The position numbers were made by a program, and so were the translations under genes. This document shows, piece by piece, positions 1-64,000 of a stretch of DNA of 64,000 nucleotides. Within the stretch, counting starts at the first letter, position 1, and each line of letters begins with the position of its first letter. The stretch is taken from contig CAJTCS010000003.1 in the NCBI GenBank assembly GCA_910574995.1, forward strand, positions 124,001 to 188,000. Direction: 5' to 3'. The notes beneath the pieces are model-generated. The model did not search any database and was not told the origin of the DNA. It saw only the letters and a program-made list of their open reading frames with translations. Origin of the DNA: Oscillospiraceae bacterium (GTDB lineage: Bacteria; Bacillota; Clostridia; Oscillospirales; Acutalibacteraceae).

Positions 1-387
1 ATGTACCAGTATGTCATGAACCGCTGCTCGTACCGGGCGAACAGCTTTGTGGCCGAGGGTTCTGCCGGCTGGGAGCCCCAGCGGGCCTTGGATATGCTGG
101 GGCGCCAAGGGCGGGGGAATTGCTACGACTATGCGGCCTTGTTTACCATGCTGGCCCGGAAGCTGGGCTACCAGGCCCGGGGGCAGTCTGGGTGGATACG
201 TACAGCTGATTGGGATTGGGATGAGCATGGCTGGACCGAGATCACCTTAAACGGCCGCGCCTATTTTTGCGACCCGGAATTCCAGGGGGTGTATGTGCGC
301 AGCCATGGGCTGGATTGGGATCTTTTTATGAAGCAATACGGTTCTACCCCCACTGGGTACCAGGTCCTCGGGCAAATTCTGCGCTGA
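1..387 (+). CDS. Transglutaminase-like domain protein, C-terminal part
   Basis: This reading frame is open from the first base, so the ATG at base 1 may be internal to a longer protein. The 128 visible residues hold a transglutaminase/protease-like core with its triad in the usual order: Cys41 in GRGNCYDYA, His76 in DEHGWTEI and Asp91 in YFCDPEF. Such domains often sit at the C-terminus of secreted or membrane-anchored proteins in Clostridia. Substrate is unknown; many bacterial members are cysteine peptidases rather than cross-linkers. The upstream part lies outside the window. Confidence 0.75.
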   Translation: MYQYVMNRCSYRANSFVAEGSAGWEPQRALDMLGRQGRGNCYDYAALFTMLARKLGYQARGQSGWIRTADWDWDEHGWTEITLNGRAYFCDPEFQGVYVRSHGLDWDLFMKQYGSTPTGYQVLGQILR

Positions 388-427
388 CAGGTTCCGGCAA
401 AAAGCGGGTTCTTGCGCCTTTGCGCGC

Positions 428-457
428 TTGACTTCCCTTTTCCCTCTGTGGTATGAT
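428..457 (+). promoter_or_regulatory. Sigma-A-type promoter of the lipoprotein gene
   Basis: TTGACT at 428-433 and TATGAT at 452-457 are separated by 18 bp, about 130 bp ahead of the lipoprotein start. The match is good but rests on sequence alone. Confidence 0.5.
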
Positions 458-584
458 TAAAAAGCCCTATATATGAGGAAAGGGGCCATTTGAAGCTTTA
501 AGAAGGACGTAAGCCCAATGGACACGGGAAATGAAGACGCGGGCTAGGCGTACAGCCGGCTTTGCAAGGAAAGGAATGGGTAAA

Positions 585-1175
585 ATGGAAACAGGTAAAA
601 AATTTTCGTTAATGCTGCTGGCAGCTTTGCTGGCGCTTTCTTTGTGGGCGTGCGGCGGGGACAAGAAGGAGGAGGGCGCCCCCTCCCCCAGCCCAAGCCC
701 CAGCGCCACGCCTACGGCGGCGCCCAGCCCAAGCCCCTCCGCAAAGCCAAAGGCCAGCCCTTCGGTGAAGCCAAGGGCCACCAAGAAGCCCAGCAGCACC
801 GTTTCGAAGGAAGAGGAGAAGGAAGAGGCATCTTCTTCGGAAGAGGAAAGCCAGCCGGTATCCTCTGACGAGGACGAGGGCTATAAGGATTACCAGGCGG
901 ACGGGACCCCGCCCCCCAACGAGACGATCGAGCCTGCCGAAGGGGACGAGCCCCCTGTTTCCTCCAAACAAGAGGAAGAAGAGCCCTCTGCCAGCCCTTA
1001 TGATTTTGTTGGCAGCGACGTAAACGCCCTGTACGGGGCCTTTGGCTATCCTGGCAGCACCAGCTATGCCAGCAGCTGCATGGGCCCAGGTGAAGACGGT
1101 ATCCTGTATTACGACGGCTTTACCGTGTATACCTATCGGGAGGACGGCGTGGAGACGATCCAAAGCGTAGAGTAA
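585..1175 (+). CDS. Predicted lipoprotein with Pro/Ser/Lys-rich linker
   Basis: The protein is 196 residues from the ATG at 585, chosen because AAGGAAAGGA lies about 9 nt upstream; another ATG at 576 is in frame but poorly spaced. A lipoprotein signal peptide is clear: Lys5-Lys6, a hydrophobic stretch and the lipobox LWAC with Cys23 as the modified residue. Then follow a PSPSPS/KPKASPS-type low-complexity linker, an acidic Glu/Ser stretch, and a compact C-terminal domain of about 55 residues containing Tyr, Gly and a Cys. No enzymatic motif is seen. It has its own promoter and precedes the acetylation pair, but a functional link is only positional. Confidence 0.75.
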   Translation: METGKKFSLMLLAALLALSLWACGGDKKEEGAPSPSPSPSATPTAAPSPSPSAKPKASPSVKPRATKKPSSTVSKEEEKEEASSSEEESQPVSSDEDEGYKDYQADGTPPPNETIEPAEGDEPPVSSKQEEEEPSASPYDFVGSDVNALYGAFGYPGSTSYASSCMGPGEDGILYYDGFTVYTYREDGVETIQSVE

Positions 1176-1254
1176 CAGCCTGTTGCCCCGCCCTGCGGCG
1201 CGCCATGCGCGGGGGCGGGGCATGTTTGTTTATATGGGGGAAGGGGGACAAGAT

Positions 1255-2649
1255 ATGGTGTTCAGTTCAGCCGGGTTTCTGTTTGTGTTCCTGCCGGCGG
1301 TGTTCTGCTTGTCCCGGGTCGTACCGGGGCTAAAAGGGAAAAATGCCTTGCTGGCCCTGTGCAGCCTGGCCTTTTATGGTTTTGGCGAGCCGGCGTATGT
1401 GCTGCTGTTGCTGGGGTCTGTGGTGGTGAATTACGCCGCGGGGCTGCTGCTGGCTGGGACGGCGCGCCATAAAAGGCTGGCAACAGCCGTGGCTGTGGCG
1501 CTGAACCTGGGCCTTTTGTGCGTGTTTAAGTATACGGATTTTGCCATTGGCACGCTGAACCTTTTGCCCGGCGTTGACCTGCAGCCTACAGGTATCCTGC
1601 TGCCCGCAGGCATTTCCTTTTTTACGTTCCAGGGCCTTTCTTATGTGATCGACGTCTACCGGGACCCCTCCCAGGTTAGCAAAAGCCTGGTAGGCCTGAC
1701 GTTGTACATAGCCTTTTTCCCCCAGCTTATCGCCGGGCCTATTGTAAAATACCACGATGTAAGCCAACAGATACAGGGCCGGGCCATGTCCCCCGCCCTG
1801 ACGGCCGACGGGGTGCGCCGGTTTATTACCGGCCTTTCCAAAAAGCTGCTCCTTTCCAACACGGTAGGCCGCATGGCCGACGCGGTCTTTACCGCCCAGG
1901 CCCAGCAGCTGGACGCGCGGGTGGCCTGGCTGGGGGCCGTGTGCTATATGATGCAGATCTATTTTGATTTTTCTGGCTACAGCGACATGGCCATTGGCCT
2001 GGGGCGGATGTTTGGCTTCCGGTTTTTGGAGAATTTCAACTATCCCTATGCCAGCGCATCCATCAAGGAATTCTGGCGGCGGTGGCACATCTCCCTTTCC
2101 AGCTGGTTCCGGGATTACCTGTATATCCCCCTGGGCGGCAACCGGGAAGGCCGGGGGCGCACGGCCCTGAACAAGGGGCTGGTATTCTTCTGTACGGGCC
2201 TATGGCACGGGGCTTCCTGGAACTTTGTACTGTGGGGCCTGTGGCATGGGGCATGTATTTTAGTAGAGGATTGCTTTCCCAAAAGGCTGCCCGGCCGCTG
2301 GCTGTGGGGGCGCCTGGCCGCCATGCTTACGGTATTGCTCAGCTTTGTGCTGTTCCGGGCGGATACGCTGTCAAGCGCGGGGCTCATATATAGCCAGATG
2401 TTTACCGGCTTTGCCGGCACCCTGCAAAGCGGCGCGCTGCTGCGCACGCTGCTTACCCCGCTGAACCTGGCGGCGTTAGCGGTATGTATATGCGGCTGCC
2501 TGCCCATTGTGCCTGCCATCCGCGCTAAGGCCCGGGAACGCCGCATTTGGGAACCCCTTTCTTATGTGTGCGCCCTGGGGCTTCTGCTGCTTTGCATATT
2601 GGATCTTTCTGGCAGCGCCTTTAACCCCTTTATCTACTTCAGGTTTTAA
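1255..2649 (+). CDS. MBOAT family O-acyltransferase (AlgI/DltB-like)
   Basis: A 464-residue polytopic membrane protein of the membrane-bound O-acyltransferase family, which passes acetyl or other acyl groups across the membrane onto exported polysaccharides or teichoic acids. WRRWHIS at about 274-280 and FCTGLWHGASWN at about 313-323, with His318 as the expected catalytic histidine, match the AlgI/PatA/DltB signature. The start at 1255 follows a strong AAGGGGGA ribosome site; an in-frame start at 1183 lacks one. The next gene encodes the usual DHHW/AlgJ-like partner, so the two probably form an O-acetylation pathway for a cell-surface glycan. The polymer itself cannot be identified here. Confidence 0.93.
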   Translation: MVFSSAGFLFVFLPAVFCLSRVVPGLKGKNALLALCSLAFYGFGEPAYVLLLLGSVVVNYAAGLLLAGTARHKRLATAVAVALNLGLLCVFKYTDFAIGTLNLLPGVDLQPTGILLPAGISFFTFQGLSYVIDVYRDPSQVSKSLVGLTLYIAFFPQLIAGPIVKYHDVSQQIQGRAMSPALTADGVRRFITGLSKKLLLSNTVGRMADAVFTAQAQQLDARVAWLGAVCYMMQIYFDFSGYSDMAIGLGRMFGFRFLENFNYPYASASIKEFWRRWHISLSSWFRDYLYIPLGGNREGRGRTALNKGLVFFCTGLWHGASWNFVLWGLWHGACILVEDCFPKRLPGRWLWGRLAAMLTVLLSFVLFRADTLSSAGLIYSQMFTGFAGTLQSGALLRTLLTPLNLAALAVCICGCLPIVPAIRAKARERRIWEPLSYVCALGLLLLCILDLSGSAFNPFIYFRF

Positions 2650-2744
2650 AAAGCCACCCGGCGGGCCGGGTATTCCCGCCATATCCCTTTTGAAAGATGG
2701 CATAGTGTGAAAAATACGCAGAAAGGAACGATACCGGGCACAAA

Positions 2745-4124
2745 ATGCCGCGTTTTGCATGGCTTTTTGTGCGGATTCTGTATCGCATGGCGATTAACAT
2801 GAAAAAAGCATGGCCCTACCGCTTGTTTACGCTGCTGTTCCTGGCAATCTGCGCTGCCCCGGCCCTTGGCACCATGGCCTTTGGCCCCAGCGAGTCTATA
2901 GCCAACGAGAGCCTTGTACCTGCCCCGCGGCTGCAAAGGCCGGACGGCTTAGCCAACTGGGCCTTTTTCTCCGACGCCAGCGATTGGTTTGCCAAGCACT
3001 TTGCTTTCCGCCGGGAGCTTATTACGGCGGATTCGGCCCTGAAAGCCGCGCTGTTCCAAACCTCGGCCCAGGAACAGGTAGCCCTGGGCAAGGACGGCTG
3101 GCTGTATTACGCCGAGACCGTCGACGATTATACCGGCGCTGACGCCCTTACCCCCCGGCAGGCCTTCTGTGCCGCCCGGGCGCTTAGGCTTGCCCAAGAC
3201 TGGGCGGAATCGCAAGGCTGCTTTTTTGCGTTTACTATCGCGCCCAATAAGATTTCCCTGTACCCCCAGCATTTCCCCGGGGAATTGCCAAAAGGGGAGA
3301 CGGCCGCCCAGCAGCTGTCCGCCTGCCTGGCCGGCCAAGGGGTAGCCTATGCGGACCTGTTTGCCGCGCTGGGAAGCTCGGAGGAAACCCTGTACCACGC
3401 CGCCGATTCCCACTGGACCAACCGGGGCGCGGCCTTGGCCCACGACGCCCTGCTGGGGGAGCTGGGGGTGGAGGGGGCGGCCGCCCACACGAAAGCCGGC
3501 TCTTACCAAAACACCCATGCAGCCGACTTGTATGCTATGCTGTACCCCGCGTCCCCTTGGCTGGACAAGCAGTTCGTATGGGACGAACCCTTACAGTTTA
3601 CTTACGATACCCCCGTCCGGGGCCCGGACGATATCCATATCTATACGACAAGCACGGCGGTGGCCAACGGCAGCCTGCTTATGTTCCGGGATTCCTTCGG
3701 CAACGCCCTGCACGGCCTTATGGCAGAGAGCTTCAACCGTGCCTTTTTCACCCGCGCCACGCCCTATGACCTTATCCAGGCAAATGAATACGGCTACGTA
3801 GTGCTGGAGATTGTAGAACGGAACATCCCCCGCCTGGCGGAGGGCGGGTTCCTGTTCCCCGCGCCCAAGGTCCAGCCCGACGGCGTCCCCCGGGGCAGAT
3901 TTACCGGCAAGATAGATTGCCAGCCCGTCCCCGGCCAGCCGGGGTATGTCCAGGTCTCTGGCTGTGGCTTGGCCTCCACATGTCCGGATGCCCGGGTCTA
4001 CCTGGAAGCGGACGGGGCCTTTTACGAGGCTATCCCCACTGTCACGGCAGAGGGGGAAGGCTTTTCCGCGCTGCTGCCTGCCAGCGCCGCCGAGGCGGGC
4101 ATATGCTGCTGGGTCGAGAGATAA
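2745..4124 (+). CDS. DHHW/AlgJ-AlgX-like acetyltransferase partner of MBOAT
   Basis: A 459-residue protein with one N-terminal hydrophobic segment (about residues 24-42) and an extracytoplasmic SGNH-hydrolase-like domain. Key motifs are DSHWTN (Asp221-His223, the DxHW signature) and MFRDSFGN with a candidate catalytic Ser317, as in AlgJ/AlgX and firmicute DHHW proteins. These take the acetyl group delivered by an MBOAT protein and place it on a polysaccharide. It lies 95 bp after the MBOAT gene and is probably co-transcribed with it. Start is uncertain: 2745, 2787 and 2799 are in-frame ATGs and none has an ideal ribosome site. Confidence 0.85.
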   Translation: MPRFAWLFVRILYRMAINMKKAWPYRLFTLLFLAICAAPALGTMAFGPSESIANESLVPAPRLQRPDGLANWAFFSDASDWFAKHFAFRRELITADSALKAALFQTSAQEQVALGKDGWLYYAETVDDYTGADALTPRQAFCAARALRLAQDWAESQGCFFAFTIAPNKISLYPQHFPGELPKGETAAQQLSACLAGQGVAYADLFAALGSSEETLYHAADSHWTNRGAALAHDALLGELGVEGAAAHTKAGSYQNTHAADLYAMLYPASPWLDKQFVWDEPLQFTYDTPVRGPDDIHIYTTSTAVANGSLLMFRDSFGNALHGLMAESFNRAFFTRATPYDLIQANEYGYVVLEIVERNIPRLAEGGFLFPAPKVQPDGVPRGRFTGKIDCQPVPGQPGYVQVSGCGLASTCPDARVYLEADGAFYEAIPTVTAEGEGFSALLPASAAEAGICCWVER

Positions 4125-4444
4125 GGGTTATGAAGCCGCATGCACAAACCGGTTCCCACCGCCTAGGGCTTGTTAACGAGCCCTAAGCCCCTTTGTCTGA
4201 AATTTTCTTGCTATGCGCCCGCGTGCCTGGGGAAGCTTGCCTTAAATGGGCCTGCGGGATCCCCGGCCTGACGGCAAGCCCGATTATGGCGGCGGCTTTT
4301 AAGAGGCAGGTAATTTGGAATATCCCACAGCGCAAAAAAGTTGGAAACCATGTTTTCAACTTTTTTGTATATAAGCATACAATAGCGTAAGGGGATTTTA
4401 GAAAAATGTAGGAAAACCCTTCCAAAGTGTAAAAGGAGGCCAGG
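4125..4444. other. 320-bp intergenic region with two hairpins
   Basis: No credible gene is seen. A 7-bp stem, TAGGGCT at 4164-4170 with AGCCCTA at 4179-4185, follows the upstream operon but has no T-run. A much stronger symmetric hairpin lies at 4334-4366. The last 10 bases carry the AAAGGAGG ribosome site of trmO. Confidence 0.5.
4334..4366. terminator. Symmetric intrinsic terminator hairpin
   Basis: AAAAAAGTTGGAAA and TTTTCAACTTTTTT pair over 14 bp with one G-T wobble around the loop CCATG. The A- and T-rich ends let it act on either strand. It separates the acetylation genes from trmO. Confidence 0.6.
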
Positions 4445-5137
4445 ATGGCAACGGTAGAAATGCAAGTGATCGGGCACATCAAAAGCGATTTCCCCAGCAA
4501 ATTTGGCATACCACGGCAAAGCGGCCTGGTACAAGCCTTGCGGGCCCGGGTAGTGCTAGAGCCGGAGTACCGGGTGCGGGAGGCCTTTCGGGGGTTGGAG
4601 GGCTTCAGCCACCTATGGCTGCTGTGGGAGTTTTCTGAAAGCCGCCGGAAAGGCTGGTCCCCCACGGTGCGGCCGCCCCGCCTGGGGGGCAACCAGAGGG
4701 TAGGGGTGTTTGCCAGCCGCTCTCCATTCAGGCCCAGCCCTATCGGCATATCTTGTGTGACTTTGGAGCGCATCGATTGGGACGGGGGGGAGGGCCCGGC
4801 GCTGGTGGTGGGCGGGGCAGATCTGCTGGACGGTACCCCTATCCTGGACATAAAGCCTTATGTGCCCTTGGCAGACTGCCATCCCCAGGCGGCGGGCGGC
4901 TTTTCAGAGGCCCACAAGGGGGACGGGCTTTCGGTGGACTTCCCGCCCAGCCTGTTGGAAAAGGTGCCCCTTGCCCTGCGCGAGGCGCTGCTGGGTTTGC
5001 TGGCCGGGGATCCCCGCCCAGCTTACCACCAGGACCCCCGCCGGGTGTACGGCCTGCCCTTTGGCCCGGTAGAGGTGCGCTTTACTGTAGAAGGCGGCGT
5101 GCTGTGGGTGCGGGAAGTGGAAACCCGGCCCGGATGA
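4445..5137 (+). CDS. trmO: tRNA (N6-threonylcarbamoyladenosine37-N6)-methyltransferase TrmO
   Basis: A 230-residue member of the TrmO/TsaA (YaeB, UPF0066) family, which methylates N6 of t6A37 in some ANN-decoding tRNAs using S-adenosylmethionine. Visible signatures are the N-terminal IGHIKSDFPSKFGIPRQSG block, FSHLWLLWEF, the RVGVFASRSPFRPSPIG core (about residues 89-105) and the DGTPILDIKPYVPLAD segment. Length suits the family, including its C-terminal extension. AAAGGAGG lies a few nt before the ATG. It looks monocistronic, with a terminator immediately downstream. Confidence 0.92.
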   Translation: MATVEMQVIGHIKSDFPSKFGIPRQSGLVQALRARVVLEPEYRVREAFRGLEGFSHLWLLWEFSESRRKGWSPTVRPPRLGGNQRVGVFASRSPFRPSPIGISCVTLERIDWDGGEGPALVVGGADLLDGTPILDIKPYVPLADCHPQAAGGFSEAHKGDGLSVDFPPSLLEKVPLALREALLGLLAGDPRPAYHQDPRRVYGLPFGPVEVRFTVEGGVLWVREVETRPG

Positions 5138-5142
5138 ACCCC

Positions 5143-5175
5143 AAAAGCCGCTGGGGAACCTGAAAAGCGGTTTTT
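5143..5175 (+). terminator. Terminator after trmO
   Basis: AAAAGCCGCT at 5143-5152 pairs with AGCGGTTTTT at 5166-5175, one wobble, and ends in a T-run. It begins 5 nt after the trmO stop. Confidence 0.6.
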
Positions 5176-5374
5176 CCGCCCAAAGCGGGCATCCCCTTTG
5201 GCTTTTAAACGCCCGCAGGACAGCCGCTTCGACAAGAAACGCTTTCCAGGATATGGTATCCTAAATTACCGGGCAATTGGGCGAAATTACCAGACAAGGC
5301 GGTTGAGATTGTACAGCAAAACTAAAGTTTCTGGAAAATGCGCCAGGTTTTTTAATCAAATTACTAAAAACCAC

Positions 5375-5402
5375 TTGAAATTTTCTTCAAATATGATATG
5401 AT
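5375..5402 (+). promoter_or_regulatory. Sigma-A-type promoter of the glycogen operon
   Basis: TTGAAA at 5375-5380 and TATGAT at 5397-5402 with a 16-bp spacer, 45 bp ahead of glgB. The rest of the 309-bp gap between trmO and glgB (5138-5446) is AT-rich and holds only the trmO terminator and this promoter; no operator is recognised. Confidence 0.65.
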
Positions 5403-5446
5403 AGTAACAAACCAACCCAAGAATATTGGATAAGGAGTTTCACGCT

Positions 5447-7456
5447 ATGGAACGCGAAGAGCTGATCACCCATAAAAAAAACCGGCAGGAAGAGGAAAAT
5501 GTACCCCTATACCTGTTTTGCAGCGGGAAAAACCGCCGCGCCTATGAATATATGGGCCTGCATAAGGCCGTGAAAGACGGAAAACCCTGTATGGTGGCCA
5601 GGGTGTGGGCGCCTAACGCCGCGGCTGTATCCCTGGTAGGGGATTTCTGCAACTGGGACAGCGCAAAATACCCGTTGGAAAAGCTGGATGGGGGCGTGTG
5701 GGAAGGCTATACGGATTTTGAGTTCCAGCCCTTTGACTTGTATAAATTCTATATTAAGACGGCTAACGGGGAGGACACCTATAAAGCGGACCCGTACGCC
5801 CTGCACTGCGAGACCCGCCCCGGCACAGCCTCCCGGTGGTATGACCTGGGGGGGTACAGTTGGCACGACGGCCCCTGGCGGGCCCAGAGGCAGCGGAACC
5901 CCCACTATAGCCAGCCGGTGAATATCTACGAGGTACATGCGGGCTCTTGGCGGAAATATGCCGACGGCAGCGTGTTTTCCTATGACAAGCTGGGGGACGA
6001 GCTGATCCCCTATGTGCGGGACATGGGCTTTACCCACATCGAATTCATGCCCCTGACCGAATACCCCTACGACGGCTCTTGGGGTTACCAGGTCATGGGC
6101 TACTTCGCCCCCACCTCGCGCTATGGCCAGCCCAAGGATTTCATGCGGTTTGTAGACCGGTGCCACCAGGCGGGCATAGGGGTTATCATGGACTGGGTGC
6201 CCGCCCACTTCCCCCGGGATGCGGCGGGGCTGGCAAAATTTGACGGTACCCCCTGTTATGAGTATGAAGACCCACGCAAAGGGGAGCACAAGGAATGGGG
6301 TACGTTGGTGTTCGATTATGGCCGCCCCGAGGTGATGAGCTTCCTCATTTCCAGCGCGGTGTTCTGGCTGAAGGAATACCACATAGACGGGCTGCGCGTA
6401 GATGCGGTGGCCTCGATGCTTTACCTGGACTATAACCGCCGGGACGGGGAGTGGATCCCCAACAAGGACGGTGGCAAGGAAAACCTGGAAGCCGTTGCGT
6501 TTTTGCAGGCGCTGAACGAGGCGGTGTTCGCCGAGGTGCAGGATCCCATGATGATCGCGGAGGAGAGCACCTCGTGGCCTATGGTGTCCAAGCCCACCTA
6601 CCTGGGGGGCCTGGGGTTCAACTATAAATGGAATATGGGCTGGATGAACGACATGCTGCGGTATATGTCGATGGATCCCCTTTTCCGCAGCGGCAACCAC
6701 AACTCTTTGACTTTCTCTTTCTTCTACGCTTTCTCTGAGAACTTCGTGCTGCCTATCTCCCATGACGAGGTAGTGTACGGCAAGGGGTCCCTCATCAATA
6801 AAATGCCCGGGGACGACCAGATGAAGGCGGCCCAGATGCGGTGTTTCGTCAGCTATATGATGGCCCACCCGGGGAAGAAGCTGCAGTTTATGGGCACGGA
6901 ATTTGCCCAGAAGAACGAATGGAACTACGAAAAAGAACTGGAATGGGGGCTTTTGCAGTATCAAGAGCACCAGGAGGCCCAGAAGTTCTTCCGGGCTGTC
7001 AACCATTTCTACATCAGCCGCCCAGAGCTGTGGGAGATCGATTTCTCCTGGGAGGGCTTTGAGTGGATCTCCAACGACGACTACCAGCAAAGCGTCATTG
7101 CGTTCCGGCGCAAGGCCAAGGATGGCCGGGAGCTGGTGGCAGTGTGCAACTTCGTGCCTGTGCAGCGGGACGGTTACTGCATCGGCGTGCCGTACCGGGG
7201 CGTGTGGGCCGAGGTGTTCACCTCGGACGCCAAGGAGTTTGGCGGCGGCGGCGTGACCAACGGCCTGAAGATCAAGACCATGGACGAGCCCATGCACGGT
7301 TGTGAGCAAAGCGTCAGCCTGACGCTGCCCGCCAACAGCGTGTTCTTCCTGGAATGTGTGGAGAAGGTGGCAAAAAAGGCGGTCAAGCTACCGCCTGTGA
7401 AAAAGCCTGGGGCAAAGGTCCCGGTGAAAGCCCCTGCCGCGGCCCAGGGGCGGTAG
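5447..7456 (+). CDS. glgB: 1,4-alpha-glucan branching enzyme GlgB
   Basis: A 669-residue GH13 branching enzyme that makes the alpha-1,6 branches of glycogen. An N-terminal CBM48-like beta-sandwich (VARVWAPNAAAVSLVGDF) is followed by the catalytic barrel: DWVPAHFPRD, GLRVDAVASM with nucleophile Asp319, MIAEEST with acid/base Glu372, and SHDEVV with Asp440. The ATG at 5447 is preferred over the TTG at 5426 because TAAGGAG lies 9 nt before it. The C-terminus carries a Lys/Pro/Ala-rich tail of about 25 residues beyond the usual domain. It is the first gene of glgB-glgC-glgD-glgA. Confidence 0.96.
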   Translation: MEREELITHKKNRQEEENVPLYLFCSGKNRRAYEYMGLHKAVKDGKPCMVARVWAPNAAAVSLVGDFCNWDSAKYPLEKLDGGVWEGYTDFEFQPFDLYKFYIKTANGEDTYKADPYALHCETRPGTASRWYDLGGYSWHDGPWRAQRQRNPHYSQPVNIYEVHAGSWRKYADGSVFSYDKLGDELIPYVRDMGFTHIEFMPLTEYPYDGSWGYQVMGYFAPTSRYGQPKDFMRFVDRCHQAGIGVIMDWVPAHFPRDAAGLAKFDGTPCYEYEDPRKGEHKEWGTLVFDYGRPEVMSFLISSAVFWLKEYHIDGLRVDAVASMLYLDYNRRDGEWIPNKDGGKENLEAVAFLQALNEAVFAEVQDPMMIAEESTSWPMVSKPTYLGGLGFNYKWNMGWMNDMLRYMSMDPLFRSGNHNSLTFSFFYAFSENFVLPISHDEVVYGKGSLINKMPGDDQMKAAQMRCFVSYMMAHPGKKLQFMGTEFAQKNEWNYEKELEWGLLQYQEHQEAQKFFRAVNHFYISRPELWEIDFSWEGFEWISNDDYQQSVIAFRRKAKDGRELVAVCNFVPVQRDGYCIGVPYRGVWAEVFTSDAKEFGGGGVTNGLKIKTMDEPMHGCEQSVSLTLPANSVFFLECVEKVAKKAVKLPPVKKPGAKVPVKAPAAAQGR

Positions 7457-7562
7457 GCTTGGGCTGCGTGGTTATTAGGTGAAAAAGCAGGGTTTTTTAC
7501 ACGCAAACTGTTGAAAACAAGGCTTTTACAGCAATAAATAAATGGCATAGGAGGACAAAAAC

Positions 7563-8774
7563 ATGTTACCCAAACAAGAGGTCGTGGCCATGCTGCTTGC
7601 CGGTGGCCAGGGCAGCCGGCTGGGCGTCCTGACCAGGAATTTGGCAAAGCCGGCCGTACCTTTCGGGGGGAAATACCGGATTATTGACTTCCCCCTTTCC
7701 AACTGTGTGAACTCCGGTATCGAGACGGTGGGCGTTTTGACCCAGTACCAGCCGCTGGAGCTGAACGAGTATATCGGCAGCGGCCAGCCCTGGGACCTGG
7801 ATAGCATGAACGCCGGCGTACATGTGCTGCCCCCTTACCAGAAGAGCCAGGGCTCTGACTGGTATAAAGGCACAGCCAACGCCATCACCCAGAACATCCC
7901 GTTTATCGAGCGGTATAACCCCGACTATGTAGTGGTGCTTTCCGGCGACCACATCTATAAGATGGATTATTCCAAGATGATCTCCTTCCACAAGGAAAAA
8001 GATGCCGCCTGTACCATTGCCGTGCAGCAGGTGCCCATGGCCGAGGCCAGCCGTTTTGGCATCCTGAACACCAATGAAGACGATTCCATCTACGAATTTG
8101 ACGAGAAGCCCAAGCAGCCCAAGAACGACCTGGCCAACATGGGCATTTACGTGTTCACCTGGGAGAAGCTGCGGAAATTCCTGCTGGCGGACGAGGCGGA
8201 CCCCAACAGTGACAACGACTTTGGCAAGAACGTGCTGCCCAGCATGCTGAACTCTGGCGAGCGGATGTTTGCATACCGCTTTGAAGGGTACTGGAAGGAT
8301 GTGGGCACCATCGACAGCCTTTGGGAAGCCAACATGGATTTGCTGGATCCCAACATCCCCTTAGATCTGAGCGACAGCGATTGGCGGGTGTATTCTCGTA
8401 ACCCAGTGATGCCTCCCCACTATGTCTCGAAAACGGCAAAGGTGCAGAACTCCCTGATTGCGGAAGGGTGCAACGTTTATGGCGAGCTGGAGTTTTCCAT
8501 CCTGTTTGCGGGGGTATATGTGGCGCCCGGCGCCGTGGTGACCGATTCCATCGTGATGCCTGGCGCGCGCATTGAGGAAGGCGCCCAGGTGCAGTATGCC
8601 ATCGTGGCGGAGAACGCCGTAATAGGTGCCAATTCCGTTGTGGGCATGCGGCCCGAAGACGTGGAGAACAAGGACGAATGGGGCGTGGCTGTGGTTGGCC
8701 CCGGGTGCAACCTGCCCGCAGGCACGGTAGTGCCCCCTAAGGCCATGGTCGATGCAGAGGAGGTGGCGAAATAA
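7563..8774 (+). CDS. glgC: Glucose-1-phosphate adenylyltransferase, catalytic subunit GlgC
   Basis: A 403-residue ADP-glucose pyrophosphorylase that makes ADP-glucose for glycogen. [20 protein letters not shown] near the N-terminus is the nucleotide-binding loop, [14 protein letters not shown] carries the catalytic aspartate, and FDEKPKQP and the SYW-like [14 protein letters not shown] follow. The C-terminal third has the left-handed beta-helix hexapeptides used for oligomerisation and allosteric control. A GGAGG site precedes the ATG. Its TAA overlaps the glgD start by one base, which implies translational coupling and a GlgC-GlgD hetero-oligomer. Confidence 0.96.
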
Positions 8775-9886
8775 TGCGTGGCAATGAAGTAATCGGCATC
8801 TTATTTGCCTATGTGCACGAAGAGCGCGTGCGCGAATTGACACAGAACCGGGTGATGGCCTCCATCCCCTTTGGCGGGCGCTACCGCATGGTAGACTTCC
8901 CCCTTTCCAACATGGTAAACTCTGGCATGAACAAGGTGGGCGTTATCACCCAGGAAAACTACCAATCGCTGATGGACCATTTAGGCTCTGGCAAATCCTG
9001 GGACCTGTCCCGCAAAAGCGAAGGCCTGTATATGCTGCCTCCCTTTGGGGCGGACATCCGGCGTACAGACGGGAAGATCGAGTCTTTGGCGTCCATCATG
9101 CGGTTCTTAGAGAACTCCCACGAGGAATATGTGCTGCTTTCCGACTGTGATACGGTGATGAATATCGATTACCGGGAGGTGTTCCGCTTCCACACAGATA
9201 AGCAAGCGGATATTACAGTGATATACCGCCACGGCCAGTCCCCCGATACGGATAAGAACGTTGTATATACCGTAGACCCCGAGGGCGTGGTGCGTGACAT
9301 GCTTATCAAGCGGGGCTCGGACGCGGACTGTAACTACGCGGTGGGGATGCGGCTGATGAAGCGCACCCTGCTGATCGACCTGGTGAAGGACTGCACGTCC
9401 CGGAACCTTTCGGATTTCGACCGGGACCTGATGCAGCGGAACCTGGGGGATCTGCGTATATGCGGCTATGAATATACAGGTACAGCCTACACCATCACCT
9501 CCTTCAGCAGTTATTTCAACGCCAACATGGCGCTGATGGACCCCAAGGTCCGCAGTTCGCTGTTTGTGCCGGACCACCCCATCTATACCAAGGTGCGGGA
9601 TGAGATGCCTGCCAAATATGGGCTGGGTTCTGCGGTTAGCAATTCCATCGTAGCAGACGGGTGTATCATCGACGGCGAGGTGGAGAACTGCGTATTGTTC
9701 CGGGGCGTAAAGGTGAAAAAAGGGGCCAAGCTGAAGAACTGCGTCATCATGCAGAACTGTGTGATTGGCGAAAATACCCGGCTGGACTATGTAGTAGCCG
9801 ACAAAAACGTGACCTTCGCGGACAACCGGACCATGATGGGCTACCAAACGTACCCTGTTTTCGTGGCCAAAGGCGGGCAGGTATAA
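8774..9886 (+). CDS. glgD: GlgD, regulatory paralogue of glucose-1-phosphate adenylyltransferase
   Basis: A 370-residue paralogue of GlgC. It keeps the fold (MASIPFGGRYRMVDFPLSN, GSGKSWDLSRKSEGLYMLPP and a C-terminal beta-helix), but the GGxGSRL nucleotide loop is replaced by FAYVHEERVRELTQNR, and the catalytic DHIY is replaced by SDCDTVMN. Firmicute GlgD proteins are weakly active or inactive alone and modulate GlgC in a complex. The ATG overlaps the glgC stop. Confidence 0.94.
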   Translation: MRGNEVIGILFAYVHEERVRELTQNRVMASIPFGGRYRMVDFPLSNMVNSGMNKVGVITQENYQSLMDHLGSGKSWDLSRKSEGLYMLPPFGADIRRTDGKIESLASIMRFLENSHEEYVLLSDCDTVMNIDYREVFRFHTDKQADITVIYRHGQSPDTDKNVVYTVDPEGVVRDMLIKRGSDADCNYAVGMRLMKRTLLIDLVKDCTSRNLSDFDRDLMQRNLGDLRICGYEYTGTAYTITSFSSYFNANMALMDPKVRSSLFVPDHPIYTKVRDEMPAKYGLGSAVSNSIVADGCIIDGEVENCVLFRGVKVKKGAKLKNCVIMQNCVIGENTRLDYVVADKNVTFADNRTMMGYQTYPVFVAKGGQV

Positions 9887-9962
9887 AAGGGCTATAACAG
9901 GCCCGTGCGGACGTGAACAGACGGACTTGTAGGAATCGACGCAAGAAAGGAAGTTTTCATAT

Positions 9963-11390
9963 ATGAAGGTTCTGTTTTGTGCCAGTGAAGCCCTCCCCTT
10001 TTCCGCTACAGGCGGCTTGGCGGACGTAGCGGGCTCTTTGCCCCAGGCGCTGCGCGCCCGTCTAATTGGCTGCCGGGTAGTGGTGCCCCTGTACGAGGGC
10101 ATCCCCCAAGAGCTGCGGGACAAGATGAAATTTATCACCAGCATCAGCGTGCCGGTGGCCTGGCGGCGGCAATATTGCGGTATTTTTGAAGCCAAGATCA
10201 ACAATGTGATCTATTACCTGATTGATAACCAGTACTATTTTAAGCGCGGTGGGCTGTACGGGCATTTTGACGATGCCGAGCGGTTCGCGTTCTTCTCCCG
10301 GGCCATCCTGGAGATGCTGCCTTATGTGGATTTTAAGCCTGACGTCATCCATGCCAACGACTGGCAGACCGCCCTGGTGCCTGTGTATTACCGGTTATTT
10401 TATGCCAACAACGAGTGGTATGCCGGCATCAAGACCCTGTTTACCATCCACAACATCCAGTACCAGGGGCAGTATGGCAAGGAGATCCTGGAAGACGTAT
10501 TCGGCATCCCCAATTATGAAAGCCAGCTGCTGGAGTTCAATAAGGATGTGAACCTGATGAAGGGGGCTATCGAGTGCTCCAATTGGGTATCTACTGTCAG
10601 CCCTTCCTATGCCCAAGAGATCTTAGACCCTTGGTTTGCCCATAAGCTAGACCCCATTTTGCGCGAGCGCAGCTGGAAGCTGTCCGGCATTTTGAACGGC
10701 ATCGATACCGTAAACTACGACCCGGAAACAGACTCTAGCCTGTATGCCAATTATAGCCAGGCAAATAAGGCCAATAAAGCGGTAAACAAGGCCAAACTGC
10801 AAGAGCGCCTGTGCATAGAGGTAGACCCGGATGTGCCCATGATCGGTATGGTCACAAGGCTGGTCTCACACAAGGGATTGGATTTGGTGAAGGACGCCGT
10901 AGACAATGTGATGGAATATTCCAACGCCCAGTTTGTGGTTTTGGGCAGCGGCGACCTGGAATACGAAAACTACTTTAAGTGGATGCAGGAGAAGTACCCC
11001 GGCCGGTTTGTGCTATGCCTGGGCTTTGTCCCGGAACTGTCCCGGAAGATCTACGCGGCTTCGGATATTTTCCTGATGCCCAGCAAGAGCGAACCCTGCG
11101 GCCTTTCCCAGATGATTGCCCTGCGGTATGGTTCTATCCCCGTGGTGCGGGAGACTGGCGGCCTGAAGGACTCTATCACGGACAGCGGCGACGGCGTGGG
11201 CAACGGCTTTACGTTCTTGACCTACAACGCTGGGGATATGCTGAACTCTTTACACCGGGCTATCTACGCCTACAATTCGGACAAAGAGGGCTGGGGCGTG
11301 CTGGTAGACCGGGCCATGGGCTGCGACAACAGTTGGGCCAAGTCGGCTGGGGAATACATCCGTTTGTATAAAGAGCTCTTGAAAAACTAA
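9963..11390 (+). CDS. glgA: Glycogen synthase GlgA (GT5)
   Basis: A 475-residue ADP-glucose-dependent glycogen synthase that elongates alpha-1,4-glucan chains. It has the GT5 two-domain GT-B layout: an N-terminal acceptor domain (VLFCASEALPF, ATGGLADVAGSLP, DVIHANDWQTALVP) and a C-terminal nucleotide-sugar domain (GMVTRLVSHKGLDLV, the acidic MPSKSEPCGLSQMIALRYG). The family motif KTGGL reads ATGGL here, a change I cannot interpret. AAGAAAGGAAG precedes the ATG at 9963. It ends the operon, before a strong terminator. Confidence 0.95.
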   Translation: MKVLFCASEALPFSATGGLADVAGSLPQALRARLIGCRVVVPLYEGIPQELRDKMKFITSISVPVAWRRQYCGIFEAKINNVIYYLIDNQYYFKRGGLYGHFDDAERFAFFSRAILEMLPYVDFKPDVIHANDWQTALVPVYYRLFYANNEWYAGIKTLFTIHNIQYQGQYGKEILEDVFGIPNYESQLLEFNKDVNLMKGAIECSNWVSTVSPSYAQEILDPWFAHKLDPILRERSWKLSGILNGIDTVNYDPETDSSLYANYSQANKANKAVNKAKLQERLCIEVDPDVPMIGMVTRLVSHKGLDLVKDAVDNVMEYSNAQFVVLGSGDLEYENYFKWMQEKYPGRFVLCLGFVPELSRKIYAASDIFLMPSKSEPCGLSQMIALRYGSIPVVRETGGLKDSITDSGDGVGNGFTFLTYNAGDMLNSLHRAIYAYNSDKEGWGVLVDRAMGCDNSWAKSAGEYIRLYKELLKN

Positions 11391-11412
11391 AGCTTATATC
11401 TACCCCTTTTCT

Positions 11413-11451
11413 GCCGGGAAAGCCCGCTGTGGCTTTCCCGGCTTTTGTTTT
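11413..11451 (+). terminator. Strong terminator of the glycogen operon
   Basis: GCCGGGAAAGCC and GGCTTTCCCGGC form a perfect 12-bp stem around CGCTGT, followed by TTTTGTTTT. Confidence 0.92.
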
Positions 11452-11476
11452 AAAGTCTTTGGGGCGCAAAAATGCC

Positions 11477-11505
11477 TTGAAGCCAAAATGGGGCCATGGT
11501 ATAAT
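11477..11505 (+). promoter_or_regulatory. Sigma-A-type promoter of the GNAT gene
   Basis: TTGAAG at 11477-11482 and TATAAT at 11500-11505 with an optimal 17-bp spacer, ending 30 bp before the acetyltransferase start. Confidence 0.75.
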
Positions 11506-11535
11506 CAAAAGTAGCTGGGAACGGGGAGGAGTAAA

Positions 11536-12111
11536 ATGGACAGGGATGAAGTACCGGTATACATAAGCCCACGCCCTGGGCTGCTGTTAGAAACAGAGCG
11601 GCTGGCTGTCCGCCCTTTTACGCTGGATGATGTGGACGGGCTGCTCTGCGTCATGTCCCATGCGGCTGTCCACAGCTACACCAAGGATAAGGGTTCCCCC
11701 TGGGACAGGCCGCGGACAGAGGCATACATCCGCGCTGCCATAGGGATGGGCTCTAAAGCGTTGGCGTGCTTCCACGGGGGCGTGGTCGAAAAAAACACCG
11801 GCCGGCTGATAGGGCTATGCGGCCTGAACCCCTATGAGGGACGTAAGCCTGAGATCGAATTTAAACTAGGCGTGCCCTATTGGGGCAAAGGCTATGCAAC
11901 CGAGTTGGGCCGGCAGATTATCAGGGGGGCCTTTGCCACGGCGGAGATCGAGGGTATTTATGGTATCGCACAGCCAGAGAACCTGGCATCCAGAAGGGTG
12001 CTGGAAAAGCTGGGGATGGGATATCTGGGAGAGCGGGTGTTCCGAGGCCATAAAGCCTCGTTTTACTATATCCCCGCTTATGCCAAACAGCCTGGGGCAG
12101 GTAGGTTGTGA
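11536..12111 (+). CDS. GNAT N-acetyltransferase, RimJ/RimL type
   Basis: A 191-residue GCN5-related acetyltransferase. LETERLAVRPFTLDD opens the fold, EFKLGVPYWGKGYATELGR (about residues 112-130) is the acetyl-CoA pyrophosphate-binding motif A, and ENLASRRVLEKLGM follows. This pattern is that of RimJ/RimL-like enzymes, which acetylate ribosomal protein N-termini or small amines; the substrate cannot be read from sequence. GGGAGGAG precedes the ATG, and its own promoter is visible. Confidence 0.88.
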   Translation: MDRDEVPVYISPRPGLLLETERLAVRPFTLDDVDGLLCVMSHAAVHSYTKDKGSPWDRPRTEAYIRAAIGMGSKALACFHGGVVEKNTGRLIGLCGLNPYEGRKPEIEFKLGVPYWGKGYATELGRQIIRGAFATAEIEGIYGIAQPENLASRRVLEKLGMGYLGERVFRGHKASFYYIPAYAKQPGAGRL

Positions 12112-12139
12112 AAGGGTTTTTGAAAAAAATGTTTTAAGC

Positions 12140-12159
12140 GGGGCTTGGGGCGAAGCCCC
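12140..12159 (+). other. Stem-loop just ahead of the addB ribosome site
   Basis: GGGGCTT and AAGCCCC form a perfect 7-bp stem around GGGGCG, and AGGAGGG starts 4 nt later. There is no T-run, so it is not a typical terminator. It could affect translation of addB or reduce read-through from the GNAT gene. Confidence 0.35.
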
Positions 12160-12174
12160 AACAGGAGGGACGCC

Positions 12175-15100
12175 ATGCTGCAGATCGTGATGGGGCGCGC
12201 GGGCGCGGGGAAAACGGAATATATGCGGCGGATGCTGGCAGACCGGGCCCTTTCTGGGGATGGGAAGTGCGTGATGCTGGTGCCGGAACAGTACTCTTTT
12301 GAAACGGAAAAAGCCATGCTGCGGCTGGCCGGCCCCCAGCGGGCCAATGCCATCGGCATTTACAGCTTTACCCGGCTGGCAGAGACGGTTTTCCGCAAAG
12401 AGGGCGGCGTTGCCGGGCGCAGGCTGACAGAAGGCGGCAGGCGCATCTTCATGGCTTCCGCCATCCAGGCCTGCCAGGACCACCTGGAACTGTACCGGGG
12501 GGCCTGCCAGGGCGGGCGGGCCACCGACATGATGCTGACAGCGGTAAATGAACTGAAAATGTGCGGCATCGGGCCCGAAGAGCTGTTCGAAACCGCTGAA
12601 ACCCTGGGGGGCAGAAGCCTGGGGCGGAAGCTGCGGGAGCTGGGCCTGCTGTACGGGACCTATGAATCGCTGGTGGCGGCGTCCTTCCTGGATTCCCGGG
12701 ACGACCTGACCCGGTTGGCCCATGCCTTAGAGGGAAGCCAATTTTTCGCCGGGTGTACGGTGGCGGTGGATTCCTTTGAAGGCTTTACCGTGCAAGAGCT
12801 GAAGGTGTTAGGCCAGGTGATGCGCCGGGCGGAGACCGTGGCGGTCTCTCTGTGCACGGATGGGCAGGGGGATGGGGCGGGCCTGTTTGCCCTGGTAGAC
12901 CGCACACGAAGCCGCCTGACGCGTTTGGCCGGGGAGATGGGCGTGCCGGTGGCCCCCCCGGTAATGCTGACAAAGGCGCCCCGGTTTCAAAACGAAAACC
13001 TGAAGCTGGTGGAGGCCCAGCTTTTCAGCGGGGAGCGGGCCCTTACCAGCGGAGACTGGGAGGGCGTGGCCCTGTACCAGGCCAGGGATGTGTTCCAGGA
13101 GGCGGAGTATGTGGCGGCCACCATCCGCCGGCTGGTGGAGGAAAAGGGATGGCGCTACCGGGACATCTCCATTATTTGCCGCAGCCCCCAGCAGTATTAT
13201 GGCAGCCTGGATGTGGCGTTGGAAAAAAGGGGCGTCCCCTGTTTCATGTCCCAGCCTATGCGGGTGGACGCGGAACCGGTAATGCGTTTCGCCCTTGGGG
13301 CTTTCGAGGCTGTGCAGGCCGGGTTCTCCACAGAAAGCCTGCTGGACATGCTGAAAACCGGCATATCAGGCTTTACAGCGGAGGAGATATCCGGGCTGGA
13401 AAACTACGCTTTTTTGTGGAGGCTGCCCGGTTCGGCCTGGCGGGAACCCTTCGTGCGGCATCCCCAGGGCTTTGGCCGGGAGTTTACCCAGGAAGACCGG
13501 GATAAGCTGGAACACCTGAACGCCTTGCGGGAAAGGCTGATGGGGCCGCTGCGGCGGTTTGCGGCGGCCACCCGGGAATCTACGGGGGCAGGTATTTCCC
13601 AGGCGGTATTTACGCTGCTGCAGGATTTTGGCATGGAAGAGGCGCTGCCCGCCTATTGCCGGGCCTTAGAACAGGCCGGGGAGGACAGCCTGGCCGCCCG
13701 GCAGCTGCGGGTGTGGGGGCTGCTGATGGAATTGCTGGACCAGATGTACAGCATCTTAGGGGACAGGGGCATTGCGCGTGAGCGGTATTACCAGCTGCTG
13801 CGGGAGGTGGTGTCCGCCGAGGATGTGTCGGAGATCCCCCAGACGGTGGACCAAGTGCTGTTCGGCACCGCCGAACAGGTGCGGCAATCCTCGCCCAAGG
13901 CGGCGTTTTTAGTGGGCTGTACCCAGGGGGATTTCCCCCTGGCCCCCCAGTCCTCCGGTGTTTTTTCCGATGTGGAGCGGCGGGAGCTGATTGGGCTGGA
14001 CCTCCCTTTGGGGGACCCCCTGGAACAGAAGACCATAGAAGAGCGGTACCTGGCCTATTCGGTGGCCTGCGCCCCTTCCCAAGAGCTATACATCAGCTGG
14101 CCCGCCAGCGCCGGGGGCGGGGACAAGCAGCCCAGCGAACTGGTGGCGGAGGTGCAAAGCATCTTCCCGGGGCTAGAGCCTGTAAGCAGCCTGCCAATGG
14201 AATACTTCGCCAATTCCCGTGAGGCCGCTTTCCCGGCCTATGCCCAAAGGTTCCGGGACGGTACCCCAGAGGCCGGGGCCCTGGCGCTGCTTTTCCAGGG
14301 GGACGGGGCTTACCGTGGCCGGATAGAGGCCCTGGAACGGGCCTGTGGGCAAGAGGCAATGCGGATTGAAGACCCGGGGCTGGCGCAAAAGGCCTATGGG
14401 GAGAAGCTGTTCGTTTCCCCCACCCAAATTGAGACCTACCACAGCTGCCCCTTTAAATATTTTTGCCGGTATGGCCTGGGGGCCAAAGAGCGCCGCCCCG
14501 CTGAAGTGGACGTGATGCAGTATGGCACCCTGATGCATTACCTGTTCGAGCAGGTGTTCCGCACCCCGGCCCAAGAGCGGGCTGCCTGGACAGAAGAGGA
14601 GCTGGGCGCCCGTGTGCGGGCCTTGATCGACGCGTATGCCCAAAGCAGCCTGGGGGGCCTGGAACTGCTGAGCGGCAGGCAGAAATACCGGCTGGGGCGC
14701 ATGGCCCGGTCTGCTTGCACATTGATCCGCCATGTGGAAAAAGAGCTGGCCCAAAGCCGCTTCACGCCCGAGTATTTCGAGCTGGGTTTGGGGGACGGCC
14801 GGGAATACCCCCCGCTGAAGGTGGAGGCCGGGGATGGGCGTGTGGTCACGGTGGGGGGGACGATCGACCGGGCCGACCTGTTCCATAGGCCGGGGGGCGG
14901 GGAATTCGTACGGATAATCGATTATAAGACCGGGACAAAGGTATTCCGCCTGGCAGACGTGCTGTATGGCCTGAACATGCAGATGCTGGTGTACCTGGCG
15001 GCCCTGGTGGAGGATGGACAGCAGTTCCCGGCTGGGATCCTGTACATGCCCGCCGCCGAGCCCACGGTAAGCGCCGGGCGGGGGGAGGACCAGGGTAAGA

Positions 15101-15513
15101 TTGAGAAAGCGGCGGAGCGCCAGCTGCGTATGAGCGGCGTGGTGCTGGAGGATACGGAGATCATACAGGCCATGGAAAGCGGCGCAAAGGGCACGTTTAT
15201 CCCTGCGTCACTGAAAAAGGATGGGACGCTGGGCCGGGGCAGTTCTACCTTGACAGAAGGGCAGCTGCGCATGGTGCTGGACTATGCCAAAAAGCTGATT
15301 GCCACCATGGGGCAAGAGCTGGCCCATGGCGCGGCGGCGGTAAAACCCAACATGAAGAACCACAGCGCCTGCCGCCGGTGCCCCTATGGCCCGGTATGCG
15401 GGGGGGAGTTTGGCGAGAAGGACGTAGAGCCGGACAAGACCACGCCGGAAGAGGCTTTAGGGCAGATGCGGGCCGCGCTGGGGCAGCGGGAAAGGGGGGG
15501 ACGGGATGCCTGA
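12175..15513 (+). CDS. addB: AddB subunit of the helicase-nuclease AddAB
   Basis: A 1112-residue AddB, partner of AddA in processing double-strand DNA ends for RecA. MGRAGAGKT at residues 6-14 is the Walker A-like site. The C-terminal nuclease has GGTIDRADLF and RIIDYKTG (Asp916, Lys918). Four cysteines fit the AddB iron-sulfur clasp: Cys758 in YHSCPF and Cys1066, Cys1069 and Cys1075 in a C-x2-C-x5-C arrangement. The ATG at 12175 follows AGGAGGG; an upstream in-frame codon at 12145 lacks a ribosome site. The gene overlaps addA by 8 bp. Confidence 0.96.
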   Translation: MLQIVMGRAGAGKTEYMRRMLADRALSGDGKCVMLVPEQYSFETEKAMLRLAGPQRANAIGIYSFTRLAETVFRKEGGVAGRRLTEGGRRIFMASAIQACQDHLELYRGACQGGRATDMMLTAVNELKMCGIGPEELFETAETLGGRSLGRKLRELGLLYGTYESLVAASFLDSRDDLTRLAHALEGSQFFAGCTVAVDSFEGFTVQELKVLGQVMRRAETVAVSLCTDGQGDGAGLFALVDRTRSRLTRLAGEMGVPVAPPVMLTKAPRFQNENLKLVEAQLFSGERALTSGDWEGVALYQARDVFQEAEYVAATIRRLVEEKGWRYRDISIICRSPQQYYGSLDVALEKRGVPCFMSQPMRVDAEPVMRFALGAFEAVQAGFSTESLLDMLKTGISGFTAEEISGLENYAFLWRLPGSAWREPFVRHPQGFGREFTQEDRDKLEHLNALRERLMGPLRRFAAATRESTGAGISQAVFTLLQDFGMEEALPAYCRALEQAGEDSLAARQLRVWGLLMELLDQMYSILGDRGIARERYYQLLREVVSAEDVSEIPQTVDQVLFGTAEQVRQSSPKAAFLVGCTQGDFPLAPQSSGVFSDVERRELIGLDLPLGDPLEQKTIEERYLAYSVACAPSQELYISWPASAGGGDKQPSELVAEVQSIFPGLEPVSSLPMEYFANSREAAFPAYAQRFRDGTPEAGALALLFQGDGAYRGRIEALERACGQEAMRIEDPGLAQKAYGEKLFVSPTQIETYHSCPFKYFCRYGLGAKERRPAEVDVMQYGTLMHYLFEQVFRTPAQERAAWTEEELGARVRALIDAYAQSSLGGLELLSGRQKYRLGRMARSACTLIRHVEKELAQSRFTPEYFELGLGDGREYPPLKVEAGDGRVVTVGGTIDRADLFHRPGGGEFVRIIDYKTGTKVFRLADVLYGLNMQMLVYLAALVEDGQQFPAGILYMPAAEPTVSAGRGEDQGKIEKAAERQLRMSGVVLEDTEIIQAMESGAKGTFIPASLKKDGTLGRGSSTLTEGQLRMVLDYAKKLIATMGQELAHGAAAVKPNMKNHSACRRCPYGPVCGGEFGEKDVEPDKTTPEEALGQMRAALGQRERGGRDA

Positions 15514-18500
15514 AACAACATGGACGCCCAGCCAGCAGGACGCCATTTCCGCCCGCAGGGGCACGGTGCTGGTGGCGGCGGCGGCGGGCTCGGGCAAGAC
15601 GGCGGTTTTGGTGCAGCGGGCCATAGAACGGCTGACAGACCCAGAGCAGCCTGTCAGCGCGGACAGGCTGCTGGTGGTCACCTTTACAAAAGCGGCCGCC
15701 CAGGAGATGCGGGCCCGGCTGGAGCAGCGCCTGTTTCAGCTGATGCGGGAGAACCCCGGGGACCCGGTGCTGCGCAGGCAAAGCCTTTTGCTGCCCCAGG
15801 CCCACATTGGCACGGTGGACAGCTTTTGTGCGGAAATGGTGCGGGAGTTCTTCCATCTGCTGGACATCTCCCCAGAGTTCCATATCCTTTCCGACAAGCG
15901 GGAGGAGGAGCTGGCCGGGGAAGCGTTGGAGGAAGCCGTACAGGCGGCTTTCGAAGGGGGGGGCATAGAGGAACTGGCAGACGCCTTTACCGGCGAGCGG
16001 GACGACCGCAGGCTGATGGGCATGGTACGTACCCTGTACCGGTTTATGCAGTCCCATCCCTTCCCCGAGCAATGGCTGGAAGCCAAGGTGGCCTTATATG
16101 GGGCGGGGGACCCTTCCCTGTGGGAAGAGGTGGTGCTGGGGCATGCCCGGGAGACGGCGGAGTATAGCGCAGGGCTGCTGGAGGCCGGGCTGGAAGCGGC
16201 CGCCGGCGACCCGGCGGTAGAGGGCTCTTTTGCCCCTGCCCTTTCCCAGGACCAGGAGGGGTGCCTGCGGCTGGCCCAGGCCGCCGCCAGCGGGGACTGG
16301 GACCAGGCGGTACAGGCCCAGAGGGCTTTTGCCCCCTGCCGCCGCAGCCCCCTGCGGGGCTATAAGGACGACCCGTTGGTGGCGCGCCTGGAGGCTTGCC
16401 GGAAGGAGGTCAAGGAAGCCATGGGGGATTTGGCAGGGTGCCTGTGCGGTTCCCACCAGGCCAACTGCCAGGAGCTGCGGGAGGCCGCGCCCCTGTTGAA
16501 AAGCCTGCAGGCACTGACGCTGGATTTTTCCCGGCGGTATACGGGGAAGAAGCGGGCCCGTGATTTGTTGGACTACAGCGATTTAGAGCACCTGGCCATC
16601 CGGCTTTTCTGCAACCCAGACGGCGCCCCCACCCCGACAGCCAGGGAAGTGGCGGGGCGCTTTGGGGAAATCATGATAGACGAATACCAGGACATCAACG
16701 AGGTGCAGGATTCCCTTTTCCGGGCCGTATCCCAAGGGGAAAAGAACCTGTTTATGGTGGGGGACGTGAAGCAGAGTATCTATGGCTTCCGCCGGGCCAT
16801 GCCGGAGATCTTCATGCGGCGCAGGGAAAGCTTCCCCCTGTACGACCGGCGGGCGGACGCCTACCCGGCGGCTATTGTGCTGGACCGGAACTTCCGTTCC
16901 CGGCGGGAGGTGACGGACAGCGTGAATTTCGTGTTCTCCCAGTTGATGAGCAAAGCGGCGGGGGATATCGACTATACCGGGGCCGAGCGGCTGGTATGCG
17001 CGGCGGGTTATGAGGAAAAGCCAGGCTGTGAAACGGAATTGTACATGATAGACCGGCAGGGGGCCCGGGCTGAAGAAGCCGAGGCCGCCTGCATTGCCCA
17101 GCGGGTGCGCCAGCTGGTAGAAGGGGGGTTCACCGTCACCACAAAGGAGGGGGAACGCCCCGCCCAATGGGGGGATTTCTGCATTTTGCTGCGCAGCGCC
17201 AATAAATATGCCCACAGCTACGCACAGGAACTGAATGCCCTGGGCGTGCCGGCCCGGGCTGCCTCCAGCGGGGGATTTTTTGCCGCGCGGGAGGTGCAGG
17301 CCGTGCTTTCCCTGCTGCGGGTCATCGACAACCCAGACCAGGATATCCCTTTGCTGGCTGTGCTGATGAGCCCCTTGTATGGCTTTACGCCCGACGACTG
17401 CGTCCGGCTGCGGGCCGCCACAGGCCGCAGCGTGCCGGTATACATCTCTTTGCTGCGGGCGGCCGGGCGTGGCGACCCCAAATGCCGCCGGGTGCTGGAG
17501 GAGGTGGGCCGGCTGCGCAGCCTTTCCGTTACCATGCCCGCAGACGCTTTCCTGACCTTGCTGTATGGCCGCACAGGCTATCCGGACATGGCCCTGGCCA
17601 TGGAAGACGGCCAAGGCCGCCTGGAGAACCTGCGGCTTTTGCAGCAGTATGCCCAAGAGTATGAAAGCTCTGGGTACCATGGGCTGACAGGCTTTGTGCG
17701 GTTTTTAGACCGCCTGCGGGACAGCGGGTCTGACCTGCAGGCGGCCCAAGCGCAGCCAGAGGAGGGGGCCGCTGTCCAGATTATGAGCATACACAAGGCC
17801 AAGGGGCTGGAGTTCCCTGTGTGCATTGTGGCGGGCTGCGGCCGGAACTTTGTAAGCGACCAGCGGGAGGACGTGCTGCTGCATCCCGGGCTGGGCCTGG
17901 GGGTGAAGCTGAAAGACCCAGCCCGCCCAGCCCGGTATACCACCACCGTGCGCGAGGCCATCGCTTTGGAATCGGCCAGGGCCGCTGCCGCCGAGGAGCT
18001 GCGGGTGCTGTATGTGGCCATGACCCGGGCCAAGGAAAAGCTGATTTTAGTTGGCAGCGGGGAAAACGTAGAGCGGGGGCTTGCCAAGCTTTCCATGGGG
18101 GCTGCGGGCGCAGGCGTGCCCCCCTACCTGGTGCGCAAGGCCCGGAACGCCGCCCAATGGCTGCTGCTGTGCGCCCTGCGCCATCCGGACGGCGGGGCGC
18201 TGCGGGAAGCCGCCGGAGGGGAACATCCGCCCTTGTACCGGGCGGATTATACCCCATGGCGCATCGTGCTGGAAAGCCATATGCCCCCGGCAGCGCCGCC
18301 TGCCCTGGCAGGGCAGGCACCCCAGGCCCCAGACCTGGGGCTATACAGGCGGCTGCTGGCCCAGGCCAGTTTCGTGTACCCCCACCAGGAACAGACCGTT
18401 ATCCCGGCCAAAGTGGCGGCCTCTAAGCTGGCGGCTGAACGGGAAGGCGGCCGGGAAGCGTCCCTGCCCCGGCCGGCTTGGCTGGGGGAAAAAGGCATGA

Positions 18501-19009
18501 CCCCGGCTGAACGGGGCATAGCCCTGCATGAATTTATGCAGTTTGCAGACTTCCCCTCGGCCGCCCGGGACCCCCAGGGCGAGCTGGCCCGGCTGGTAGA
18601 AAAAGCTTGGCTGTCCCCCCAGCAGGCCGAGGCGGTAGACGTCCACCGGGTAGAGGCGTTCTTCCGGGGGGAGCTGGGCAGGCGGGTGTTGGCCTCGCCC
18701 GAGGTGGTGAAAGAGAGGCGGTTCACAGCCGTGCTGCCTGCGGACATGGTGCAGCCGGGCGCGGCCCCGGAAGAACAGGTGGTGCTGCAGGGGTCGGTAG
18801 ACTGCACCTTTTTAGAGGGGGGGCGCCTGCACATCATCGATTTTAAAACCGACCGAGTGGAGGATGTGGAAGAGCTGTGGCAGCGGTATGAGCTGCAGAT
18901 ACGCCTGTACGCCTATGCCATGGAGGAGGTGGCCGGCTGCCAGGTGGGGGAGATGTTCCTGTATTCCACCTGGCTGAACCAGGGCGGCGCCCGCCCCTAC
19001 CGGCCGTGA
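15506..19009 (+). CDS. addA: AddA helicase-nuclease subunit
   Basis: An 1167-residue SF1 (UvrD/Rep-type) helicase with a C-terminal RecB-family nuclease, forming AddAB with the preceding gene. AAAAGSGKTAVL (about 24-35) is Walker A, MIDEYQDIN (Asp392-Glu393) is Walker B, VGDVKQSIYGFRRA is motif III, IMSIHKAKGLEFP is motif V and LYVAMTRAKEKL is motif VI. The nuclease centre is GSVDCTFL with IIDFKTD (Asp1112). GGGGGGGACGGG serves as the ribosome site inside the end of addB. Confidence 0.97.
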   Translation: MPETTWTPSQQDAISARRGTVLVAAAAGSGKTAVLVQRAIERLTDPEQPVSADRLLVVTFTKAAAQEMRARLEQRLFQLMRENPGDPVLRRQSLLLPQAHIGTVDSFCAEMVREFFHLLDISPEFHILSDKREEELAGEALEEAVQAAFEGGGIEELADAFTGERDDRRLMGMVRTLYRFMQSHPFPEQWLEAKVALYGAGDPSLWEEVVLGHARETAEYSAGLLEAGLEAAAGDPAVEGSFAPALSQDQEGCLRLAQAAASGDWDQAVQAQRAFAPCRRSPLRGYKDDPLVARLEACRKEVKEAMGDLAGCLCGSHQANCQELREAAPLLKSLQALTLDFSRRYTGKKRARDLLDYSDLEHLAIRLFCNPDGAPTPTAREVAGRFGEIMIDEYQDINEVQDSLFRAVSQGEKNLFMVGDVKQSIYGFRRAMPEIFMRRRESFPLYDRRADAYPAAIVLDRNFRSRREVTDSVNFVFSQLMSKAAGDIDYTGAERLVCAAGYEEKPGCETELYMIDRQGARAEEAEAACIAQRVRQLVEGGFTVTTKEGERPAQWGDFCILLRSANKYAHSYAQELNALGVPARAASSGGFFAAREVQAVLSLLRVIDNPDQDIPLLAVLMSPLYGFTPDDCVRLRAATGRSVPVYISLLRAAGRGDPKCRRVLEEVGRLRSLSVTMPADAFLTLLYGRTGYPDMALAMEDGQGRLENLRLLQQYAQEYESSGYHGLTGFVRFLDRLRDSGSDLQAAQAQPEEGAAVQIMSIHKAKGLEFPVCIVAGCGRNFVSDQREDVLLHPGLGLGVKLKDPARPARYTTTVREAIALESARAAAAEELRVLYVAMTRAKEKLILVGSGENVERGLAKLSMGAAGAGVPPYLVRKARNAAQWLLLCALRHPDGGALREAAGGEHPPLYRADYTPWRIVLESHMPPAAPPALAGQAPQAPDLGLYRRLLAQASFVYPHQEQTVIPAKVAASKLAAEREGGREASLPRPAWLGEKGMTPAERGIALHEFMQFADFPSAARDPQGELARLVEKAWLSPQQAEAVDVHRVEAFFRGELGRRVLASPEVVKERRFTAVLPADMVQPGAAPEEQVVLQGSVDCTFLEGGRLHIIDFKTDRVEDVEELWQRYELQIRLYAYAMEEVAGCQVGEMFLYSTWLNQGGARPYRP

Positions 19010-19076
19010 CGAAACTTATGCTTAGAGGCCGCAATGGGGGGGCTAAACAAAAATAAACGGGGAAAGAGGGACTGGG

Positions 19077-21503
19077 ATGATCAGGCAACAGCTGCATGGG
19101 AATTGGACGCTGGAGATAGTGGGGCAGCCAGGGAAGCTGCCCGCCCAGGTGCCGGGGTCGGTATACGGGGATCTGCTGGCCGCCGGAAAGATGGAGGACC
19201 CCTTCTGGCGGGACAACGAATTACAGGCCTTACAGCTTATGGAGAACGATTTCATCTATGAAAGCCGGTTTGCGCCCCTACCGGAAATGCTGGCCTGTAA
19301 AAACATTTCTATACGTTTTGAGGGCGTCGACACCTTGGGGGAGGTGCGGTTGAACGGCGTTCCCCTGGGGGCTGTGGAAAACATGCACCGGACGTATGAG
19401 TTTGAAGCCGGGCGCCTGCTGCGGGAAGGGGAAAATGTGCTGGCTGTCCGGCTGTGTTCCCCCACGCGCTTTTTACGGGAACAGGCGGAGCTGGGCAAAA
19501 CGGACGGCAGCTCGGACGCCATGGAGGGCTTCCCGGCATTGCGCAAGGCCCACTGCATGTTTGGGTGGGACTGGGGCCCCCGCCTGCCCGACGCGGGCAT
19601 TTGGCGGCCTGTCACCCTGCTGGGGGATACGGGTGCGCGCATCCGCGAGGTGCGGGTGCGGCAGGCCCATGAAAACGGCCGGGTAGAGCTGCGCCTGGGG
19701 TTAAGCATGACCTCCACAGTGCCGGGGGTGGCTTGCCGCGCCGTGCTGACAGACCCCCGGGGGGAAGAACGCCTGTTTTCAGATGCGCCCATGCGCCTTA
19801 TGATAGAGGACCCCCAGCTTTGGTGGCCCAGGGGCTATGGCAGGCAGCCCCTGTATACCCTGCGTGTGGAAGCGGCGGCTGAAGGGGAAGTGCTGGACGT
19901 GTGGGAGCGGAAGTTCGGCCTGCGCACCGCCACCGTGCATATGGAAAAAGACGGATACGGCGAAAGCTTTGCCCACAAGATCAACGGGGTACAAATTTTT
20001 GCCATGGGGGCGGATTATATCCCCGAGGACAACCTGTTGGGCCGGGTAACGCCCCAGCGCACCCGCCGCCTGCTGGAGGACTGCTGCGCGGCAAACTTCA
20101 ATACCATCCGGGTGTGGGGCGGGGGATATTACCCGGACGATTGGTTTTATGACATATGCGACGAGCTGGGCCTGCTGGTGTGGCAGGACTGTATGTTCGC
20201 CTGCGCCGTGTACGACCTGACCCCGGGGTTTGCCCGGAATATTGCCGCGGAAATAGAGGACAATGTGAAGCGCCTGCGCCACCACCCCTCTTTGGCCTTG
20301 TGGTGCGGCAACAATGAGATGGAAATGTTTGTGGACCAAGGCATGTGGGTGTCCTCCCCCCGGCAAAAAGCGGACTACATCCGCATGTACGAATACCTGA
20401 TCCCCAAGGTCATCAAAGAGCATGACCCGGACGCTTTCTATTGGCCCGCCAGCCCCTCCAGCGGCGGGGGGTTCGACGACCCCAATGACTACAGCCGGGG
20501 GGACGTGCACGACTGGGGCGTGTGGCACGGCATGCGGCCTTTCACGGAATACCGGAAGCACACCTGCCGGTACCTTTCGGAATTCGGCTTTGAATCGTAC
20601 CCTTGCCTGAAAACGGTGGAGACGTATACCCTGCCAGAGGATCGGAACTTATTTTCTTATGTGATGGAAAAGCACCAGCGGTGCTCTCATGGCAGTGCGC
20701 TGGCCATGGCGTATTTGCAGCAGATGTTTTTGTACCCCACCAGCTTTGAAACCGCCCTGTATGCCAGCCAGCTTTTGCAGGCAGAGGCTGTGCGCTATGG
20801 CGTAGAGCATGCCCGCCGGAACCGGGGCGTCTGTATGGGCACGGTATACTGGCAGCTGAACGACTGCTGGCCTGTGGCTTCTTGGTCCTCCATCGACTAT
20901 ACGGGCCGCTGGAAGGCCCTGCACTATTATGCCAAACGGTTTTTTGCGCCGGTGCTGCTTTCCTGTGAAGAGGAAGGGATGCTGACCCAGAACCCCAATA
21001 TCAACGCCCAGCCCTATGACATGGAAAAGAGCATCCGCCTCTGCGTCACCAACGAGACGGCTGAAACCCGCCCGTTGGTGGTGAAGTGGTCCTTGCGGGA
21101 CCGCATGGGGCGCATCAAGCGGGAAGAGACGATTGCCCTGTCCGTGGGGGCGTTCCAGTGCGCAGGGCTGGACAAGGCGGACCTGCCCGAAGCGGATATA
21201 TTCGAGGATTACGTCAGCTACCAGCTTTACCAGCGGGGCCGCCTGCTTTCCAGCGGGGCGGTGCTGTTCTCGCTGCCCAAATATTTCCAGTTCGCAGACC
21301 CGCGGCTGGGCGTGCGGCTGGAGGGGGACGAGCTTGTGGTGGCGGCGCGGGCCTTTGCTATGGGCGTGGAGATACAAAACGCCAACGAGGACCTGGTGCT
21401 GGAAGACAACTATTTCTGTATGGACCCTGGCGAGCGCCGGGTAAAAATACGGCGGGGCTGCCCAGTGGGCCTGCGGGTGCGCAGCGCCTACAACATACGG
21501 TAA
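19077..21503 (+). CDS. Beta-mannosidase, GH2 family
   Basis: An 808-residue GH2 enzyme of the beta-mannosidase branch, which releases mannose from the non-reducing ends of manno-oligosaccharides or N-glycan cores. The N-terminal jelly roll ([14 protein letters not shown]) is followed by the barrel: [29 protein letters not shown] with acid/base Glu414, and [12 protein letters not shown] with nucleophile Glu502. There is no signal peptide, so imported oligosaccharides are the likely substrate. No mannan transporter or GH130 gene lies beside it, which makes its pathway unclear. GGAAAGAGGGACTGGG precedes the ATG. Confidence 0.93.
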
Positions 21504-21531
21504 GCAAAAGCGCCGGGAAAATCGGGAACAG

Positions 21532-21573
21532 AAAAAGGGCCCCTGGAAAACAAACTTCCCAGGGGCCCTTTTT
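21532..21573. terminator. Bidirectional terminator between beta-mannosidase and ddh
   Basis: AAAAAGGGCCCCTGG and CCAGGGGCCCTTTTT form a perfect 15-bp stem between two convergent genes. T-runs are present on both strands. Confidence 0.92.
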
Positions 21574-21605
21574 AGGGCTGGCCTACAAAAAGTGAAACAA
21601 AGGCA

Positions 21606-22592
21606 TTACAACAGGGCCTTGCGCAGGTCCGCGGGGGAGGCGGGGTGCAGGTAGCCGGGGCCGATGTCCAAGACGGTTTTGCAGCCGGTCTGGCCTTCCG
21701 CGCGCAGGCGGTACGCCGCCCGGGCATAAGCCACCAGCACGCTGGCGGTAAATTCCGGGTTCGAGTCCAGTGTCAGCTTGTATTCGATGATGTGCTGGTT
21801 TTCCTGGCCAAAACCTGTTTTACCCGAGCGGAACACGATGCCCCCGTGGGGGATGCCTTTATGGTCGCGGTCCAACTCCTCTTGGGAGATGAAGTGCACC
21901 GTGGTGTCGTATTCATCAAAATAGTTGGGCATGGTCTTGATAGCCGTTTCGATAGCGGTAAGGTCGGCCCCCTCCTGGGCCACCACAAAGCATTCGCGGG
22001 TGTGTTTCTGGCGGGTGGTCAACGCCGGCGCCTCGCCGGCGCGCACCCGCTCCAGCGCGTCCTCCACTGGGATCGTATACTGCCGGGCGTCTGCCACACC
22101 GGGGATGCGCCGTACCGCGTCCGAATGGCCCTGGCTTACGCCCTTGCCCCAGAAGGTGTAGTCGCTGCCCTGGGGCAGCACCGCCTGGCCGTAGGCCCGG
22201 TTTAAGGAAAACAGCCCCGGGTCCCACCCGGCGGAAATGACAGCCAAGTGGCCGCTCTCCTTTGCGGCCTTGTCCACCGCCTCGAAATGCTGGGGGATTT
22301 TGGCGTGGGTATCGAAGCTGTCTACCACCGTGCACAGCTTGGCAAGCTCTGGGGTCTGCTGGGGCAGGTCGCTCCGGCTGCCGCCGCAAAGGATCATCAC
22401 GTCGATATCCCCGGCCTTTTGGGCCGCTTCCTCCATGGTGAAGACAGGGGCCCCGGTCTTCGTCTGTACCTGGCCAGGCCCGCGGCGGGTGAACACCCCA
22501 GCCAGTTCCATGTCGGCGGCCTGCCCCAGGGCGCTTTCCACGCCCCTTCCCAGGTTGCCATAGCCCACAATGGCGATACGGATTTTTTTCAT
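21606..22592 (-). CDS. ddh: meso-Diaminopimelate D-dehydrogenase
   Basis: A 328-residue NADPH-dependent enzyme catalysing reductive amination of tetrahydrodipicolinate to meso-diaminopimelate, the one-step branch of lysine and peptidoglycan-precursor synthesis (EC 1.4.1.16). IAIVGYGNLGRGVE is the Rossmann loop. ILCGGSRSDLPQQTP, VISAGWDPGLFSLNRAYG, GKGVSQGHSDAVRRIPGV and GIPHGGIVFRSGKTG are family hallmarks. The gene stands alone with its own promoter at 22645-22673. Confidence 0.95.
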   Translation of the reverse strand: MKKIRIAIVGYGNLGRGVESALGQAADMELAGVFTRRGPGQVQTKTGAPVFTMEEAAQKAGDIDVMILCGGSRSDLPQQTPELAKLCTVVDSFDTHAKIPQHFEAVDKAAKESGHLAVISAGWDPGLFSLNRAYGQAVLPQGSDYTFWGKGVSQGHSDAVRRIPGVADARQYTIPVEDALERVRAGEAPALTTRQKHTRECFVVAQEGADLTAIETAIKTMPNYFDEYDTTVHFISQEELDRDHKGIPHGGIVFRSGKTGFGQENQHIIEYKLTLDSNPEFTASVLVAYARAAYRLRAEGQTGCKTVLDIGPGYLHPASPADLRKALL

Positions 22593-22644
22593 ACTTCTTC
22601 AGTCCCTTCTTTTGTGTGGTGACTTCATGATTTTAACAGGTTAA

Positions 22645-22673
22645 ATTATACGCCGCTTTCCAGCAGTATGCAA
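22645..22673 (-). promoter_or_regulatory. Sigma-A-type promoter of ddh
   Basis: On the minus strand TTGCAT (22673-22668) and TATAAT (22650-22645) are separated by 17 bp, about 50 bp before the ddh start. Confidence 0.7.
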
Positions 22674-22680
22674 GTTTTTT

Positions 22681-23628
22681 TTATTTTCGCCCTTTTGCGC
22701 CTGGAAGCCGGCCCACGGCCAGGCGCTGCATCTCCAGCTTCAGGTGCAGGGCGGCTTCCCCTACCGGCACCCAAAGGAGGGCATGGTCAGGTTCGGTGGG
22801 CTTTTGTACCGCCCCGCCCAATGCGCCTGTATAATAGAACTGTATCGGGTGGAGGGGGCCCAGGTCCGTTTCGGCCAGGTAGCCTTCTACGCAGCCTAGA
22901 TACGCCCCTACCTGGGCCGGGCAGCCCAGCTCTTCCAGGCATTCCCGGCAGATGCACGCCTGGTGGGTCTCCCCAGGGTCTATCCCGCCGCCAGGCAGGA
23001 ACCAGCCTGTAGGCGTGTCTGCCACGGCCAGCATGCCGTCCCGCAGGGCCAGCAGGTATGCGCCCTCCCGGCGGGTATAGGCTTTCCCAGGCTCTGGGGA
23101 CCCAACCGTTTTGTCTACCGGCATCTCTTGCCAGCCTTGCCTGTGCAACGCAAAAAAATACCCCAGGTTGTCTACGAATTCCCCCGCGTCAAAAAGGGCC
23201 TGGATCTCCCTTTCGCCCATCCAACGGCACTGGGCCACTTCCTCTGTGGTGGCGTTCTCCAACGCCAAGGGGCCGTCATATGCAAACAGCCATATGTCCA
23301 ATATGTCCTGGAAGCCTTCCCCCCGGACTTTGCTGCAGGCCAGCCGCCCGCTTTCCGGGGCCAGATCTATCCCAAGCTCCTCTTTGGCTTCCCGCAGGGC
23401 CCCGGTAAGGCTGTCTTCCCCCTTTAATACCGAGCCGCCTGTACATTCCCACAGCAGCGGGAAGGTAGGGCGGCTGGCCGCCCGCTGGGAGATCAAGTAT
23501 TGCCCTTTCGCGTTGCGGACCCATACGTGTACGACCAGGTGGTAGCGGCCTTCGGGCAATGGCTGGCCCCGCAGGTGGGCTTCGCCGGTTAGGGTACGGT
23601 CTTTGGTATATAAATCCCAGGTTTCCAT
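22681..23628 (-). CDS. Tandem Nudix hydrolase (two Nudix domains)
   Basis: A 315-residue protein with two complete Nudix boxes. The first, GGSVLKGEDS...REAKEELGI (about 64-87), lies in a domain like the IPP-isomerase/YfcD subgroup. The second, GGGIDPGETH...RECLEELGC (about 213-236), is ADP-ribose/MutT-like. Both keep the REx2EE metal-binding core, so both may be active. Nudix enzymes hydrolyse nucleoside diphosphates linked to another moiety; the substrate is unknown. AGGGAGGATATC precedes the ATG and the promoter is near-perfect. Confidence 0.85.
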   Translation of the reverse strand: METWDLYTKDRTLTGEAHLRGQPLPEGRYHLVVHVWVRNAKGQYLISQRAASRPTFPLLWECTGGSVLKGEDSLTGALREAKEELGIDLAPESGRLACSKVRGEGFQDILDIWLFAYDGPLALENATTEEVAQCRWMGEREIQALFDAGEFVDNLGYFFALHRQGWQEMPVDKTVGSPEPGKAYTRREGAYLLALRDGMLAVADTPTGWFLPGGGIDPGETHQACICRECLEELGCPAQVGAYLGCVEGYLAETDLGPLHPIQFYYTGALGGAVQKPTEPDHALLWVPVGEAALHLKLEMQRLAVGRLPGAKGRK

Positions 23629-23677
23629 GATATCCTCCCTTTCTTACCATAGCGGTTTTCTCTGTTTGGGGACACTT

Positions 23678-23706
23678 ATTATACGCTTTTGCCAAAAGGA
23701 TGTCAA
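23678..23706 (-). promoter_or_regulatory. Consensus sigma-A promoter of the Nudix gene
   Basis: On the minus strand TTGACA (23706-23701), a 17-bp spacer and TATAAT (23683-23678). Both hexamers match consensus exactly, 50 bp before the start codon. Confidence 0.88.
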
Positions 23707-23825
23707 GACGTGTAGCCGCGGGGGATCGGCCGCCCTGTAAAAGGCGGGGGTTTTACGCAGCCCCTGGCCCTTTAAAAAGCTTTGCGCGGGGCAAGCCTAT
23801 GGGAATAGGAAAGCCGCCTTGGGAT

Positions 23826-23870
23826 AAAAAGAGGAATGGGCGCCTCCCCACAAGGAGGGGCGCCCATTCC
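23826..23870 (-). terminator. Terminator after coaX
   Basis: On the minus strand GGAATGGGCGCC pairs with GGCGCCCATTCC over 12 bp, followed by a T5 run at 23830-23826. It lies 50 bp past the coaX stop. Confidence 0.8.
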
Positions 23871-23920
23871 AGGAAATCGAAGCCAAAGCCAAGGGGCCGC
23901 AGCCTGGGAGAGGCGGCGCG

Positions 23921-24697
23921 CTATTTTGCGCCGCCTTGGTTCTTCTTGTACAGCAGGTGCAGGCCTTTCAGCAGCAGGTTCGGGTCATAGTGGATCTCCC
24001 GATGGCAGTGGGGATGCACCACGGCCATCAGGCCGCCGGTAGCCACGGCGGTGACCTTCTGCCCCAAGGCGGCCTCTACCCGGCCGATAAGGCCGTCCAC
24101 CATGCTGGCACTGCCAAAAATGGCGCCGGCCTGCATACACTCGATGGTATTGCGGCCAATGGGGGTTTCCGGGGCGGTAAGCTGGATATAAGGCAGCTGG
24201 GCGGCCCGGGCGCTCAGGGCGTCCATAGAGACCCGCAGGCCCGGGATGATCATGCCCCCCCGGTAGACCCCCGCCCCGTCGAGGACAGACAGGGTGGTGG
24301 CGGTCCCCATGTCAAATATGGCCAGGGGCGGGGGATAATCTGCCAGGGCCGCTACGGCGTCCACCACCAGGTCGGCCCCCAACTGGCCGGGGTTGTCAAT
24401 GCGGATATCCAGCCCGGTCTTGATGCCGGAACCCACCACCAGAAAATCCTGGCCTGTCAGCTGTTTCATAGCCAGGGGCATCACCGTCCGCAGGCCGGGC
24501 ACCACGCTGGAAAGGATGCCCCCTTCTAGGGCGGCAGGGTCTACCCCCTGGCGGCGGAGCAGCCCTTCCACCAGCAGGCAGTATTCATCGGCTGTCTTGT
24601 CCCGGTCGCTGCGGATGCGCAGGGTAAACAGCAGGTCGTCGCCCTCCAGGCACCCCAGCACCGTGTTGGTATTGCCGATATCAATAGCCAGAATCAT
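23921..24697 (-). CDS. coaX: Type III pantothenate kinase
   Basis: A 258-residue CoaX that phosphorylates pantothenate in the first step of coenzyme A synthesis. LAIDIGNTNTVLGCLEGD is the phosphate loop, KTGLDIRIDNPGQLGADLVV binds pantothenate, and IFDMGTATTLSVLD contains the catalytic aspartate region. The ATG at 24697 is chosen because GGAGGCGGCAAA precedes it. The start overlaps the stop of the ECF S-component gene by 4 bp, so the two are translationally coupled. Confidence 0.95.
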   Translation of the reverse strand: MILAIDIGNTNTVLGCLEGDDLLFTLRIRSDRDKTADEYCLLVEGLLRRQGVDPAALEGGILSSVVPGLRTVMPLAMKQLTGQDFLVVGSGIKTGLDIRIDNPGQLGADLVVDAVAALADYPPPLAIFDMGTATTLSVLDGAGVYRGGMIIPGLRVSMDALSARAAQLPYIQLTAPETPIGRNTIECMQAGAIFGSASMVDGLIGRVEAALGQKVTAVATGGLMAVVHPHCHREIHYDPNLLLKGLHLLYKKNQGGAK

Positions 24698-25365
24698 TTT
24701 GCCGCCTCCTGTTTTTTCGTTTTTATAATCCGCGCCCCTTCCAGCCCCAGGCATACGGCCCCGCACAGTACGGCGGCGGCAATGGCCTCGGGCACGCCGT
24801 TGGCCAGCACAATGGCCAGTACGGCGCCGGTTACCATTTCATGGGAGATGCCTTGGGCGGCTGCGAACGCGTCCCCCAGCACCAGGCCCATAAGGCCCAT
24901 TACCAGGGCGGTGTTCACCGCCGCGCCAGATACGCCCGCCAGCACATAGCCCGCCGCCCGGCCCCAGCCATTCCCTTTGCACAAACGGGCAAAGCCCGCC
25001 GCCACGTAATAGGGGAGCACACCTGCCAGGATGCGGGGGACAAAGCAGATTGCCAGGGCCCACAGGCTGCCATGGCCTATGCCCGGCAGGGGCACAAAGG
25101 GGGAAAAGGCAAAGCTGAGCAGGCTGGGGGCCATGGTATTTTTCCACAGGCTGGTCAACCCGAACAGGGCGCCCAGGCCCGCCCCCCTTTTTGGCCCCAG
25201 CACTACCGAGCCAATAATGACCGGCACATGAAGAACTGTGGCCTTGATTACCGGTAAGTCGATCAGGCCCAAGGGCGTGAAAGCCATCAGCAAGAGGACG
25301 GCGGCGAACAGGGCGGTAAGCGTCAGTTGTTGGATGCTTTGGGTACGTTTTACATGTTGATACAT
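24694..25365 (-). CDS. ECF transporter S component, probable pantothenate-specific (PanT-like)
   Basis: A 223-residue integral membrane protein with about six hydrophobic segments. LIDLPVIKATVLHVPVIIG and VLGPKRGAGLGALFGLTSLW are typical of energy-coupling-factor substrate-binding (S) subunits. Coupling to coaX, which consumes pantothenate, makes pantothenate or a related CoA precursor the likely substrate; that is inference from context. The shared EcfA/EcfT module must be encoded elsewhere. The start at 25365 follows GTGGAGG on the minus strand. Confidence 0.82.
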   Translation of the reverse strand: MYQHVKRTQSIQQLTLTALFAAVLLLMAFTPLGLIDLPVIKATVLHVPVIIGSVVLGPKRGAGLGALFGLTSLWKNTMAPSLLSFAFSPFVPLPGIGHGSLWALAICFVPRILAGVLPYYVAAGFARLCKGNGWGRAAGYVLAGVSGAAVNTALVMGLMGLVLGDAFAAAQGISHEMVTGAVLAIVLANGVPEAIAAAVLCGAVCLGLEGARIIKTKKQEAAK

Positions 25366-25502
25366 TGGAAAAACCTCCACTGCTGTTCCCATGGGGATAC
25401 AGCGCGTATTTTGGCTGCGGCTGGGGCGCGCCCTGGGAAAGCCGCCGGTCCCGCCCACATGGGTACGGGCCATTTGGCACATTGGCTGCGGCTGCCGCAA
25501 GC

Positions 25503-25531
25503 AACATACAGTATACCACGCCTCTGGTCAA
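25503..25531 (-). promoter_or_regulatory. Promoter of the S-component/coaX operon
   Basis: On the minus strand TTGACC (25531-25526), a 17-bp spacer and TATGTT (25508-25503). It leaves a leader of about 130 nt in which I recognise no riboswitch. Confidence 0.5.
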
Positions 25532-25685
25532 AAAGGAAGCCCCATTTAGAAAAGGAGGGCGCACAAGGGGCCGCGTTTGGCGGCTGCCTGGAACGGGGGC
25601 CCCGGCGGCCCGGCCGGGCTTCCCCCCAAAGGGGCATCCGCAGATTCCGACGAAACCTGCGGGTTTTCAGGCATATAATAGACTG

Positions 25686-25801
25686 CTATAGTTAACGCGA
25701 TTCAAATAGAGGTAGAATACCTCTTTTGAATCAGGCGGCGTAGCCACCTGGCTTGGAAATCGGTATATACCGATTTCCAAGTATGTTTGTTATTACACTA
25801 T
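25686..25801 (+). repeat. Three-hairpin MITE-like repeat, copy 1
   Basis: About 115 bp starting CTATAGTTAACGCG and ending TATTACACTA. Three successive inverted repeats occur: TTCAAATAGAGGT with ACCTCTTTTGAA; CAGGCGGC with GCCACCTG; and CTTGGAAATCGGTAT with ATACCGATTTCCAAG (perfect 15-bp arms). A diverged copy in the opposite orientation lies at 35370-35478. It sits directly upstream of a gene and contains no reading frame of note. Confidence 0.8.
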
Positions 25802-25888
25802 GGCCGCTGTGCATACAGGCATGAAGGGCCTTGGTGGGTTACATTGGAAGCAACCGCGCGTAAAATTTTTGGAAAGGAATGAGTGTAT

Positions 25889-27136
25889 ATGAACGCATTC
25901 GCGGGCTTTTTCGATTGCACAGACAGCCTAAAAGAAGAAAAATATTTGTGGATGGCCCTTGTAAAACGCATGGCCCGCCGGCAGTCCCATAGAGGGGGCG
26001 CGGCCGACAGGCTTACGGCCTGTTGTTCCGCCCAGTGCGCCATGGCCCAGGCGGGGGAAGCGGTTACAGAGGGAAAGAAGACAGCCGTATGCTTTGAGGG
26101 TATCCTGGAGGGCCGGGAGGAGCTGCGCCGGGAATTGGGGGGAAGCCCGGACGCCGGCGATGGGGAATTGGCGGCGGCGGCCTATGGCCGCTGGGCGGAA
26201 AAGTGCGGGGCGCGCCTGCGGGGGTGTTTTGCCTTGGCTGTAGACGACCGGGAAAACGGGAGGCTGTTCCTTTGCCGGGACGGGCTGGGGGCCAGGCCCT
26301 TGTTCTACTGGCGGCAGGGGGACCGGATGGCTTTCAGCCTGGAGGTCAAAGGCTTGTTGGAATATCCGGGGGTAAACCCGGTGGCGGATTGGGCCGTGCT
26401 GCGGGAGGTGTTGGCCTGTGCCCCAGACTGCGGGGGGTTTTGGGGGATACAGGCGGTTAAGCCTGGGCAAGGGCTGCTGTTCGATAGGGCAGGGCTGCGG
26501 GAAGCATCCAGCCGCCCGGCTGGGGAGATCCCTTCTACGCGGGGCCCCGGGACCATACAAGAGGCGCCTTTTACCGCCCAGCAGCTGTATGCATGCCTAT
26601 TAGAGGGCGTGATTGCCCGGGACCTGCCCGGCCTTCCGGAGACGGACGCCCTGGTATTGCGCCAACACCGCGGGCAGGGCCAAGAAGGCGGTACGGTCCT
26701 TTGGGCGGGGGATGGGCCGGAGCCGCTGTGGCAGGCAGGCTGGCTGGAACTGCTCTGGCCGGAGGTGCGGGAAGCCCTGGATATCCAAAACGGCGGCGCG
26801 GCGGCGCCGGAAATGGTTTACAGGCAGAAGCTGGAACAGCAGGAGCGGTGCGCCGCGGCGGCAGGCCGGGCCTTATCGGTGTGCCATGGGGGCGTGGGCG
26901 GCCAGCCTGTGTACCGCGCGCCCGAAAGCTACCGCCAACTGTTGAGGGAAAAGCTGGGGCACGTCTTGCAGGACAGCGGCCAGCCCCTGCACAAGCTGTT
27001 CGCCCCAAAAGCGGTGGCCGCGTTTTTGGCGGAACCTTCCGGGCAAAGCCAAGGCCTGGCAGCCTGGCTGCTGCAAATCAACTATTGGCTGCTGCACTAT
27101 GACGTATTCCTGGGCTTGAAGGGAACTAAAAAGTGA
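25889..27136 (+). CDS. Degenerate asparagine-synthetase-like protein (class II amidotransferase fold, catalytic Cys lost)
   Basis: A 415-residue protein resembling AsnB. The N-terminus MNAFAGFFD aligns with the MCGFAGFID start of class II amidotransferases, but the catalytic Cys2 is replaced by Asn. RQSHRGG and LCRDGLGARPLFYW (about 129-141) are the remaining amidotransferase landmarks. The synthetase half is shortened: no SGGxDS ATP-pyrophosphatase loop is visible, although VLWAGDGPEPLW recalls the later SGDGADE region. It is therefore unlikely to make asparagine. The frame is fully open with normal codon use and a good ribosome site (GGAAAGGAA, start 25889), so it may be a retained protein of new function. 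Confidence 0.65.
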   Translation: MNAFAGFFDCTDSLKEEKYLWMALVKRMARRQSHRGGAADRLTACCSAQCAMAQAGEAVTEGKKTAVCFEGILEGREELRRELGGSPDAGDGELAAAAYGRWAEKCGARLRGCFALAVDDRENGRLFLCRDGLGARPLFYWRQGDRMAFSLEVKGLLEYPGVNPVADWAVLREVLACAPDCGGFWGIQAVKPGQGLLFDRAGLREASSRPAGEIPSTRGPGTIQEAPFTAQQLYACLLEGVIARDLPGLPETDALVLRQHRGQGQEGGTVLWAGDGPEPLWQAGWLELLWPEVREALDIQNGGAAAPEMVYRQKLEQQERCAAAAGRALSVCHGGVGGQPVYRAPESYRQLLREKLGHVLQDSGQPLHKLFAPKAVAAFLAEPSGQSQGLAAWLLQINYWLLHYDVFLGLKGTKK

Positions 27137-27149
27137 AGGGGCCCGGCTG

Positions 27150-27995
27150 TCAGCCGCCGGGAAAGAGCCAATTGCACAGCACGCCGGTGGCAACGGCCCC
27201 TGCGTACAGCGCCCCCGTTAGGAAGAAGTTTTCCCGCTGGGGCCGGTTTACCCGGAAAAGCACAGCCAGCCCCAGCCCGGCCCCTGTGCACAGGCCAGCC
27301 ACAGCAGACCCAAAGGAAAGGGAACCGGCCAGGTACAGCTCTGTCAGCAGGACAGAAGCGGCGCAGTTGGGGATAAAGCCCAACAGGGCTGCCAACAGGG
27401 GCTGGAACGCGCTGCCCGTCAGCAGGAAGCGGGAAATGGCTTCTTCCCCGGCCAGGTGGAGCAGGCAGCCCAGCGCCGCGTTCACGGCCAGCAGGAACAG
27501 GAAGATATGCCCGGTGTGCTGCAGGGCGGGGCGCAAAATGCCGTGCGCCCCGCAGCCACAGTGCTGATGCTCGCACAGTTCATGCAGGGCGGGCTTTACC
27601 GGCGCTTTATAAAACCGCCGGAGGGCCCAATCGGCCAGCAGGCCCAGGGCCACGGCGGCAGCCAGCTTTACCCCCAGCAGCCGGGCGGTCTCTTGAAGGG
27701 CTTGGGGCCGGGAGAGCAAAATCAGCAGGGCCTCGTCGCTGGTGGCCAAGAATACTGCCAGCAGCGTGCCCGGCGTAATAAGGCGGGCGGCATAAAAGTT
27801 GGCCGCCGCCACGGAAAAGCCGCACTGGGGCACGCACCCCAGCAAAGCCCCGCCCACTGGGCCCAGCTTTGTCAGCAAGGCGGGCTGGCGGCCGGCCCAG
27901 CGGTGCTCAAAAAATTCCAGCAACAGGTATGCGCCCAGCAAAAACGGCAACGTTTTCGCTGCGTCCCACACAGCGTCCAGCAAAACCTCTGACAA
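27150..27995 (-). CDS. Putative manganese/arsenic efflux permease (ArsP_2/DUF2899-like)
   Basis: A 281-residue membrane protein with two related halves: GCVPQCGFSVAAANFYAARL (about 53-72) and the matching GFIPNCAASVLLTELYLAGS near residue 200-220. This duplicated PxC motif marks the family usually annotated as putative manganese transporter or arsenic efflux protein. A hydrophilic loop, CEHQHCGCGAHG (about 141-152), is a likely metal-binding site. The start is TTG at 27995 behind GGGGGAG. It converges with the preceding gene, with only 13 bp between stops. Substrate metal is uncertain. Confidence 0.75.
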   Translation of the reverse strand: MSEVLLDAVWDAAKTLPFLLGAYLLLEFFEHRWAGRQPALLTKLGPVGGALLGCVPQCGFSVAAANFYAARLITPGTLLAVFLATSDEALLILLSRPQALQETARLLGVKLAAAVALGLLADWALRRFYKAPVKPALHELCEHQHCGCGAHGILRPALQHTGHIFLFLLAVNAALGCLLHLAGEEAISRFLLTGSAFQPLLAALLGFIPNCAASVLLTELYLAGSLSFGSAVAGLCTGAGLGLAVLFRVNRPQRENFFLTGALYAGAVATGVLCNWLFPGG

Positions 27996-28160
27996 AAGTA
28001 CTCCCCCTTTTCCGGATATCCCCCGCCCTATCTGCGGGTTATAATGGCAGTATAAAGCATATGCGTATATAATTCCAGTATACTCCCCTTGTCAAGGCCT
28101 GCATATCCCCGGCAAAACCGTCCCATACTCCCTGCAAAACGGGAAAGGAAGGCGGTACAT

Positions 28161-28778
28161 ATGCGGACCACCACAAAAAAGACCCTATTCAAAGCTATTT
28201 TCTGCGGATTCCTCCTGGCGGCGTTTTTTAGCTTTTTCCCCTTCGCCGCCGCCTCCGAGCAGCTGCCCCAAAGCGTGCTGCGGCTGCACATCATAGCCAA
28301 TTCTAACAGTACCCAGGACCAGGAAATCAAGCTAAAGGTACGGGACGCGGTTTTAGAGGAAGCCGCAAAGTGGTATGGGGACGCCGCCACACTGGAGCAG
28401 GCCGAGCGGGCCCTAAGCGCCCATCTGGAGCCCATCTCCCAAAGGGCAAACCGCGTTTTGCGGGAGAACGGCTTTTCCGACAGGGCGGAGGCCGTTATAA
28501 CCGAAATGCATTTTTCCACCCGGTATTATGAGGGCGCTGCCCTGCCCGCCGGGAAATACCGCACGCTGCGGGTGACCATTGGAGAGGGCCGGGGCCAAAA
28601 CTGGTGGTGCGTGGTTTTCCCTGCGCTGTGCATGCCCGCCGCCGAAAATCGGGAGGATGTGCTGGCTGCTTTGCCGGAAAGCCAGCGGGAGGTGGTGGAA
28701 AACCCCGAAAAATACCAGATAGAGTTCAAGGTGGTAGAATGGTTCGAATCCTTGCGGGGGCTGTTTGCCCCAGCGTGA
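28161..28778 (+). CDS. spoIIR: Stage II sporulation protein R
   Basis: A 205-residue secreted signalling protein. In endospore formers SpoIIR is made in the forespore and triggers SpoIIGA to process pro-sigma-E in the mother cell. An N-terminal signal/anchor segment (AIFCGFLLAAFFSFFPFAAA) is followed by the hallmark VLRLHIIANSNSTQDQEIKL and VRDAVLEEA; NWWCVVFPALCMP is the conserved Cys-containing block. The ATG at 28161 follows GGAAAGGAAGG. Its presence implies the organism can sporulate or recently could. Confidence 0.94.
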   Translation: MRTTTKKTLFKAIFCGFLLAAFFSFFPFAAASEQLPQSVLRLHIIANSNSTQDQEIKLKVRDAVLEEAAKWYGDAATLEQAERALSAHLEPISQRANRVLRENGFSDRAEAVITEMHFSTRYYEGAALPAGKYRTLRVTIGEGRGQNWWCVVFPALCMPAAENREDVLAALPESQREVVENPEKYQIEFKVVEWFESLRGLFAPA

Positions 28779-29008
28779 CGTTGGGTTATCCCCGCAAAGA
28801 TACGCAATCCCCTGGGCGAAGCCATGGGGCCTGGGCCCAGTGTGCCGCGCGGCCGCATGATGCAGGCGGGCCATGGGTAAAGTGGGCGGGGGTATGGGAG
28901 GGGGCTTCCTGCCTTGCCAAACGTTTCAGCCGCGCCCTTCCCGGGCCCAAAAGCATATGCCTACATAGAGGTTGGGCAGGGGTGCCACCCCTGCCTGGAA
29001 AAAGGAAA

Positions 29009-29034
29009 GGAGGCAGCGCGCGCTGCCTCCTTTT
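29009..29034. terminator. Bidirectional terminator between spoIIR and dnaK
   Basis: GGAGGCAGCGC and GCGCTGCCTCC form an 11-bp perfect palindrome between convergent genes, with TTTTGCTTTATTTG on the plus side and a pyrimidine-rich TTTCCTTTTT on the minus side. Confidence 0.82.
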
Positions 29035-29052
29035 GCTTTATTTGTCTAACGG

Positions 29053-30897
29053 TCACTCTACATCCTTATAGTCTGCGTCGTATACGTTGCCGTCTGGGGC
29101 GGGGCCGCCGGGATTCTGCCCGTCAAAAGGGGGCTGGGGGCCGCTGCCGGGCTGGCCTTGGGGGGCGGACTGCTGGTACAGCTTTTCGCTGACAGCATAC
29201 ACGGCCTTCTGCAGGTCGTCCATCCCAGCCTGGATGGCCTCTGTAGAACCATTCTGCAGGGTCTCCTTCAAGGCGGCAACTTTGGCGTTGATCTCATTCT
29301 TGTCTGCATCCTGCAGCTTGTCGCCGTTGTCGGCTACCAGCTTTTCAGCGGAATAGCACAAATTCTCCGCATTGTTTTTGGTATCCACCTCTTCCCGGCG
29401 CTTCTTGTCTTCCTCGGCAAACTGCTCGGCCGCTTTCACAGCCCGGTCAATGTCCTCCTTGCTCATGTTGGAGCTGGAGGAGATGGTGATGTGCTGCTCT
29501 TTGCCGGTTCCCAGGTCTTTGGCGGAAACGTTTACAATGCCGTTGGCGTCAATGTCGAAGGTGACCTCGATCTGGGGGATGCCCCGGGGGGCTGGGGCGA
29601 TGCCGTCCAGCTTGAAGAGGCCCAGCTGCTTATTGTCCCGGGCAAATTCCCGCTCGCCCTGCAGCACGTTTACCTCTACCTGGGTCTGGCCGTCGGCGGC
29701 CGTGGAGAAGGTCTGGCTTTTCTTGGTGGGGATGGTGGTGTTGCGGTCGATGATCTTGGTCATCACGCCGCCCATGGTTTCCACGCCCAGGCTAAGGGGG
29801 GTCACGTCCAGCAGCAGCAGGCCCTGTACGTCGCCCTGGAGCACGCCCGCCTGGATGGCCGCGCCCATGGCCACGCACTCGTCGGGGTTGATGCCCTTGA
29901 AGGGGTCTTTGCCGATGAAGCCTTTCACCGCGTCCTGCACGGCGGGGATGCGGGAAGAGCCGCCTACCAGCAGCACCTTGCTGATCTCCCCGATGGACAG
30001 GCCAGAGTCGGACAGGGCCTGGCGCACAGGGCCCATGGTTTTCTCTACCAGGTCGGCGGTCAGCTCATTGAACTTGGCCCGGGAAAGGGTCATGTCCAGG
30101 TGCTTGGGGCCGGTGGCGTCGGCGGTGATAAAGGGCAGGTTAATGGCGGCGGTGGTCACGCCGGACAGCTCGATTTTCGCCTTTTCGGCCGCTTCCTTGA
30201 TGCGCTGCATGGCCATCTTGTCGCCGCTCAAATCAATGCCCTGCTCCATCTTAAAGGTGCTGACAATGTGGTCGATGACCCGCTGGTCAAAGTCGTCGCC
30301 GCCCAAACGGTTGTTGCCGGCCGTAGCCAGGACTTCCTGCACGCCGTCGCCCATCTCGATAATGGAAACGTCGAACGTGCCGCCGCCCAGGTCATACACC
30401 ATCACCTTCTGGTCGTTGTCCTTGTCCACGCCATAGGAGAGGGCCGCGGCGGTGGGCTCGTTGATGATGCGCTTCACGTCCATGCCCGCAATCTTGCCAG
30501 CGTCCTTGGTGGCCTGGCGCTGGGCGTCGGTAAAGTAGGCGGGCACGGTGATGACCGCGCTGGTGACCGCCTCGCCCAGGTAGGCCTCCGCGTCCGCTTT
30601 CAGCTTCTGCAGGATCATCGCGGAAATTTCCTGGGGGGTATAGCTTTTGGCGTCCACGCTTACTTTATAGTTGCTGCCCATCTCCCGCTTGATGGAGGAC
30701 ACGGTCCGGTCCGGGTTGGTGATGGCCTGGCGCTTGGCCACCTGGCCCACCATACGTTCGCCGTCTTTGGAGAAAGCCACCACAGAGGGGGTGGTACGCG
30801 CGCCCTCGGCGTTGGCGATGACCACAGGTTCGCCGCCTTCTATAACGGCTACACAGGAGTTTGTGGTGCCCAAATCGATACCAATCGTCTTTGACAT
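29053..30897 (-). CDS. dnaK: Chaperone protein DnaK (Hsp70)
   Basis: A 614-residue Hsp70. The nucleotide-binding domain has [27 protein letters not shown] and [13 protein letters not shown]; the linker [14 protein letters not shown]-like segment leads to the substrate-binding domain, and the tail is Gly/Gln/Pro-rich. It lacks the 24-residue insertion of Gram-negative DnaK, as expected for Firmicutes. The start is set at ATG 30897 ([10 protein letters not shown]). It is the last gene of hrcA-grpE-dnaK under the CIRCE operator. No dnaJ follows; a terminator and spoIIR do. Confidence 0.98.
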
Positions 30898-31033
30898 AAT
30901 CATTACCTCGCTTGTTTAAAGTTGTTTCATGCGTAATTGCGTAATAATAAATCCCTGCCTTTATTACCGGGCAGCGGTACCATGGGGATAGCCCCGCACC
31001 GGCTTAAAAGGGGCCGAGGGCCCTGCGGCGGCC

Positions 31034-31591
31034 TTAGTTGGCCACCTGCACCATGGCGAAGCGCACCACCCGGTCCCCCAGCCGGTACCCCTTCTGGAAC
31101 ACGGCGGAGATCACGTTCTCGCCCAAGCTTTCGTCCTCGATGTGGGCCACGGCGTTGTGGAGGTTCGGGTCGAAAGCCTCGCCTACCGCGCCGCAGGAAG
31201 TGATCCCCAGCTTTTCAAAGGCCTGCTCTATCTGGCTTTCAATCATCTCCACGCCCTTTTTCATATCCTCCGCCGAGGCGTTTTCTTGGCCCAGGGCCCG
31301 TTCTATATTGTCCGCAATGGGCAGAAGGGCCTGCACCGTGTCGGAAACCGCGTTGTTATATATGGCGGATTTCTCGGCGGCTGTGCGCTTGCGGAAGTTG
31401 TCGTATTCCGCCAGCACCCGCAGGTGCTGCTGCTTGTGTGCCTCGAATTCCCCCTGCAGCTTTTCCAGCGCCCCTTCTTCCAGGCTGCCTTGCCCCTGGT
31501 CAGGTCCTTCTTTGGCTTCTTCTGGCTGCTGCGGTTCTGCAGGATGCCCTTCCGGCTGTTCCTGCTCTGGCCGCTTCTCTTCCTGCTCCAT
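31034..31591 (-). CDS. grpE: Nucleotide exchange factor GrpE
   Basis: A 185-residue GrpE that releases ADP from DnaK. An acidic, Gln/Glu/Pro-rich disordered N-terminus (about 50 residues) precedes the long coiled coil, LRVLAEYDNFRKRTAAEKSA and the C-terminal beta domain with SCGAVGEAFDPNLHNAV and QKGYRLGDRVVRFAMVQVAN. It lies between hrcA and dnaK. Confidence 0.97.
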   Translation of the reverse strand: MEQEEKRPEQEQPEGHPAEPQQPEEAKEGPDQGQGSLEEGALEKLQGEFEAHKQQHLRVLAEYDNFRKRTAAEKSAIYNNAVSDTVQALLPIADNIERALGQENASAEDMKKGVEMIESQIEQAFEKLGITSCGAVGEAFDPNLHNAVAHIEDESLGENVISAVFQKGYRLGDRVVRFAMVQVAN

Positions 31592-31732
31592 AAAGCGTAT
31601 ACATCTCCCTTTCCAGCCCTATTACGGCACGTCTGGCGTGCCAAGGCGTTGTGTTTTTATATGGCATGTGGTTTTACACCCATTCATCACGTTTGTTTTA
31701 TCCTGGCCTTAGCAGCCCCTTTTTATCCCTGG

Positions 31733-32758
31733 TCAGCTGTCTTGGGCCAGCCCAGTAAGCATATGCCCGGTCTGTCCAGCCAGATATTCTAAAAGGGCGG
31801 TATGCCGGGGATAATCCATACGAACGGGGCCCACCACGGATAAGCAGCCTGCGTCTTGACCCTCTACACGGTACCAAGCCGTCACCAAAGATACCTCTTC
31901 CAGTTCGGGCCGGCCGGTTTCCCGGCCGATGAGTACCTGGGCTTTGCCGGGCTTTTGGCGGAACAAGGTGGAAAGGCGTTCCCGGCGGTCTAGGAAATCC
32001 AGCACCCGGCATACCCCTTGTGGTTCCAGTTCTGGATACAGCAGCAGGTTCATCTGCCCGCATAGTAGCACCTTCGTCTCAATGGCATCCCGGGCAGCTT
32101 CTAAAAGCGCCTGCAAGGGCGGCCCCAACAGCACATACAGCTCTCCCAGGGAGGCCGCCACGGTCTGGGCAAGGGCCGGGGTGATGTCGGCCACCGCCTT
32201 CCCGGCCAGCCGTTCGTTGCACACGCGAAAAAACAATCGGGTCAGTTCAGGCGTCAGGTCAAAGTCACAGTGGAAGACCCGGGTCTTCATCGTGCCAGCC
32301 GAACTGAGCAGGACCAGCATGGCCGTACGCCGGCCGGTCTGCACAAACTGTACGGCCTTCACCCGGGCCTGCGCCCCGCCGGGGGTGGTGGCCAACCCGG
32401 CGCACCGGCTGGAATCCGCTAAAATCTGGGCCGCCCGCAAGAGCACGCCCTCCGGGTCATAGGCCCGGTAGGAAAGCTGGGAAGACAGGGCGCGCTTTTC
32501 CCTTTCTGATAAGGGGGAAGGGGGCATAAGCCGGTCTACATATTCCCGATAGCCCCGCTGGGAAGGGATCCGTCCGGCAGAAGTATGGGGCTGTTCTAAA
32601 AGCCCCAGTTCGATCAGCCCGGCCATTTCGTTGCGCACCGTGGCCGAGGATACCCCCAGCTTTTCCGCCACGGCTTTCGAGCCCACCGGCTCGCCTGTCT
32701 GGCTGTACCCAGCCACCACGCAGGCCAACACCCGCCCTTGCCGCTGGGAAAGCTCCAT
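31733..32758 (-). CDS. hrcA: Heat-inducible transcription repressor HrcA
   Basis: A 341-residue repressor of the class I heat-shock operon. The N-terminal winged helix is clear (VVAGYSQTGEPVGSKAVAEK, VSSATVRNEMAGLIELGLL, HTSAGRIPSQRGYREYVD), followed by the GAF-like dimerisation core. The start at 32758 is supported by family alignment; an upstream extension would run into the operator. HrcA binds CIRCE at 32782-32808 and so represses its own operon until GroEL is titrated by heat damage. Confidence 0.97.
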   Translation of the reverse strand: MELSQRQGRVLACVVAGYSQTGEPVGSKAVAEKLGVSSATVRNEMAGLIELGLLEQPHTSAGRIPSQRGYREYVDRLMPPSPLSEREKRALSSQLSYRAYDPEGVLLRAAQILADSSRCAGLATTPGGAQARVKAVQFVQTGRRTAMLVLLSSAGTMKTRVFHCDFDLTPELTRLFFRVCNERLAGKAVADITPALAQTVAASLGELYVLLGPPLQALLEAARDAIETKVLLCGQMNLLLYPELEPQGVCRVLDFLDRRERLSTLFRQKPGKAQVLIGRETGRPELEEVSLVTAWYRVEGQDAGCLSVVGPVRMDYPRHTALLEYLAGQTGHMLTGLAQDS

Positions 32759-32781
32759 GCTCCCACCTCTGCTTTCCAGGT

Positions 32782-32808
32782 TTAGCACTCTATATCCAAG
32801 AGTGCTAA
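32782..32808 (-). promoter_or_regulatory. CIRCE operator
   Basis: TTAGCACTC, a 9-bp spacer and GAGTGCTAA: a perfect match to the CIRCE inverted repeat, 24 bp upstream of hrcA and just downstream of the promoter. Confidence 0.98.
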
Positions 32809-32820
32809 CAGCTTGTTTAT

Positions 32821-32849
32821 AATGTATCACTTAGGTCAGCAAAAGTCAA
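32821..32849 (-). promoter_or_regulatory. Promoter of hrcA-grpE-dnaK
   Basis: On the minus strand TTGACT (32849-32844), a 17-bp spacer and TACATT (32826-32821), with TATAAA overlapping. The CIRCE element begins about 12 bp after the -10 box, suiting repression of initiation. Confidence 0.8.
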
Positions 32850-32907
32850 GTTTCTATTTGTAAATACTTTATGAATAGCGGTGGATCCACTTTTTTTAGG
32901 CGCGCAA

Positions 32908-32950
32908 AACGCCCCCGGGGCATACGGCGTGGTTTTGCCCTGGGGGCGTT
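32908..32950 (-). terminator. Terminator after the pentapeptide-repeat gene
   Basis: AACGCCCCC and GGGGGCGTT pair over 9 bp, extended by GGGC/GCCC, followed on the minus strand by TTTTGCG. The T-run is short. Confidence 0.55.
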
Positions 32951-32952
32951 GG

Positions 32953-33546
32953 CTACCCCTCTTCTATTTGGATTTCCAGCCCATACAGCAGGCCCATCGC
33001 CTCCGGCAGGGTGAACCGGGCCCCTTTCGCCTGGTTGGACAGCAGGGAAAAGCTGTACTCCCGGGCCCGGCGGAAGTCAGCCTTTGCCAAGTCGTTGTGG
33101 GAGAATGCCGTGCCCCGCAGCAGGCAGCCGGAAAAATCCGCCTCCGCCAGGCGGCATCCGTCCAAGTAGCTGCCAGAAAGGTCGCAGCCGGCAAAGGAAA
33201 ATTTACGCAGGTCCAGCTGGAAGAACACACAGTGGTGCAGCGTGCAGGCCTGGAAGGAATCGAAAGGCAGGAAGCCCAGGTCCTGTTTCCGGGGGTCCAG
33301 TAGGGAAGCCCAGTCTACCCCCAGCAGCACGCAGCCTGCAAATCCGTTCCCCAGGGCCTGTACGTTGTCGAAGCGCACCCCCTGGGCCCGGCACCCTATA
33401 AATTCACACCCGGAGAACCGGCAGTTGGCAAGCGCCACATCCTGGAAGCGGCAGTCCTCAAATACACAGTCCTCAAACACCCCGCCGGAGACAGCCCCGC
33501 CCTCCAGCCGCAGGTTGGAAAAACGTTCGCCGGTATAGTCCACCAT
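32953..33546 (-). CDS. Pentapeptide-repeat protein (Qnr/McbG-like fold)
   Basis: A 197-residue protein made almost entirely of A(D/N)LxX-type pentapeptides such as CVFEDCRFQDVALANCRFSG and CDLSGSYLDGCRLAEADFSG, forming a right-handed quadrilateral beta-helix. A non-repeat stretch near the middle (about 76-100, with LLDPRKQDLGF) divides it into two blocks, as in Qnr-type DNA mimics that protect gyrase. Whether it protects gyrase cannot be told from sequence. GTG 33549 and ATG 33546 are adjacent candidate starts. Confidence 0.85.
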   Translation of the reverse strand: MVDYTGERFSNLRLEGGAVSGGVFEDCVFEDCRFQDVALANCRFSGCEFIGCRAQGVRFDNVQALGNGFAGCVLLGVDWASLLDPRKQDLGFLPFDSFQACTLHHCVFFQLDLRKFSFAGCDLSGSYLDGCRLAEADFSGCLLRGTAFSHNDLAKADFRRAREYSFSLLSNQAKGARFTLPEAMGLLYGLEIQIEEG

Positions 33547-33567
33547 CACGATACCCCCTATAGGCGT

Positions 33568-34149
33568 TCAGCCCAGCATCCGGCTTAGCCTGTGCAGGGT
33601 CTCGGCCACGGGCAGGCCCACGATGTTGGAGTAGTCCCCTTCGATGGCTTCCACCAGCGCCACCCCTACGCCCTCTATGCCGTAAGACCCCGCCCGGCCC
33701 CGGGATTCACCCAGGGCCACGTAGGCCGCGATCTCCTCTTCCGTCAAATTGTAAAACTTCACCTTTGTGGCCTGGTGGAAGACCTCCCTCTGCCCGTTTG
33801 CCAGCAGGCACACCCCGGTATACACCTGGTGGATGCGCCCAGAAAGCCGGCCCAGCATGGCCCGGGCGGCCTCGTCGTCCTGGGGCTTGCCCAATATCAT
33901 GTTGTCAATGGCCACCACCGAATCCGCCGCAATGATAGGCATGCCCGGCCGCAGGGGCAGGACGGCTTCCCCCTTGCGCTGGGCCAGGCACTCGACTGCC
34001 TGCGCCGGGGTGAAGGCGGCTGGCACGCTTTCCTCTACGCCGGATACGGCCACTTCAAAGTCTAACCCAGCCCGTTCCAGCAGCAGCCTGCGGCTGGGGG
34101 AGGAGGAAGCCAGCACCAGCTTTTGCCGGATTGCAAAAACATTTGCCAT
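33568..34149 (-). CDS. maf: Maf family nucleotide pyrophosphatase
   Basis: A 193-residue Maf/YhdE-type pyrophosphatase that hydrolyses dTTP/UTP or modified nucleotides and is linked to septum formation. LVLASSSPSRRLLLERAGL is the N-terminal signature. MPIIAADSVVAIDN contains the metal-binding aspartate and LGKPQDDEAARAML follows; KAGSYGIEG-like RAGSYGIEGVG and GDYSNIVGLPV complete the site. It sits 6 bp after galE in the same direction and is probably co-transcribed with it. Confidence 0.94.
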   Translation of the reverse strand: MANVFAIRQKLVLASSSPSRRLLLERAGLDFEVAVSGVEESVPAAFTPAQAVECLAQRKGEAVLPLRPGMPIIAADSVVAIDNMILGKPQDDEAARAMLGRLSGRIHQVYTGVCLLANGQREVFHQATKVKFYNLTEEEIAAYVALGESRGRAGSYGIEGVGVALVEAIEGDYSNIVGLPVAETLHRLSRMLG

Positions 34150-34155
34150 ATTGCC

Positions 34156-35196
34156 TTACTCCCCATACCCGTCCGGGTTCTGCCGCTGCCACCGCAGGGA
34201 GTCTGCGCACATGTCCGCCAGGGTCTTTTTGGCCTCCCATCCCAGTTCCGCTTTCGCCTTGGATACGTCCGCATAGCTTTCTGGAAGGTCCCCGGCCCGG
34301 CGGCCGTCTATCACGTACGGGATATCCTGCCCGGCCGCTTCTGAGAAAGCCCGCAGCACCTCCAGCACGGAATGGCCCCGGCCTGTGCCCAGGTTGTAGA
34401 CCCGCAGGCCGCAGCCGCCCTCCCTAAACAGCTGCAGCGCCGCCACGTGGCCTTCCGCCAGGTCCACCACATGGATATAATCCCGTATGCAGGTGCCGTC
34501 GGGGGTGGGGTAGTCGTTGCCGAATACATGCAGCTTTTCCCGCTTGCCCACCACGGTCTGCACGATATACGGGGCCAGGTTGTTGGGGATGCCGCTGGGG
34601 TCTTCGCCGATTTTCCCGCTTTCGTGGGCCCCCACAGGGTTGAAGTACCGCAGCAGCACCCCGTTGAAATCCGGGTGGGCATGGGCATAGTCTGCCACGA
34701 TCTGTTCGATCATCAGCTTGGTTGTGCCATATGGGCAGTTGGCATGGTGGGGCAGGGCCGCGTCTTCCCGCAGGGGCGGGGCTTCCACATCCCCGTATAC
34801 AGTGGCCGAAGAGCTGAACACCAGGTTCCGCACCCCAAACTCTTCCATCACTTGCAGCAGGGCCAGGGTAGAACCCAGGTTGTTCTCATAATACCGTAGG
34901 GGCTGCGCCACCGATTCCCCCACCGCCTTCAGCCCGGCAAAGTGGATCACCGCATCTATATGCTCTTTTGCAAAGACCTCCCGCAAGGCCGCCTTGTCGC
35001 ACACATCCTCTTGGTAAAAGGCCGCCTTTTTCCCGGTGATCTCCTCCACCCGGTCTACGGCAACTGCCTTGCTGTTGCACAGGTTGTCCACAATGGCCAC
35101 GTCATAGCCTTGCTCCAGCAACGCCACACAGGTATGGCTGCCGATATACCCGGCCCCCCCTGTTACCAATATCTTCAGCTTGCCTGTATTTTCCAT
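34156..35196 (-). CDS. galE: UDP-glucose 4-epimerase
   Basis: A 346-residue SDR-family epimerase interconverting UDP-glucose and UDP-galactose. VTGGAGYIGSHTCVALLEQG is the NAD-binding loop. SSSATVYGDVEAPPL has the catalytic Ser/Thr, YGTTKLMIEQ the Tyr-x3-Lys pair, and RYFNPVGAHESGKIGEDP the family-specific loop. It serves galactose use and surface-glycan precursors. Its promoter lies at 35247-35275. Confidence 0.96.
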   Translation of the reverse strand: MENTGKLKILVTGGAGYIGSHTCVALLEQGYDVAIVDNLCNSKAVAVDRVEEITGKKAAFYQEDVCDKAALREVFAKEHIDAVIHFAGLKAVGESVAQPLRYYENNLGSTLALLQVMEEFGVRNLVFSSSATVYGDVEAPPLREDAALPHHANCPYGTTKLMIEQIVADYAHAHPDFNGVLLRYFNPVGAHESGKIGEDPSGIPNNLAPYIVQTVVGKREKLHVFGNDYPTPDGTCIRDYIHVVDLAEGHVAALQLFREGGCGLRVYNLGTGRGHSVLEVLRAFSEAAGQDIPYVIDGRRAGDLPESYADVSKAKAELGWEAKKTLADMCADSLRWQRQNPDGYGE

Positions 35197-35246
35197 TTAA
35201 AAGCCGCCTTTCTGTTTTTCATGTGGCCCTATGGGCTTATCCTTAT

Positions 35247-35275
35247 ATTATAGGAAAGCCCCGGGCAAATTACAA
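35247..35275 (-). promoter_or_regulatory. Sigma-A-type promoter of galE-maf
   Basis: On the minus strand TTGTAA (35275-35270), 17-bp spacer, TATAAT (35252-35247). The rest of the 301-bp gap 35197-35497 holds repeat copy 2 and the ribosome site of the next gene. Confidence 0.7.
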
Positions 35276-35369
35276 GGTTTTCCTATAAAAAAAGCGCGCG
35301 CTTGCCGAAAAAAACGCCCACCGCCGGGCACACTAGGGCACAGGCGGCTGTTGGGGCCGCTTGTCTGGG

Positions 35370-35478
35370 CTATAGTAAACGCGCTTGCAAATCGGTACAT
35401 ACGATTTGCAAGCCGGGCGGCTATGCCGCCTGGTTCAAAAGAGGTATTCCACCTATTTCGAACTGCGCTAACTATATT
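35370..35478 (-). repeat. Three-hairpin MITE-like repeat, copy 2 (inverted)
   Basis: Reverse-oriented relative of the element at 25686-25801, with roughly four-fifths of positions shared by eye. Its ends, CTATAGTAAACGCGC and (complement) ATATAGTTAGCGCAG, form imperfect terminal inverted repeats flanked by TA. The third hairpin reads CTTGCAAATCG with CGATTTGCAAG: compared with copy 1 a G-C pair has become C-G, a compensatory change. It ends a few bases before the ribosome site of the next gene, like copy 1. Confidence 0.8.
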
Positions 35479-35497
35479 ATGAAAGGGGGCGGCCGCA

Positions 35498-35881
35498 ATG
35501 CTGCTGGACGGCCTGATTTTTTTGACGGGCAGTTGTGCTTACCCCACACTGGAAATGATCTGGCGGGGGCGCACCCATGGGTCTATGGCGGTGGCTGGGG
35601 GCGCGTGCCTGTACCTGATCCATAAGGTGTGCTGCCAGCGCCTGGGGGGCAGAAGCCTTTCTCTGCGGTGCCTGGCGGGGTCCGGCATTATCACAGGGGT
35701 AGAGCTGGTGACGGGACTCATTGTAAACCGGGGGTTAGGCCTGGGGGTGTGGGATTATTCCGGCGTGCCCCTGAACCTGCTGGGGCAGGTGTGCCTGCCC
35801 TATTCCCTTCTGTGGTTCGGGCTGACCCTGCCCGCCATGGCCCTGTGCGAATCCTACCAAAAGCTGGGGCCGCTTTTTTAA
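35498..35881 (+). CDS. Small membrane protein, CmpB-like putative ABC-transporter type IV family
   Basis: A 127-residue protein with about four hydrophobic segments. GVWDYSGVPLNLLGQVCLPYSLLWF resembles the core of the widespread firmicute family annotated as putative ABC-transporter type IV (CmpB-like), of unknown function. The ribosome site GAAAGGGGG is 12 nt before the ATG. It is a single gene between the repeat and the tRNA genes. Confidence 0.7.
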   Translation: MLLDGLIFLTGSCAYPTLEMIWRGRTHGSMAVAGGACLYLIHKVCCQRLGGRSLSLRCLAGSGIITGVELVTGLIVNRGLGLGVWDYSGVPLNLLGQVCLPYSLLWFGLTLPAMALCESYQKLGPLF

Positions 35882-35952
35882 GGCGGCCTTTGCCTTGCCC
35901 CAAGGCCGCCAAAGCCCTGGTGCTTTTCCTGTGCTTTTTTGTCAGAAACCCA

Positions 35953-35982
35953 TTGACATTTGTACTCAGGGTGTGGTATGAT
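35953..35982 (+). promoter_or_regulatory. Promoter of the tRNA-Ser pair
   Basis: TTGACA at 35953-35958 and TATGAT at 35977-35982 with an 18-bp spacer, 20 bp upstream of the first tRNA. Confidence 0.85.
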
Positions 35983-36002
35983 AAGTCACGTGCCAAGGAC
36001 AT

Positions 36003-36091
36003 GGAGAGGTGTCCGAGTGGTTTAAGGAGCTAGTCTTGAAAACTAGTGATCCCGCAAGGGACCAAGAGTTCGAATCTCTTCCTCTCCGCCA
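36003..36091 (+). tRNA. tRNA-Ser (anticodon UGA)
   Basis: An 89-nt tRNA with acceptor arm GGAGAGG/CCTCTCC, discriminator G and encoded CCA. The anticodon stem CTAGT/ACTAG frames loop CTTGAAA, giving anticodon TGA. A long variable arm, GATCCCGCAAGGGACC, confirms the class II serine type; the T-loop is GTTCGAATC. Confidence 0.97.
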
Positions 36092-36134
36092 TTTGCTTTT
36101 TATACTTTAATATATTGATTATAGATTTTCACCC

Positions 36135-36224
36135 GGAGAAGTACCCAAGTGGTGAAGGGGCTCCCCTGCTAAGGGAGTAGGTCGGGAAACCGGCGCAAGG
36201 GTTCAAATCCCTTCTTCTCCGCCA
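36135..36224 (+). tRNA. tRNA-Ser (anticodon GCU)
   Basis: A 90-nt class II tRNA with acceptor GGAGAAG/CTTCTCC, discriminator G and encoded CCA. Anticodon stem CTCCC/GGGAG frames loop CTGCTAA, giving anticodon GCT. The variable arm is long and the T-loop is GTTCAAATC. Mobile-element-type genes begin shortly after its 3-prime end. Confidence 0.97.
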
Positions 36225-36253
36225 TCCTAGGAAAACCAAAAAGATATTTGGGC

Positions 36254-36281
36254 AAAAAACCGCGTAACCACGCGGTTTTTT
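36254..36281 (+). terminator. Terminator of the tRNA-Ser operon
   Basis: AAAAAACCGCG and CGCGGTTTTTT form an 11-bp stem around TAACCA, ending in T6. Confidence 0.9.
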
Positions 36282-36390
36282 GCGTCTCAAAGGGCTGGAT
36301 TTCGAAAGTGCGAAAACGTGGATGGCAAAACGGCGTTTTGGCTTTGCGGCAGGAAGTGAACCCTCACAACAACAGAATAAAGAGAAAAGA

Positions 36391-36422
36391 GAGGGCCAGC
36401 AGGAGAATAACTGCTGGCCCTC
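36391..36422 (+). terminator. Stem-loop at the left end of the element-like region
   Basis: GAGGGCCAGCAG and CTGCTGGCCCTC form a perfect 12-bp stem around GAGAATAA. Only TTG follows, so termination is uncertain. Confidence 0.5.
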
Positions 36423-36439
36423 TTGCTACAAAAATACAT

Positions 36440-36487
36440 AGCCGGTCGCTGGAGAGCAATCCCCAAAATAAGCGACCGGCTTTTTTT
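36440..36487 (+). terminator. Terminator or attenuator ahead of the ArdA-like gene
   Basis: AGCCGGTCGCT and AGCGACCGGCT form an 11-bp stem with a 20-nt loop, followed by T7. It ends only 22 bp before the start codon, so it could attenuate the operon as well as stop upstream transcripts. Together with the two preceding hairpins it makes three stem-loops in 230 bp. Confidence 0.7.
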
Positions 36488-36509
36488 ATTTCAGGAAGGA
36501 GCTGAACCT

Positions 36510-37640
36510 ATGATAACCCTAAAAATCTGGCACGGCCCCATGCGGACCACGCTGACCCTTCCTCTGCGCGAAGCGGAGATTCAAAAGGCGCTCGTCAAGG
36601 CGTTCCACACCGCGCCATTCAGAATCACCGCCGACGAACTATCTCCAGAGGCGCTGGCCATGCTGAATGGGAAGGAAATCGATCTGGACGAACTGAACTT
36701 CCTCGCCAAAAACCTCAACCGGTTTACCCCGTATGAGCAAGACCAGTTTTTTGCGGCTGTGCAGGTGGAGCAGCCGTCAGACCTCAAAGCCCTCATCAAC
36801 CTGTCCTTCAACATGGACAGGTACACGCTGGTGCAAAACGTCACCGACCTGGCTGCTGTAGGTAGGAAGTATCTGCTCAATAAGATGGGCGCTCTGCCCG
36901 CCTCAGATGTTGACAACCTCGACTTTGAGCAGGCGGGCCGTGACTTGCTGACCAGCGGTGATGGGACTCCCACCACCTATGGCCTGCTCTTCACGAATGA
37001 GGACGTGCCATACCGGGAAGTCTACCACGGCGCAACTTTCCCCTACTGCGAACCCCGCCGGGACATTATTGCCGTCGCGCAGATGGAGTACGGCCCCAAA
37101 ACCGAGTACCTGTACCTGCCGGAAGATGAACTCGCTGTCATCAAAGCGGCCAGGCGGATGGGGGCGCCGTCCCCGGATATGTGCAGGGTAGCTTTCACAG
37201 ATTTCATGCTGGACGATCCAACCTGGATACAGCACCTGGAAACTATGCTGCGGGATCATGGCCTCGGGGTGGCCAACGAACTGGCTGACGCATTTCCGAG
37301 AACCACAGAGGGCTTTGAAAAACTGGCGGCGGTGGTAGAGTACGCCGACGTTTCCAGCAGCGGTGAAATCATGAGAATAGCCCGACATCTGGAGGATTTT
37401 GTGTTCATCAAAGACGCAGAAACGGATGAGGATGTGGGCCATCACTTTGTCAGCTTTGACAGCGAGTATCGTGCCTCACCCGAACTGGAGGATTATATCG
37501 ACTTTGACGCCCTGGGCAATCAAATCAGCGAGGATCGAGAGGGGCAGTTTGTTGAGGGCGGCTTCGTCTGCATGGACAGCGGCTGTTCGCTGGAAATGAT
37601 TTTAGATGATGACCTGGACCTTGCGATGAGGGGGATTTAG
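36510..37640 (+). CDS. ArdA-like antirestriction protein
   Basis: A 376-residue acidic protein. DELNFLAKNLNRFTPYEQDQ and DLKALINLSFNMDRYTLVQN (about 58-115) match the ArdA pattern; ArdA proteins mimic B-form DNA and block type I restriction-modification enzymes during conjugation. The remainder is also Asp/Glu-rich (for example DLAMRGI preceded by LDDDLD) but I do not recognise a second family. AGGAAGGAG precedes ATG 36510; an upstream in-frame start lies in the terminator. It is the first gene of the element-like operon. Confidence 0.7.
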   Translation: MITLKIWHGPMRTTLTLPLREAEIQKALVKAFHTAPFRITADELSPEALAMLNGKEIDLDELNFLAKNLNRFTPYEQDQFFAAVQVEQPSDLKALINLSFNMDRYTLVQNVTDLAAVGRKYLLNKMGALPASDVDNLDFEQAGRDLLTSGDGTPTTYGLLFTNEDVPYREVYHGATFPYCEPRRDIIAVAQMEYGPKTEYLYLPEDELAVIKAARRMGAPSPDMCRVAFTDFMLDDPTWIQHLETMLRDHGLGVANELADAFPRTTEGFEKLAAVVEYADVSSSGEIMRIARHLEDFVFIKDAETDEDVGHHFVSFDSEYRASPELEDYIDFDALGNQISEDREGQFVEGGFVCMDSGCSLEMILDDDLDLAMRGI

Positions 37641-37641
37641 C

Positions 37642-38013
37642 ATGATAAAAGTAAAAATCACCAACAAAACCGGGGCAGCCCTTGAGCGGGAGCTGCCCAT
37701 GGATATCCATCAGCTCTACCATGATATGCGGGAGGCTGGCATCAACAAGCCCCCGAAAAATATCCTGCTCCATGACGATAAGGATGTGGAAGTCACCCTG
37801 TCCTCGGATAGCGAGATTGGCAACCGCCTGCTGCGGGTGTTCGGCAGGAACGATACCCTTGCCGACGCCAACACCGTGGCCTTCGCCGTCAGCACTGCCA
37901 GAGAAAAAATCCTCACAGACCTGGAACAGAATATCGTCCACAATCAGTATCCCACTAAGGAAAAGCTGTTCGATGATATCAAGGCCATGACCCAGGCTGC
38001 CGGGCCAGCTTGA
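37642..38013 (+). CDS. Element protein of unknown function, first part (frameshifted)
   Basis: A 123-residue frame beginning MIKVKITNKTGAALERELPM one base after the ArdA-like stop. I do not recognise its family. The frame closes at 38011-38013, but the adjacent frame continues without a start as QLDDGECDEYIEVGSGFLAA. Skipping one base near 38005 (in GGGCC) would join the two into a single protein of about 270 residues. I infer a 1-nt insertion, real or from sequencing; programmed frameshifting is less likely. Confidence 0.55.
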   Translation: MIKVKITNKTGAALERELPMDIHQLYHDMREAGINKPPKNILLHDDKDVEVTLSSDSEIGNRLLRVFGRNDTLADANTVAFAVSTAREKILTDLEQNIVHNQYPTKEKLFDDIKAMTQAAGPA

Positions 38014-38041
38014 CGATGGCGAGTGCGACGAGTATATCGAG

Positions 38042-38452
38042 GTGGGCAGCGGGTTCCTGGCGGCGTACCAAGACCAGATCGAGCAGGGCATTGCCGACGA
38101 GCAGGCCCCCGAAATGGGTGACATGGCGCAATATCTTGACAGAAATGCCGGTGTAGCTGCCAAGCTCATGTCAGCAGTTTGGACAGTGGAGGATATCGAC
38201 GGCAGACTCTTAGGCCGGATCGATTGTCACCTCAAGGAGCCGCTCACGGCAGAGGAAATGGCGGATTTGCGGGAGGAAATTCTTGGACAGTGTTCAGACG
38301 GCCTTGGAGAAGGTTTCGAGCAGCGGCCCATCGAAACCGACGAGGGCGACCTCTATGTTTCATATTGGAACAGCAGTGATGACTATTTTCTCTGCACTGA
38401 GGATGAGTTGGACGAGCACCTGGAACCCCATCAAGGGATGGGCGGTATGTAA
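38042..38452 (+). CDS. Element protein of unknown function, second part after the frameshift
   Basis: The frame is open from about 38,000, and 38042 is merely the first GTG. It gives about 136 residues including WTVEDIDGRLLGRIDCHL, LTAEEMADLREEILGQCSDG and an acidic C-terminus EDELDEHLEPH. No ribosome site precedes the GTG, so it is best read as the C-terminal part of the gene starting at 37642. Function unknown. Confidence 0.5.
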   Translation: MGSGFLAAYQDQIEQGIADEQAPEMGDMAQYLDRNAGVAAKLMSAVWTVEDIDGRLLGRIDCHLKEPLTAEEMADLREEILGQCSDGLGEGFEQRPIETDEGDLYVSYWNSSDDYFLCTEDELDEHLEPHQGMGGM

Positions 38453-38467
38453 AAGGAGGTTTTCGAG

Positions 38468-38764
38468 ATGAACGAATGGGATAGGCTGCACAGGATGGCT
38501 GAGTATTACAAGGCCGAGTACCCCAGTGGCACTCGCATTATGCTGCTGAGCATGGGCGAGGATATGCACCGGGTTAAGGATAACACGCGCGGCACCGTGA
38601 TCGCCGTGGACGATATCGGCACTCTGCACTGCAAGTTCGACAATGGCCGGGCTTTGGGGCTCATCCCCAGCGAGGACTCCTTCCGCAAGCTGACAGAGGA
38701 AGAACTGGCAGAGGAACAGGAGCCGGACATGGACGAAGATGAAGATTTCGGCATGAAAATGTGA
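38468..38764 (+). CDS. DUF4314 family protein
   Basis: A 98-residue protein with a central YPSGTRIMLLSMGEDMHRV and NTRGTVIAVDDIGTLHCKFD stretch, a small beta-barrel recognisable as DUF4314, common in firmicute integrative conjugative elements. The C-terminus is highly acidic. AAAAGGAGG precedes the ATG at 38468. Function unknown. Confidence 0.75.
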   Translation: MNEWDRLHRMAEYYKAEYPSGTRIMLLSMGEDMHRVKDNTRGTVIAVDDIGTLHCKFDNGRALGLIPSEDSFRKLTEEELAEEQEPDMDEDEDFGMKM

Positions 38765-38800
38765 GGTGAAAGTTAATACAGTGAAGTGGTCGGATGGCGC

Positions 38801-39988
38801 ATGGCTATCCGATTTTTTGATATGTTCGCGGGGATCGGCGGGTTTCGCTCCGGCTTAGAGGCTGTGGGCGGCTTTGAGTGCGTCGGTCACTGTGAGATAG
38901 ACAAATATGCAAATCAGGCATATAACGCTATGTATGATACGGAAGGAGAAGTGTTTTTTGCAGACGCCAGAACCATCGACCCAGCAGCGCTGCCGGATAT
39001 CGACCTTATTTGCGGCGGCTTCCCTTGTCAGAGCTTTTCAATCGCTGGAAAACGGCGAGGATTTGCAGATGACGCCAGAGGAACTCTGTTCTTTGAAATC
39101 GCACGTCTTGCCGCCGCTAAAAGACCTGCATTTTTGTGTCTTGAAAATGTTCCCGGATTGCTTTCGCACGACAACTGCCGGACGTTTGCGACCATCCTCA
39201 GTACGCTGGATGAACTGGGGTACGATGTCGCGTGGCAAATGCTTAACAGCAAGGATTTCGGCGTTCCCCAATCCCGCAAAAGGGTGTATATTGTCGGATA
39301 TCTTAGAGGCAGATGTTCCGGAGAAATACTTTCTTTCACAGACGCAAATGGAGCGTCTCTTGAGCAAGTCTTACCCGGCCCGGAAGGGTGCCGGGTCTAC
39401 TCCCCCAGCGGAGTGTCCATCACCCTGACCAGCACAGCGGGTGGCTTTGGCGGCAGAAGCGGGCTTTACGATGTGAGCCTGCCCATCAAGGTCATGACGA
39501 AATCAGGCTATCAGCTGGCTCACCCTGGCGACAGCATCGATCTGGCCTATGCCACCATGAATACCCGGCGCGGGCGGGTCGGAGATAAAATCGCGCACAC
39601 GGTCACCCCTGGAAATAATCAGGGGTATTTCTTTATCGACCTGAACGAAAACCCGGAACTGACCGAAAACGCAAGGTGTCTGCTGGCAAATCAGGATGCA
39701 GGCATCGGCAAATTTAAGGGTGGTAAATCGGGCGTTTTCGTAGAGGGGCAGGCTCCCTTTTCCATTCCTGTGCAAGATGCAGACGGCAATCTGCACTATG
39801 GGAAAGTGAGAAAACTCATGCCTATCGAATGCTGGCGCTTACAAGGGTTTAGTGATGAACAGTTCCACAAAGCTACCGCAACCGGGCTGTCTGACGCCCA
39901 GCTTTATAAAATGGCTGGAAACGCCGTCACCGTGCCGGTTATCTCCGCTTTGGGCGAGAAAATCAAAGAGATATTTTGGAGGTCGTAA
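38801..39988 (+). CDS. DNA (cytosine-5-)-methyltransferase, orphan
   Basis: A 395-residue C5 methyltransferase. Conserved motifs: FFDMFAGIGGFRSG (I, SAM binding), GGFPCQSFS with catalytic Cys76 (IV), ENVPGL (VI), FGVPQSRKRVYIVGY (VIII) and KMAGNAVTVPV (X). The region between VIII and X (about 185-330) is the target-recognition part; specificity cannot be predicted by eye. No restriction endonuclease is adjacent, so it probably protects the element from host restriction or adjusts expression. Start is uncertain (GTG 38786 or ATG 38801). It overlaps the next gene by 1 bp. Confidence 0.93.
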   Translation: MAIRFFDMFAGIGGFRSGLEAVGGFECVGHCEIDKYANQAYNAMYDTEGEVFFADARTIDPAALPDIDLICGGFPCQSFSIAGKRRGFADDARGTLFFEIARLAAAKRPAFLCLENVPGLLSHDNCRTFATILSTLDELGYDVAWQMLNSKDFGVPQSRKRVYIVGYLRGRCSGEILSFTDANGASLEQVLPGPEGCRVYSPSGVSITLTSTAGGFGGRSGLYDVSLPIKVMTKSGYQLAHPGDSIDLAYATMNTRRGRVGDKIAHTVTPGNNQGYFFIDLNENPELTENARCLLANQDAGIGKFKGGKSGVFVEGQAPFSIPVQDADGNLHYGKVRKLMPIECWRLQGFSDEQFHKATATGLSDAQLYKMAGNAVTVPVISALGEKIKEIFWRS

Positions 39989-40704
39989 TGCCAAATCATG
40001 TAACAAATATTATTGAGATCAAGGGCAATCCTGCCAGGGTCAAAGCTCTGTTTGAGACCGTCAAAAGCGACGAATACGGTCTGGGTTCCATCGATTTCAA
40101 CAAGCTGGCTCCCATGCCGCCAGAGCTGGATATTGAGGAAGGGAGTCAGACAAAGCAGGGTTTAAAAGCCTATAATGACTTCATCGAGGTCTACACTTTT
40201 AACGGCAAAAAAGAGGACTTCGACCTGCTGAATATCCCCAAAAAATCGGAGCAGGCGTTCCTTCGAGTGCGGCCTGACATCGACCGTGACACCTGGAATT
40301 TGGGCAAGCAAGCGTTTCAAAACAAGCAAAAGTATGGCGTCACCAGTTGGTACGACTGGCGCATCAAGAACTGGGGCACCAAGTGGAACGCCTACGGCTA
40401 CGAGGGCGGCGTTCAGTTTGACGGCAAGTCCCTGCGTTTCCTGACGGCCTGGGCTCCGCCAACACCGATTGTGGCAAAGTTGGCTCATATGTACCCCGAC
40501 CTGGATTTTGTCCATCAGTGGGCCGATGAGGACATCGGGTACAACTGCGGCGAGGTGGAATATCACAACGGCGCACCGGATGGAGAATTCTTCCCTGTTG
40601 GGCAGGAGGCTGTCGACTATGCCAACAGTCTGTGGGGATATGACGAGCAGGAGGAAGATGAGGGCATGGACGAAGAAGAAAGCATGGGAGGACTGAAGTT
40701 ATGA
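39988..40704 (+). CDS. YubB/DUF1281-like element protein
   Basis: A 238-residue protein starting MPNHVTNIIEIKGNPARVKA, then NKLAPMPPELDIEEG, SWYDWRIKNWGTKWNAYG and LRFLTAWAPPTPIV. This order matches the ferredoxin-like YubB/DUF1281 proteins carried by plasmids and conjugative elements; function unknown. The start at 39988 has TTGGAGG and overlaps the methyltransferase stop. The C-terminus is acidic. The next gene starts in its stop codon (ATGA). Confidence 0.7.
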   Translation: MPNHVTNIIEIKGNPARVKALFETVKSDEYGLGSIDFNKLAPMPPELDIEEGSQTKQGLKAYNDFIEVYTFNGKKEDFDLLNIPKKSEQAFLRVRPDIDRDTWNLGKQAFQNKQKYGVTSWYDWRIKNWGTKWNAYGYEGGVQFDGKSLRFLTAWAPPTPIVAKLAHMYPDLDFVHQWADEDIGYNCGEVEYHNGAPDGEFFPVGQEAVDYANSLWGYDEQEEDEGMDEEESMGGLKL

Positions 40705-41096
40705 GCATCAAGCATATTACCGCCGATGACCTGCGCCACATGGGCAATACAGAAGGGCTCATCATCTAGGGCTGTGGCGGGAATTTGCAGGAATGGGTGG
40801 ACGGCATCAACGAAATGTTCACCGAGGAAGGTATTCCGCGGAACGGCAGCAAATTTGAAAAATGCTCTTCCTTTGAGCATGACGGCCTGACCTGCCTCCT
40901 GTTCCCCTTTGATGGCATAAATGTGAACATTGGCCGTCTCGCTATCTGGCGGCTGAAAACCCACGACACTTTCGGCGGTACGTGGTTGTCGGACTATGTG
41001 CCAAATCGTCTGGATGGGTTTGAAAGTTCCCAGTCAGAGGAGCACCCCGAAATAGAGGAAGATGATGATTTAGACAGCGGAATGTCCATGAAGTAA
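40701..41096 (+). pseudogene. Element gene interrupted by an in-frame amber codon
   Basis: A good start (ATG 40701, GGGAGGA 8 nt upstream) begins MSIKHITADDLRHMGNTEGL and meets TAG at 40767-40769. The same frame then runs on for 109 codons: GCGGNLQEWVDGINEMF, then TFGGTWLSDYVPNRLDGFE. Coding character is the same on both sides, so this is one gene of about 131 codons with a nonsense mutation, or a recoded codon. TAG ends other genes here (37638, 42103), so it is a normal stop. The family is unknown to me; it looks like a conserved element protein. Confidence 0.65.
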
Positions 41097-41112
41097 GTAT
41101 AACAGAATTTTA

Positions 41113-41155
41113 GGCCGGTATCAATCGTTCAGAAAACGGTTGGTACCGGCCTTTT
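41113..41155 (+). terminator. Terminator before the adenine methylase
   Basis: GGCCGGTATCAATCGTT and AACGGTTGGTACCGGCC pair over 17 bp with two G-T wobbles, followed by TTTT. It shows that in-frame starts upstream of 41155 are not used by the next gene. Confidence 0.85.
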
Positions 41156-41190
41156 GTCGTTTTCTGGACGATTTCCGGCGAAGAAATGAG

Positions 41191-42105
41191 GTGGTCTCAA
41201 TTAAATCGCCGGTATCGTGGGTAGGCAATAAAGCGCCTATCCTCCCCATCATTTATAGCCTGTTCCCCCTGGAATACGGCAGGTTTGTGGAGGTGTTCGG
41301 CGGCTCCGGAAGCGTGCTGCTGGGCAAGCCGCCTGACCCTTTCGAGGTATATAACGATTTTGACCGAAACCTTACGAATCTCTTCCACTGCATGAAGGAG
41401 CGCACTATGGCCACCATCCGGGAACTGGGATTTTGCAACCTCAATTCCCGCGCTGACTTCCAGGCCATCAAGAAGTTTTTCCAGCATGAGCAGTTCGATG
41501 ACAGGTTTTTTGAAGAAGAAATGGAACTAACGGAGGTACTGCTCCCACCGCCAGTGGCAGAGGAATTGCAGGCCATCCGGCAGCGCATCACGAAAGATTA
41601 CGACGTGCGCCGGGCGGCAATGTACTTGAAACTGCTCCGTTATAGCTACTCCAGCGGCAAGAAGTCCTTTGCCTCCCAGCTCTTTGATTTACGACGGCTG
41701 TTCGGCCTGATCCAGCAATTAGAAAACCGGCTGGCAAATGTGGTGGTGGAGAATCAGGACTTTGAAACGCTCATCCACCACTACGACCGGCCCGATACCT
41801 TCTTCTATCTCGATCCGCCGTACTTTTCCACCGAGGATATGTACGCCGTAGAGTTCACCTGGGCAGACCATGCGCGTTTGCGTGATGTGGCGAAAGAGAT
41901 GCAGGGCCGGTTTCTGCTCTCGTATAACGATTGTGCAGAGATTCGGGAGTTGTACGCTGGTTTTCCTGTGTTCGATTTCACCAGGGTACACTCCATGGCC
42001 CAGCGGTACGAAGCCGGTAAGGAGTTCAAAGAACTGCTCATAGGCAACTACGATCTGTCAGAACGAGAAAATGCAAAGCCAGCACAAATGAAATTTGAGA
42101 TATAG
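41191..42105 (+). CDS. DNA adenine N6-methyltransferase, Dam/D12 class, orphan
   Basis: About 304 residues. SPVSWVGNKAPIL and RFVEVFGGSGSVLLGK form motif I for SAM binding, YNDFDRNLTNLF follows, and TFFYLDPPYF (Asp208-Pro-Pro-Tyr) is catalytic motif IV. This is the D12-class (Dam, M.DpnIIA) order. No endonuclease is nearby, so it is an orphan enzyme on a mobile element, likely modifying element DNA against host restriction. Start is uncertain: GTG 41191 or possibly ATT 41200, next to GAGGTGG. Confidence 0.9.
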   Translation: MVSIKSPVSWVGNKAPILPIIYSLFPLEYGRFVEVFGGSGSVLLGKPPDPFEVYNDFDRNLTNLFHCMKERTMATIRELGFCNLNSRADFQAIKKFFQHEQFDDRFFEEEMELTEVLLPPPVAEELQAIRQRITKDYDVRRAAMYLKLLRYSYSSGKKSFASQLFDLRRLFGLIQQLENRLANVVVENQDFETLIHHYDRPDTFFYLDPPYFSTEDMYAVEFTWADHARLRDVAKEMQGRFLLSYNDCAEIRELYAGFPVFDFTRVHSMAQRYEAGKEFKELLIGNYDLSERENAKPAQMKFEI

Positions 42106-42108
42106 GAT

Positions 42109-42369
42109 GTGATTATTTTGGCAAGCGAACCATTTATTCTGGTGTCCGTGCCTCTGGAGATGTTCCTGGAGGCGGGCATCAGCACCGAAAGCATCATTCA
42201 GGTGAGTGCTCGTGAAGGGAAAATCATCATCGACACCCCGGACAGCACGGAAGATTATGTCTGTGACCGGGATTGCGAGAACTGCCCTCTTAACGCTATG
42301 CCCTGTGAATTTGAGTGTGAGAACTGCCCCTGCGAGGCTAACTGTGACGGAAGGGGGCTGGATGAGTGA
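42109..42369 (+). CDS. Small cysteine-rich element protein
   Basis: An 86-residue protein from GTG 42109 (TTG 42118 is the alternative). The first half, SEPFILVSVPLEMFLEAGIS and IIQVSAREGKIIID, looks like a small beta-rich AbrB-type fold. The second half is packed with nine Cys (CDRDCENCPLNAMPCEFE and CENCPCEANC), suggesting a metal or iron-sulfur site. It overlaps the AbrB-like gene by 4 bp, which suggests they act together. Function unknown. Confidence 0.6.
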   Translation: MIILASEPFILVSVPLEMFLEAGISTESIIQVSAREGKIIIDTPDSTEDYVCDRDCENCPLNAMPCEFECENCPCEANCDGRGLDE

Positions 42370-42713
42370 AAACGAAACTGTTGCGCATTTTGGGTAAGCG
42401 AGGGCGCATCACCATCCCATATGAGATCCGGCAGCGGGTGGGCTTTGCCTATAATGACGTGCTGTCCTTCACCGAATCAAGCGACGGCAGGTCGGTGATC
42501 GTCCGTAGGGAGAAGCTCTGCGATGACTGCCAGGGCAAGGCCGTGCAGGCTATGACGGATGACAGGGCAATGCTGCTGGATCTGCTGGACTCCCTGCCCA
42601 CGGAACTGAAAAAGGCGGCGTTCGTGCAGCTTTCGGAGAGCCTGGGCAGACTGCCCAAGAGGGAAATTCGGACTGGGCCTCCTCGCATCCGGGAAGCGGA
42701 AATGCCTATGTGA
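42366..42713 (+). CDS. AbrB/SpoVT-type DNA-binding protein
   Basis: A 115-residue protein from GTG 42366. RILGKRGRITIPYEIRQRVG and YNDVLSFTESSDGRSVIV form a swapped-hairpin AbrB domain; CDDCQGK then introduces a helical tail. Such proteins are transition-state regulators or antitoxins. No toxin gene follows, so a regulatory role in the element is more likely. It is coupled to the Cys-rich gene before it. Confidence 0.75.
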   Translation: MKTKLLRILGKRGRITIPYEIRQRVGFAYNDVLSFTESSDGRSVIVRREKLCDDCQGKAVQAMTDDRAMLLDLLDSLPTELKKAAFVQLSESLGRLPKREIRTGPPRIREAEMPM

Positions 42714-42841
42714 TAGGAGGTGTTCGCGTATAAAATCAATCCGCGCTCCGCCCAGATCATAGGGAATTTCTTGCTGAATCCTTGTTGCATATTTATTCGG
42801 AATTGGTCTGGACTTTCGGAAAAGTTGTGGTAAAATCCTTT

Positions 42842-42864
42842 GTAGAAAAAACAAGTTTTTCTAC
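42842..42864 (+). other. Hairpin in the leader of the element lipoprotein
   Basis: GTAGAAAAA and TTTTTCTAC form a 9-bp perfect stem around ACAAG. A possible promoter with -10 TAAAAT lies just upstream, so it could be an early leader hairpin or an operator. No T-run follows. Confidence 0.4.
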
Positions 42865-42960
42865 GCCGAGTTTTATTTCCCGGCTTTTCAAACCGGGATT
42901 CCGCTGCGCGGAACCATAAAACGTCGCGTGGTCAAAAAACTCCAAGAAAGGATGAACTCC

Positions 42961-43755
42961 ATGAAGAAAATCTTGACCGCCCTTATATCCGCCGCCCTGC
43001 TTATAAGCAGCGCCGGGTGCCAGGTACAACCATCCCATACCGCACAGTCCGCACCGGAACCTGCGCCCCAGGCGCTTGTGCTGAATGTAGACTCGCCCAC
43101 CGATACCAGTGAGAAACACATCGACATGAGCGCCGTCATAGAGCAAATCACGGCTGGTCTAAAGGTCAAGCTGGATACGGCAGAGAAGAAAAAGGAGGTC
43201 ATGCAGGCCGCAAAAGAGGCCCCCAAAGCCTCTCCCAATGCCAAGCAGGAGAAGGCCCAAAAGCCTCAAAACAAGCCGGAAATGCGGCAATCCAGCCCCA
43301 CCGCTGAGCCAAAGCAGGAAACCCCTGCCAGCGAACCAGACGCCTATCTCAAGGTGACCGTGAAAGCCACTCCCACCCCGCCGCCAGTGGCCACGCCTGC
43401 GCCGACACCCGTTCCCACACCGGAGCCGCCAGCCCCAACACCCGCCCCTGCGGAGCCTACCCCAGCCCCGGCAGAACCTACCCCCGAGCCGGTCATAGAG
43501 GAACCTGCCTTCGATATCGGCTACTGGATAGGCTACGCCCAAAGCTGCGCCCAGGGGCTGGGCCTGCGGCTGGAAAGCAGCGCAGTAGACTGCTGGGACA
43601 ACCCCATCGGGGCCGGGCCGCACAGCACCTGCCTGGAGCGGGACATCAGCAGCCGGATGAATAGATATGCAAACGACCCGGATATCACAGACGTGTGGGT
43701 ATGGTACGAATCCACCGGAAATGGCACCTACAACATTTATATCGGGTACGCATAA
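42961..43755 (+). CDS. Proline-rich lipoprotein of the element
   Basis: A 264-residue lipoprotein. The signal MKKILTALISAALLISSAGC has lipobox SSAGC with the Cys at residue 20. A Lys/Glu/Gln-rich part is followed by a Pro/Thr/Ala spacer (repeats of APTPVPTPEP type, about 135-180) that could span the wall, and a C-terminal domain with YWIGYAQSCAQGLGLRLES and DITDVWVWYESTGNGTYN. No catalytic motif is evident. ATG 42961 has AAGAAAGG 9 nt upstream. It precedes the adhesin gene, with a terminator between. Confidence 0.75.
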   Translation: MKKILTALISAALLISSAGCQVQPSHTAQSAPEPAPQALVLNVDSPTDTSEKHIDMSAVIEQITAGLKVKLDTAEKKKEVMQAAKEAPKASPNAKQEKAQKPQNKPEMRQSSPTAEPKQETPASEPDAYLKVTVKATPTPPPVATPAPTPVPTPEPPAPTPAPAEPTPAPAEPTPEPVIEEPAFDIGYWIGYAQSCAQGLGLRLESSAVDCWDNPIGAGPHSTCLERDISSRMNRYANDPDITDVWVWYESTGNGTYNIYIGYA

Positions 43756-43780
43756 GAACAAAAAAGAACACTAACACCAA

Positions 43781-43811
43781 GCGCACTGTGAAACCACAGT
43801 GCGCTTTTTTT
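43781..43811 (+). terminator. Terminator between lipoprotein and adhesin genes
   Basis: GCGCACTGTG and CACAGTGCGC form a perfect 10-bp stem around AAAC, followed by T7. The adhesin start is 31 bp later, so attenuation is possible. Confidence 0.88.
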
Positions 43812-43841
43812 GTTGCCCAAATGGGCAGAAAAGGAGAGAAT

Positions 43842-46712
43842 ATGACATCTACTGTTAAGCGGAAAAGCACAGCGCTGGTCATGGCCTTGCTCATGTGCTT
43901 TTCCATGTTCGTCAGCTTCGGCACTACTGCCCAGGCCGCCGGAGAACGCTCGGAAATCTATATGGTTTCCTTTCCCCGTGACGCGGAAACCAACCGCGAC
44001 CATTGGGACCGGGACAACCTCCAGTTCATGAACGGCTGGTATATGGACGCTTATGATATGTTCGCCACGTTCGCGGTCGGTTCCTATGAGGGCAAGGTGG
44101 CGTACTGCATTGAGCCGGGGACTCCTATCGACAACGCCCACACCTTTACGGCGAAGGACGAAACCTTTTGGGATAATTACCCCTCATCCCTCAACAAGAC
44201 TATCGATGCCGACACCATTAAATCTCTTATTGGTCGGATTTTGCAGTACGGCTACACCGGCAATATCGACCCGACCTGGGTATCTCAGAACAGCGCTGGG
44301 GCCGAAAAGCTGGCCCATGTGTACGCCACGCAGCTCTTGATTTGGGAAACCATTGTGGGTGAAAGGGATGAGCAGTTCGGCCACGTCAGCACCGGCGGGA
44401 AAAATCCTGTGCTTGATTTCATCAAGCCTGGGCATCCTCTGCGCTCCCGGATCATGGACAAGTATAACTCCATGGTTACCAGTGTACAGAACCACAGCAA
44501 AGTGCCATCCTTCATGGCGAAAAGCCGGGGTAAGGCTCCCACTGTCGAACTGGAGTGGGACGGCAACCAGTACACCGCCTCGCTGACCGACACCAATAAG
44601 GTGCTGGGGAATTACACCTTCACTTCCGATTATAGCGCAATGAAGTTCACCACCAGCGGGAATGTGTTGACAATCACATCCCCCACCGCACCCACCGGGA
44701 ACGTGACCGTCAGCGCCAGCAAAAGGGATTCCAAGCGCATGGGCCTGGTTGTGTGGGACGATGGAACCTTCGGCCCCGGCGTGGGCCAGCAGAACACGGT
44801 CACCTATACGCAGTCCGTCACAGACCCCATTGCTGCTTACCTGAAACTCAATGTTTCTTACGGCTCCGCCAAAATCATCAAGACCTCCGAGGATGGCAAG
44901 GTGGAGGGTATCACCTTCCGCATCACCGGCAACGGCATCGATCAGACCGTCACCACCAACAGCCGGGGCGAGGTGCAGATCGATAACCTCCAGCCGGGCG
45001 AATACACCGTCACAGAGCAGGTGTCCGGCGATTACGTCCCCCAAGAGCCGCAGAAAGTGACTGTCCAGGCCGGGCAGACGGCGACTGTCGGTTTTAACAA
45101 CAGCTTGCAGAAAGGCTCCCTGACCGTCACCAAAAATAGTGAGGACAGCTTGAATTCTGGTGTTCGGTTCCATCTGTATGGAACTTCCAGTATGGGTAAA
45201 ACTGTGGATTTGTACGCAACCACCAATAGCTCTGGTGTGGCGCAGTTCACCGATGTGCCTATTGGCAGCGGGTACACCCTGGAGGAAGTGGACACGGCAA
45301 TCCGCTATGTGGTACCTGCCACTCAGACCGCCAATATCGAGTGGGAGAAAGCCACCAACGCCACCTTCCGCAACGTCCTCAAGAAGTTCAATATCACTCT
45401 GAACAAGGTGGACGGCGAGACCGGCACTCAGCAGGGCGACGCCACTCTCGCAGGCGCTGTGTACGGCGTGTATAAGGACGGCGAACTGGTGGACACCTAC
45501 ACCACAGACAGCGAAGGTCACTTCACTACCAGCTACTATGTGTGCGATTCCGGTTGGACTGTGCAGGAGATCAGCCCCAGCGAGGGGTACCTGCTGGATG
45601 AAACCGCCTACCCCGTGGGCGCTGACCCCAAGCAGTATGAAGTGGAGTTCAATTCGGCTCCCGTCCTGGAAAGCCCTGAGACCGTGCAGAAGGGCAAAAT
45701 CACCATCATCAAGCATTGTGACGATGGCTCCACCCAAATAGAAACCCCCGAAGTCGGTGCGGAATTTGCCGTATTCCTGAAGTCCTCCGGCGGCTATGAT
45801 AACGCCAAGGAATCTGAGCGCGACTACCTGACCTGCGACGAGAACGGCTATGCGGAAACCAAGCTGCTACCCTATGGCGTTTACACTGTGCGCCAGACCA
45901 AGGGCTGGGATGGCCGCGAGCTCATGAAGGACTTCGACGTGTTCATCAACAAAGACGGCGGCGTGTACCGCTATCTCATCAACAATGCTCCCTTCACCAG
46001 CTACGTCAAAGTGATAAAGACCGATGCGGAAACTGGCATGGCCATCCCCTACGCCGGGGCCGGGTTCCAGATTTACGACCCCAATGGGCAGCTCGTTACC
46101 ATGCGGTTCACCTACCCGGCAGTCACCACTATCGATACCTTCTACACCACCAATGACGGCACGCTCATTACACCGGAATCCCTCCCCTACGGCACAGGCT
46201 ACTCCCTGGTGGAAGTGCAGGCTCCTTACGGCTATGTGCTGAACTCAGGGCCTGTCTATTTTGACATCACCCCAGACAATTCCACCGAGGAAAGTGCTGT
46301 CACCGTGGTAGAGGTAGAGCGGCCTAATATGCCGCAAAAGGGTACCATCTCTATCACCAAGCTGAGTGAGGTGTTCTCCTCCGTGACTGCTCTGGGCGGC
46401 AGTTCGGTTGACGAGGATGGAAACGAGGTTGACCTGCCTGTCAGTTATCAGCCGGTCTACGAGGAAAAGCAGTTGGCGGGCGCGGTCTATGAGGTAACAG
46501 CCGCCGAGGATATCGTCACCCCGGACGGCACCTTGCGCTATGCTGCGGGCGAGGTGGTATCCACCCTTACCACCGCCCAGGACAGCCCTGTTGCCACCGA
46601 ACCCCTCTACCTGGGGAAGTACCAGGTGAAGGAAGTGGAGGCCCCGTTTGGCACCGTGTTGGACACGGATACTAAGCTTAACCAGTTACCTAAACCTAGA
46701 CAAATGGTCTGA
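43842..46712 (+). CDS. Thioester-domain/SpaA-type surface adhesin, C-terminally truncated
   Basis: A 956-residue secreted protein. A signal peptide (about 1-32, ending TTAQAA) is followed by a TQXA thioester domain: Cys89 in AYCIEPG and Gln164 in ATQLLIWET, which can form an internal thioester that binds host surfaces covalently. Then come at least five SpaA/Cna-B-like repeats (KIIKTSEDGKVEGITFRITG, LTVTKNSEDSLNSGVRFHLY, ITLNKVDGETG...LAGAVYGVYKDG, VKVIKTDAETGMAIPYAGAG, ISITKLSEVF...LAGAVYEVTA), with Lys and Glu placed for isopeptide bonds. The chain stops at QLPKPRQMV without LPXTG or membrane anchor, so the 3-prime end is probably lost at an element junction. Confidence 0.88.
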   Translation: MTSTVKRKSTALVMALLMCFSMFVSFGTTAQAAGERSEIYMVSFPRDAETNRDHWDRDNLQFMNGWYMDAYDMFATFAVGSYEGKVAYCIEPGTPIDNAHTFTAKDETFWDNYPSSLNKTIDADTIKSLIGRILQYGYTGNIDPTWVSQNSAGAEKLAHVYATQLLIWETIVGERDEQFGHVSTGGKNPVLDFIKPGHPLRSRIMDKYNSMVTSVQNHSKVPSFMAKSRGKAPTVELEWDGNQYTASLTDTNKVLGNYTFTSDYSAMKFTTSGNVLTITSPTAPTGNVTVSASKRDSKRMGLVVWDDGTFGPGVGQQNTVTYTQSVTDPIAAYLKLNVSYGSAKIIKTSEDGKVEGITFRITGNGIDQTVTTNSRGEVQIDNLQPGEYTVTEQVSGDYVPQEPQKVTVQAGQTATVGFNNSLQKGSLTVTKNSEDSLNSGVRFHLYGTSSMGKTVDLYATTNSSGVAQFTDVPIGSGYTLEEVDTAIRYVVPATQTANIEWEKATNATFRNVLKKFNITLNKVDGETGTQQGDATLAGAVYGVYKDGELVDTYTTDSEGHFTTSYYVCDSGWTVQEISPSEGYLLDETAYPVGADPKQYEVEFNSAPVLESPETVQKGKITIIKHCDDGSTQIETPEVGAEFAVFLKSSGGYDNAKESERDYLTCDENGYAETKLLPYGVYTVRQTKGWDGRELMKDFDVFINKDGGVYRYLINNAPFTSYVKVIKTDAETGMAIPYAGAGFQIYDPNGQLVTMRFTYPAVTTIDTFYTTNDGTLITPESLPYGTGYSLVEVQAPYGYVLNSGPVYFDITPDNSTEESAVTVVEVERPNMPQKGTISITKLSEVFSSVTALGGSSVDEDGNEVDLPVSYQPVYEEKQLAGAVYEVTAAEDIVTPDGTLRYAAGEVVSTLTTAQDSPVATEPLYLGKYQVKEVEAPFGTVLDTDTKLNQLPKPRQMV

Positions 46713-46727
46713 GCGCAAAACTTTTCG

Positions 46728-46756
46728 TTGACAACATCCCCTGCCAGGAATATGCT
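46728..46756 (+). promoter_or_regulatory. Possible sigma-A promoter after the truncated adhesin
   Basis: TTGACA at 46728-46733 and TATGCT at 46751-46756 with a 17-bp spacer. It reads toward the LytTR regulator. Confidence 0.45.
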
Positions 46757-46771
46757 ATATCTGCCGCCAAA

Positions 46772-46841
46772 AACATTTCGTGACGGATTTCCAACATTTC
46801 ATTACAAATAGGTTGTCTCTTTGCCGTCTTTTTGTTAACCT
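46772..46841 (+). promoter_or_regulatory. LytTR-type direct repeats and promoter of the AgrA-like gene
   Basis: AACATTTCGTGAC at 46772-46784 and AACATTTCATTAC at 46793-46805 repeat at 21-bp period, the geometry bound by LytTR regulators. A weak promoter, TTGTCT at 46813-46818 and TAACCT at 46836-46841 (17-bp spacer), follows. The first repeat begins exactly 41 bp before the -35 box, as at the second site (54071). Confidence 0.65.
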
Positions 46842-46859
46842 AAAAACAGGGTGATATGC

Positions 46860-47570
46860 ATGATAAAGTTTGCTATCTGCGATGACGAGCCACAGATGGC
46901 CCGAGAAATTGTGGATCAGCTTGCAGGCTATATGAAGGAAACGGACTGTGACTATTCGGTTGACTGTTTCTCCAGTGGGTATGCGCTGCTGAAGTCCTCA
47001 GATGAATTTGATGTTATTTTTCTGGACATCCAGATGGAGCGTCCGGACGGGATGGAAACAGCCGCGCTCCTGCGGCAGCGTGAAAGCCGCAGTCTGCTGA
47101 TTTTCGTGACGGTGCTGAAAGATCGCGTGTTTGATGTGTTCCCGCTGGAAACTTTCGATTACTTGCTCAAGCCCCTGGATAGGGATCGGTTCAGGCGGAC
47201 AATGGACCGGGCCTTGCGCTGGCTACAACAGGACGCGGCAAAAAGTCTTGTGATACAGCGGGGTTCTGACTGCCAGGTCGTTTCTCTCTCTGACATCGTG
47301 TATTGCGAGGTGCTGGGCAGGAAAATTTACATCCACAAAAAGGATGGTACTGTTTTGGACTACTATGACAGGCTGGAGGATTTAGAACAGCGCGTGGATA
47401 GCCGCTTTTTCAAGTGCCACCGCAGCTACCTTGTGAATCTGGACTATGTGGGAGGGTGCCAAGATGGGCAGGTCCTGCTGTCCCAGGGAGAGCGCATCCC
47501 GGTTTCGCGGCTGCGGGAGCGGGAATTGACGCAAGCCCTTTTGCGCCGCATGAAAGAGGGGGAAGCTTGA
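46860..47570 (+). CDS. LytTR response regulator (AgrA/VirR type)
   Basis: A 236-residue regulator. The receiver domain has ICDDEPQMARE, phosphoacceptor Asp56 in VIFLDIQMERPDGME, and the conserved Lys in YLLKPLDRDRF. The C-terminal LytTR domain has IVYCEVLGRKIYIHKKDG, FFKCHRSYLVNLDYV and IPVSRLRERELTQALL. Such regulators answer GHKL kinases that sense peptides or membrane stress. It is translationally coupled to the kinase (stop and next start 2 bp apart). Two sites with the expected DNA geometry occur at 46772 and 54071. Confidence 0.93.
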   Translation: MIKFAICDDEPQMAREIVDQLAGYMKETDCDYSVDCFSSGYALLKSSDEFDVIFLDIQMERPDGMETAALLRQRESRSLLIFVTVLKDRVFDVFPLETFDYLLKPLDRDRFRRTMDRALRWLQQDAAKSLVIQRGSDCQVVSLSDIVYCEVLGRKIYIHKKDGTVLDYYDRLEDLEQRVDSRFFKCHRSYLVNLDYVGGCQDGQVLLSQGERIPVSRLRERELTQALLRRMKEGEA

Positions 47571-47571
47571 T

Positions 47572-48846
47572 ATGGACTACTTCAGTTTCTTTTTGGACGG
47601 CCTGAGTCTGATTGGGCAGGGCGTGATGCATATATTCTTTGTCGGTCGTCTCACCGGGAAAAAGCAGAAGTTCCGGCATTTTGCACTCTACTGTTTCATG
47701 ATTACTGTCATTCATGTCCTTTCACTTCGCCTGGCACTGAATGGGATGCTTGCCGTTGGTGCGGGCGTGTTGGCACTATATGTGGTCAGCCGATTTGCAC
47801 TGGGGAACCAGCGTCCCATTTCCTGGCTGGCGGCTGTGCTGGGTTTCTATGTTTCCCAGCTCTCCTTTGGTATCATAAACTCATTGCAAGATGCTTTTTT
47901 CTTAAAATTGATTGGAGATCCGCTACTGTACCCACTGCTTCTGGTGGCGCAGCTCCTTTTCTTTGTGCTGTGCGCTGGCTGTTACCGGATGGTACGCAGG
48001 TTTCTACAGTGGACAGAGGATGACCAGACACCCTATATCGGATTGCTGTTGTTCCCCATCTTGTTTTTCTTTGCCGCAGAGCTTTATATCCGACAGAGCG
48101 CTTACGGCGCTTACTACCCGGCAATCTCATTCAATGAATTTGAGGCCCATGGCGCACTGCTGTTCCTGCAAATCATGGGGCTGGCGGCGATGCTGTGCAT
48201 CTTGTATGCCTACCGTCAGCTCTGCCAGGGATTTCAGGCCAAGGCGGAGCTGCAGTCCCTGACCCAGGCGTCCCAGGCCCAAAAAGTCTACATTGCTGAG
48301 GCCCAGGCCCGCTATGAACAGACGAAATCCTTCCGCCACGATATCAAGAACCATCTATCCGTGCTGGACGGCCTGCTTAAGAATGAAAAGCTGGAGGAGG
48401 GCCGAGAGTACCTTGGAAAGCTGGAAACGGTTTCTGAGGCATTGTCCTTCCCCTACCAGACCGGCAACCCGGTGGTGGATATTCTGCTGGGAGAAAAGCT
48501 GGGGCTGGCCAAAGAGATTACGGCAGAGGTGTCCCTGGTTTTGCCCAACCCCTGCGGGATTGACGACTTTGACCTGTGTGTGCTCTTCGCCAACGTCCTG
48601 GACAATGCCATTACCGCCTGCCGCGCCCAGGACGGAGCAAAATCCATACGCATCAGCGGCAAGCGTCAGGGAGATTTCTATATGCTGACCTTTGAGAACA
48701 CCTGCGCCGATGAGCCCCTTCCCCCGGCGGGCACCGGGTTATCCAACATCCGGGTGGTGGTGGAGAAGTACCATGGGGCCGTGCTGACGGAGAAAGCGGG
48801 AAGGCGGTTTTCGCTGAATGTGCTGCTGAATGTCGCGGCTGTGTAG
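47572..48846 (+). CDS. GHKL sensor histidine kinase (AgrC type)
   Basis: A 424-residue kinase. About six membrane helices fill the first 220 residues, as in AgrC-type peptide receptors. A coiled linker leads to FRHDIKNHLSVLDGLL with phosphorylated His256, then a GHKL ATPase with NVLDNAITACRAQ (N box) and GTGLSNIRVVVEKYHG (G box). It is the cognate partner of the preceding LytTR regulator. No agrB/agrD-like pair is in the window, so the signal is unknown. Confidence 0.93.
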   Translation: MDYFSFFLDGLSLIGQGVMHIFFVGRLTGKKQKFRHFALYCFMITVIHVLSLRLALNGMLAVGAGVLALYVVSRFALGNQRPISWLAAVLGFYVSQLSFGIINSLQDAFFLKLIGDPLLYPLLLVAQLLFFVLCAGCYRMVRRFLQWTEDDQTPYIGLLLFPILFFFAAELYIRQSAYGAYYPAISFNEFEAHGALLFLQIMGLAAMLCILYAYRQLCQGFQAKAELQSLTQASQAQKVYIAEAQARYEQTKSFRHDIKNHLSVLDGLLKNEKLEEGREYLGKLETVSEALSFPYQTGNPVVDILLGEKLGLAKEITAEVSLVLPNPCGIDDFDLCVLFANVLDNAITACRAQDGAKSIRISGKRQGDFYMLTFENTCADEPLPPAGTGLSNIRVVVEKYHGAVLTEKAGRRFSLNVLLNVAAV

Positions 48847-48863
48847 AGGAATGGAGGGACTTC

Positions 48864-49070
48864 ATGAGTAAATACGAAGCCCTGTGGGCCTATGTGCAAA
48901 AAGATGGAAGCCCGACCCTCAAATTGACCTTTGCGCAAATCCAGGAAATCGCGGGGGTTCCCATTGACCACTCGTTCCTGAGATACAAAAAGGAATTGAC
49001 GGACTACGGGTATCAGGTGGGAAAAATCTCCATGCGGGAGCAGACGGTTGTTTTTCAAAGGAGCGTTTAG
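48864..49070 (+). CDS. Small conserved cytosolic protein (possibly DUF7662)
   Basis: A 68-residue protein: SKYEALWAYVQKDGSPTLKL, FAQIQEIAGVPIDHSFLRYK and TDYGYQVGKISMREQTVVF. I recognise this as a small family of unknown function, possibly the one called DUF7662, found singly in many Clostridia; it may be a short DNA-binding wing. ATG 48864 has AATGGAGGGACTTC upstream and follows the kinase by 18 bp, so it is in the same transcript. Confidence 0.6.
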   Translation: MSKYEALWAYVQKDGSPTLKLTFAQIQEIAGVPIDHSFLRYKKELTDYGYQVGKISMREQTVVFQRSV

Positions 49071-49125
49071 GGGCCGGGGTTGCGCTATAATCAAAGCGGT
49101 AAACTGGAATTTACAGGAGGAAAAC

Positions 49126-49971
49126 GTGAAAGTTAAAAGGTGCGTAAAGGGGCGGCGCTTGTGCTTTGCAATATTCGCAATTTGCCTCTCGGCTAGGTTT
49201 ATAGAGTATTTTTTAATTGAAACAGACAAAACGGCGATTGGAGAAAATGTGCTTCACAAAGCCGTCGGAATTATTCTATTGGCAGTGGTATTAAAACGTA
49301 CAAACCTGACATGGAGCGATATTGGATTTCAAAGGAACGGCTTTGCAATCGGTGTTCTGAAAGGCTTGTCATTGGGAACGGTTTGCTTTGCGATTGCATA
49401 TGGCCTTGAATTTGCCATTCTGTCCCTGCAAGGCAATCCCGCGCATTTTGAACTATATGTCAGCGGTTTTTCATTGACCGGCTCTCCCATAAAGAATACC
49501 GATTTCCTTTTCTTCGGGTTATGCCTGTTCTTTAATGCCATCAATGTGTGGATGGAGGAGGGCGTTTTCCGAGGACTGTTTATAAAGATGCTTTCTGAAA
49601 CAAAGCCCTTTATGACAGCTAATTTTATTGCCGCGTTTCTATTTGGCATTTGGCACATTGTTATGCCGATCAGAAGCTATATAAACGGGGAAATGCCATT
49701 TGCGGAAATGATTCTGATGAGTATTGGTTATGTGATCCTTGCCGGAATTATGGGAATCAAATGGGGGCTTCTTAACCGCATGACAGGGAATATATGGGTT
49801 GGGCTTGGCGACCATCTGTTCAATAATACCGTCGCTGCCAATATGCTGCATGTGGTTTCCGGGGCGGGTGCGGACGAAATGCAAATTGTCCGCATTATGG
49901 CTGCGCAGCTTATTTCATTCGTATTCGTCTTGATTCTTTACTGCCGTAAACAGAACAGTAACAACGTCTAA
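49126..49971 (+). CDS. CPBP family intramembrane glutamic endopeptidase (first of three)
   Basis: A 281-residue membrane protein. NVWMEEGVFRGLF (Glu144-Glu145) with Arg four residues on, then FGIWHIV and GLGDHLFNN, are the four CPBP (Abi/Rce1) motifs. Members process prenylated or peptide substrates, and in Gram-positives many give immunity to bacteriocins. The start is GTG 49126 with AGGAGG 6 nt upstream. The sequence is AT-richer than its neighbours, suggesting separate acquisition. Confidence 0.88.
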   Translation: MKVKRCVKGRRLCFAIFAICLSARFIEYFLIETDKTAIGENVLHKAVGIILLAVVLKRTNLTWSDIGFQRNGFAIGVLKGLSLGTVCFAIAYGLEFAILSLQGNPAHFELYVSGFSLTGSPIKNTDFLFFGLCLFFNAINVWMEEGVFRGLFIKMLSETKPFMTANFIAAFLFGIWHIVMPIRSYINGEMPFAEMILMSIGYVILAGIMGIKWGLLNRMTGNIWVGLGDHLFNNTVAANMLHVVSGAGADEMQIVRIMAAQLISFVFVLILYCRKQNSNNV

Positions 49972-49986
49972 TTTGTGGAGGACAAT

Positions 49987-50502
49987 ATGAAAATCAGACT
50001 GGTAAGACCTACGGAGCAATTAAAGGAACAGGCAATCAAATTCAGGCAAGAATTCTTCGACAACCATGAGATGGTAATAAACGGAAGTGAGCTGTTTGAT
50101 AAAACAGAACAGTACGAGGATTGGCTGAAAGCTGTGACCGCTAATACAAATATAGAAACAGTAAACGCCAGCTGGGTGGTCACGGATACCTTTTTTGCTG
50201 TGGATGAAAAAGACAAGATTGTTGGTATTATCGATTTAAGGCATACGTTGAATGACTTTTTGAAAGATTTAGGGAATTGCGGCTACAGCGTACGCCCTTC
50301 TGAACGGAGAAAAGGGTATGCAACAGAAATGCTCCGGCTGCTGCTGCCGATTGCAAAAAATGCAGGAATGAAAGAGTTGTATTTGTCTGTTGAACGGGAC
50401 AATGAAGCCTCTATTAAAACAATCGTAAAAAATGGTGGAAAGCATGAACGGAGTTTTGAATTTGAGGGTAAGCAAGCGGACATATATAAGATCATTTTAT
50501 AA
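49987..50502 (+). CDS. GNAT acetyltransferase
   Basis: A 171-residue GNAT enzyme: MKIRLVRPTEQLKEQAI, then FFAVDEKDKIVGIIDLRH, the acetyl-CoA loop YSVRPSERRKGYATEMLRL and LSVERDNEASIKTIVKNGG. The substrate is unknown; relatives include amino-acid and aminoglycoside-type acetyltransferases. GTGGAGGACAAT precedes ATG 49987, 15 bp after the CPBP gene. AT-rich like that gene, so the two may have travelled together. Confidence 0.87.
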   Translation: MKIRLVRPTEQLKEQAIKFRQEFFDNHEMVINGSELFDKTEQYEDWLKAVTANTNIETVNASWVVTDTFFAVDEKDKIVGIIDLRHTLNDFLKDLGNCGYSVRPSERRKGYATEMLRLLLPIAKNAGMKELYLSVERDNEASIKTIVKNGGKHERSFEFEGKQADIYKIIL

Positions 50503-50563
50503 ACTTCGATTCATCAGGCACCTATCCCCAGAGGATAAGCGCCTCTTCAAGGAGGAAACTGTT

Positions 50564-50740
50564 ATGCGTCATGTCTATATTCGTGGTATCCTGGCTCTGA
50601 TCTGGCTGGCGGCGGCGGTCGTCAGCGGCGTATCCGGTAATCTGGAGTGGGCCGGGCTCTATGTCCTGATGGGGGCGGCCTTCGGGTATTCCGCCTGGGC
50701 CTCCTGGAAAAAGGCAAAGGACGATAAGAGGGGGAACTAA
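50564..50740 (+). CDS. Small two-helix membrane protein ahead of the ABC transporter
   Basis: A 58-residue protein with two hydrophobic helices (IRGILALIWLAAAVVSGV and WAGLYVLMGAAFGYSAWASW) and a basic C-terminus. A strong AAGGAGGAAACT site precedes the ATG. It ends 2 bp before the ABC ATPase gene, so it is likely an accessory subunit or a leader cistron. It has no double-glycine leader, so it does not look like a classical bacteriocin precursor. Confidence 0.7.
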   Translation: MRHVYIRGILALIWLAAAVVSGVSGNLEWAGLYVLMGAAFGYSAWASWKKAKDDKRGN

Positions 50741-50742
50741 CC

Positions 50743-51450
50743 ATGGGCGGGAACATCCTGGAGCTGCAAAATCTCAGCGCCTGGTACAGCCAGGGGAAAA
50801 ACGTGCTGTCCGGCTTCTCTCTCCAGCTGCGGCCCCATGAAGTGGTGGGGCTGATCGGCCTGAATGGGGCCGGAAAGACCACCTTTTTGAAAACCCTGTC
50901 CGGCCTGCATGAGGGGTTCCGCTGTGACGGCATCCGCCTGCATGACCGCCCGGTATCTTTCCGGGACAAGGACTTCAAGCTGAGCAGGTACACCGTTTTT
51001 TCCGAGGACAACTCCTTCCAGTATTTCACCTTCCGGGAATACCTGTCCTATGTGGCGGCGGCGTACAAGACGAAACTGCCGGACGTGACGGAGCCGGTGC
51101 GGGGCTTTCACTTTGAGGACTACACCGACACCCTGCTGAAAGACCTGTCCACCGGCAATAAGAAAAAAGCGTTTCTGATTACCGCCTTCACCCTGAAGCC
51201 GGAACTGCTTCTGCTGGACGAGCCGGTGAACGGGCTGGACTTCCAGAGCACGGAGTACCTGTACCAACTGATCGCCGGGTACAAGAAGTACGGGACGGTC
51301 CTGTTCTCCTCCCACATCCTGGAGAGCATCACCCTGACCTCTGACCGGGTGTTGGTGTTGGAGAACGGGCAGATCCGGCGGAGCTTTGTGGGCAGTCAAA
51401 TCCATGCGGACACAATTCGGGAGGCCCTGCATGAGAAAAATGAGCTTTGA
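50743..51450 (+). CDS. ABC transporter ATP-binding protein
   Basis: A 235-residue ATPase: GLIGLNGAGKTTFLKTLSG is Walker A (about 37-55), ELLLLDEPVNGLD is Walker B and D-loop, and SSHILESI holds the switch histidine. The signature motif is LSTGNKKKAFL rather than LSGGxxQR, as in exporters of the BcrA/CcmA-like group. It overlaps the permease gene by 20 bp. With the permease it forms an exporter of unknown substrate, possibly a peptide, given the LytTR/GHKL pair upstream. Confidence 0.92.
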   Translation: MGGNILELQNLSAWYSQGKNVLSGFSLQLRPHEVVGLIGLNGAGKTTFLKTLSGLHEGFRCDGIRLHDRPVSFRDKDFKLSRYTVFSEDNSFQYFTFREYLSYVAAAYKTKLPDVTEPVRGFHFEDYTDTLLKDLSTGNKKKAFLITAFTLKPELLLLDEPVNGLDFQSTEYLYQLIAGYKKYGTVLFSSHILESITLTSDRVLVLENGQIRRSFVGSQIHADTIREALHEKNEL

Positions 51451-52450
51451 TATAACCGCCAAAAAGCTGTTTGGGGCCAGATATGAGCGGCTGACCCGGA
51501 CGCTTTTTCTGGATGTCGTGGTGTTTTGGGGGCTGCATATCAGCGGATTCCAGATACATATCTCCCCTTTTGTTCTGTTCCTAATGGCCAGCGCCTTCTC
51601 AGCTGGCGTTATGTGGCAGGCGCTTTCCTCTGAGGATAACCGGGAAAACCTCAAAAACGCGTTCATGCTCCCCTTTGAGGGGCGCAGTCTGATTTTTCCC
51701 TATGTAACTGCCCTGGGAGCATACACCCTGCTGACCAAGACCGCTGGACTGCTGGCCGTGGCTTGGGCGGTTTCCCGCTGGAGCTGGGTGGAGATTTTGG
51801 AAAGCGTCCTCTGCGCCTTGGCCGCTATTGTGGTGGTGTCCTGTCTCTATCCCCTGCGCCTGGGACGTACAGACGCCTATGCTTTCTACGTCAGACCCGA
51901 AGGCCGCAGGCAGACAGCCAAAGTCCACCGGCATCACTCCCTATGGCGCTATCTGTTCCGCTACCTGATAGCCCACAAGAATTATCTGCTCAACACGGCG
52001 GCTATGTGGGGCGTGGCCTGCGTCCTGCCGGTGCTGCTGGGCCAGATGGAGGCCCGGTTCGTCCTGCCCATCGGCTTTGCTATCCTCTCCCTGAACACAC
52101 CTCTCTGCATCCTGCTGTCCTGCGACCCGGCTCTGGAGCGGGTGGTGCGGTTCCTGCCAGGACAGGGTCGTGCGTTCTGCCTCCCCTACTGCCTGTTCAT
52201 CTTTGTTTGCAACCTGGCTGCGAGTATTATTTTCCTATGCAGCTGGCAAATTGGGATTGGCGGAGTTATTCCTCTCCATGTTATAACAGCAATCTCCTTT
52301 GCCCTATTGAGCGCAATCGGATCCGTACTGTTGGAGTGGTACTGCCCTATCCGGGGGTGGAAAACCGAAAGCGATCTCTGGCACCACCCCAGGAAATATG
52401 TTGTGCCTGCTGCCATGCTTCTGCTGGCCGGGCTGGTGAGTATGTTCTGA
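51431..52450 (+). CDS. ABC transporter permease partner
   Basis: About 339 residues with eight or more hydrophobic segments (for example VVFWGLHISGFQIHISPFVL and GVACVLPVLLGQMEARFVLP). I do not recognise a named family; length and context suit an ABC-2-type membrane subunit. ATG 51431 lies inside the ATPase gene, with 51440 as alternative. A terminator follows immediately, so this ends the run that starts with the LytTR regulator. Confidence 0.75.
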   Translation: MRKMSFDITAKKLFGARYERLTRTLFLDVVVFWGLHISGFQIHISPFVLFLMASAFSAGVMWQALSSEDNRENLKNAFMLPFEGRSLIFPYVTALGAYTLLTKTAGLLAVAWAVSRWSWVEILESVLCALAAIVVVSCLYPLRLGRTDAYAFYVRPEGRRQTAKVHRHHSLWRYLFRYLIAHKNYLLNTAAMWGVACVLPVLLGQMEARFVLPIGFAILSLNTPLCILLSCDPALERVVRFLPGQGRAFCLPYCLFIFVCNLAASIIFLCSWQIGIGGVIPLHVITAISFALLSAIGSVLLEWYCPIRGWKTESDLWHHPRKYVVPAAMLLLAGLVSMF

Positions 52451-52457
52451 AACAATT

Positions 52458-52497
52458 TTCTGCCTGGGCGGACAGGATCGCTCGGGCAGAATTTTTT
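52458..52497 (+). terminator. Terminator of the LytTR/ABC operon
   Basis: TTCTGCCTGGGCG and CGCTCGGGCAGAA pair over 13 bp with wobbles, followed by T6. Confidence 0.82.
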
Positions 52498-52540
52498 CAA
52501 AAAGACAGACTGCTGTAACATTTCGCGGACATTTCTCTGT

Positions 52541-52690
52541 TATACTGATAAGCGCCGAGCCGTCGTGAGCAGCGCGGATGGACCGGAGCGAGGGCGAGCG
52601 ATGGGGCTGAAAGCCCCAGAGACCAGCCCGAGTCGGAGGGAAGCCGCGCGTCGCGAACAGGCGAGGCGTGAGAACAGGAGCCAAAAGGAG
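52541..52690 (+). other. GC-rich 150-nt leader before the OmpR-type gene
   Basis: A possible -10, TATACT at 52541-52546, is followed by about 140 nt very rich in GAGCG/GGCGAGCG-like words, with a compact hairpin TGGGGCT-GAA-AGCCCCA near 52610. No reading frame is convincing and it differs sharply in composition from its surroundings. It ends at the AAAAGGAGG ribosome site of the regulator. It may be a structured leader RNA, but I do not recognise a class. Confidence 0.35.
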
Positions 52691-52698
52691 GACAAGCC

Positions 52699-53367
52699 AT
52701 GAAACGGATACTGATCGTCGAGGATGACGCCCTTTTGAATAAGACACTGGCCTACAACCTGATTTCCGACGGCTGGGAGGTCACACCGGCCCTGAACGCC
52801 AAAACCGCCGCCGCCCTGCTGGCCGGTATGGAATACGACCTGGTGCTGCTGGACATCAATCTGCCGGACGGTGATGGCTATGACCTGTGCAGATTGATCA
52901 AACCGGAGCACCCTGACACGGTGGTGATCTTCCTCACCGCTAACGACCAGGAGTGCGATCAGCTCCGGGGCTATGAGGCGGGGGCGGTAGACTACATCAC
53001 CAAGCCCTTCTCTATTGGGGCTTTGCAGCGGAAAATCCGCGCCATGTTCGCCATGCTGGAGCACCACAAACCAGCAAAGGATCTCTACGACGACGGCAGG
53101 CTGTTCCTGGACTTCTCGGAACAGTCCGCCACCTTGAACGGGAAGCCAATCGCCCTCTCTTCCATGGAGTACAAGATGCTGTACCTGTTCTGTAAAAATC
53201 CGCGCCAGGTCCTGACCCGGCAGCGGCTCCTGGAGCGGCTGTGGGACGTGGACGAGAAATTTGTGGACGAACACACACTGACCACCTCCATCAGCCGCAT
53301 CCGGGGAAAGATCGAGGCGGAGGGCGACACCTATCCTGGTCTTTATCTTTGTGTTCTCTCTAATTAA
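52699..53367 (+). CDS. OmpR-family response regulator, C-terminus truncated
   Basis: A 222-residue regulator. The receiver is intact: LIVEDDALLNK, Asp52 in VLLDINLPDGDGYD, ITKPFS. The winged helix proceeds normally through LSSMEYKMLYLFCKNPRQVL and DEHTLTTSISRIRGKIEAEG, but after GDTY the expected final wing (Ile-Lys-Thr-Val-x-Gly-x-Gly-Tyr) is replaced by PGLYLCVLSN. From there the DNA reads, in another frame, as a permease transmembrane helix. So a deletion near 53,333 removed the regulator end, any kinase and most of a transporter. DNA binding is probably impaired. Confidence 0.8.
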   Translation: MKRILIVEDDALLNKTLAYNLISDGWEVTPALNAKTAAALLAGMEYDLVLLDINLPDGDGYDLCRLIKPEHPDTVVIFLTANDQECDQLRGYEAGAVDYITKPFSIGALQRKIRAMFAMLEHHKPAKDLYDDGRLFLDFSEQSATLNGKPIALSSMEYKMLYLFCKNPRQVLTRQRLLERLWDVDEKFVDEHTLTTSISRIRGKIEAEGDTYPGLYLCVLSN

Positions 53368-53719
53368 CCTTGCCAACACCCTGATTACCAATCTGCTCAC
53401 CCGCCAGCAGGAGTTCGGCGTGTTCCAGTCCGTGGGCATGAGCGGCCGGCAGCTAAGCAACATGCTGTCCTTCGAGTGCCTGTACTATGTGGGGATCACG
53501 CTGCTGATTACCCTGACCCTGGGGACGGCGTGCAGTATGGCCGTGTGCCGGGTATTCGACCGGATCGGTATGTTCGGGACGCTCACCTATCATTTCCCGG
53601 TGCTCCAGGTGCTGTTGTTCGGGGCCGCACTGTTGCTGGTGCAGGGGGTGTTCTCGGTATGTGCGGTCCGCTATACCAGAAGGCTGTCTCTGGTGGAGCG
53701 AATCAAGGCGGCGGACTGA
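53351..53719 (+). pseudogene. C-terminal fragment of an FtsX-like ABC permease (first)
   Basis: About 122 residues from a chance GTG: LINLANTLITNLLTRQQEFG, FQSVGMSGRQLSNMLSFECL, two further membrane helices and the end YTRRLSLVERIKAAD. This is the C-terminal core of a MacB/BceB-like permease. In the same frame the preceding codons (53333-53350) read ILVFIF, completing the first helix, before the sequence becomes that of the response regulator. It has no ribosome site and is a deletion remnant. Confidence 0.8.
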
Positions 53720-53741
53720 CCCCGCCTGAAATAGAACGATT

Positions 53742-54062
53742 ATGAGGAGGTATGCCAGCATCCTGCGCTCCGTCGGCCTGACTGGAATGCAGCTGTGTCA
53801 GATGAACATTTGCGAAGGGCTCTGCTATGCGGCCTTTGCCGCCCTGGCTGTCCTGCTGATCGGACTTCCGATTGCGGTGGTGTGCCGGGAGGTCAGCAGA
53901 CGATCCTTCGCTGGTGAAATCGTGCCCTATCAATTCCCAATTCTTGAAATGAGCTTGTTTATCCTGGCGCTGTTCAGCCTGGAATTTTTGTTGTCCGCCT
54001 GGACAGTCAGCAGGCAGAGAAAGCTGTCCTTGATCGAGCAGATGCGGGAGATGAGATTGTGA
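53742..54062 (+). pseudogene. C-terminal fragment of an FtsX-like ABC permease (second)
   Basis: About 106 residues: RRYASILRSVGLTGMQLCQM, NICEGLCYAAFAALAVLLIG and the end SRQRKLSLIEQMREMRL. It is homologous to the first fragment but clearly diverged, so these are the tails of two different permeases, not a duplication of one tail. The ATG at 53742 falls at the RR(E/Y)-type motif inside the normal domain, so the N-terminal part is missing. Probably non-functional. Confidence 0.7.
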
Positions 54063-54070
54063 TCTTACAG

Positions 54071-54140
54071 AACATTTCATGACATCCAGAGAGCATTTCA
54101 TTGCAAAAGCCTTGAAACCGTATTTTGTGCAAACTAAAAT
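54071..54140 (+). promoter_or_regulatory. Second LytTR-type direct repeat pair and promoter
   Basis: AACATTTCATGAC at 54071-54083 and AGCATTTCATTGC at 54092-54104 repeat at 21-bp period. The promoter TTGAAA at 54112-54117 and TAAAAT at 54135-54140 (17-bp spacer) follows. The first repeat starts 41 bp before the -35 box, identical to the site at 46772. It drives the coiled-coil gene pair. Confidence 0.7.
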
Positions 54141-54192
54141 GATGAGAGTGGGAGTTTCCACAAAAATACTACTATTGAAAGGAGGCGCAAGC

Positions 54193-54666
54193 ATGAACGT
54201 ACAAATGATGGATGGACTCCTGGGTGCCAGCTCCAATATCAGGCTGGCGGGTACGCCCATGAGCGTGTACCGCCAGGCCAGCGCTGAGGGCGACACAGAA
54301 AAGATGAAGCGAGCGCTGGGCTATACCAGCGAGTGCACCGAGAAGGCCGCCAAGTACCAGGAGAAGCTGGACGAGGGCATGAAAGCTGAGGCAAAAGATC
54401 AGCGGGAAAAGGCCAAGCTGGAGCAGGAAGCCGCCATCGAAAAGCGCCGGGAGGAACACAAGCGTGTTGAGGAAAGCACAGAATCGAACCGCCCCCTGGA
54501 AACCGACCAGGTCCAAATCAGCGAGGCGGCGAAGGCGGCGCTGAAGGACAGCCAGCCAGTGGATGCTGCGGAACCGGTTTCCAGTGAGCCGGTCACCTAC
54601 ACGCCGAGCGGAGAGGTTTCAGCCGTTCCGGCAGAAACAGAACCCAGTGTTTCATTTTCTGCATAA
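54193..54666 (+). CDS. Coiled-coil protein of unknown function, first of a pair
   Basis: A 157-residue hydrophilic protein with no signal peptide or membrane segment. MNVQMMDGLLGASSNIRLAG is followed by PMSVYRQASAEGDTEKMKRA, a charged helix (about 50-100, rich in Glu, Lys, Gln) and a tail containing ETDQVQISEAAKAAL, a segment that resembles flagellin- or FlgM-like short helices. I know no function for it. GAAAGGAGG precedes ATG 54193. It is the first gene downstream of the second LytTR-type site and is followed 21 bp later by its partner, so the two are an operon. Confidence 0.75.
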   Translation: MNVQMMDGLLGASSNIRLAGTPMSVYRQASAEGDTEKMKRALGYTSECTEKAAKYQEKLDEGMKAEAKDQREKAKLEQEAAIEKRREEHKRVEESTESNRPLETDQVQISEAAKAALKDSQPVDAAEPVSSEPVTYTPSGEVSAVPAETEPSVSFSA

Positions 54667-54687
54667 TATTTTAAGGAGGAATATCTT

Positions 54688-55155
54688 ATGACACCAATTT
54701 CTGGCTTGAACAACGAAGCGATCCGCTCCCTGGCCGCTCCTGAGAAGACACAGGGCGCGCCCAAGGTCCAGAAACCCGAGGAGCCTCAGATCTGCCACCC
54801 GAAAGCCATGATGGATGAATACGTCCCCGAGGAACCGGGAGAGCCCTCCGGTCGCTACTGGATGGGCAAGGATGAGGAGGGGCAGCCCAAAATTCATTTC
54901 GACGACCCGGAGAAGGCGGCGGGCGCGCCAAAAAAGCCGGAGGAAAAATGGGTCTGCGACACTGGTAAGGTTGACCGGGAAATCGAAAAGCTTAAAAAGA
55001 AGCAGCAGGAGCTGAAACAGCAGTTGGGCACCGAGACCAACGAGGCCAGAATCAAAGAGCTGGAACGCCAGCTGGCCCAGGCGGAACAGGAACTCAGTGA
55101 AAAAGACAACGATACCTACCGCAAACAGCACTCTACATTCACGCAGATCTCATAA
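54688..55155 (+). CDS. Coiled-coil protein of unknown function, second of a pair
   Basis: A 155-residue hydrophilic protein. The N-terminal half is Pro/Glu-rich (DEYVPEEPGEPSGRYWMGKD, then KIHFDDPEKAAG). The C-terminal half is a strong coiled coil: KVDREIEKLKKKQQELKQQL, then RIKELERQLAQAEQELSEKD. It ends with NDTYRKQHSTFTQIS. No signal peptide and no known domain. AAGGAGG precedes the ATG at 54688. The shared operon and LytTR-type control suggest it acts with the preceding protein. Confidence 0.75.
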   Translation: MTPISGLNNEAIRSLAAPEKTQGAPKVQKPEEPQICHPKAMMDEYVPEEPGEPSGRYWMGKDEEGQPKIHFDDPEKAAGAPKKPEEKWVCDTGKVDREIEKLKKKQQELKQQLGTETNEARIKELERQLAQAEQELSEKDNDTYRKQHSTFTQIS

Positions 55156-55222
55156 TCCTTCTAAGAGATAAGTGCGCGAAGCCACTGTCTATCAAATAAT
55201 GTACTATCTGAGAGAGGTTTTT

Positions 55223-56377
55223 ATGAATTATAGGACTTTGGGACTCACCGGGCTGCGGGTTAGCGAAGTCGGCCTAGGCTGCGAGCAGATCATGGAGCAG
55301 GACAGCCAGGCGTCTGTGGAGGTTCTGAACGCGGCAATAAAGGCAGGGGTCAACTATTTCGACCTCTTTAGCCCCCACCCCTCCATGCGGGATGCGTTTG
55401 GGATAGCGATGGAAGGCCGTCGGGAAAAGTTCATCCTCCAGGCTCATTTATGCTCAGCCTGGATAGACGGCCAGTATAAGCGCACTCGAGAGATAGAAGA
55501 AGTAAGGGCCGCATTTGTCGATCTGCTCACTCGGTTGCACACGGACTATGTGGACGTAGGCATGATTCACTATATAGATGGGAAAGAGGACTTTGACCAA
55601 GTGTTCCAAGGACCTGTCCTGGCCTATGCCAAAGAGCTGAAAGCCGCCGGGACAGTCCGCTTCCTGGGGATGAGTACTCATAATCCCCGGATTGCGACTA
55701 TGGCGGCGGAAACCGGATTGATCGACGTGATCATGTTTAGCTGTAACCCCGCCTATGACATTCTTCCCCCAAGCGAGGACATCAACACGCTATTTGACGG
55801 TGCCAGCTATGAGGCGCTGGATCCGGTTTCCCATACGGATCCGGAGCGAAAAGAGCTGTATAGCCTGTGCGAAAGCATGGGCGTTGCGCTGACGGTGATG
55901 AAGCCCTTTGCAGGTGGAGCGTTGCTTAACTCCAAAGTTTCCCCTTTTGGCAAGGCCATGACCGTTGCCCAATGTTTACACTATTGCCTTACCCGCCCCG
56001 GGGTAGCAACAGTGCTCGTCGGCGCGGAAGATGTAGAGGAGCTACGGGAGTCAGTGGCCTATTGTGGGCTGCCCGACGAAGAAAAAGACTACGGAGCCCT
56101 GCTGGGCAGCTTTCCGCTAAGGCCCTTTGTGGACGCTTGTATGTACTGTGGGCATTGCGCCCCCTGTACGGCAGGAATCGACATCGCTGCTGTGAATAAA
56201 TTCGCTGATTTATGCGAGACGCAGGGCAAAGTGCCTGATACTGTGCGGGAACATTACGCTATTATGCCGGCAAAGGCCGGAGACTGCGTGAAGTGCGGCC
56301 AGTGCGAACCCCGCTGTCCTTTTGGCGTGAAAATTATGGAACATATGGAAAAGGCCCAGGCAATTTTTGGTGCGTAG
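55223..56377 (+). CDS. Aldo/keto reductase with C-terminal ferredoxin domain
   Basis: A 384-residue protein. An AKR barrel (YRTLGLTGLRVSEVGLGCEQ; catalytic region DYVDVGMIHYID with a His; TVRFLGMSTHNPRIATMAAE) is followed by cysteine motifs, CMYCGHCAPC at about 311-320 and CVKCGQCEPRCPFG at about 358-371, expected to bind 4Fe-4S clusters. Such fusions are common in anaerobes and probably reduce carbonyls with ferredoxin or NAD(P)H; the substrate is unknown. ATG 55223 has AGAGAGG upstream. Confidence 0.88.
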   Translation: MNYRTLGLTGLRVSEVGLGCEQIMEQDSQASVEVLNAAIKAGVNYFDLFSPHPSMRDAFGIAMEGRREKFILQAHLCSAWIDGQYKRTREIEEVRAAFVDLLTRLHTDYVDVGMIHYIDGKEDFDQVFQGPVLAYAKELKAAGTVRFLGMSTHNPRIATMAAETGLIDVIMFSCNPAYDILPPSEDINTLFDGASYEALDPVSHTDPERKELYSLCESMGVALTVMKPFAGGALLNSKVSPFGKAMTVAQCLHYCLTRPGVATVLVGAEDVEELRESVAYCGLPDEEKDYGALLGSFPLRPFVDACMYCGHCAPCTAGIDIAAVNKFADLCETQGKVPDTVREHYAIMPAKAGDCVKCGQCEPRCPFGVKIMEHMEKAQAIFGA

Positions 56378-56511
56378 GGTCATGCATTGGGAAAGCTAAA
56401 CAGGCTCGCACGTTTATCTTTCAAAAAGGATAGAAAGCGGCGGTTTCTTAAGTGGACTGTCGCTTTCCTATGTTACGACACAATATTTTAAGAAACTATG
56501 GAGGTAGCCAT

Positions 56512-56619
56512 TTGAAGAAATATATTTTGAAAGCGGAACGCCTTTATGAGAGTGATCGGCATTTTCAAGCATTTGAAAACAGTTATATCAATCTGATGGG
56601 AGGCGGCAGTCATGCGTAA
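56512..56619 (+). CDS. 35-residue mini-ORF, possible scar of an ABC ATPase gene
   Basis: TTG 56512, with GGAGG 6 nt upstream, opens a frame of 35 residues: LKKYILKAERLYESDRHFQA then FENSYINLMGGGSHA. The first part resembles the N-terminus of lantibiotic-type ABC ATPases and the end resembles their C-terminus, so the gene may have lost its middle in frame. It overlaps the permease start by 8 bp, consistent with a former ATPase-permease pair and with present translational coupling. This is inference from short stretches. Confidence 0.4.
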   Translation: MKKYILKAERLYESDRHFQAFENSYINLMGGGSHA

Positions 56620-57508
56620 CCTGTTGCAAGCAAATCTGTTCCGCCTGTTTCGGAGCTGGGTGTTTTGGGGCGCGATGCTGGTAATGGTGGGTGGCGCGTT
56701 GGCAGTCTGCATCGGCGCTTATCACGATATGGTGCTCTATAACGAGCCGGGTTACATGGAGCCGCTTGATAAGACACTGTTTCGGGCAGAGCAGGCTCTA
56801 GGTATTACCGCAGCCATTGTGGTGAGCCTGTTTGTGGGAATAGAGTATAGCGGCGGTGCCATCCGCAATAAGCTGGTGGTTGGAAAAAGCCGGATAACCG
56901 TTTATCTTGCAGGTTATTTGGCCTGTGCGGGGGTGGTCTTGCTCCTGTTCCTGGTGTCATCTCTTGCGGCATTGGCATTGGGGAGCGTCTTGTTCTCCGC
57001 ACCATCAGCCTCACCGGGCACAATCATGACAGCGTTTTTCGTGGGAGCCATGACATGTCTTTTATATGCGGCAGTTTTCTACTTCATTGCCGTCATATGC
57101 GGAAGCAGGGTATGGGCGGCAATCTTTTCCATACTATTGGCGGTTGCCCTGCTGATGGCAGCGTCTGAGCTTTCCCAGGCGCTGGAGCAGGGGCCATACA
57201 CCATGCAGCTGGTTCCGGAGGAATTCAGCACCTCCAAGGAAGCCTATTCCATAGATGGGGTAGCAGAAGATATGTTTGACGGATTGGTAATGGAAACCGT
57301 ACCAAATCCCAACTATTTATCCGGTGAAAAGCGAGAGATTGTTCAGCTTTTCTATGACATAAATCCAGCAGGACAGACTACACAGCTGGCAAGGCTGTCA
57401 GAGCAAGATATTTTGTATCCGCTGCGCATCATTCTGCTGGATGCGGGACTCAGTGCAGTTTTTGCCCTAGGCGGTATATGGATATTTCGGAGAAAGGATA
57501 TTAAATAG
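56612..57508 (+). CDS. ABC-2 family permease
   Basis: A 298-residue membrane protein with six hydrophobic segments: a first helix WVFWGAMLVMVGGALAVCIG, the block AAIVVSLFVGIEYSGGAIRN (typical of ABC-2 lantibiotic-immunity permeases), and a last helix before FRRKDIK. An extracytoplasmic loop lies at about 190-260. No intact ATPase gene is beside it; only the mini-ORF precedes it. GGGAGGCGGCAGTC is the ribosome site. Confidence 0.85.
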   Translation: MRNLLQANLFRLFRSWVFWGAMLVMVGGALAVCIGAYHDMVLYNEPGYMEPLDKTLFRAEQALGITAAIVVSLFVGIEYSGGAIRNKLVVGKSRITVYLAGYLACAGVVLLLFLVSSLAALALGSVLFSAPSASPGTIMTAFFVGAMTCLLYAAVFYFIAVICGSRVWAAIFSILLAVALLMAASELSQALEQGPYTMQLVPEEFSTSKEAYSIDGVAEDMFDGLVMETVPNPNYLSGEKREIVQLFYDINPAGQTTQLARLSEQDILYPLRIILLDAGLSAVFALGGIWIFRRKDIK

Positions 57509-57514
57509 CTGAAA

Positions 57515-57575
57515 GTAGGAAAATTTAAGAAAATCCATAGAGAAAAAAGGAAAAATCAAAAAAATTTGATATAAT
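57515..57575 (+). promoter_or_regulatory. Triple 10/11-bp repeat and promoter before CPBP-vanRS-like operon
   Basis: GTAGGAAAAT, TTAAGAAAATC and CATAGAGAAAA (57515-57546) are consecutive near-repeats, followed by TATAAT at 57570-57575 with no good -35 box. The same motif series occurs at 63677. Phased direct repeats beside a weak -35 are typical of OmpR/VanR-type activation; the adjacent VanR-like protein is the obvious candidate. Confidence 0.55.
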
Positions 57576-57609
57576 TCATTCAAATCTTGCACCTGGAGGA
57601 AAAGGCAAA

Positions 57610-58359
57610 ATGACGAACATAGCAAAAAAAGTAAAAATTGTGTTATGGGTATGTGTCGTATACATTTTGTCATCTATTTGCTATATCCCCACGATGTTGC
57701 AGCAGCACGGAATCTCTGTTCCCGATGGATTGTCACTGTTGAAATACTTATTTGTTTGTATTCCCGCCGCCAGCGCTTTTTTGTTCCTGGCTTTTGAACA
57801 CAGACTCAAAAAATACTTTGCAGCAGTTTTTTCCGGGAAGATAGCACTCAAACAGATCGGAACCTGGACTATATTGGTGTTTGCAGGTTTATTTGTCTCA
57901 TTTTGTTACTCCCTCGCTGCAAAGGCAGATTTATTTCAAAATACATACCCGTCCGTCATAGTGCTATTAGCAAGTTGTATGTATTTGTTTGCAACAGCAT
58001 TTGTTGAGGAAATGGCATGGCGGGGGTTTCTTCTTGAGCAGGTTTCTTTTCGGGGAGAAAGCATCTGCAGTATCCTATTGGTTGGGATCATTTGGACAAT
58101 ATGGCATCTGCCCATGTGGATCATTAGGAATTCATTGGGAGCCGGTCAAATTATTCCTCTCTGCATTTGGACGCTCCTTGTTTCTGTTGTCCTTGGAATC
58201 GCTTATTATCAATGCAGAAATCTACTGTTTGTTGCGATATTGCACGTAACCTTCAACATCTGTTATTTAGCGCCAATAGCGTATAATATCGCCGCGCTGG
58301 CACTGGTAATCATTGCTGTTGCACTGTTATGGCGTCAGAAGTGGAGGTCAGTAGCATGA
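57610..58359 (+). CDS. CPBP family intramembrane glutamic endopeptidase (second of three)
   Basis: A 249-residue membrane protein. TAFVEEMAWRGFLLEQV has Glu133-Glu134 and the following Arg; WTIWHLPMWI and HVTFN complete the CPBP motifs. It is AT-rich and unlike the first CPBP gene outside the motifs. Its stop overlaps the start of the VanR-like gene (ATGA), so they are translationally coupled and the protease is probably part of the response. GGAGGAAAAGGCAAA precedes the ATG. Confidence 0.88.
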   Translation: MTNIAKKVKIVLWVCVVYILSSICYIPTMLQQHGISVPDGLSLLKYLFVCIPAASAFLFLAFEHRLKKYFAAVFSGKIALKQIGTWTILVFAGLFVSFCYSLAAKADLFQNTYPSVIVLLASCMYLFATAFVEEMAWRGFLLEQVSFRGESICSILLVGIIWTIWHLPMWIIRNSLGAGQIIPLCIWTLLVSVVLGIAYYQCRNLLFVAILHVTFNICYLAPIAYNIAALALVIIAVALLWRQKWRSVA

Positions 58360-59057
58360 GTACTCATATTTTAGTGGTAGACGATGAAAGGGAACTGGCC
58401 GACGTGCTGGAGCTTTATCTCACAAATGATGGCTACACGGTTCACAAGTGCTATACCGGTGCGGAGGCCCTGGACTGTATTGAACACACAGCCCTGGATC
58501 TGGCACTTCTGGACGTGATGCTCCCCGATGCGGACGGCTTTCAGCTCTGCAAGAAGGTCCGGGAGAAGTCCTATTGCCCCATCATCATGCTCACAGCCAG
58601 GGCGGAGGACGGGGACAAGATCATGGGCCTGACCATCGGGGCCGACGACTACATCACAAAGCCCTTCAATCCCCTGGAGGTTGTTGCCAGGGTTAAGACC
58701 CAGCTGCGGCGGTACAAGCTCTACAGCGGCTCCGCTCCAAAGCTGGATGAACCGATCCATGAATACGACATCCGGGGGCTGGTCATCAACCGGGACAACC
58801 ACAAGTGTTTCCTGTTCGGGAAGGAAGTGCAGCTGACGCCCCTTGAGTTCTCCATCCTCTGGTATCTCTGTGAGCGGCAGGGCGTAGTCGTCCCCTCCGA
58901 GGAGCTGTTTGAGGCGGTGTGGGCTGAAAAGTACCTGAAGAACAACAACACCGTCATGGCCCACATTGGGCGGCTGCGGGAGAAGCTGAACGAACCTGCC
59001 CGAAACCCCAGGTTCATTAAAACGGTATGGGGGGTTGGTTACACCATTGAAAAGTAA
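58356..59057 (+). CDS. VanR-like OmpR-family response regulator
   Basis: A 233-residue regulator: ILVVDDERELADVLELYLTN, Asp53 in LALLDVMLPDADGF, ITKPFNPLEVVARVKTQLRR, then a winged helix with VQLTPLEFSILWYLCERQG and a complete end FIKTVWGVGYTIEK. This pattern is closest to VanR of glycopeptide-resistance and related cell-envelope systems. TGGAGGTCAGTAGC precedes ATG 58356. No vanH/A/X or vanG-type ligase is nearby, so it may control other envelope genes such as the CPBP and VanZ-like genes. Confidence 0.9.
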   Translation: MSTHILVVDDERELADVLELYLTNDGYTVHKCYTGAEALDCIEHTALDLALLDVMLPDADGFQLCKKVREKSYCPIIMLTARAEDGDKIMGLTIGADDYITKPFNPLEVVARVKTQLRRYKLYSGSAPKLDEPIHEYDIRGLVINRDNHKCFLFGKEVQLTPLEFSILWYLCERQGVVVPSEELFEAVWAEKYLKNNNTVMAHIGRLREKLNEPARNPRFIKTVWGVGYTIEK

Positions 59058-60144
59058 GAATGATTTTGGACAGTTCCGCGCGAAGATATTTCTCCGCACC
59101 ATAGCTGTTCTGGTATCTGCCGCCGCTGTACTCTATCTCACCTATGCTGTCCTGCTGCGGGGCCGCTTTGCCAACGGGATGGTAGCCCTGTTTCAAACCA
59201 CCCTGGGTATGGACTATGATGCCGCCCTCCGATTCTATGAGCGTACCTTCCGCAGTCACATGGACACCATCATCCTGCTGGTGTTCGCCGGTCTGTTTTA
59301 CTGTTATCTCCGCTGGTTGACCCGGTATTTTGAGAGTATCAGCAAGGGGATGGACGCTCTGCTCCAGGACGTGGCGGGAGAAATTTCCCTGCCCCCGGAG
59401 CTGCTCCCCATTGAGCGCAAAATGAATCTGGCGAAGCACACCATTGACCGGCAGAAAAGTGACATGCTCCTGGCCGAGCAGAAGAAAAACGATCTGGTGA
59501 TGTACCTGGCTCACGACCTGAAAACGCCCCTGGCCTCCTCCATCAGCTACCTGAACCTGTTGCGGGATGAAAAGCAGCTCTCCGAGGAACTGCGGGAAAA
59601 GTATCTCTCCATCGCCCTGGCTAAGTCGGAACGGCTGGAGGACCTGATCAACGAGTTTCTGGAAATCGCGCGGTACAGCCTGTCCACCATCACGCTGCAA
59701 TACAGCGAAATCAATCTTACCCGCCTGCTGGAGCAGCTCGTGTATGAGTTTCAGCCGGTCTTGGACCAAAAGAGCCTGACTTGCCGCCTTGCTACTGGGG
59801 ACGACATCCTGCTGAACTGTGACGCCGGCAAGATGCAGCGGGTCTTTGATAATCTTTTGCGGAACGCGGTGAATTACAGCTACGACGGGACCGAAATTAC
59901 CATTGCGGCGGAACAGAACGAGGATAGCGTAAGGCTGAAATTTTCCAACCGCGGCGGGACAATTCCCAGAGAGAAGCTGGAGCGAATCTTTGAGCAGTTT
60001 TACCGGCTGGACACGGGACGCGGTTCCAGTGGGGCCGGGCTGGGTCTGGCTATCGCCAAGCAGATCGTCACGCTCCACAAGGGGACGATCACGGCGGAGA
60101 GCAGGGATGGCCTGACGGTCTTTACGGTGGTACTACCTATTTGA
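59047..60144 (+). CDS. VanS-like sensor histidine kinase
   Basis: About 365 residues from TTG 59047 (TTG 59035 is possible). Two membrane helices (TIAVLVSAAAVLYLTYAVLL and TIILLVFAGLFYCYLRWL) flank a short external loop of about 50 residues. A HAMP-like linker, MYLAHDLKTPLASSISYLNL with the phosphorylated His, FDNLLRNAVNYSYDGTEITI (N box) and SGAGLGLAIAKQIVTLHKGT (G box) follow. It overlaps the regulator by 11 bp and is its partner. The small sensor loop resembles VanS of the VanG/VanB-related group. Confidence 0.9.
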   Translation: MKSKNDFGQFRAKIFLRTIAVLVSAAAVLYLTYAVLLRGRFANGMVALFQTTLGMDYDAALRFYERTFRSHMDTIILLVFAGLFYCYLRWLTRYFESISKGMDALLQDVAGEISLPPELLPIERKMNLAKHTIDRQKSDMLLAEQKKNDLVMYLAHDLKTPLASSISYLNLLRDEKQLSEELREKYLSIALAKSERLEDLINEFLEIARYSLSTITLQYSEINLTRLLEQLVYEFQPVLDQKSLTCRLATGDDILLNCDAGKMQRVFDNLLRNAVNYSYDGTEITIAAEQNEDSVRLKFSNRGGTIPREKLERIFEQFYRLDTGRGSSGAGLGLAIAKQIVTLHKGTITAESRDGLTVFTVVLPI

Positions 60145-60236
60145 TGCCGAACAATCTGAACCGATGGAGTCGCAAATGGGGTGTTCTGACCCACAAGGCA
60201 ATTACGAAAAATCAAGGAGCTATGGGGTGACGTACA

Positions 60237-61025
60237 TTGAGAAAGAAATCCTTAATAATTCTGGCAGGTATCGTACTGGTTGGAATTGTAAGTATTTTGG
60301 CCCTGACACAAAATAGGCCAACTGAACGAATAGTCGTTGATAACTTAAACAAGGCAATATCGAATTATACGAATCTGAACATTAAGGAGGATAAGACATA
60401 TTCTCTTAAAGTTTCTGATGTGCAGATGCTGATAACGACATATACACCTGAATATACCCTCTTTGGCGTTTCTACAGATGAATATACTGCGCAGCCCAGT
60501 CAGATCAATGAAACATTGACTGCGGAAAATGAGCAAGATTTTCCGATTTGCGATTATGAATATATACTGCTCTATGACGAAAAAACGGACAAGTTTTATT
60601 GTGTCAGGTTCGAGGCAAAGGACAGGCCAGTAATACCGGATTTTATAGAGGCGAGAGAGTTAAGTGGAGCCGTTTACCAGCTTGAATTGCCAATCGTGGA
60701 GGAAGTAGAGAATATTTTGCTCAAAAAAGATTCCGACCCTGCAATTACGATCAGCAGCAGGGATGATGTAGAAACTATTTTGAGTGCGTTAAAGAATACA
60801 AAGCCCGCCACAGTGAGCGGAAAAATAGGCACGCCCGTTCACGTTGAAACCATTATCAATGTAGACTTTAACAGCAAGGGGGATGTTATCGTCAGATTAT
60901 TTTTATATGTAGATAAAGGAGAATACTTTATTGAACAGACAGGTAACGGAATATATACGATTTCCAAGGAAGATTACGATTCGATAGAAAAATATTTGCC
61001 GATGATTATAGACGAGCAAACCTGA
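60237..61025 (+). CDS. Exported or anchored protein, DUF5301-like
   Basis: A 262-residue protein from TTG 60237. An N-terminal hydrophobic segment, SLIILAGIVLVGIVSILAL, anchors or exports it. The C-terminal part (DPAITISSRDDVETILSALK, VRLFLYVDKGEYFIEQTGNG and IYTISKEDYDSIEKYL) resembles DUF5301, a domain of unknown function that I associate with kinase operons. The gene is AT-rich and follows vanS-like by 92 bp. Confidence 0.65.
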   Translation: MRKKSLIILAGIVLVGIVSILALTQNRPTERIVVDNLNKAISNYTNLNIKEDKTYSLKVSDVQMLITTYTPEYTLFGVSTDEYTAQPSQINETLTAENEQDFPICDYEYILLYDEKTDKFYCVRFEAKDRPVIPDFIEARELSGAVYQLELPIVEEVENILLKKDSDPAITISSRDDVETILSALKNTKPATVSGKIGTPVHVETIINVDFNSKGDVIVRLFLYVDKGEYFIEQTGNGIYTISKEDYDSIEKYLPMIIDEQT

Positions 61026-61037
61026 TAGGTGACGAAT

Positions 61038-61775
61038 ATGAGAAATAAGAAACTGCTGCTATATTTGATTGGTACAGAGGCAATGCTGATCCTCAATATC
61101 GCATTGGCGAACCTCAATCCGACACCAATCCTCTATTTTGTTTTCTATAATTCCCTATATGGGCTGGTATTCAGTTTGTTGGTTCCACTTTACTGTTTGC
61201 GGAAAGAAAAGGAATCCCTTACTTCGGCCGACGTAAAAAGACTAGGAACACGGCAAGTTGCTGTTTTGTTTGCCTTTGTGATATTTTCAGTTGGTGGGCA
61301 GCTGATCCCCAAAATGGCTGCGGGGGAACAGATACTGTGGCATCTGCTGCCGTTGGGAATTGCGCCGCTTATCATGACCACATTTTTTGAGGAGTTCCTA
61401 TTTCGAGGCTTTGTGCAGAGCAGGGCCGAGCAGCAATTTGGCTGCTTGCCCGCAATTTTAATTTCCGGGGCGATGTTTTCCCTGTATCATCTTGGCTATC
61501 CAGGCTTTCGTACTTGGGGAGACTTAACCCTTCTCTTTGTGGTGGGTATTGGATTTGCGGCCGCATACAGACTTTCAGATAATAACCTGATCGTGTCGTA
61601 CTTCGTAAATCTGCCGAACGCTTTTGTTACCTACATACTTAAATATGAGCAATTTCCTGTTATGAGTGTCAGCTCCACCATTGCGGCAGCTATTACACTG
61701 ATACTGATTGGATTTATCATTTTGATGTTCAGAAATACAAATCGAACTATGGGGAGGCAATCTTATGGATTATAG
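61038..61775 (+). CDS. CPBP family intramembrane glutamic endopeptidase (third of three)
   Basis: A 245-residue membrane protein. TTFFEEFLFRGFVQSRAEQQ has Glu118-Glu119; FSLYHLGYPGF and the NLPNAFV region complete the motifs. GTG 61029 is an alternative start; AGGTGA favours ATG 61038. It overlaps the nucleotidyltransferase gene by 11 bp. It shares little with the other two CPBP proteins, so the three are not recent duplicates. Confidence 0.86.
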   Translation: MRNKKLLLYLIGTEAMLILNIALANLNPTPILYFVFYNSLYGLVFSLLVPLYCLRKEKESLTSADVKRLGTRQVAVLFAFVIFSVGGQLIPKMAAGEQILWHLLPLGIAPLIMTTFFEEFLFRGFVQSRAEQQFGCLPAILISGAMFSLYHLGYPGFRTWGDLTLLFVVGIGFAAAYRLSDNNLIVSYFVNLPNAFVTYILKYEQFPVMSVSSTIAAAITLILIGFIILMFRNTNRTMGRQSYGL

Positions 61776-62859
61776 GATGAAAGAAGCTCTGCTTCAGCGC
61801 AATCAGCGCATTATCCAGGCGGTAAAAGCGAAAGCCAACATGGTTTGTCCAGGGGCGGTGGATCTGATTGCGGTAGTCGGATCTTTTGTAAGCGGCGAAT
61901 ACCATGAAAAATCTGACCTGGATTTGCTAATTGTTATCAATCAGGAATCCGGTTGGAAACTATCCAAAACGTTCATACTGGAAGATGTGGGACATGATAT
62001 CTACTGCCAGACCTGGGAGGAGCTTGAGCATACTGCGGAGTACCCTCATCCCCATGTGGCAAAGTTACTGGAGGCGGCTATCGTATACACCGCCAATCAG
62101 GCAGCCAAAGATCGTTATTTTCTCCTTCAGAACAAACTCAAGGAGGTGCTGGCCCGGCCCCTCTGTGTGGAAGATATTGAAAAAGCAGAAGGGTTCTACC
62201 ATTCTGCTTTGAAAGTGCTGGGTAAGCTCTTTTTGGCCGATGCAGACGGGGAATGCGCTTATCTATCCGCCATCCTGCTATATTATATAGAATATGCGGC
62301 GTACCTGGTCAATAAATCTTATGTCCACCGCGGTATCCAGGGCATCCCCGCGGAGATAGAGGCTTTCGATTGTCTCCCGGACGGCTTTGTTGACGCTTAT
62401 CAGAGGTTGATTCTGGCAGAGGGGGCGGCGGACATCCGGCAAGCGGCCAAATTTCTGGTCAGGCTGACCGGCGATTTTTTGGCCGTCCTCAGAGACCGGC
62501 TATGCCCTAAGCCGGAGATTTCCCCGGAAGCCCTGGAAGGCACTTATGAAGAAGCCTTCTCCAACTGGCGCTGGAAGATGCACCGGGCGGCCCAGCTGGG
62601 CAGTCCCTATCTGTCTCTTATGACCGCTGCCAGCTGCCAGAATTATTACGATGAATTTGAGGCACGTTTTCATATTCCTCATTTCGATCTGTTCTCCGGA
62701 TTTTCCGCGAAAGATTTATCCGCATCCGCAGAGATGTTCGACCGTGTTCTTGAGGAATTTGGTCATCTGTATGAAAAAGGAGGGCTAAAAATATGCCGCT
62801 ATCCCACGCTGGAAGAATTTGAACAAGACTATTTAGGGGCACCGCTTGAAACATCATAA
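61765..62859 (+). CDS. Nucleotidyltransferase-domain protein
   Basis: A 364-residue protein with an N-terminal Pol-beta-like nucleotidyltransferase: VVGSFVSGEYHEKSDLDLLI gives the GS(x)SD-type loop with Asp51 and Asp53. An HEPN-like all-helical region of about 200 residues follows (FYHSALKVLGKLFLADADGE, ILLYYIEYAAYLVNKSYVHR). The arrangement recalls aminoglycoside nucleotidyltransferases and MNT-HEPN-type proteins; substrate unknown. GGGGAGGCAATCTT precedes ATG 61765. Confidence 0.78.
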   Translation: MDYRMKEALLQRNQRIIQAVKAKANMVCPGAVDLIAVVGSFVSGEYHEKSDLDLLIVINQESGWKLSKTFILEDVGHDIYCQTWEELEHTAEYPHPHVAKLLEAAIVYTANQAAKDRYFLLQNKLKEVLARPLCVEDIEKAEGFYHSALKVLGKLFLADADGECAYLSAILLYYIEYAAYLVNKSYVHRGIQGIPAEIEAFDCLPDGFVDAYQRLILAEGAADIRQAAKFLVRLTGDFLAVLRDRLCPKPEISPEALEGTYEEAFSNWRWKMHRAAQLGSPYLSLMTAASCQNYYDEFEARFHIPHFDLFSGFSAKDLSASAEMFDRVLEEFGHLYEKGGLKICRYPTLEEFEQDYLGAPLETS

Positions 62860-62926
62860 AGGCGGAAGCGCCCGACGAGTTGAATGGACGGTATCAAAAA
62901 TGTGCCGAACTATGCGAGGTAATACT

Positions 62927-63682
62927 ATGGAGCTTATCAAACTGACCCACGACAACATTGACCAGGAGCACATCTGCTGTGCCATATCCAGCAACAAGGA
63001 TGTGCAGGTCATGTCCAAAAAGGCTTGGCTGGAGGAGCGGATGGACGAGGGGCTTGTCTTCCTGAAGGGCAATGTCCGGGGGAAATGCTTTATTGAGTAT
63101 ATCCCCGCCGAGTACGCTTGGACGTCCATCGAGGCAGAGGACTATATGTATATCGACTGCCTGTGGGTGTCCGGGCAGTTCAAGGGGCATGGGTACTCAA
63201 ACCTCCTGCTGGACTCCTGTATCGAGGACAGCAAGGCGAAGGGAAAAAAAGGGATTGTGATTCTGTCCTCCAAAAAGAAACTGGGCTTTCTCTCCGACCC
63301 CGGATACATGAGACACAAGGGGTTTGTAACGGCGGACACGGCGGAGCCTTACTTTGAACTGCTGTATCTGCCCTTTGATGAGGGTGCGGAGCGGCCTCGT
63401 TTCCGGGATACCGTGCGGGAGCATGGAGCCATGCCCAAGGGATTTGTGCTCTATTACACCAACCAGTGCCCGTTTACGGCAAAGTATGTGCCGGTGCTGG
63501 AGCGCATGGCAAAGGAACGGAACGCCGTTTTCCAGTCTGTCCATATCCAGACCAGAGCGGATGCCCAGAACGCTCCCTCGCCCTTTACCACCTTCTCTCT
63601 ATTCTATGACGGCCAACTGGTGACCCATGAGATCCTGTCGGAGAAGAAATTCGATAAAATTCTGACAGAGAAGGGATTGTAG
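62927..63682 (+). CDS. GNAT acetyltransferase with YoaP-like C-terminal domain
   Basis: A 251-residue two-domain protein. The GNAT part has MYIDCLWVSGQFKGHGYSNL with the acetyl-CoA loop, then KKGIVILSSKKKLGFLSDPG. The C-terminal part starts near residue 170: GFVLYYTNQCPFTAKYVPVL is thioredoxin-like with one Cys, as in YoaP-type proteins. Function is unknown; relatives are linked to peptide or antibiotic loci. GCGAGGTAATACT precedes ATG 62927. The upstream frame to 62846 is not needed. Confidence 0.8.
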   Translation: MELIKLTHDNIDQEHICCAISSNKDVQVMSKKAWLEERMDEGLVFLKGNVRGKCFIEYIPAEYAWTSIEAEDYMYIDCLWVSGQFKGHGYSNLLLDSCIEDSKAKGKKGIVILSSKKKLGFLSDPGYMRHKGFVTADTAEPYFELLYLPFDEGAERPRFRDTVREHGAMPKGFVLYYTNQCPFTAKYVPVLERMAKERNAVFQSVHIQTRADAQNAPSPFTTFSLFYDGQLVTHEILSEKKFDKILTEKGL

Positions 63683-63743
63683 GAAAATCGTTAGAAAATC
63701 CGTAGGGAAAACGCAAAACAAACCCCGACGGCTTTGGTATGAT
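63677..63743 (+). promoter_or_regulatory. Triple 11-bp repeat and promoter before the VanZ-like gene
   Basis: TTGTAGGAAAA, TCGTTAGAAAA and TCCGTAGGGAA lie end to end at 63677-63709 in exact 11-bp phase. TATGAT at 63738-63743 follows without a good -35 box. The series matches that at 57515 and suggests control by the VanR-like regulator. The first repeat overlaps the stop of the preceding gene. Confidence 0.62.
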
Positions 63744-63783
63744 AGAACAAAAACAGCCGGTGTTTGTTTTGGGAGGAACAGCT

Positions 63784-64000
63784 ATGTTTATGATCAGAGA
63801 AATCCTGGGCTATTGTAGTATCAGCGCCGCCTGCCTCTTGGGCATGGCTGTTCTCTATGCGCCCATCTGCTTCCTGCTTCGGAAACGTGTGCCTCCGGCA
63901 AAGCAGCTTACCTGTTTCCTGTTCAGCGCCTGCGTTATCATAGTCCTGGCGGCAACGGTCATTACCGGCGCATCCAACGCAGCCACGGCAGACCGTTCCC
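63784..64000 (+). CDS. VanZ-like membrane protein, N-terminal part
   Basis: The first 72 residues of a protein cut by the window end. Two hydrophobic segments (SISAACLLGMAVLYAPICFL and LFSACVIIVLAATVITGAS) are separated by the basic RKRVPPAKQ loop. Size and pattern fit the VanZ family, small membrane proteins linked to glycopeptide or lipoglycopeptide tolerance. GGGAGGAACAGCT precedes the ATG. The call is tentative because most of the protein is missing. Confidence 0.55.
   Translation, partial: MFMIREILGYCSISAACLLGMAVLYAPICFLLRKRVPPAKQLTCFLFSACVIIVLAATVITGASNAATADRS

Follow-up and report, generated by a model that had tools for sequence, protein, structure and literature searches.

A predicted LytTR two-component regulon with a coiled-coil gene pair as output in an Oscillospiraceae bacterium

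The 64,000-nucleotide stretch analysed here (the window; positions 124,001 to 188,000 of contig CAJTCS010000003.1, assembly GCA_910574995.1, an Oscillospiraceae bacterium) carries a LytTR response regulator, a sensor kinase beside it, and an operon of two ORFs encoding coiled-coil proteins, CC1 and CC2 (Table 1). Both domains of the regulator score above their Pfam cut-offs, and the GHKL domain of the kinase lies well above its cut-off of 22 bits; a SPOB_a match in the kinase falls under its own. The regulator had earlier been labelled AgrA-like, which holds for the domain layout but not for AgrA proper, since the AgrA equivalog model NF046049 scores 54.9 bits, below its cut-off of 400. No agrB gene lies beside the module, the only two AgrB matches in the genome being on contigs C5 and C6.

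Table 1. Positions in the window of the genes, repeats and putative promoters of the predicted regulon
Feature	Position	Strand	Basis
TTGACA-N17-TATGCT consensus promoter upstream of LytTR pair, probable basal promoter	46728..46756	+	consensus scan
Repeat 1, LytTR-operon pair	46772..46784	+	exact pattern scan
Repeat 2, LytTR-operon pair	46793..46805	+	exact pattern scan
Weak LytTR promoter, -35 TTGTCT-N17-TAACCT -10	46813..46841	+	position relative to repeats
LytTR response regulator (receiver and LytTR DNA-binding domains)	46860..47570	+	Pfam PF00072 49.7 bits, PF04397 65.1 bits
Sensor kinase (GHKL ATPase domain, AgrC/VirS layout)	47572..48846	+	Pfam PF14501 57.7 bits
Repeat 1, coiled-coil operon pair	54071..54083	+	exact pattern scan
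Repeat 2, coiled-coil operon pair	54092..54104	+	exact pattern scan
Coiled-coil operon promoter, -35 TTGAAA-N17-TAAAAT -10	54112..54140	+	position and consensus scan
CC1 (157 aa), first coiled-coil gene	54193..54666	+	ORF; ATG at 54193 chosen, AGGAGG before it
CC2 (155 aa), second coiled-coil gene	54688..55155	+	ORF

For CC1, neither Pfam nor NCBIfam yields a match at E <= 0.01, no family exceeds its curated cut-off for CC2 in Pfam, NCBIfam, PHROGs and PDB-sequence searches, and the Pfam, NCBIfam and PHROGs searches gave only weak cross-hits for either protein. A CC1 profile matches 4 of 391 genomes of the class, and blastn of 53900-55200 against a plasmid collection returned no match. CC1 is predicted to form one long helix (residues 35-97) with a low-confidence tail (single-sequence model, pLDDT 70), and CC2 two long C-terminal helices (model from two sequences, pLDDT 63); helical hairpins match unspecifically in fold searches.

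The earlier note on this DNA had described two pairs of 13-bp direct repeats, each with a 21-bp period, one preceding the regulator and the other the coiled-coil operon about 7 kb away, with a -35 box 41 bp from the start of the first repeat and a 17-bp promoter spacer; all of this is confirmed exactly, including the ORFs. At both sites the -10 box starts at +64. The pattern A[AG]CATTTC[AG]T[GT][AG]C matches exactly at only four places in the window, the four repeats themselves, but single 13-mers with up to two mismatches are not enriched (17 found, 13.9 expected), so the signal resides in the pairing. Between the two sites the spacers and flanks differ and the repeats, their period and the +41 offset are kept. 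Promoter-like matches in general are no commoner in the region than in shuffled sequence (6 versus 6.1); the coiled-coil promoter scores 10/12 in the consensus scan, which did not pick up the LytTR promoter behind the repeats.

Pairs of this kind are rare. A scan of the 3.45-Mb genome found four at up to three mismatches and none with a reversed-pattern control, which rules out many unrelated copies genome-wide. The two pairs outside the window, one preceding a paralogous LytTR-kinase gene pair on contig C9 and the other 2.6 kb to the right of the window without an ORF behind it, extend the earlier two-site picture to a paralogous regulator and a further site. Across a sample of 398 genomes of the family, pairs with up to two mismatches occur only in G000 (four) and G217 (two); 11 other genomes have one three-mismatch match each, which is near background (5 control matches).

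The arrangement is conserved in relatives, with pairs before both the LytTR and the coiled-coil gene sets. All six distinct full-length CC1 copies in the 10 genomes searched have a pair about 90 bp ahead of the ATG, as do seven of eight LytTR relatives (63-100% identity) upstream of the gene; L028 showed no pair upstream, and L021, L022 and L023 are near-identical and do not count as independent evidence. Of 18 distinct places with a pair, 16 precede LytTR or coiled-coil genes (one of them, in G404, a 106-aa coiled-coil ORF without a CC2 match) and two are of the ORF-less type. Regulator, kinase, pair and coiled-coil gene are consecutive in L026 and L027; in G402 the regulator is present with its site, but CC2 is distant and no pair was detected before it. 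The repeats come in sequence dialects that track the clades of the LytTR proteins, and base 10 of repeat 1, which marks the dialect, agrees between the LytTR and coiled-coil sites in 13 of the 13 loci showing both.

A second family, f31, gave a further view of the same wiring; 323 of its 348 genomes had no CC2 match. The kinase gene lies no more than 400 bp upstream of a coiled-coil gene in 19 of 27 f31 loci, with a LytTR gene seen in 17 of these, and for this reason an ancestral operon was probably split in the window lineage. Regulator, kinase, CC2 and often CC1 would then form one conserved module, interrupted in the window by the cargo genes of an apparently mobile island. Some f31 CC1 genes follow CC2 and can do without a separate promoter. 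When a matrix trained on sites outside f31 was applied to f31 under a strict threshold (a score beating all 200 shuffles), 18 of 30 CC2, 9 of 25 LytTR and 2 of 8 CC1 upstream regions passed, and 12, 16 and 6, respectively, fell under it; L120, L132, L133 and L138 are among the loci that have a CC2 site with no LytTR site detected. Of the 29 strict regions, 21 have TTG at +41, and none of the other offsets between +34 and +45 carries it. With the cut at 15 bits, 19 matches lie upstream of module genes and none elsewhere on either strand of 191,576 bases; lower thresholds admit off-module matches (at 8 bits 5 of 33, at 10-12 bits 2 of 23-25).

From these sequence comparisons we consider it very probable that both window pairs are sites of the regulator encoded beside the first, in a conserved module with CC1-CC2 as its output. 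Co-regulation, as the earlier note had proposed it, is supported by the rarity and conservation of the pairs, and strengthened by gene adjacency in f31 and the dialect agreement. We infer that, on a signal, the kinase phosphorylates the regulator and that each repeat is then occupied by a single regulator molecule, the two sharing one face of the DNA. From its place 7 bp ahead of the -35 box the bound protein would bring RNA polymerase to the CC1-CC2 promoter, an activating role suggested by analogy with VirR, RgaR, AgrA and PlnC.

In front of the regulator's own operon the LytTR promoter is weak and a better one lies just upstream, so that autoregulation may mean either activation of the weak promoter behind the repeats or a block of the stronger one ahead of them. 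Repression, with elongation from the TTGACA-TATGCT promoter blocked and the coiled-coil operon still activated, is possible, though we give it the smaller share of the probability. It would suit the weakness of the downstream promoter and the position of the upstream one, whose transcript is expected to begin some 9 bp ahead of repeat 1. Elements of the upstream promoter are also visible in L021, L022, L023, L025 and the C9 paralogue, but it is not seen in the upstream sequence covered for L024 and L027, or for L026, where coverage starts at the pair. Several divergent loci retain the +41 promoter, and in many of them its -10 is better (TATTCT, TATAAT), so activation is favoured as the ancestral mode.

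That the sites belong to the C9 paralogue, or to any of the six further LytTR proteins, and not to the window regulator, is improbable. The genome holds eight LytTR genes and the C9 paralogue is preceded by the same type of site; cross-binding by that protein is likely. But only the window and C9 genes are preceded by a pair, two others (on C5 and C6) have an agrB gene less than 2 kb away, and the type of site found in relatives goes with the clade of the neighbouring regulator. Spread of a 34-bp element with the island by duplication or mobility, without function at both places, is very improbable: the ORFs to the right look recombinase-like from their sequence and near relatives are almost identical, but repeats, period and offset are retained between otherwise dissimilar window sites and in divergent f31 loci, and the sites of one locus shift dialect together.

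Paired direct repeats of about 21-bp period immediately before the -35 box place the window sites with the VirSR and AgrCA type. In Clostridium perfringens, VirR contains a LytTR domain and its kinase VirS resembles AgrC; the VirR repeat consensus differs in sequence from the window repeats. The VirS-VirR regulon is represented by a 34-position matrix, includes the regulatory RNA VR-RNA and extends to plasmids (PMC2838878); its targets are toxins and VR-RNA, whereas that of the window module is the coiled-coil pair. For RgaS-RgaR of Clostridioides difficile (PMC10602386), the critical bases sit at -72 and -51, a 21-bp separation. With a transcription start 7 nt past the -10 box, these positions would match base 5 of the window repeats; that base is G in RgaR sites and T in the window. 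Among the RgaR targets are the sRNA SpoZ and the hypothetical-protein operon CD0587-CD0588, which like the coiled-coil operon has two genes. For Staphylococcus aureus AgrA (PMC4227749), the promoter spacers of agr P2 and P3 are 18 and 20 bp, against 17 in the window; agr also drives a regulatory RNA, RNAIII (PMC10602386). PlnC/PlnD of Lactobacillus plantarum (PMC2714321) shares the 21-bp period (9-bp repeats, 12-bp spacer, directly upstream of the -35) and covers several operons of one locus, but has the consensus TACGTTAAT and bacteriocin targets, unlike the window module.

No description of this module was found among the top-listed titles and abstracts of the open-access papers searched. 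The analysis supplies sites, regulator, kinase and outputs of a compact, testable regulon in a two-component family, points to two protein families without characterised members as what it controls, and finds the same wiring in distant gut bacteria, with the genes often still adjacent. The dialect-matched regulator clades offer material for work on DNA recognition by LytTR domains.

The ORF-less pair (L005:6633) is followed by a promoter, TTGAAA-N17-TAAGAT, with no plausible ORF downstream, and may precede a small RNA gene. A strong hairpin (z -2.9) lies about 90-135 nt further on; the terminator scan did not report it. Rfam gave no family at gathering score at this site, and two miRNA-family matches (best E 0.0026), below gathering and more than 400 bases away, were taken as chance. 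The site is nearly identical in G399.

LytTR signalling may also be tied to flagella in gut bacteria, a link that can be checked. FlhA is encoded in all 36 carrier genomes tested, a count that spans carriers only. The sigma-28 (FliA) promoter has a -35 TAAA and a -10 MCGATAa (PMC3720852). Some relatives' coiled-coil promoters look sigma-28-like, with scores of 9-11/12 against this pattern at +41/+42 in L117, L118, L121, L123, L125, L127, L132, L134, L135 and L071 (single-site p 0.003-0.27, mononucleotide-shuffle background); L131 scores only 8/12, an 11/12 match also precedes the unrelated-type LytTR gene of L139, and the window promoters do not show the pattern. A doubtful reading, less likely than not, is that of a previously undescribed flagellum-linked unit, in which a LytTR regulator with its own dialect (T for G) would switch on the coiled-coil pair in flagellated gut bacteria only. 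Promoters would be of sigma-28 type in one flagellar lineage and sigma-A-like in the window lineage, with the LytTR box kept; the proteins would be flagellar accessory or export-related, and the island would carry the circuit and the candidate small RNA between species. Scans of flagellar-cluster stretches (8 genomes, 14 loci, plus L081) gave it no help and make it slightly less probable. The stretches contained no flagellin by regular expression; the CC1 and CC2 profiles had no match in the 14 loci, the only CC1 match being L081, itself in the profile. Two matches to TAAA-N15-GCCGATAT (L159, L160) seem, by their translations, to fall within other genes, and the sole TTGAAA-N16-TATACT match (L155) precedes a helix-turn-helix regulator.

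Both direct-repeat pairs described in the earlier note lie where it placed them and have a 21-bp period, with the -35 at +41 and the -10 at +64 from the first repeat in each case. Lone 13-mers are not enriched within the window. The pair itself is rare: the genome-wide scan proposed in the note returned only four copies of the degenerate pair at two or fewer mismatches, and likewise four at three or fewer, and a reversed-pattern control gave no match in the whole genome at three or fewer mismatches. Among 398 genomes of the same family, pairs with at most two mismatches occur only in this genome and its congener G217; three-mismatch pairs elsewhere in the sample (11 genomes, one each) are near the control level of five matches.

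Location of the repeat pairs and associated features (window positions unless a contig, C, or fetched locus, L, is named)
Feature	Location	Remark
Large surface protein gene	43695-46712	SpaA/thioester-domain; end adjoins LytTR promoter
Consensus promoter	46728-46756	immediately 5' of LytTR repeat pair; common to near relatives
First pair	46772	precedes LytTR regulator (46860-47570) and GHKL kinase (47572-48846)
Genes between the halves		CAAX-type protease, acetyltransferase-like, ABC-transporter-like, OmpR-type regulator (52699-53367), FtsX fragment
FtsX-type permease C-terminal fragment	53351-53719	overlaps end of OmpR-type regulator, upstream of coiled-coil operon
Second pair	54071	precedes CC1 (54193-54666) and CC2 (54688-55155)
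Third pair	C9:132907	precedes second LytTR-kinase pair, L006:9996-10706 and 10699-11982
Fourth pair	C3:190632-190849 = L005:6633-6850	2.6 kb right of window; full promoter, no plausible ORF
Second CC2 gene	C17:165-1070	CC1 there N-terminally truncated

Relatives of the regulator were counted at eight loci (L021-L028, 63-100% identity; L029 was dropped, its match spanning 38 residues only), and a pair lies 5' of the LytTR gene in seven of them. L026 and L027, at 63-64% identity to the window regulator, have the exact +41 offset; the -35 begins at +43 in L024, and inspection revealed no pair 5' of the LytTR gene in L028. Ten genomes, nine of them distinct (G398 is an apparent duplicate of G217), were searched with a slightly wider pattern at up to two mismatches. 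They contain 18 distinct pairs, 16 before LytTR or coiled-coil genes (one, in G404, precedes a 106-aa coiled-coil ORF lacking a CC2 match) and two of an ORF-less type. All six distinct full-length CC1 copies in these genomes carry the pair; none precedes the truncated CC1 on C17 or a 43-residue CC1 remnant in G400. A weaker pair at L024:6127 (three mismatches, TATCAT at +64), before OmpR-like regulator and ABC-transporter-like genes, is a possible further target.

A 13-column matrix built from eight sites outside f31, a second bacterial family, was applied to 63 upstream regions, drawn from 27 f31 regions and from L026, L027, L028, L071, L080, and L086; some matrix-tested loci, such as L122 (a contig in G405), were already known from the pattern search. 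Scores above all 200 dinucleotide shuffles were obtained for 18 of 30 CC2, 9 of 25 LytTR, and 2 of 8 CC1 regions (f31 alone: 16/27, 6/19, and 2/6). TTG starts at +41 in 21 of the 29 passing regions, and at no other offset between +34 and +45. On both strands of 191,576 f31 bases, all 19 matches of at least 15 bits fall within 260-bp upstream windows, which make up about 13.5 of the 383 kb scanned, and none falls outside them; at 8 bits the counts are 28 in these windows versus 5 elsewhere.

Profile matches to CC1 were found in 4 of 391 genomes of the class, and to CC2 in 3 of 382 class genomes and 25 of 348 f31 genomes. In 19 of the 27 fetched f31 regions, no more than 400 bp separate the end of the kinase from the start of a coiled-coil gene, and 17 of these 19 also have the LytTR gene (L136 and L138 hold a fragment only). 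Among the remaining eight, L116 and L140 start close to the end of a contig, in L126 and L139 other genes intervene, L131 has its kinase downstream, and L122, L137, and L141 lack a kinase in the fetched stretch. The order regulator-kinase-coiled-coil recurs beyond these 27 regions, in L026, L071, and L080. In the window, other genes separate the regulator from the coiled-coil genes, probably by a split of this ancestral module, and each half has kept its own box. The FtsX fragment overlap 5' of the coiled-coil operon is likely a recombination scar. Recombinase-like ORFs in L005, recognised by inspection of the sequence, together with a patchy distribution, suggest a putative mobile island, in which no conjugation genes were identified. 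In L126, L139, and L086 a divergent LytTR-kinase type is found close to CC2 and to further small proteins that contain SVSVT-type stretches; these may represent a broader class of LytTR-associated proteins within this family.

The repeats end in ATTAC/ATGAC (the window type) or in ACAGC, or are of a third, CCGTTTATGAC type, which was spotted by eye in L080 and L134; of these, only the CC1 pair of L134 passed the strict test. At its base 10, repeat 1 has T (window, G401, L026, L027, L124, L130) or C (L117, L118, L121, L123, L125, L127, L071), and LytTR and coiled-coil sites agree on this base in all 13 loci where both are visible, a count that takes in single sites with matrix p up to 0.02 and whose agreements are not independent events, because the loci are related. 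Among the T loci, all four bases occur at base 10 of repeat 2. Dialect tracks regulator clade, the third clade having AKRRY in place of the SRLRE or SRLRS of the others. PMC10602386 places a critical G at -72 and -51 of the Clostridioides difficile spoZ promoter; taking the start as 7 nt past the -10, base 5 of our repeats falls at -72/-51, where it is T rather than the G of spoZ.

The comparative evidence bears out the core of the earlier proposal, that an AgrA-like LytTR protein controls itself and the coiled-coil pair, and argues that the regulon is real. It probably follows the VirR/RgaR/AgrA working type, and its predicted output is the uncharacterised coiled-coil pair. Identity of the module as an agr locus was rejected.

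The fourth site has TTGAAA at +41, TAAGAT 17 bp further on, two ORFs resembling an ABC transporter on its 5' side, and a strong hairpin 3' of the promoter (z -2.9); an equivalent ORF-less arrangement in G399 is 96.6% identical across 502 bases. Agr- and Vir-type systems generally make small RNAs, according to PMC10602386, and by analogy the site may be a source of one. It may alternatively be a promoter whose gene was lost.

A link of the module to flagella is a lead only, because all 36 genomes tested are carriers and the fetched flagellar-cluster stretches yielded no CC1 or CC2 gene. Coiled-coil promoters of ACAGC and third-dialect loci have, at the -35/-10 place, TAAA or TAAC, 14-16 bp, and GCCGAAAA or similar, close to the sigma-28 consensus given in PMC3720852; LytTR promoters of L117, L118, L123, and L071 read TTGTT[TA]-17-TATAAT. 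Individual sigma-28 scores are weak (p 0.003-0.27), their shared position being a point in their favour. The best FliA_WhiG score is bimodal (257-274 bits in 16 of 36 genomes, 201-232 in 20), the set omitting G523 for its weak match, as well as G398 and G1077, which seem to duplicate G217 and G405, respectively. High-scoring genomes hold L117, L118, L121, L125, L127, L132, L134, L135, and L080, and TTGAAA-type loci, the window included, lie in low-scoring ones, with the exception of L120 (G1021); L071, L123, and L131 have the TAAA/TAAC promoter type, partly degenerate, yet belong to low-scoring genomes. FlhA is present in all 36 genomes, each picked as a carrier of a regulator or coiled-coil relative, although in G803 and G1119 it is in pieces on different contigs or in different reading frames. 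In G666, a CC1-like gene (L081:5617-6036) lies directly 3' of genes that, judged from sequence, resemble fliW, csrA, fliD, and fliS.
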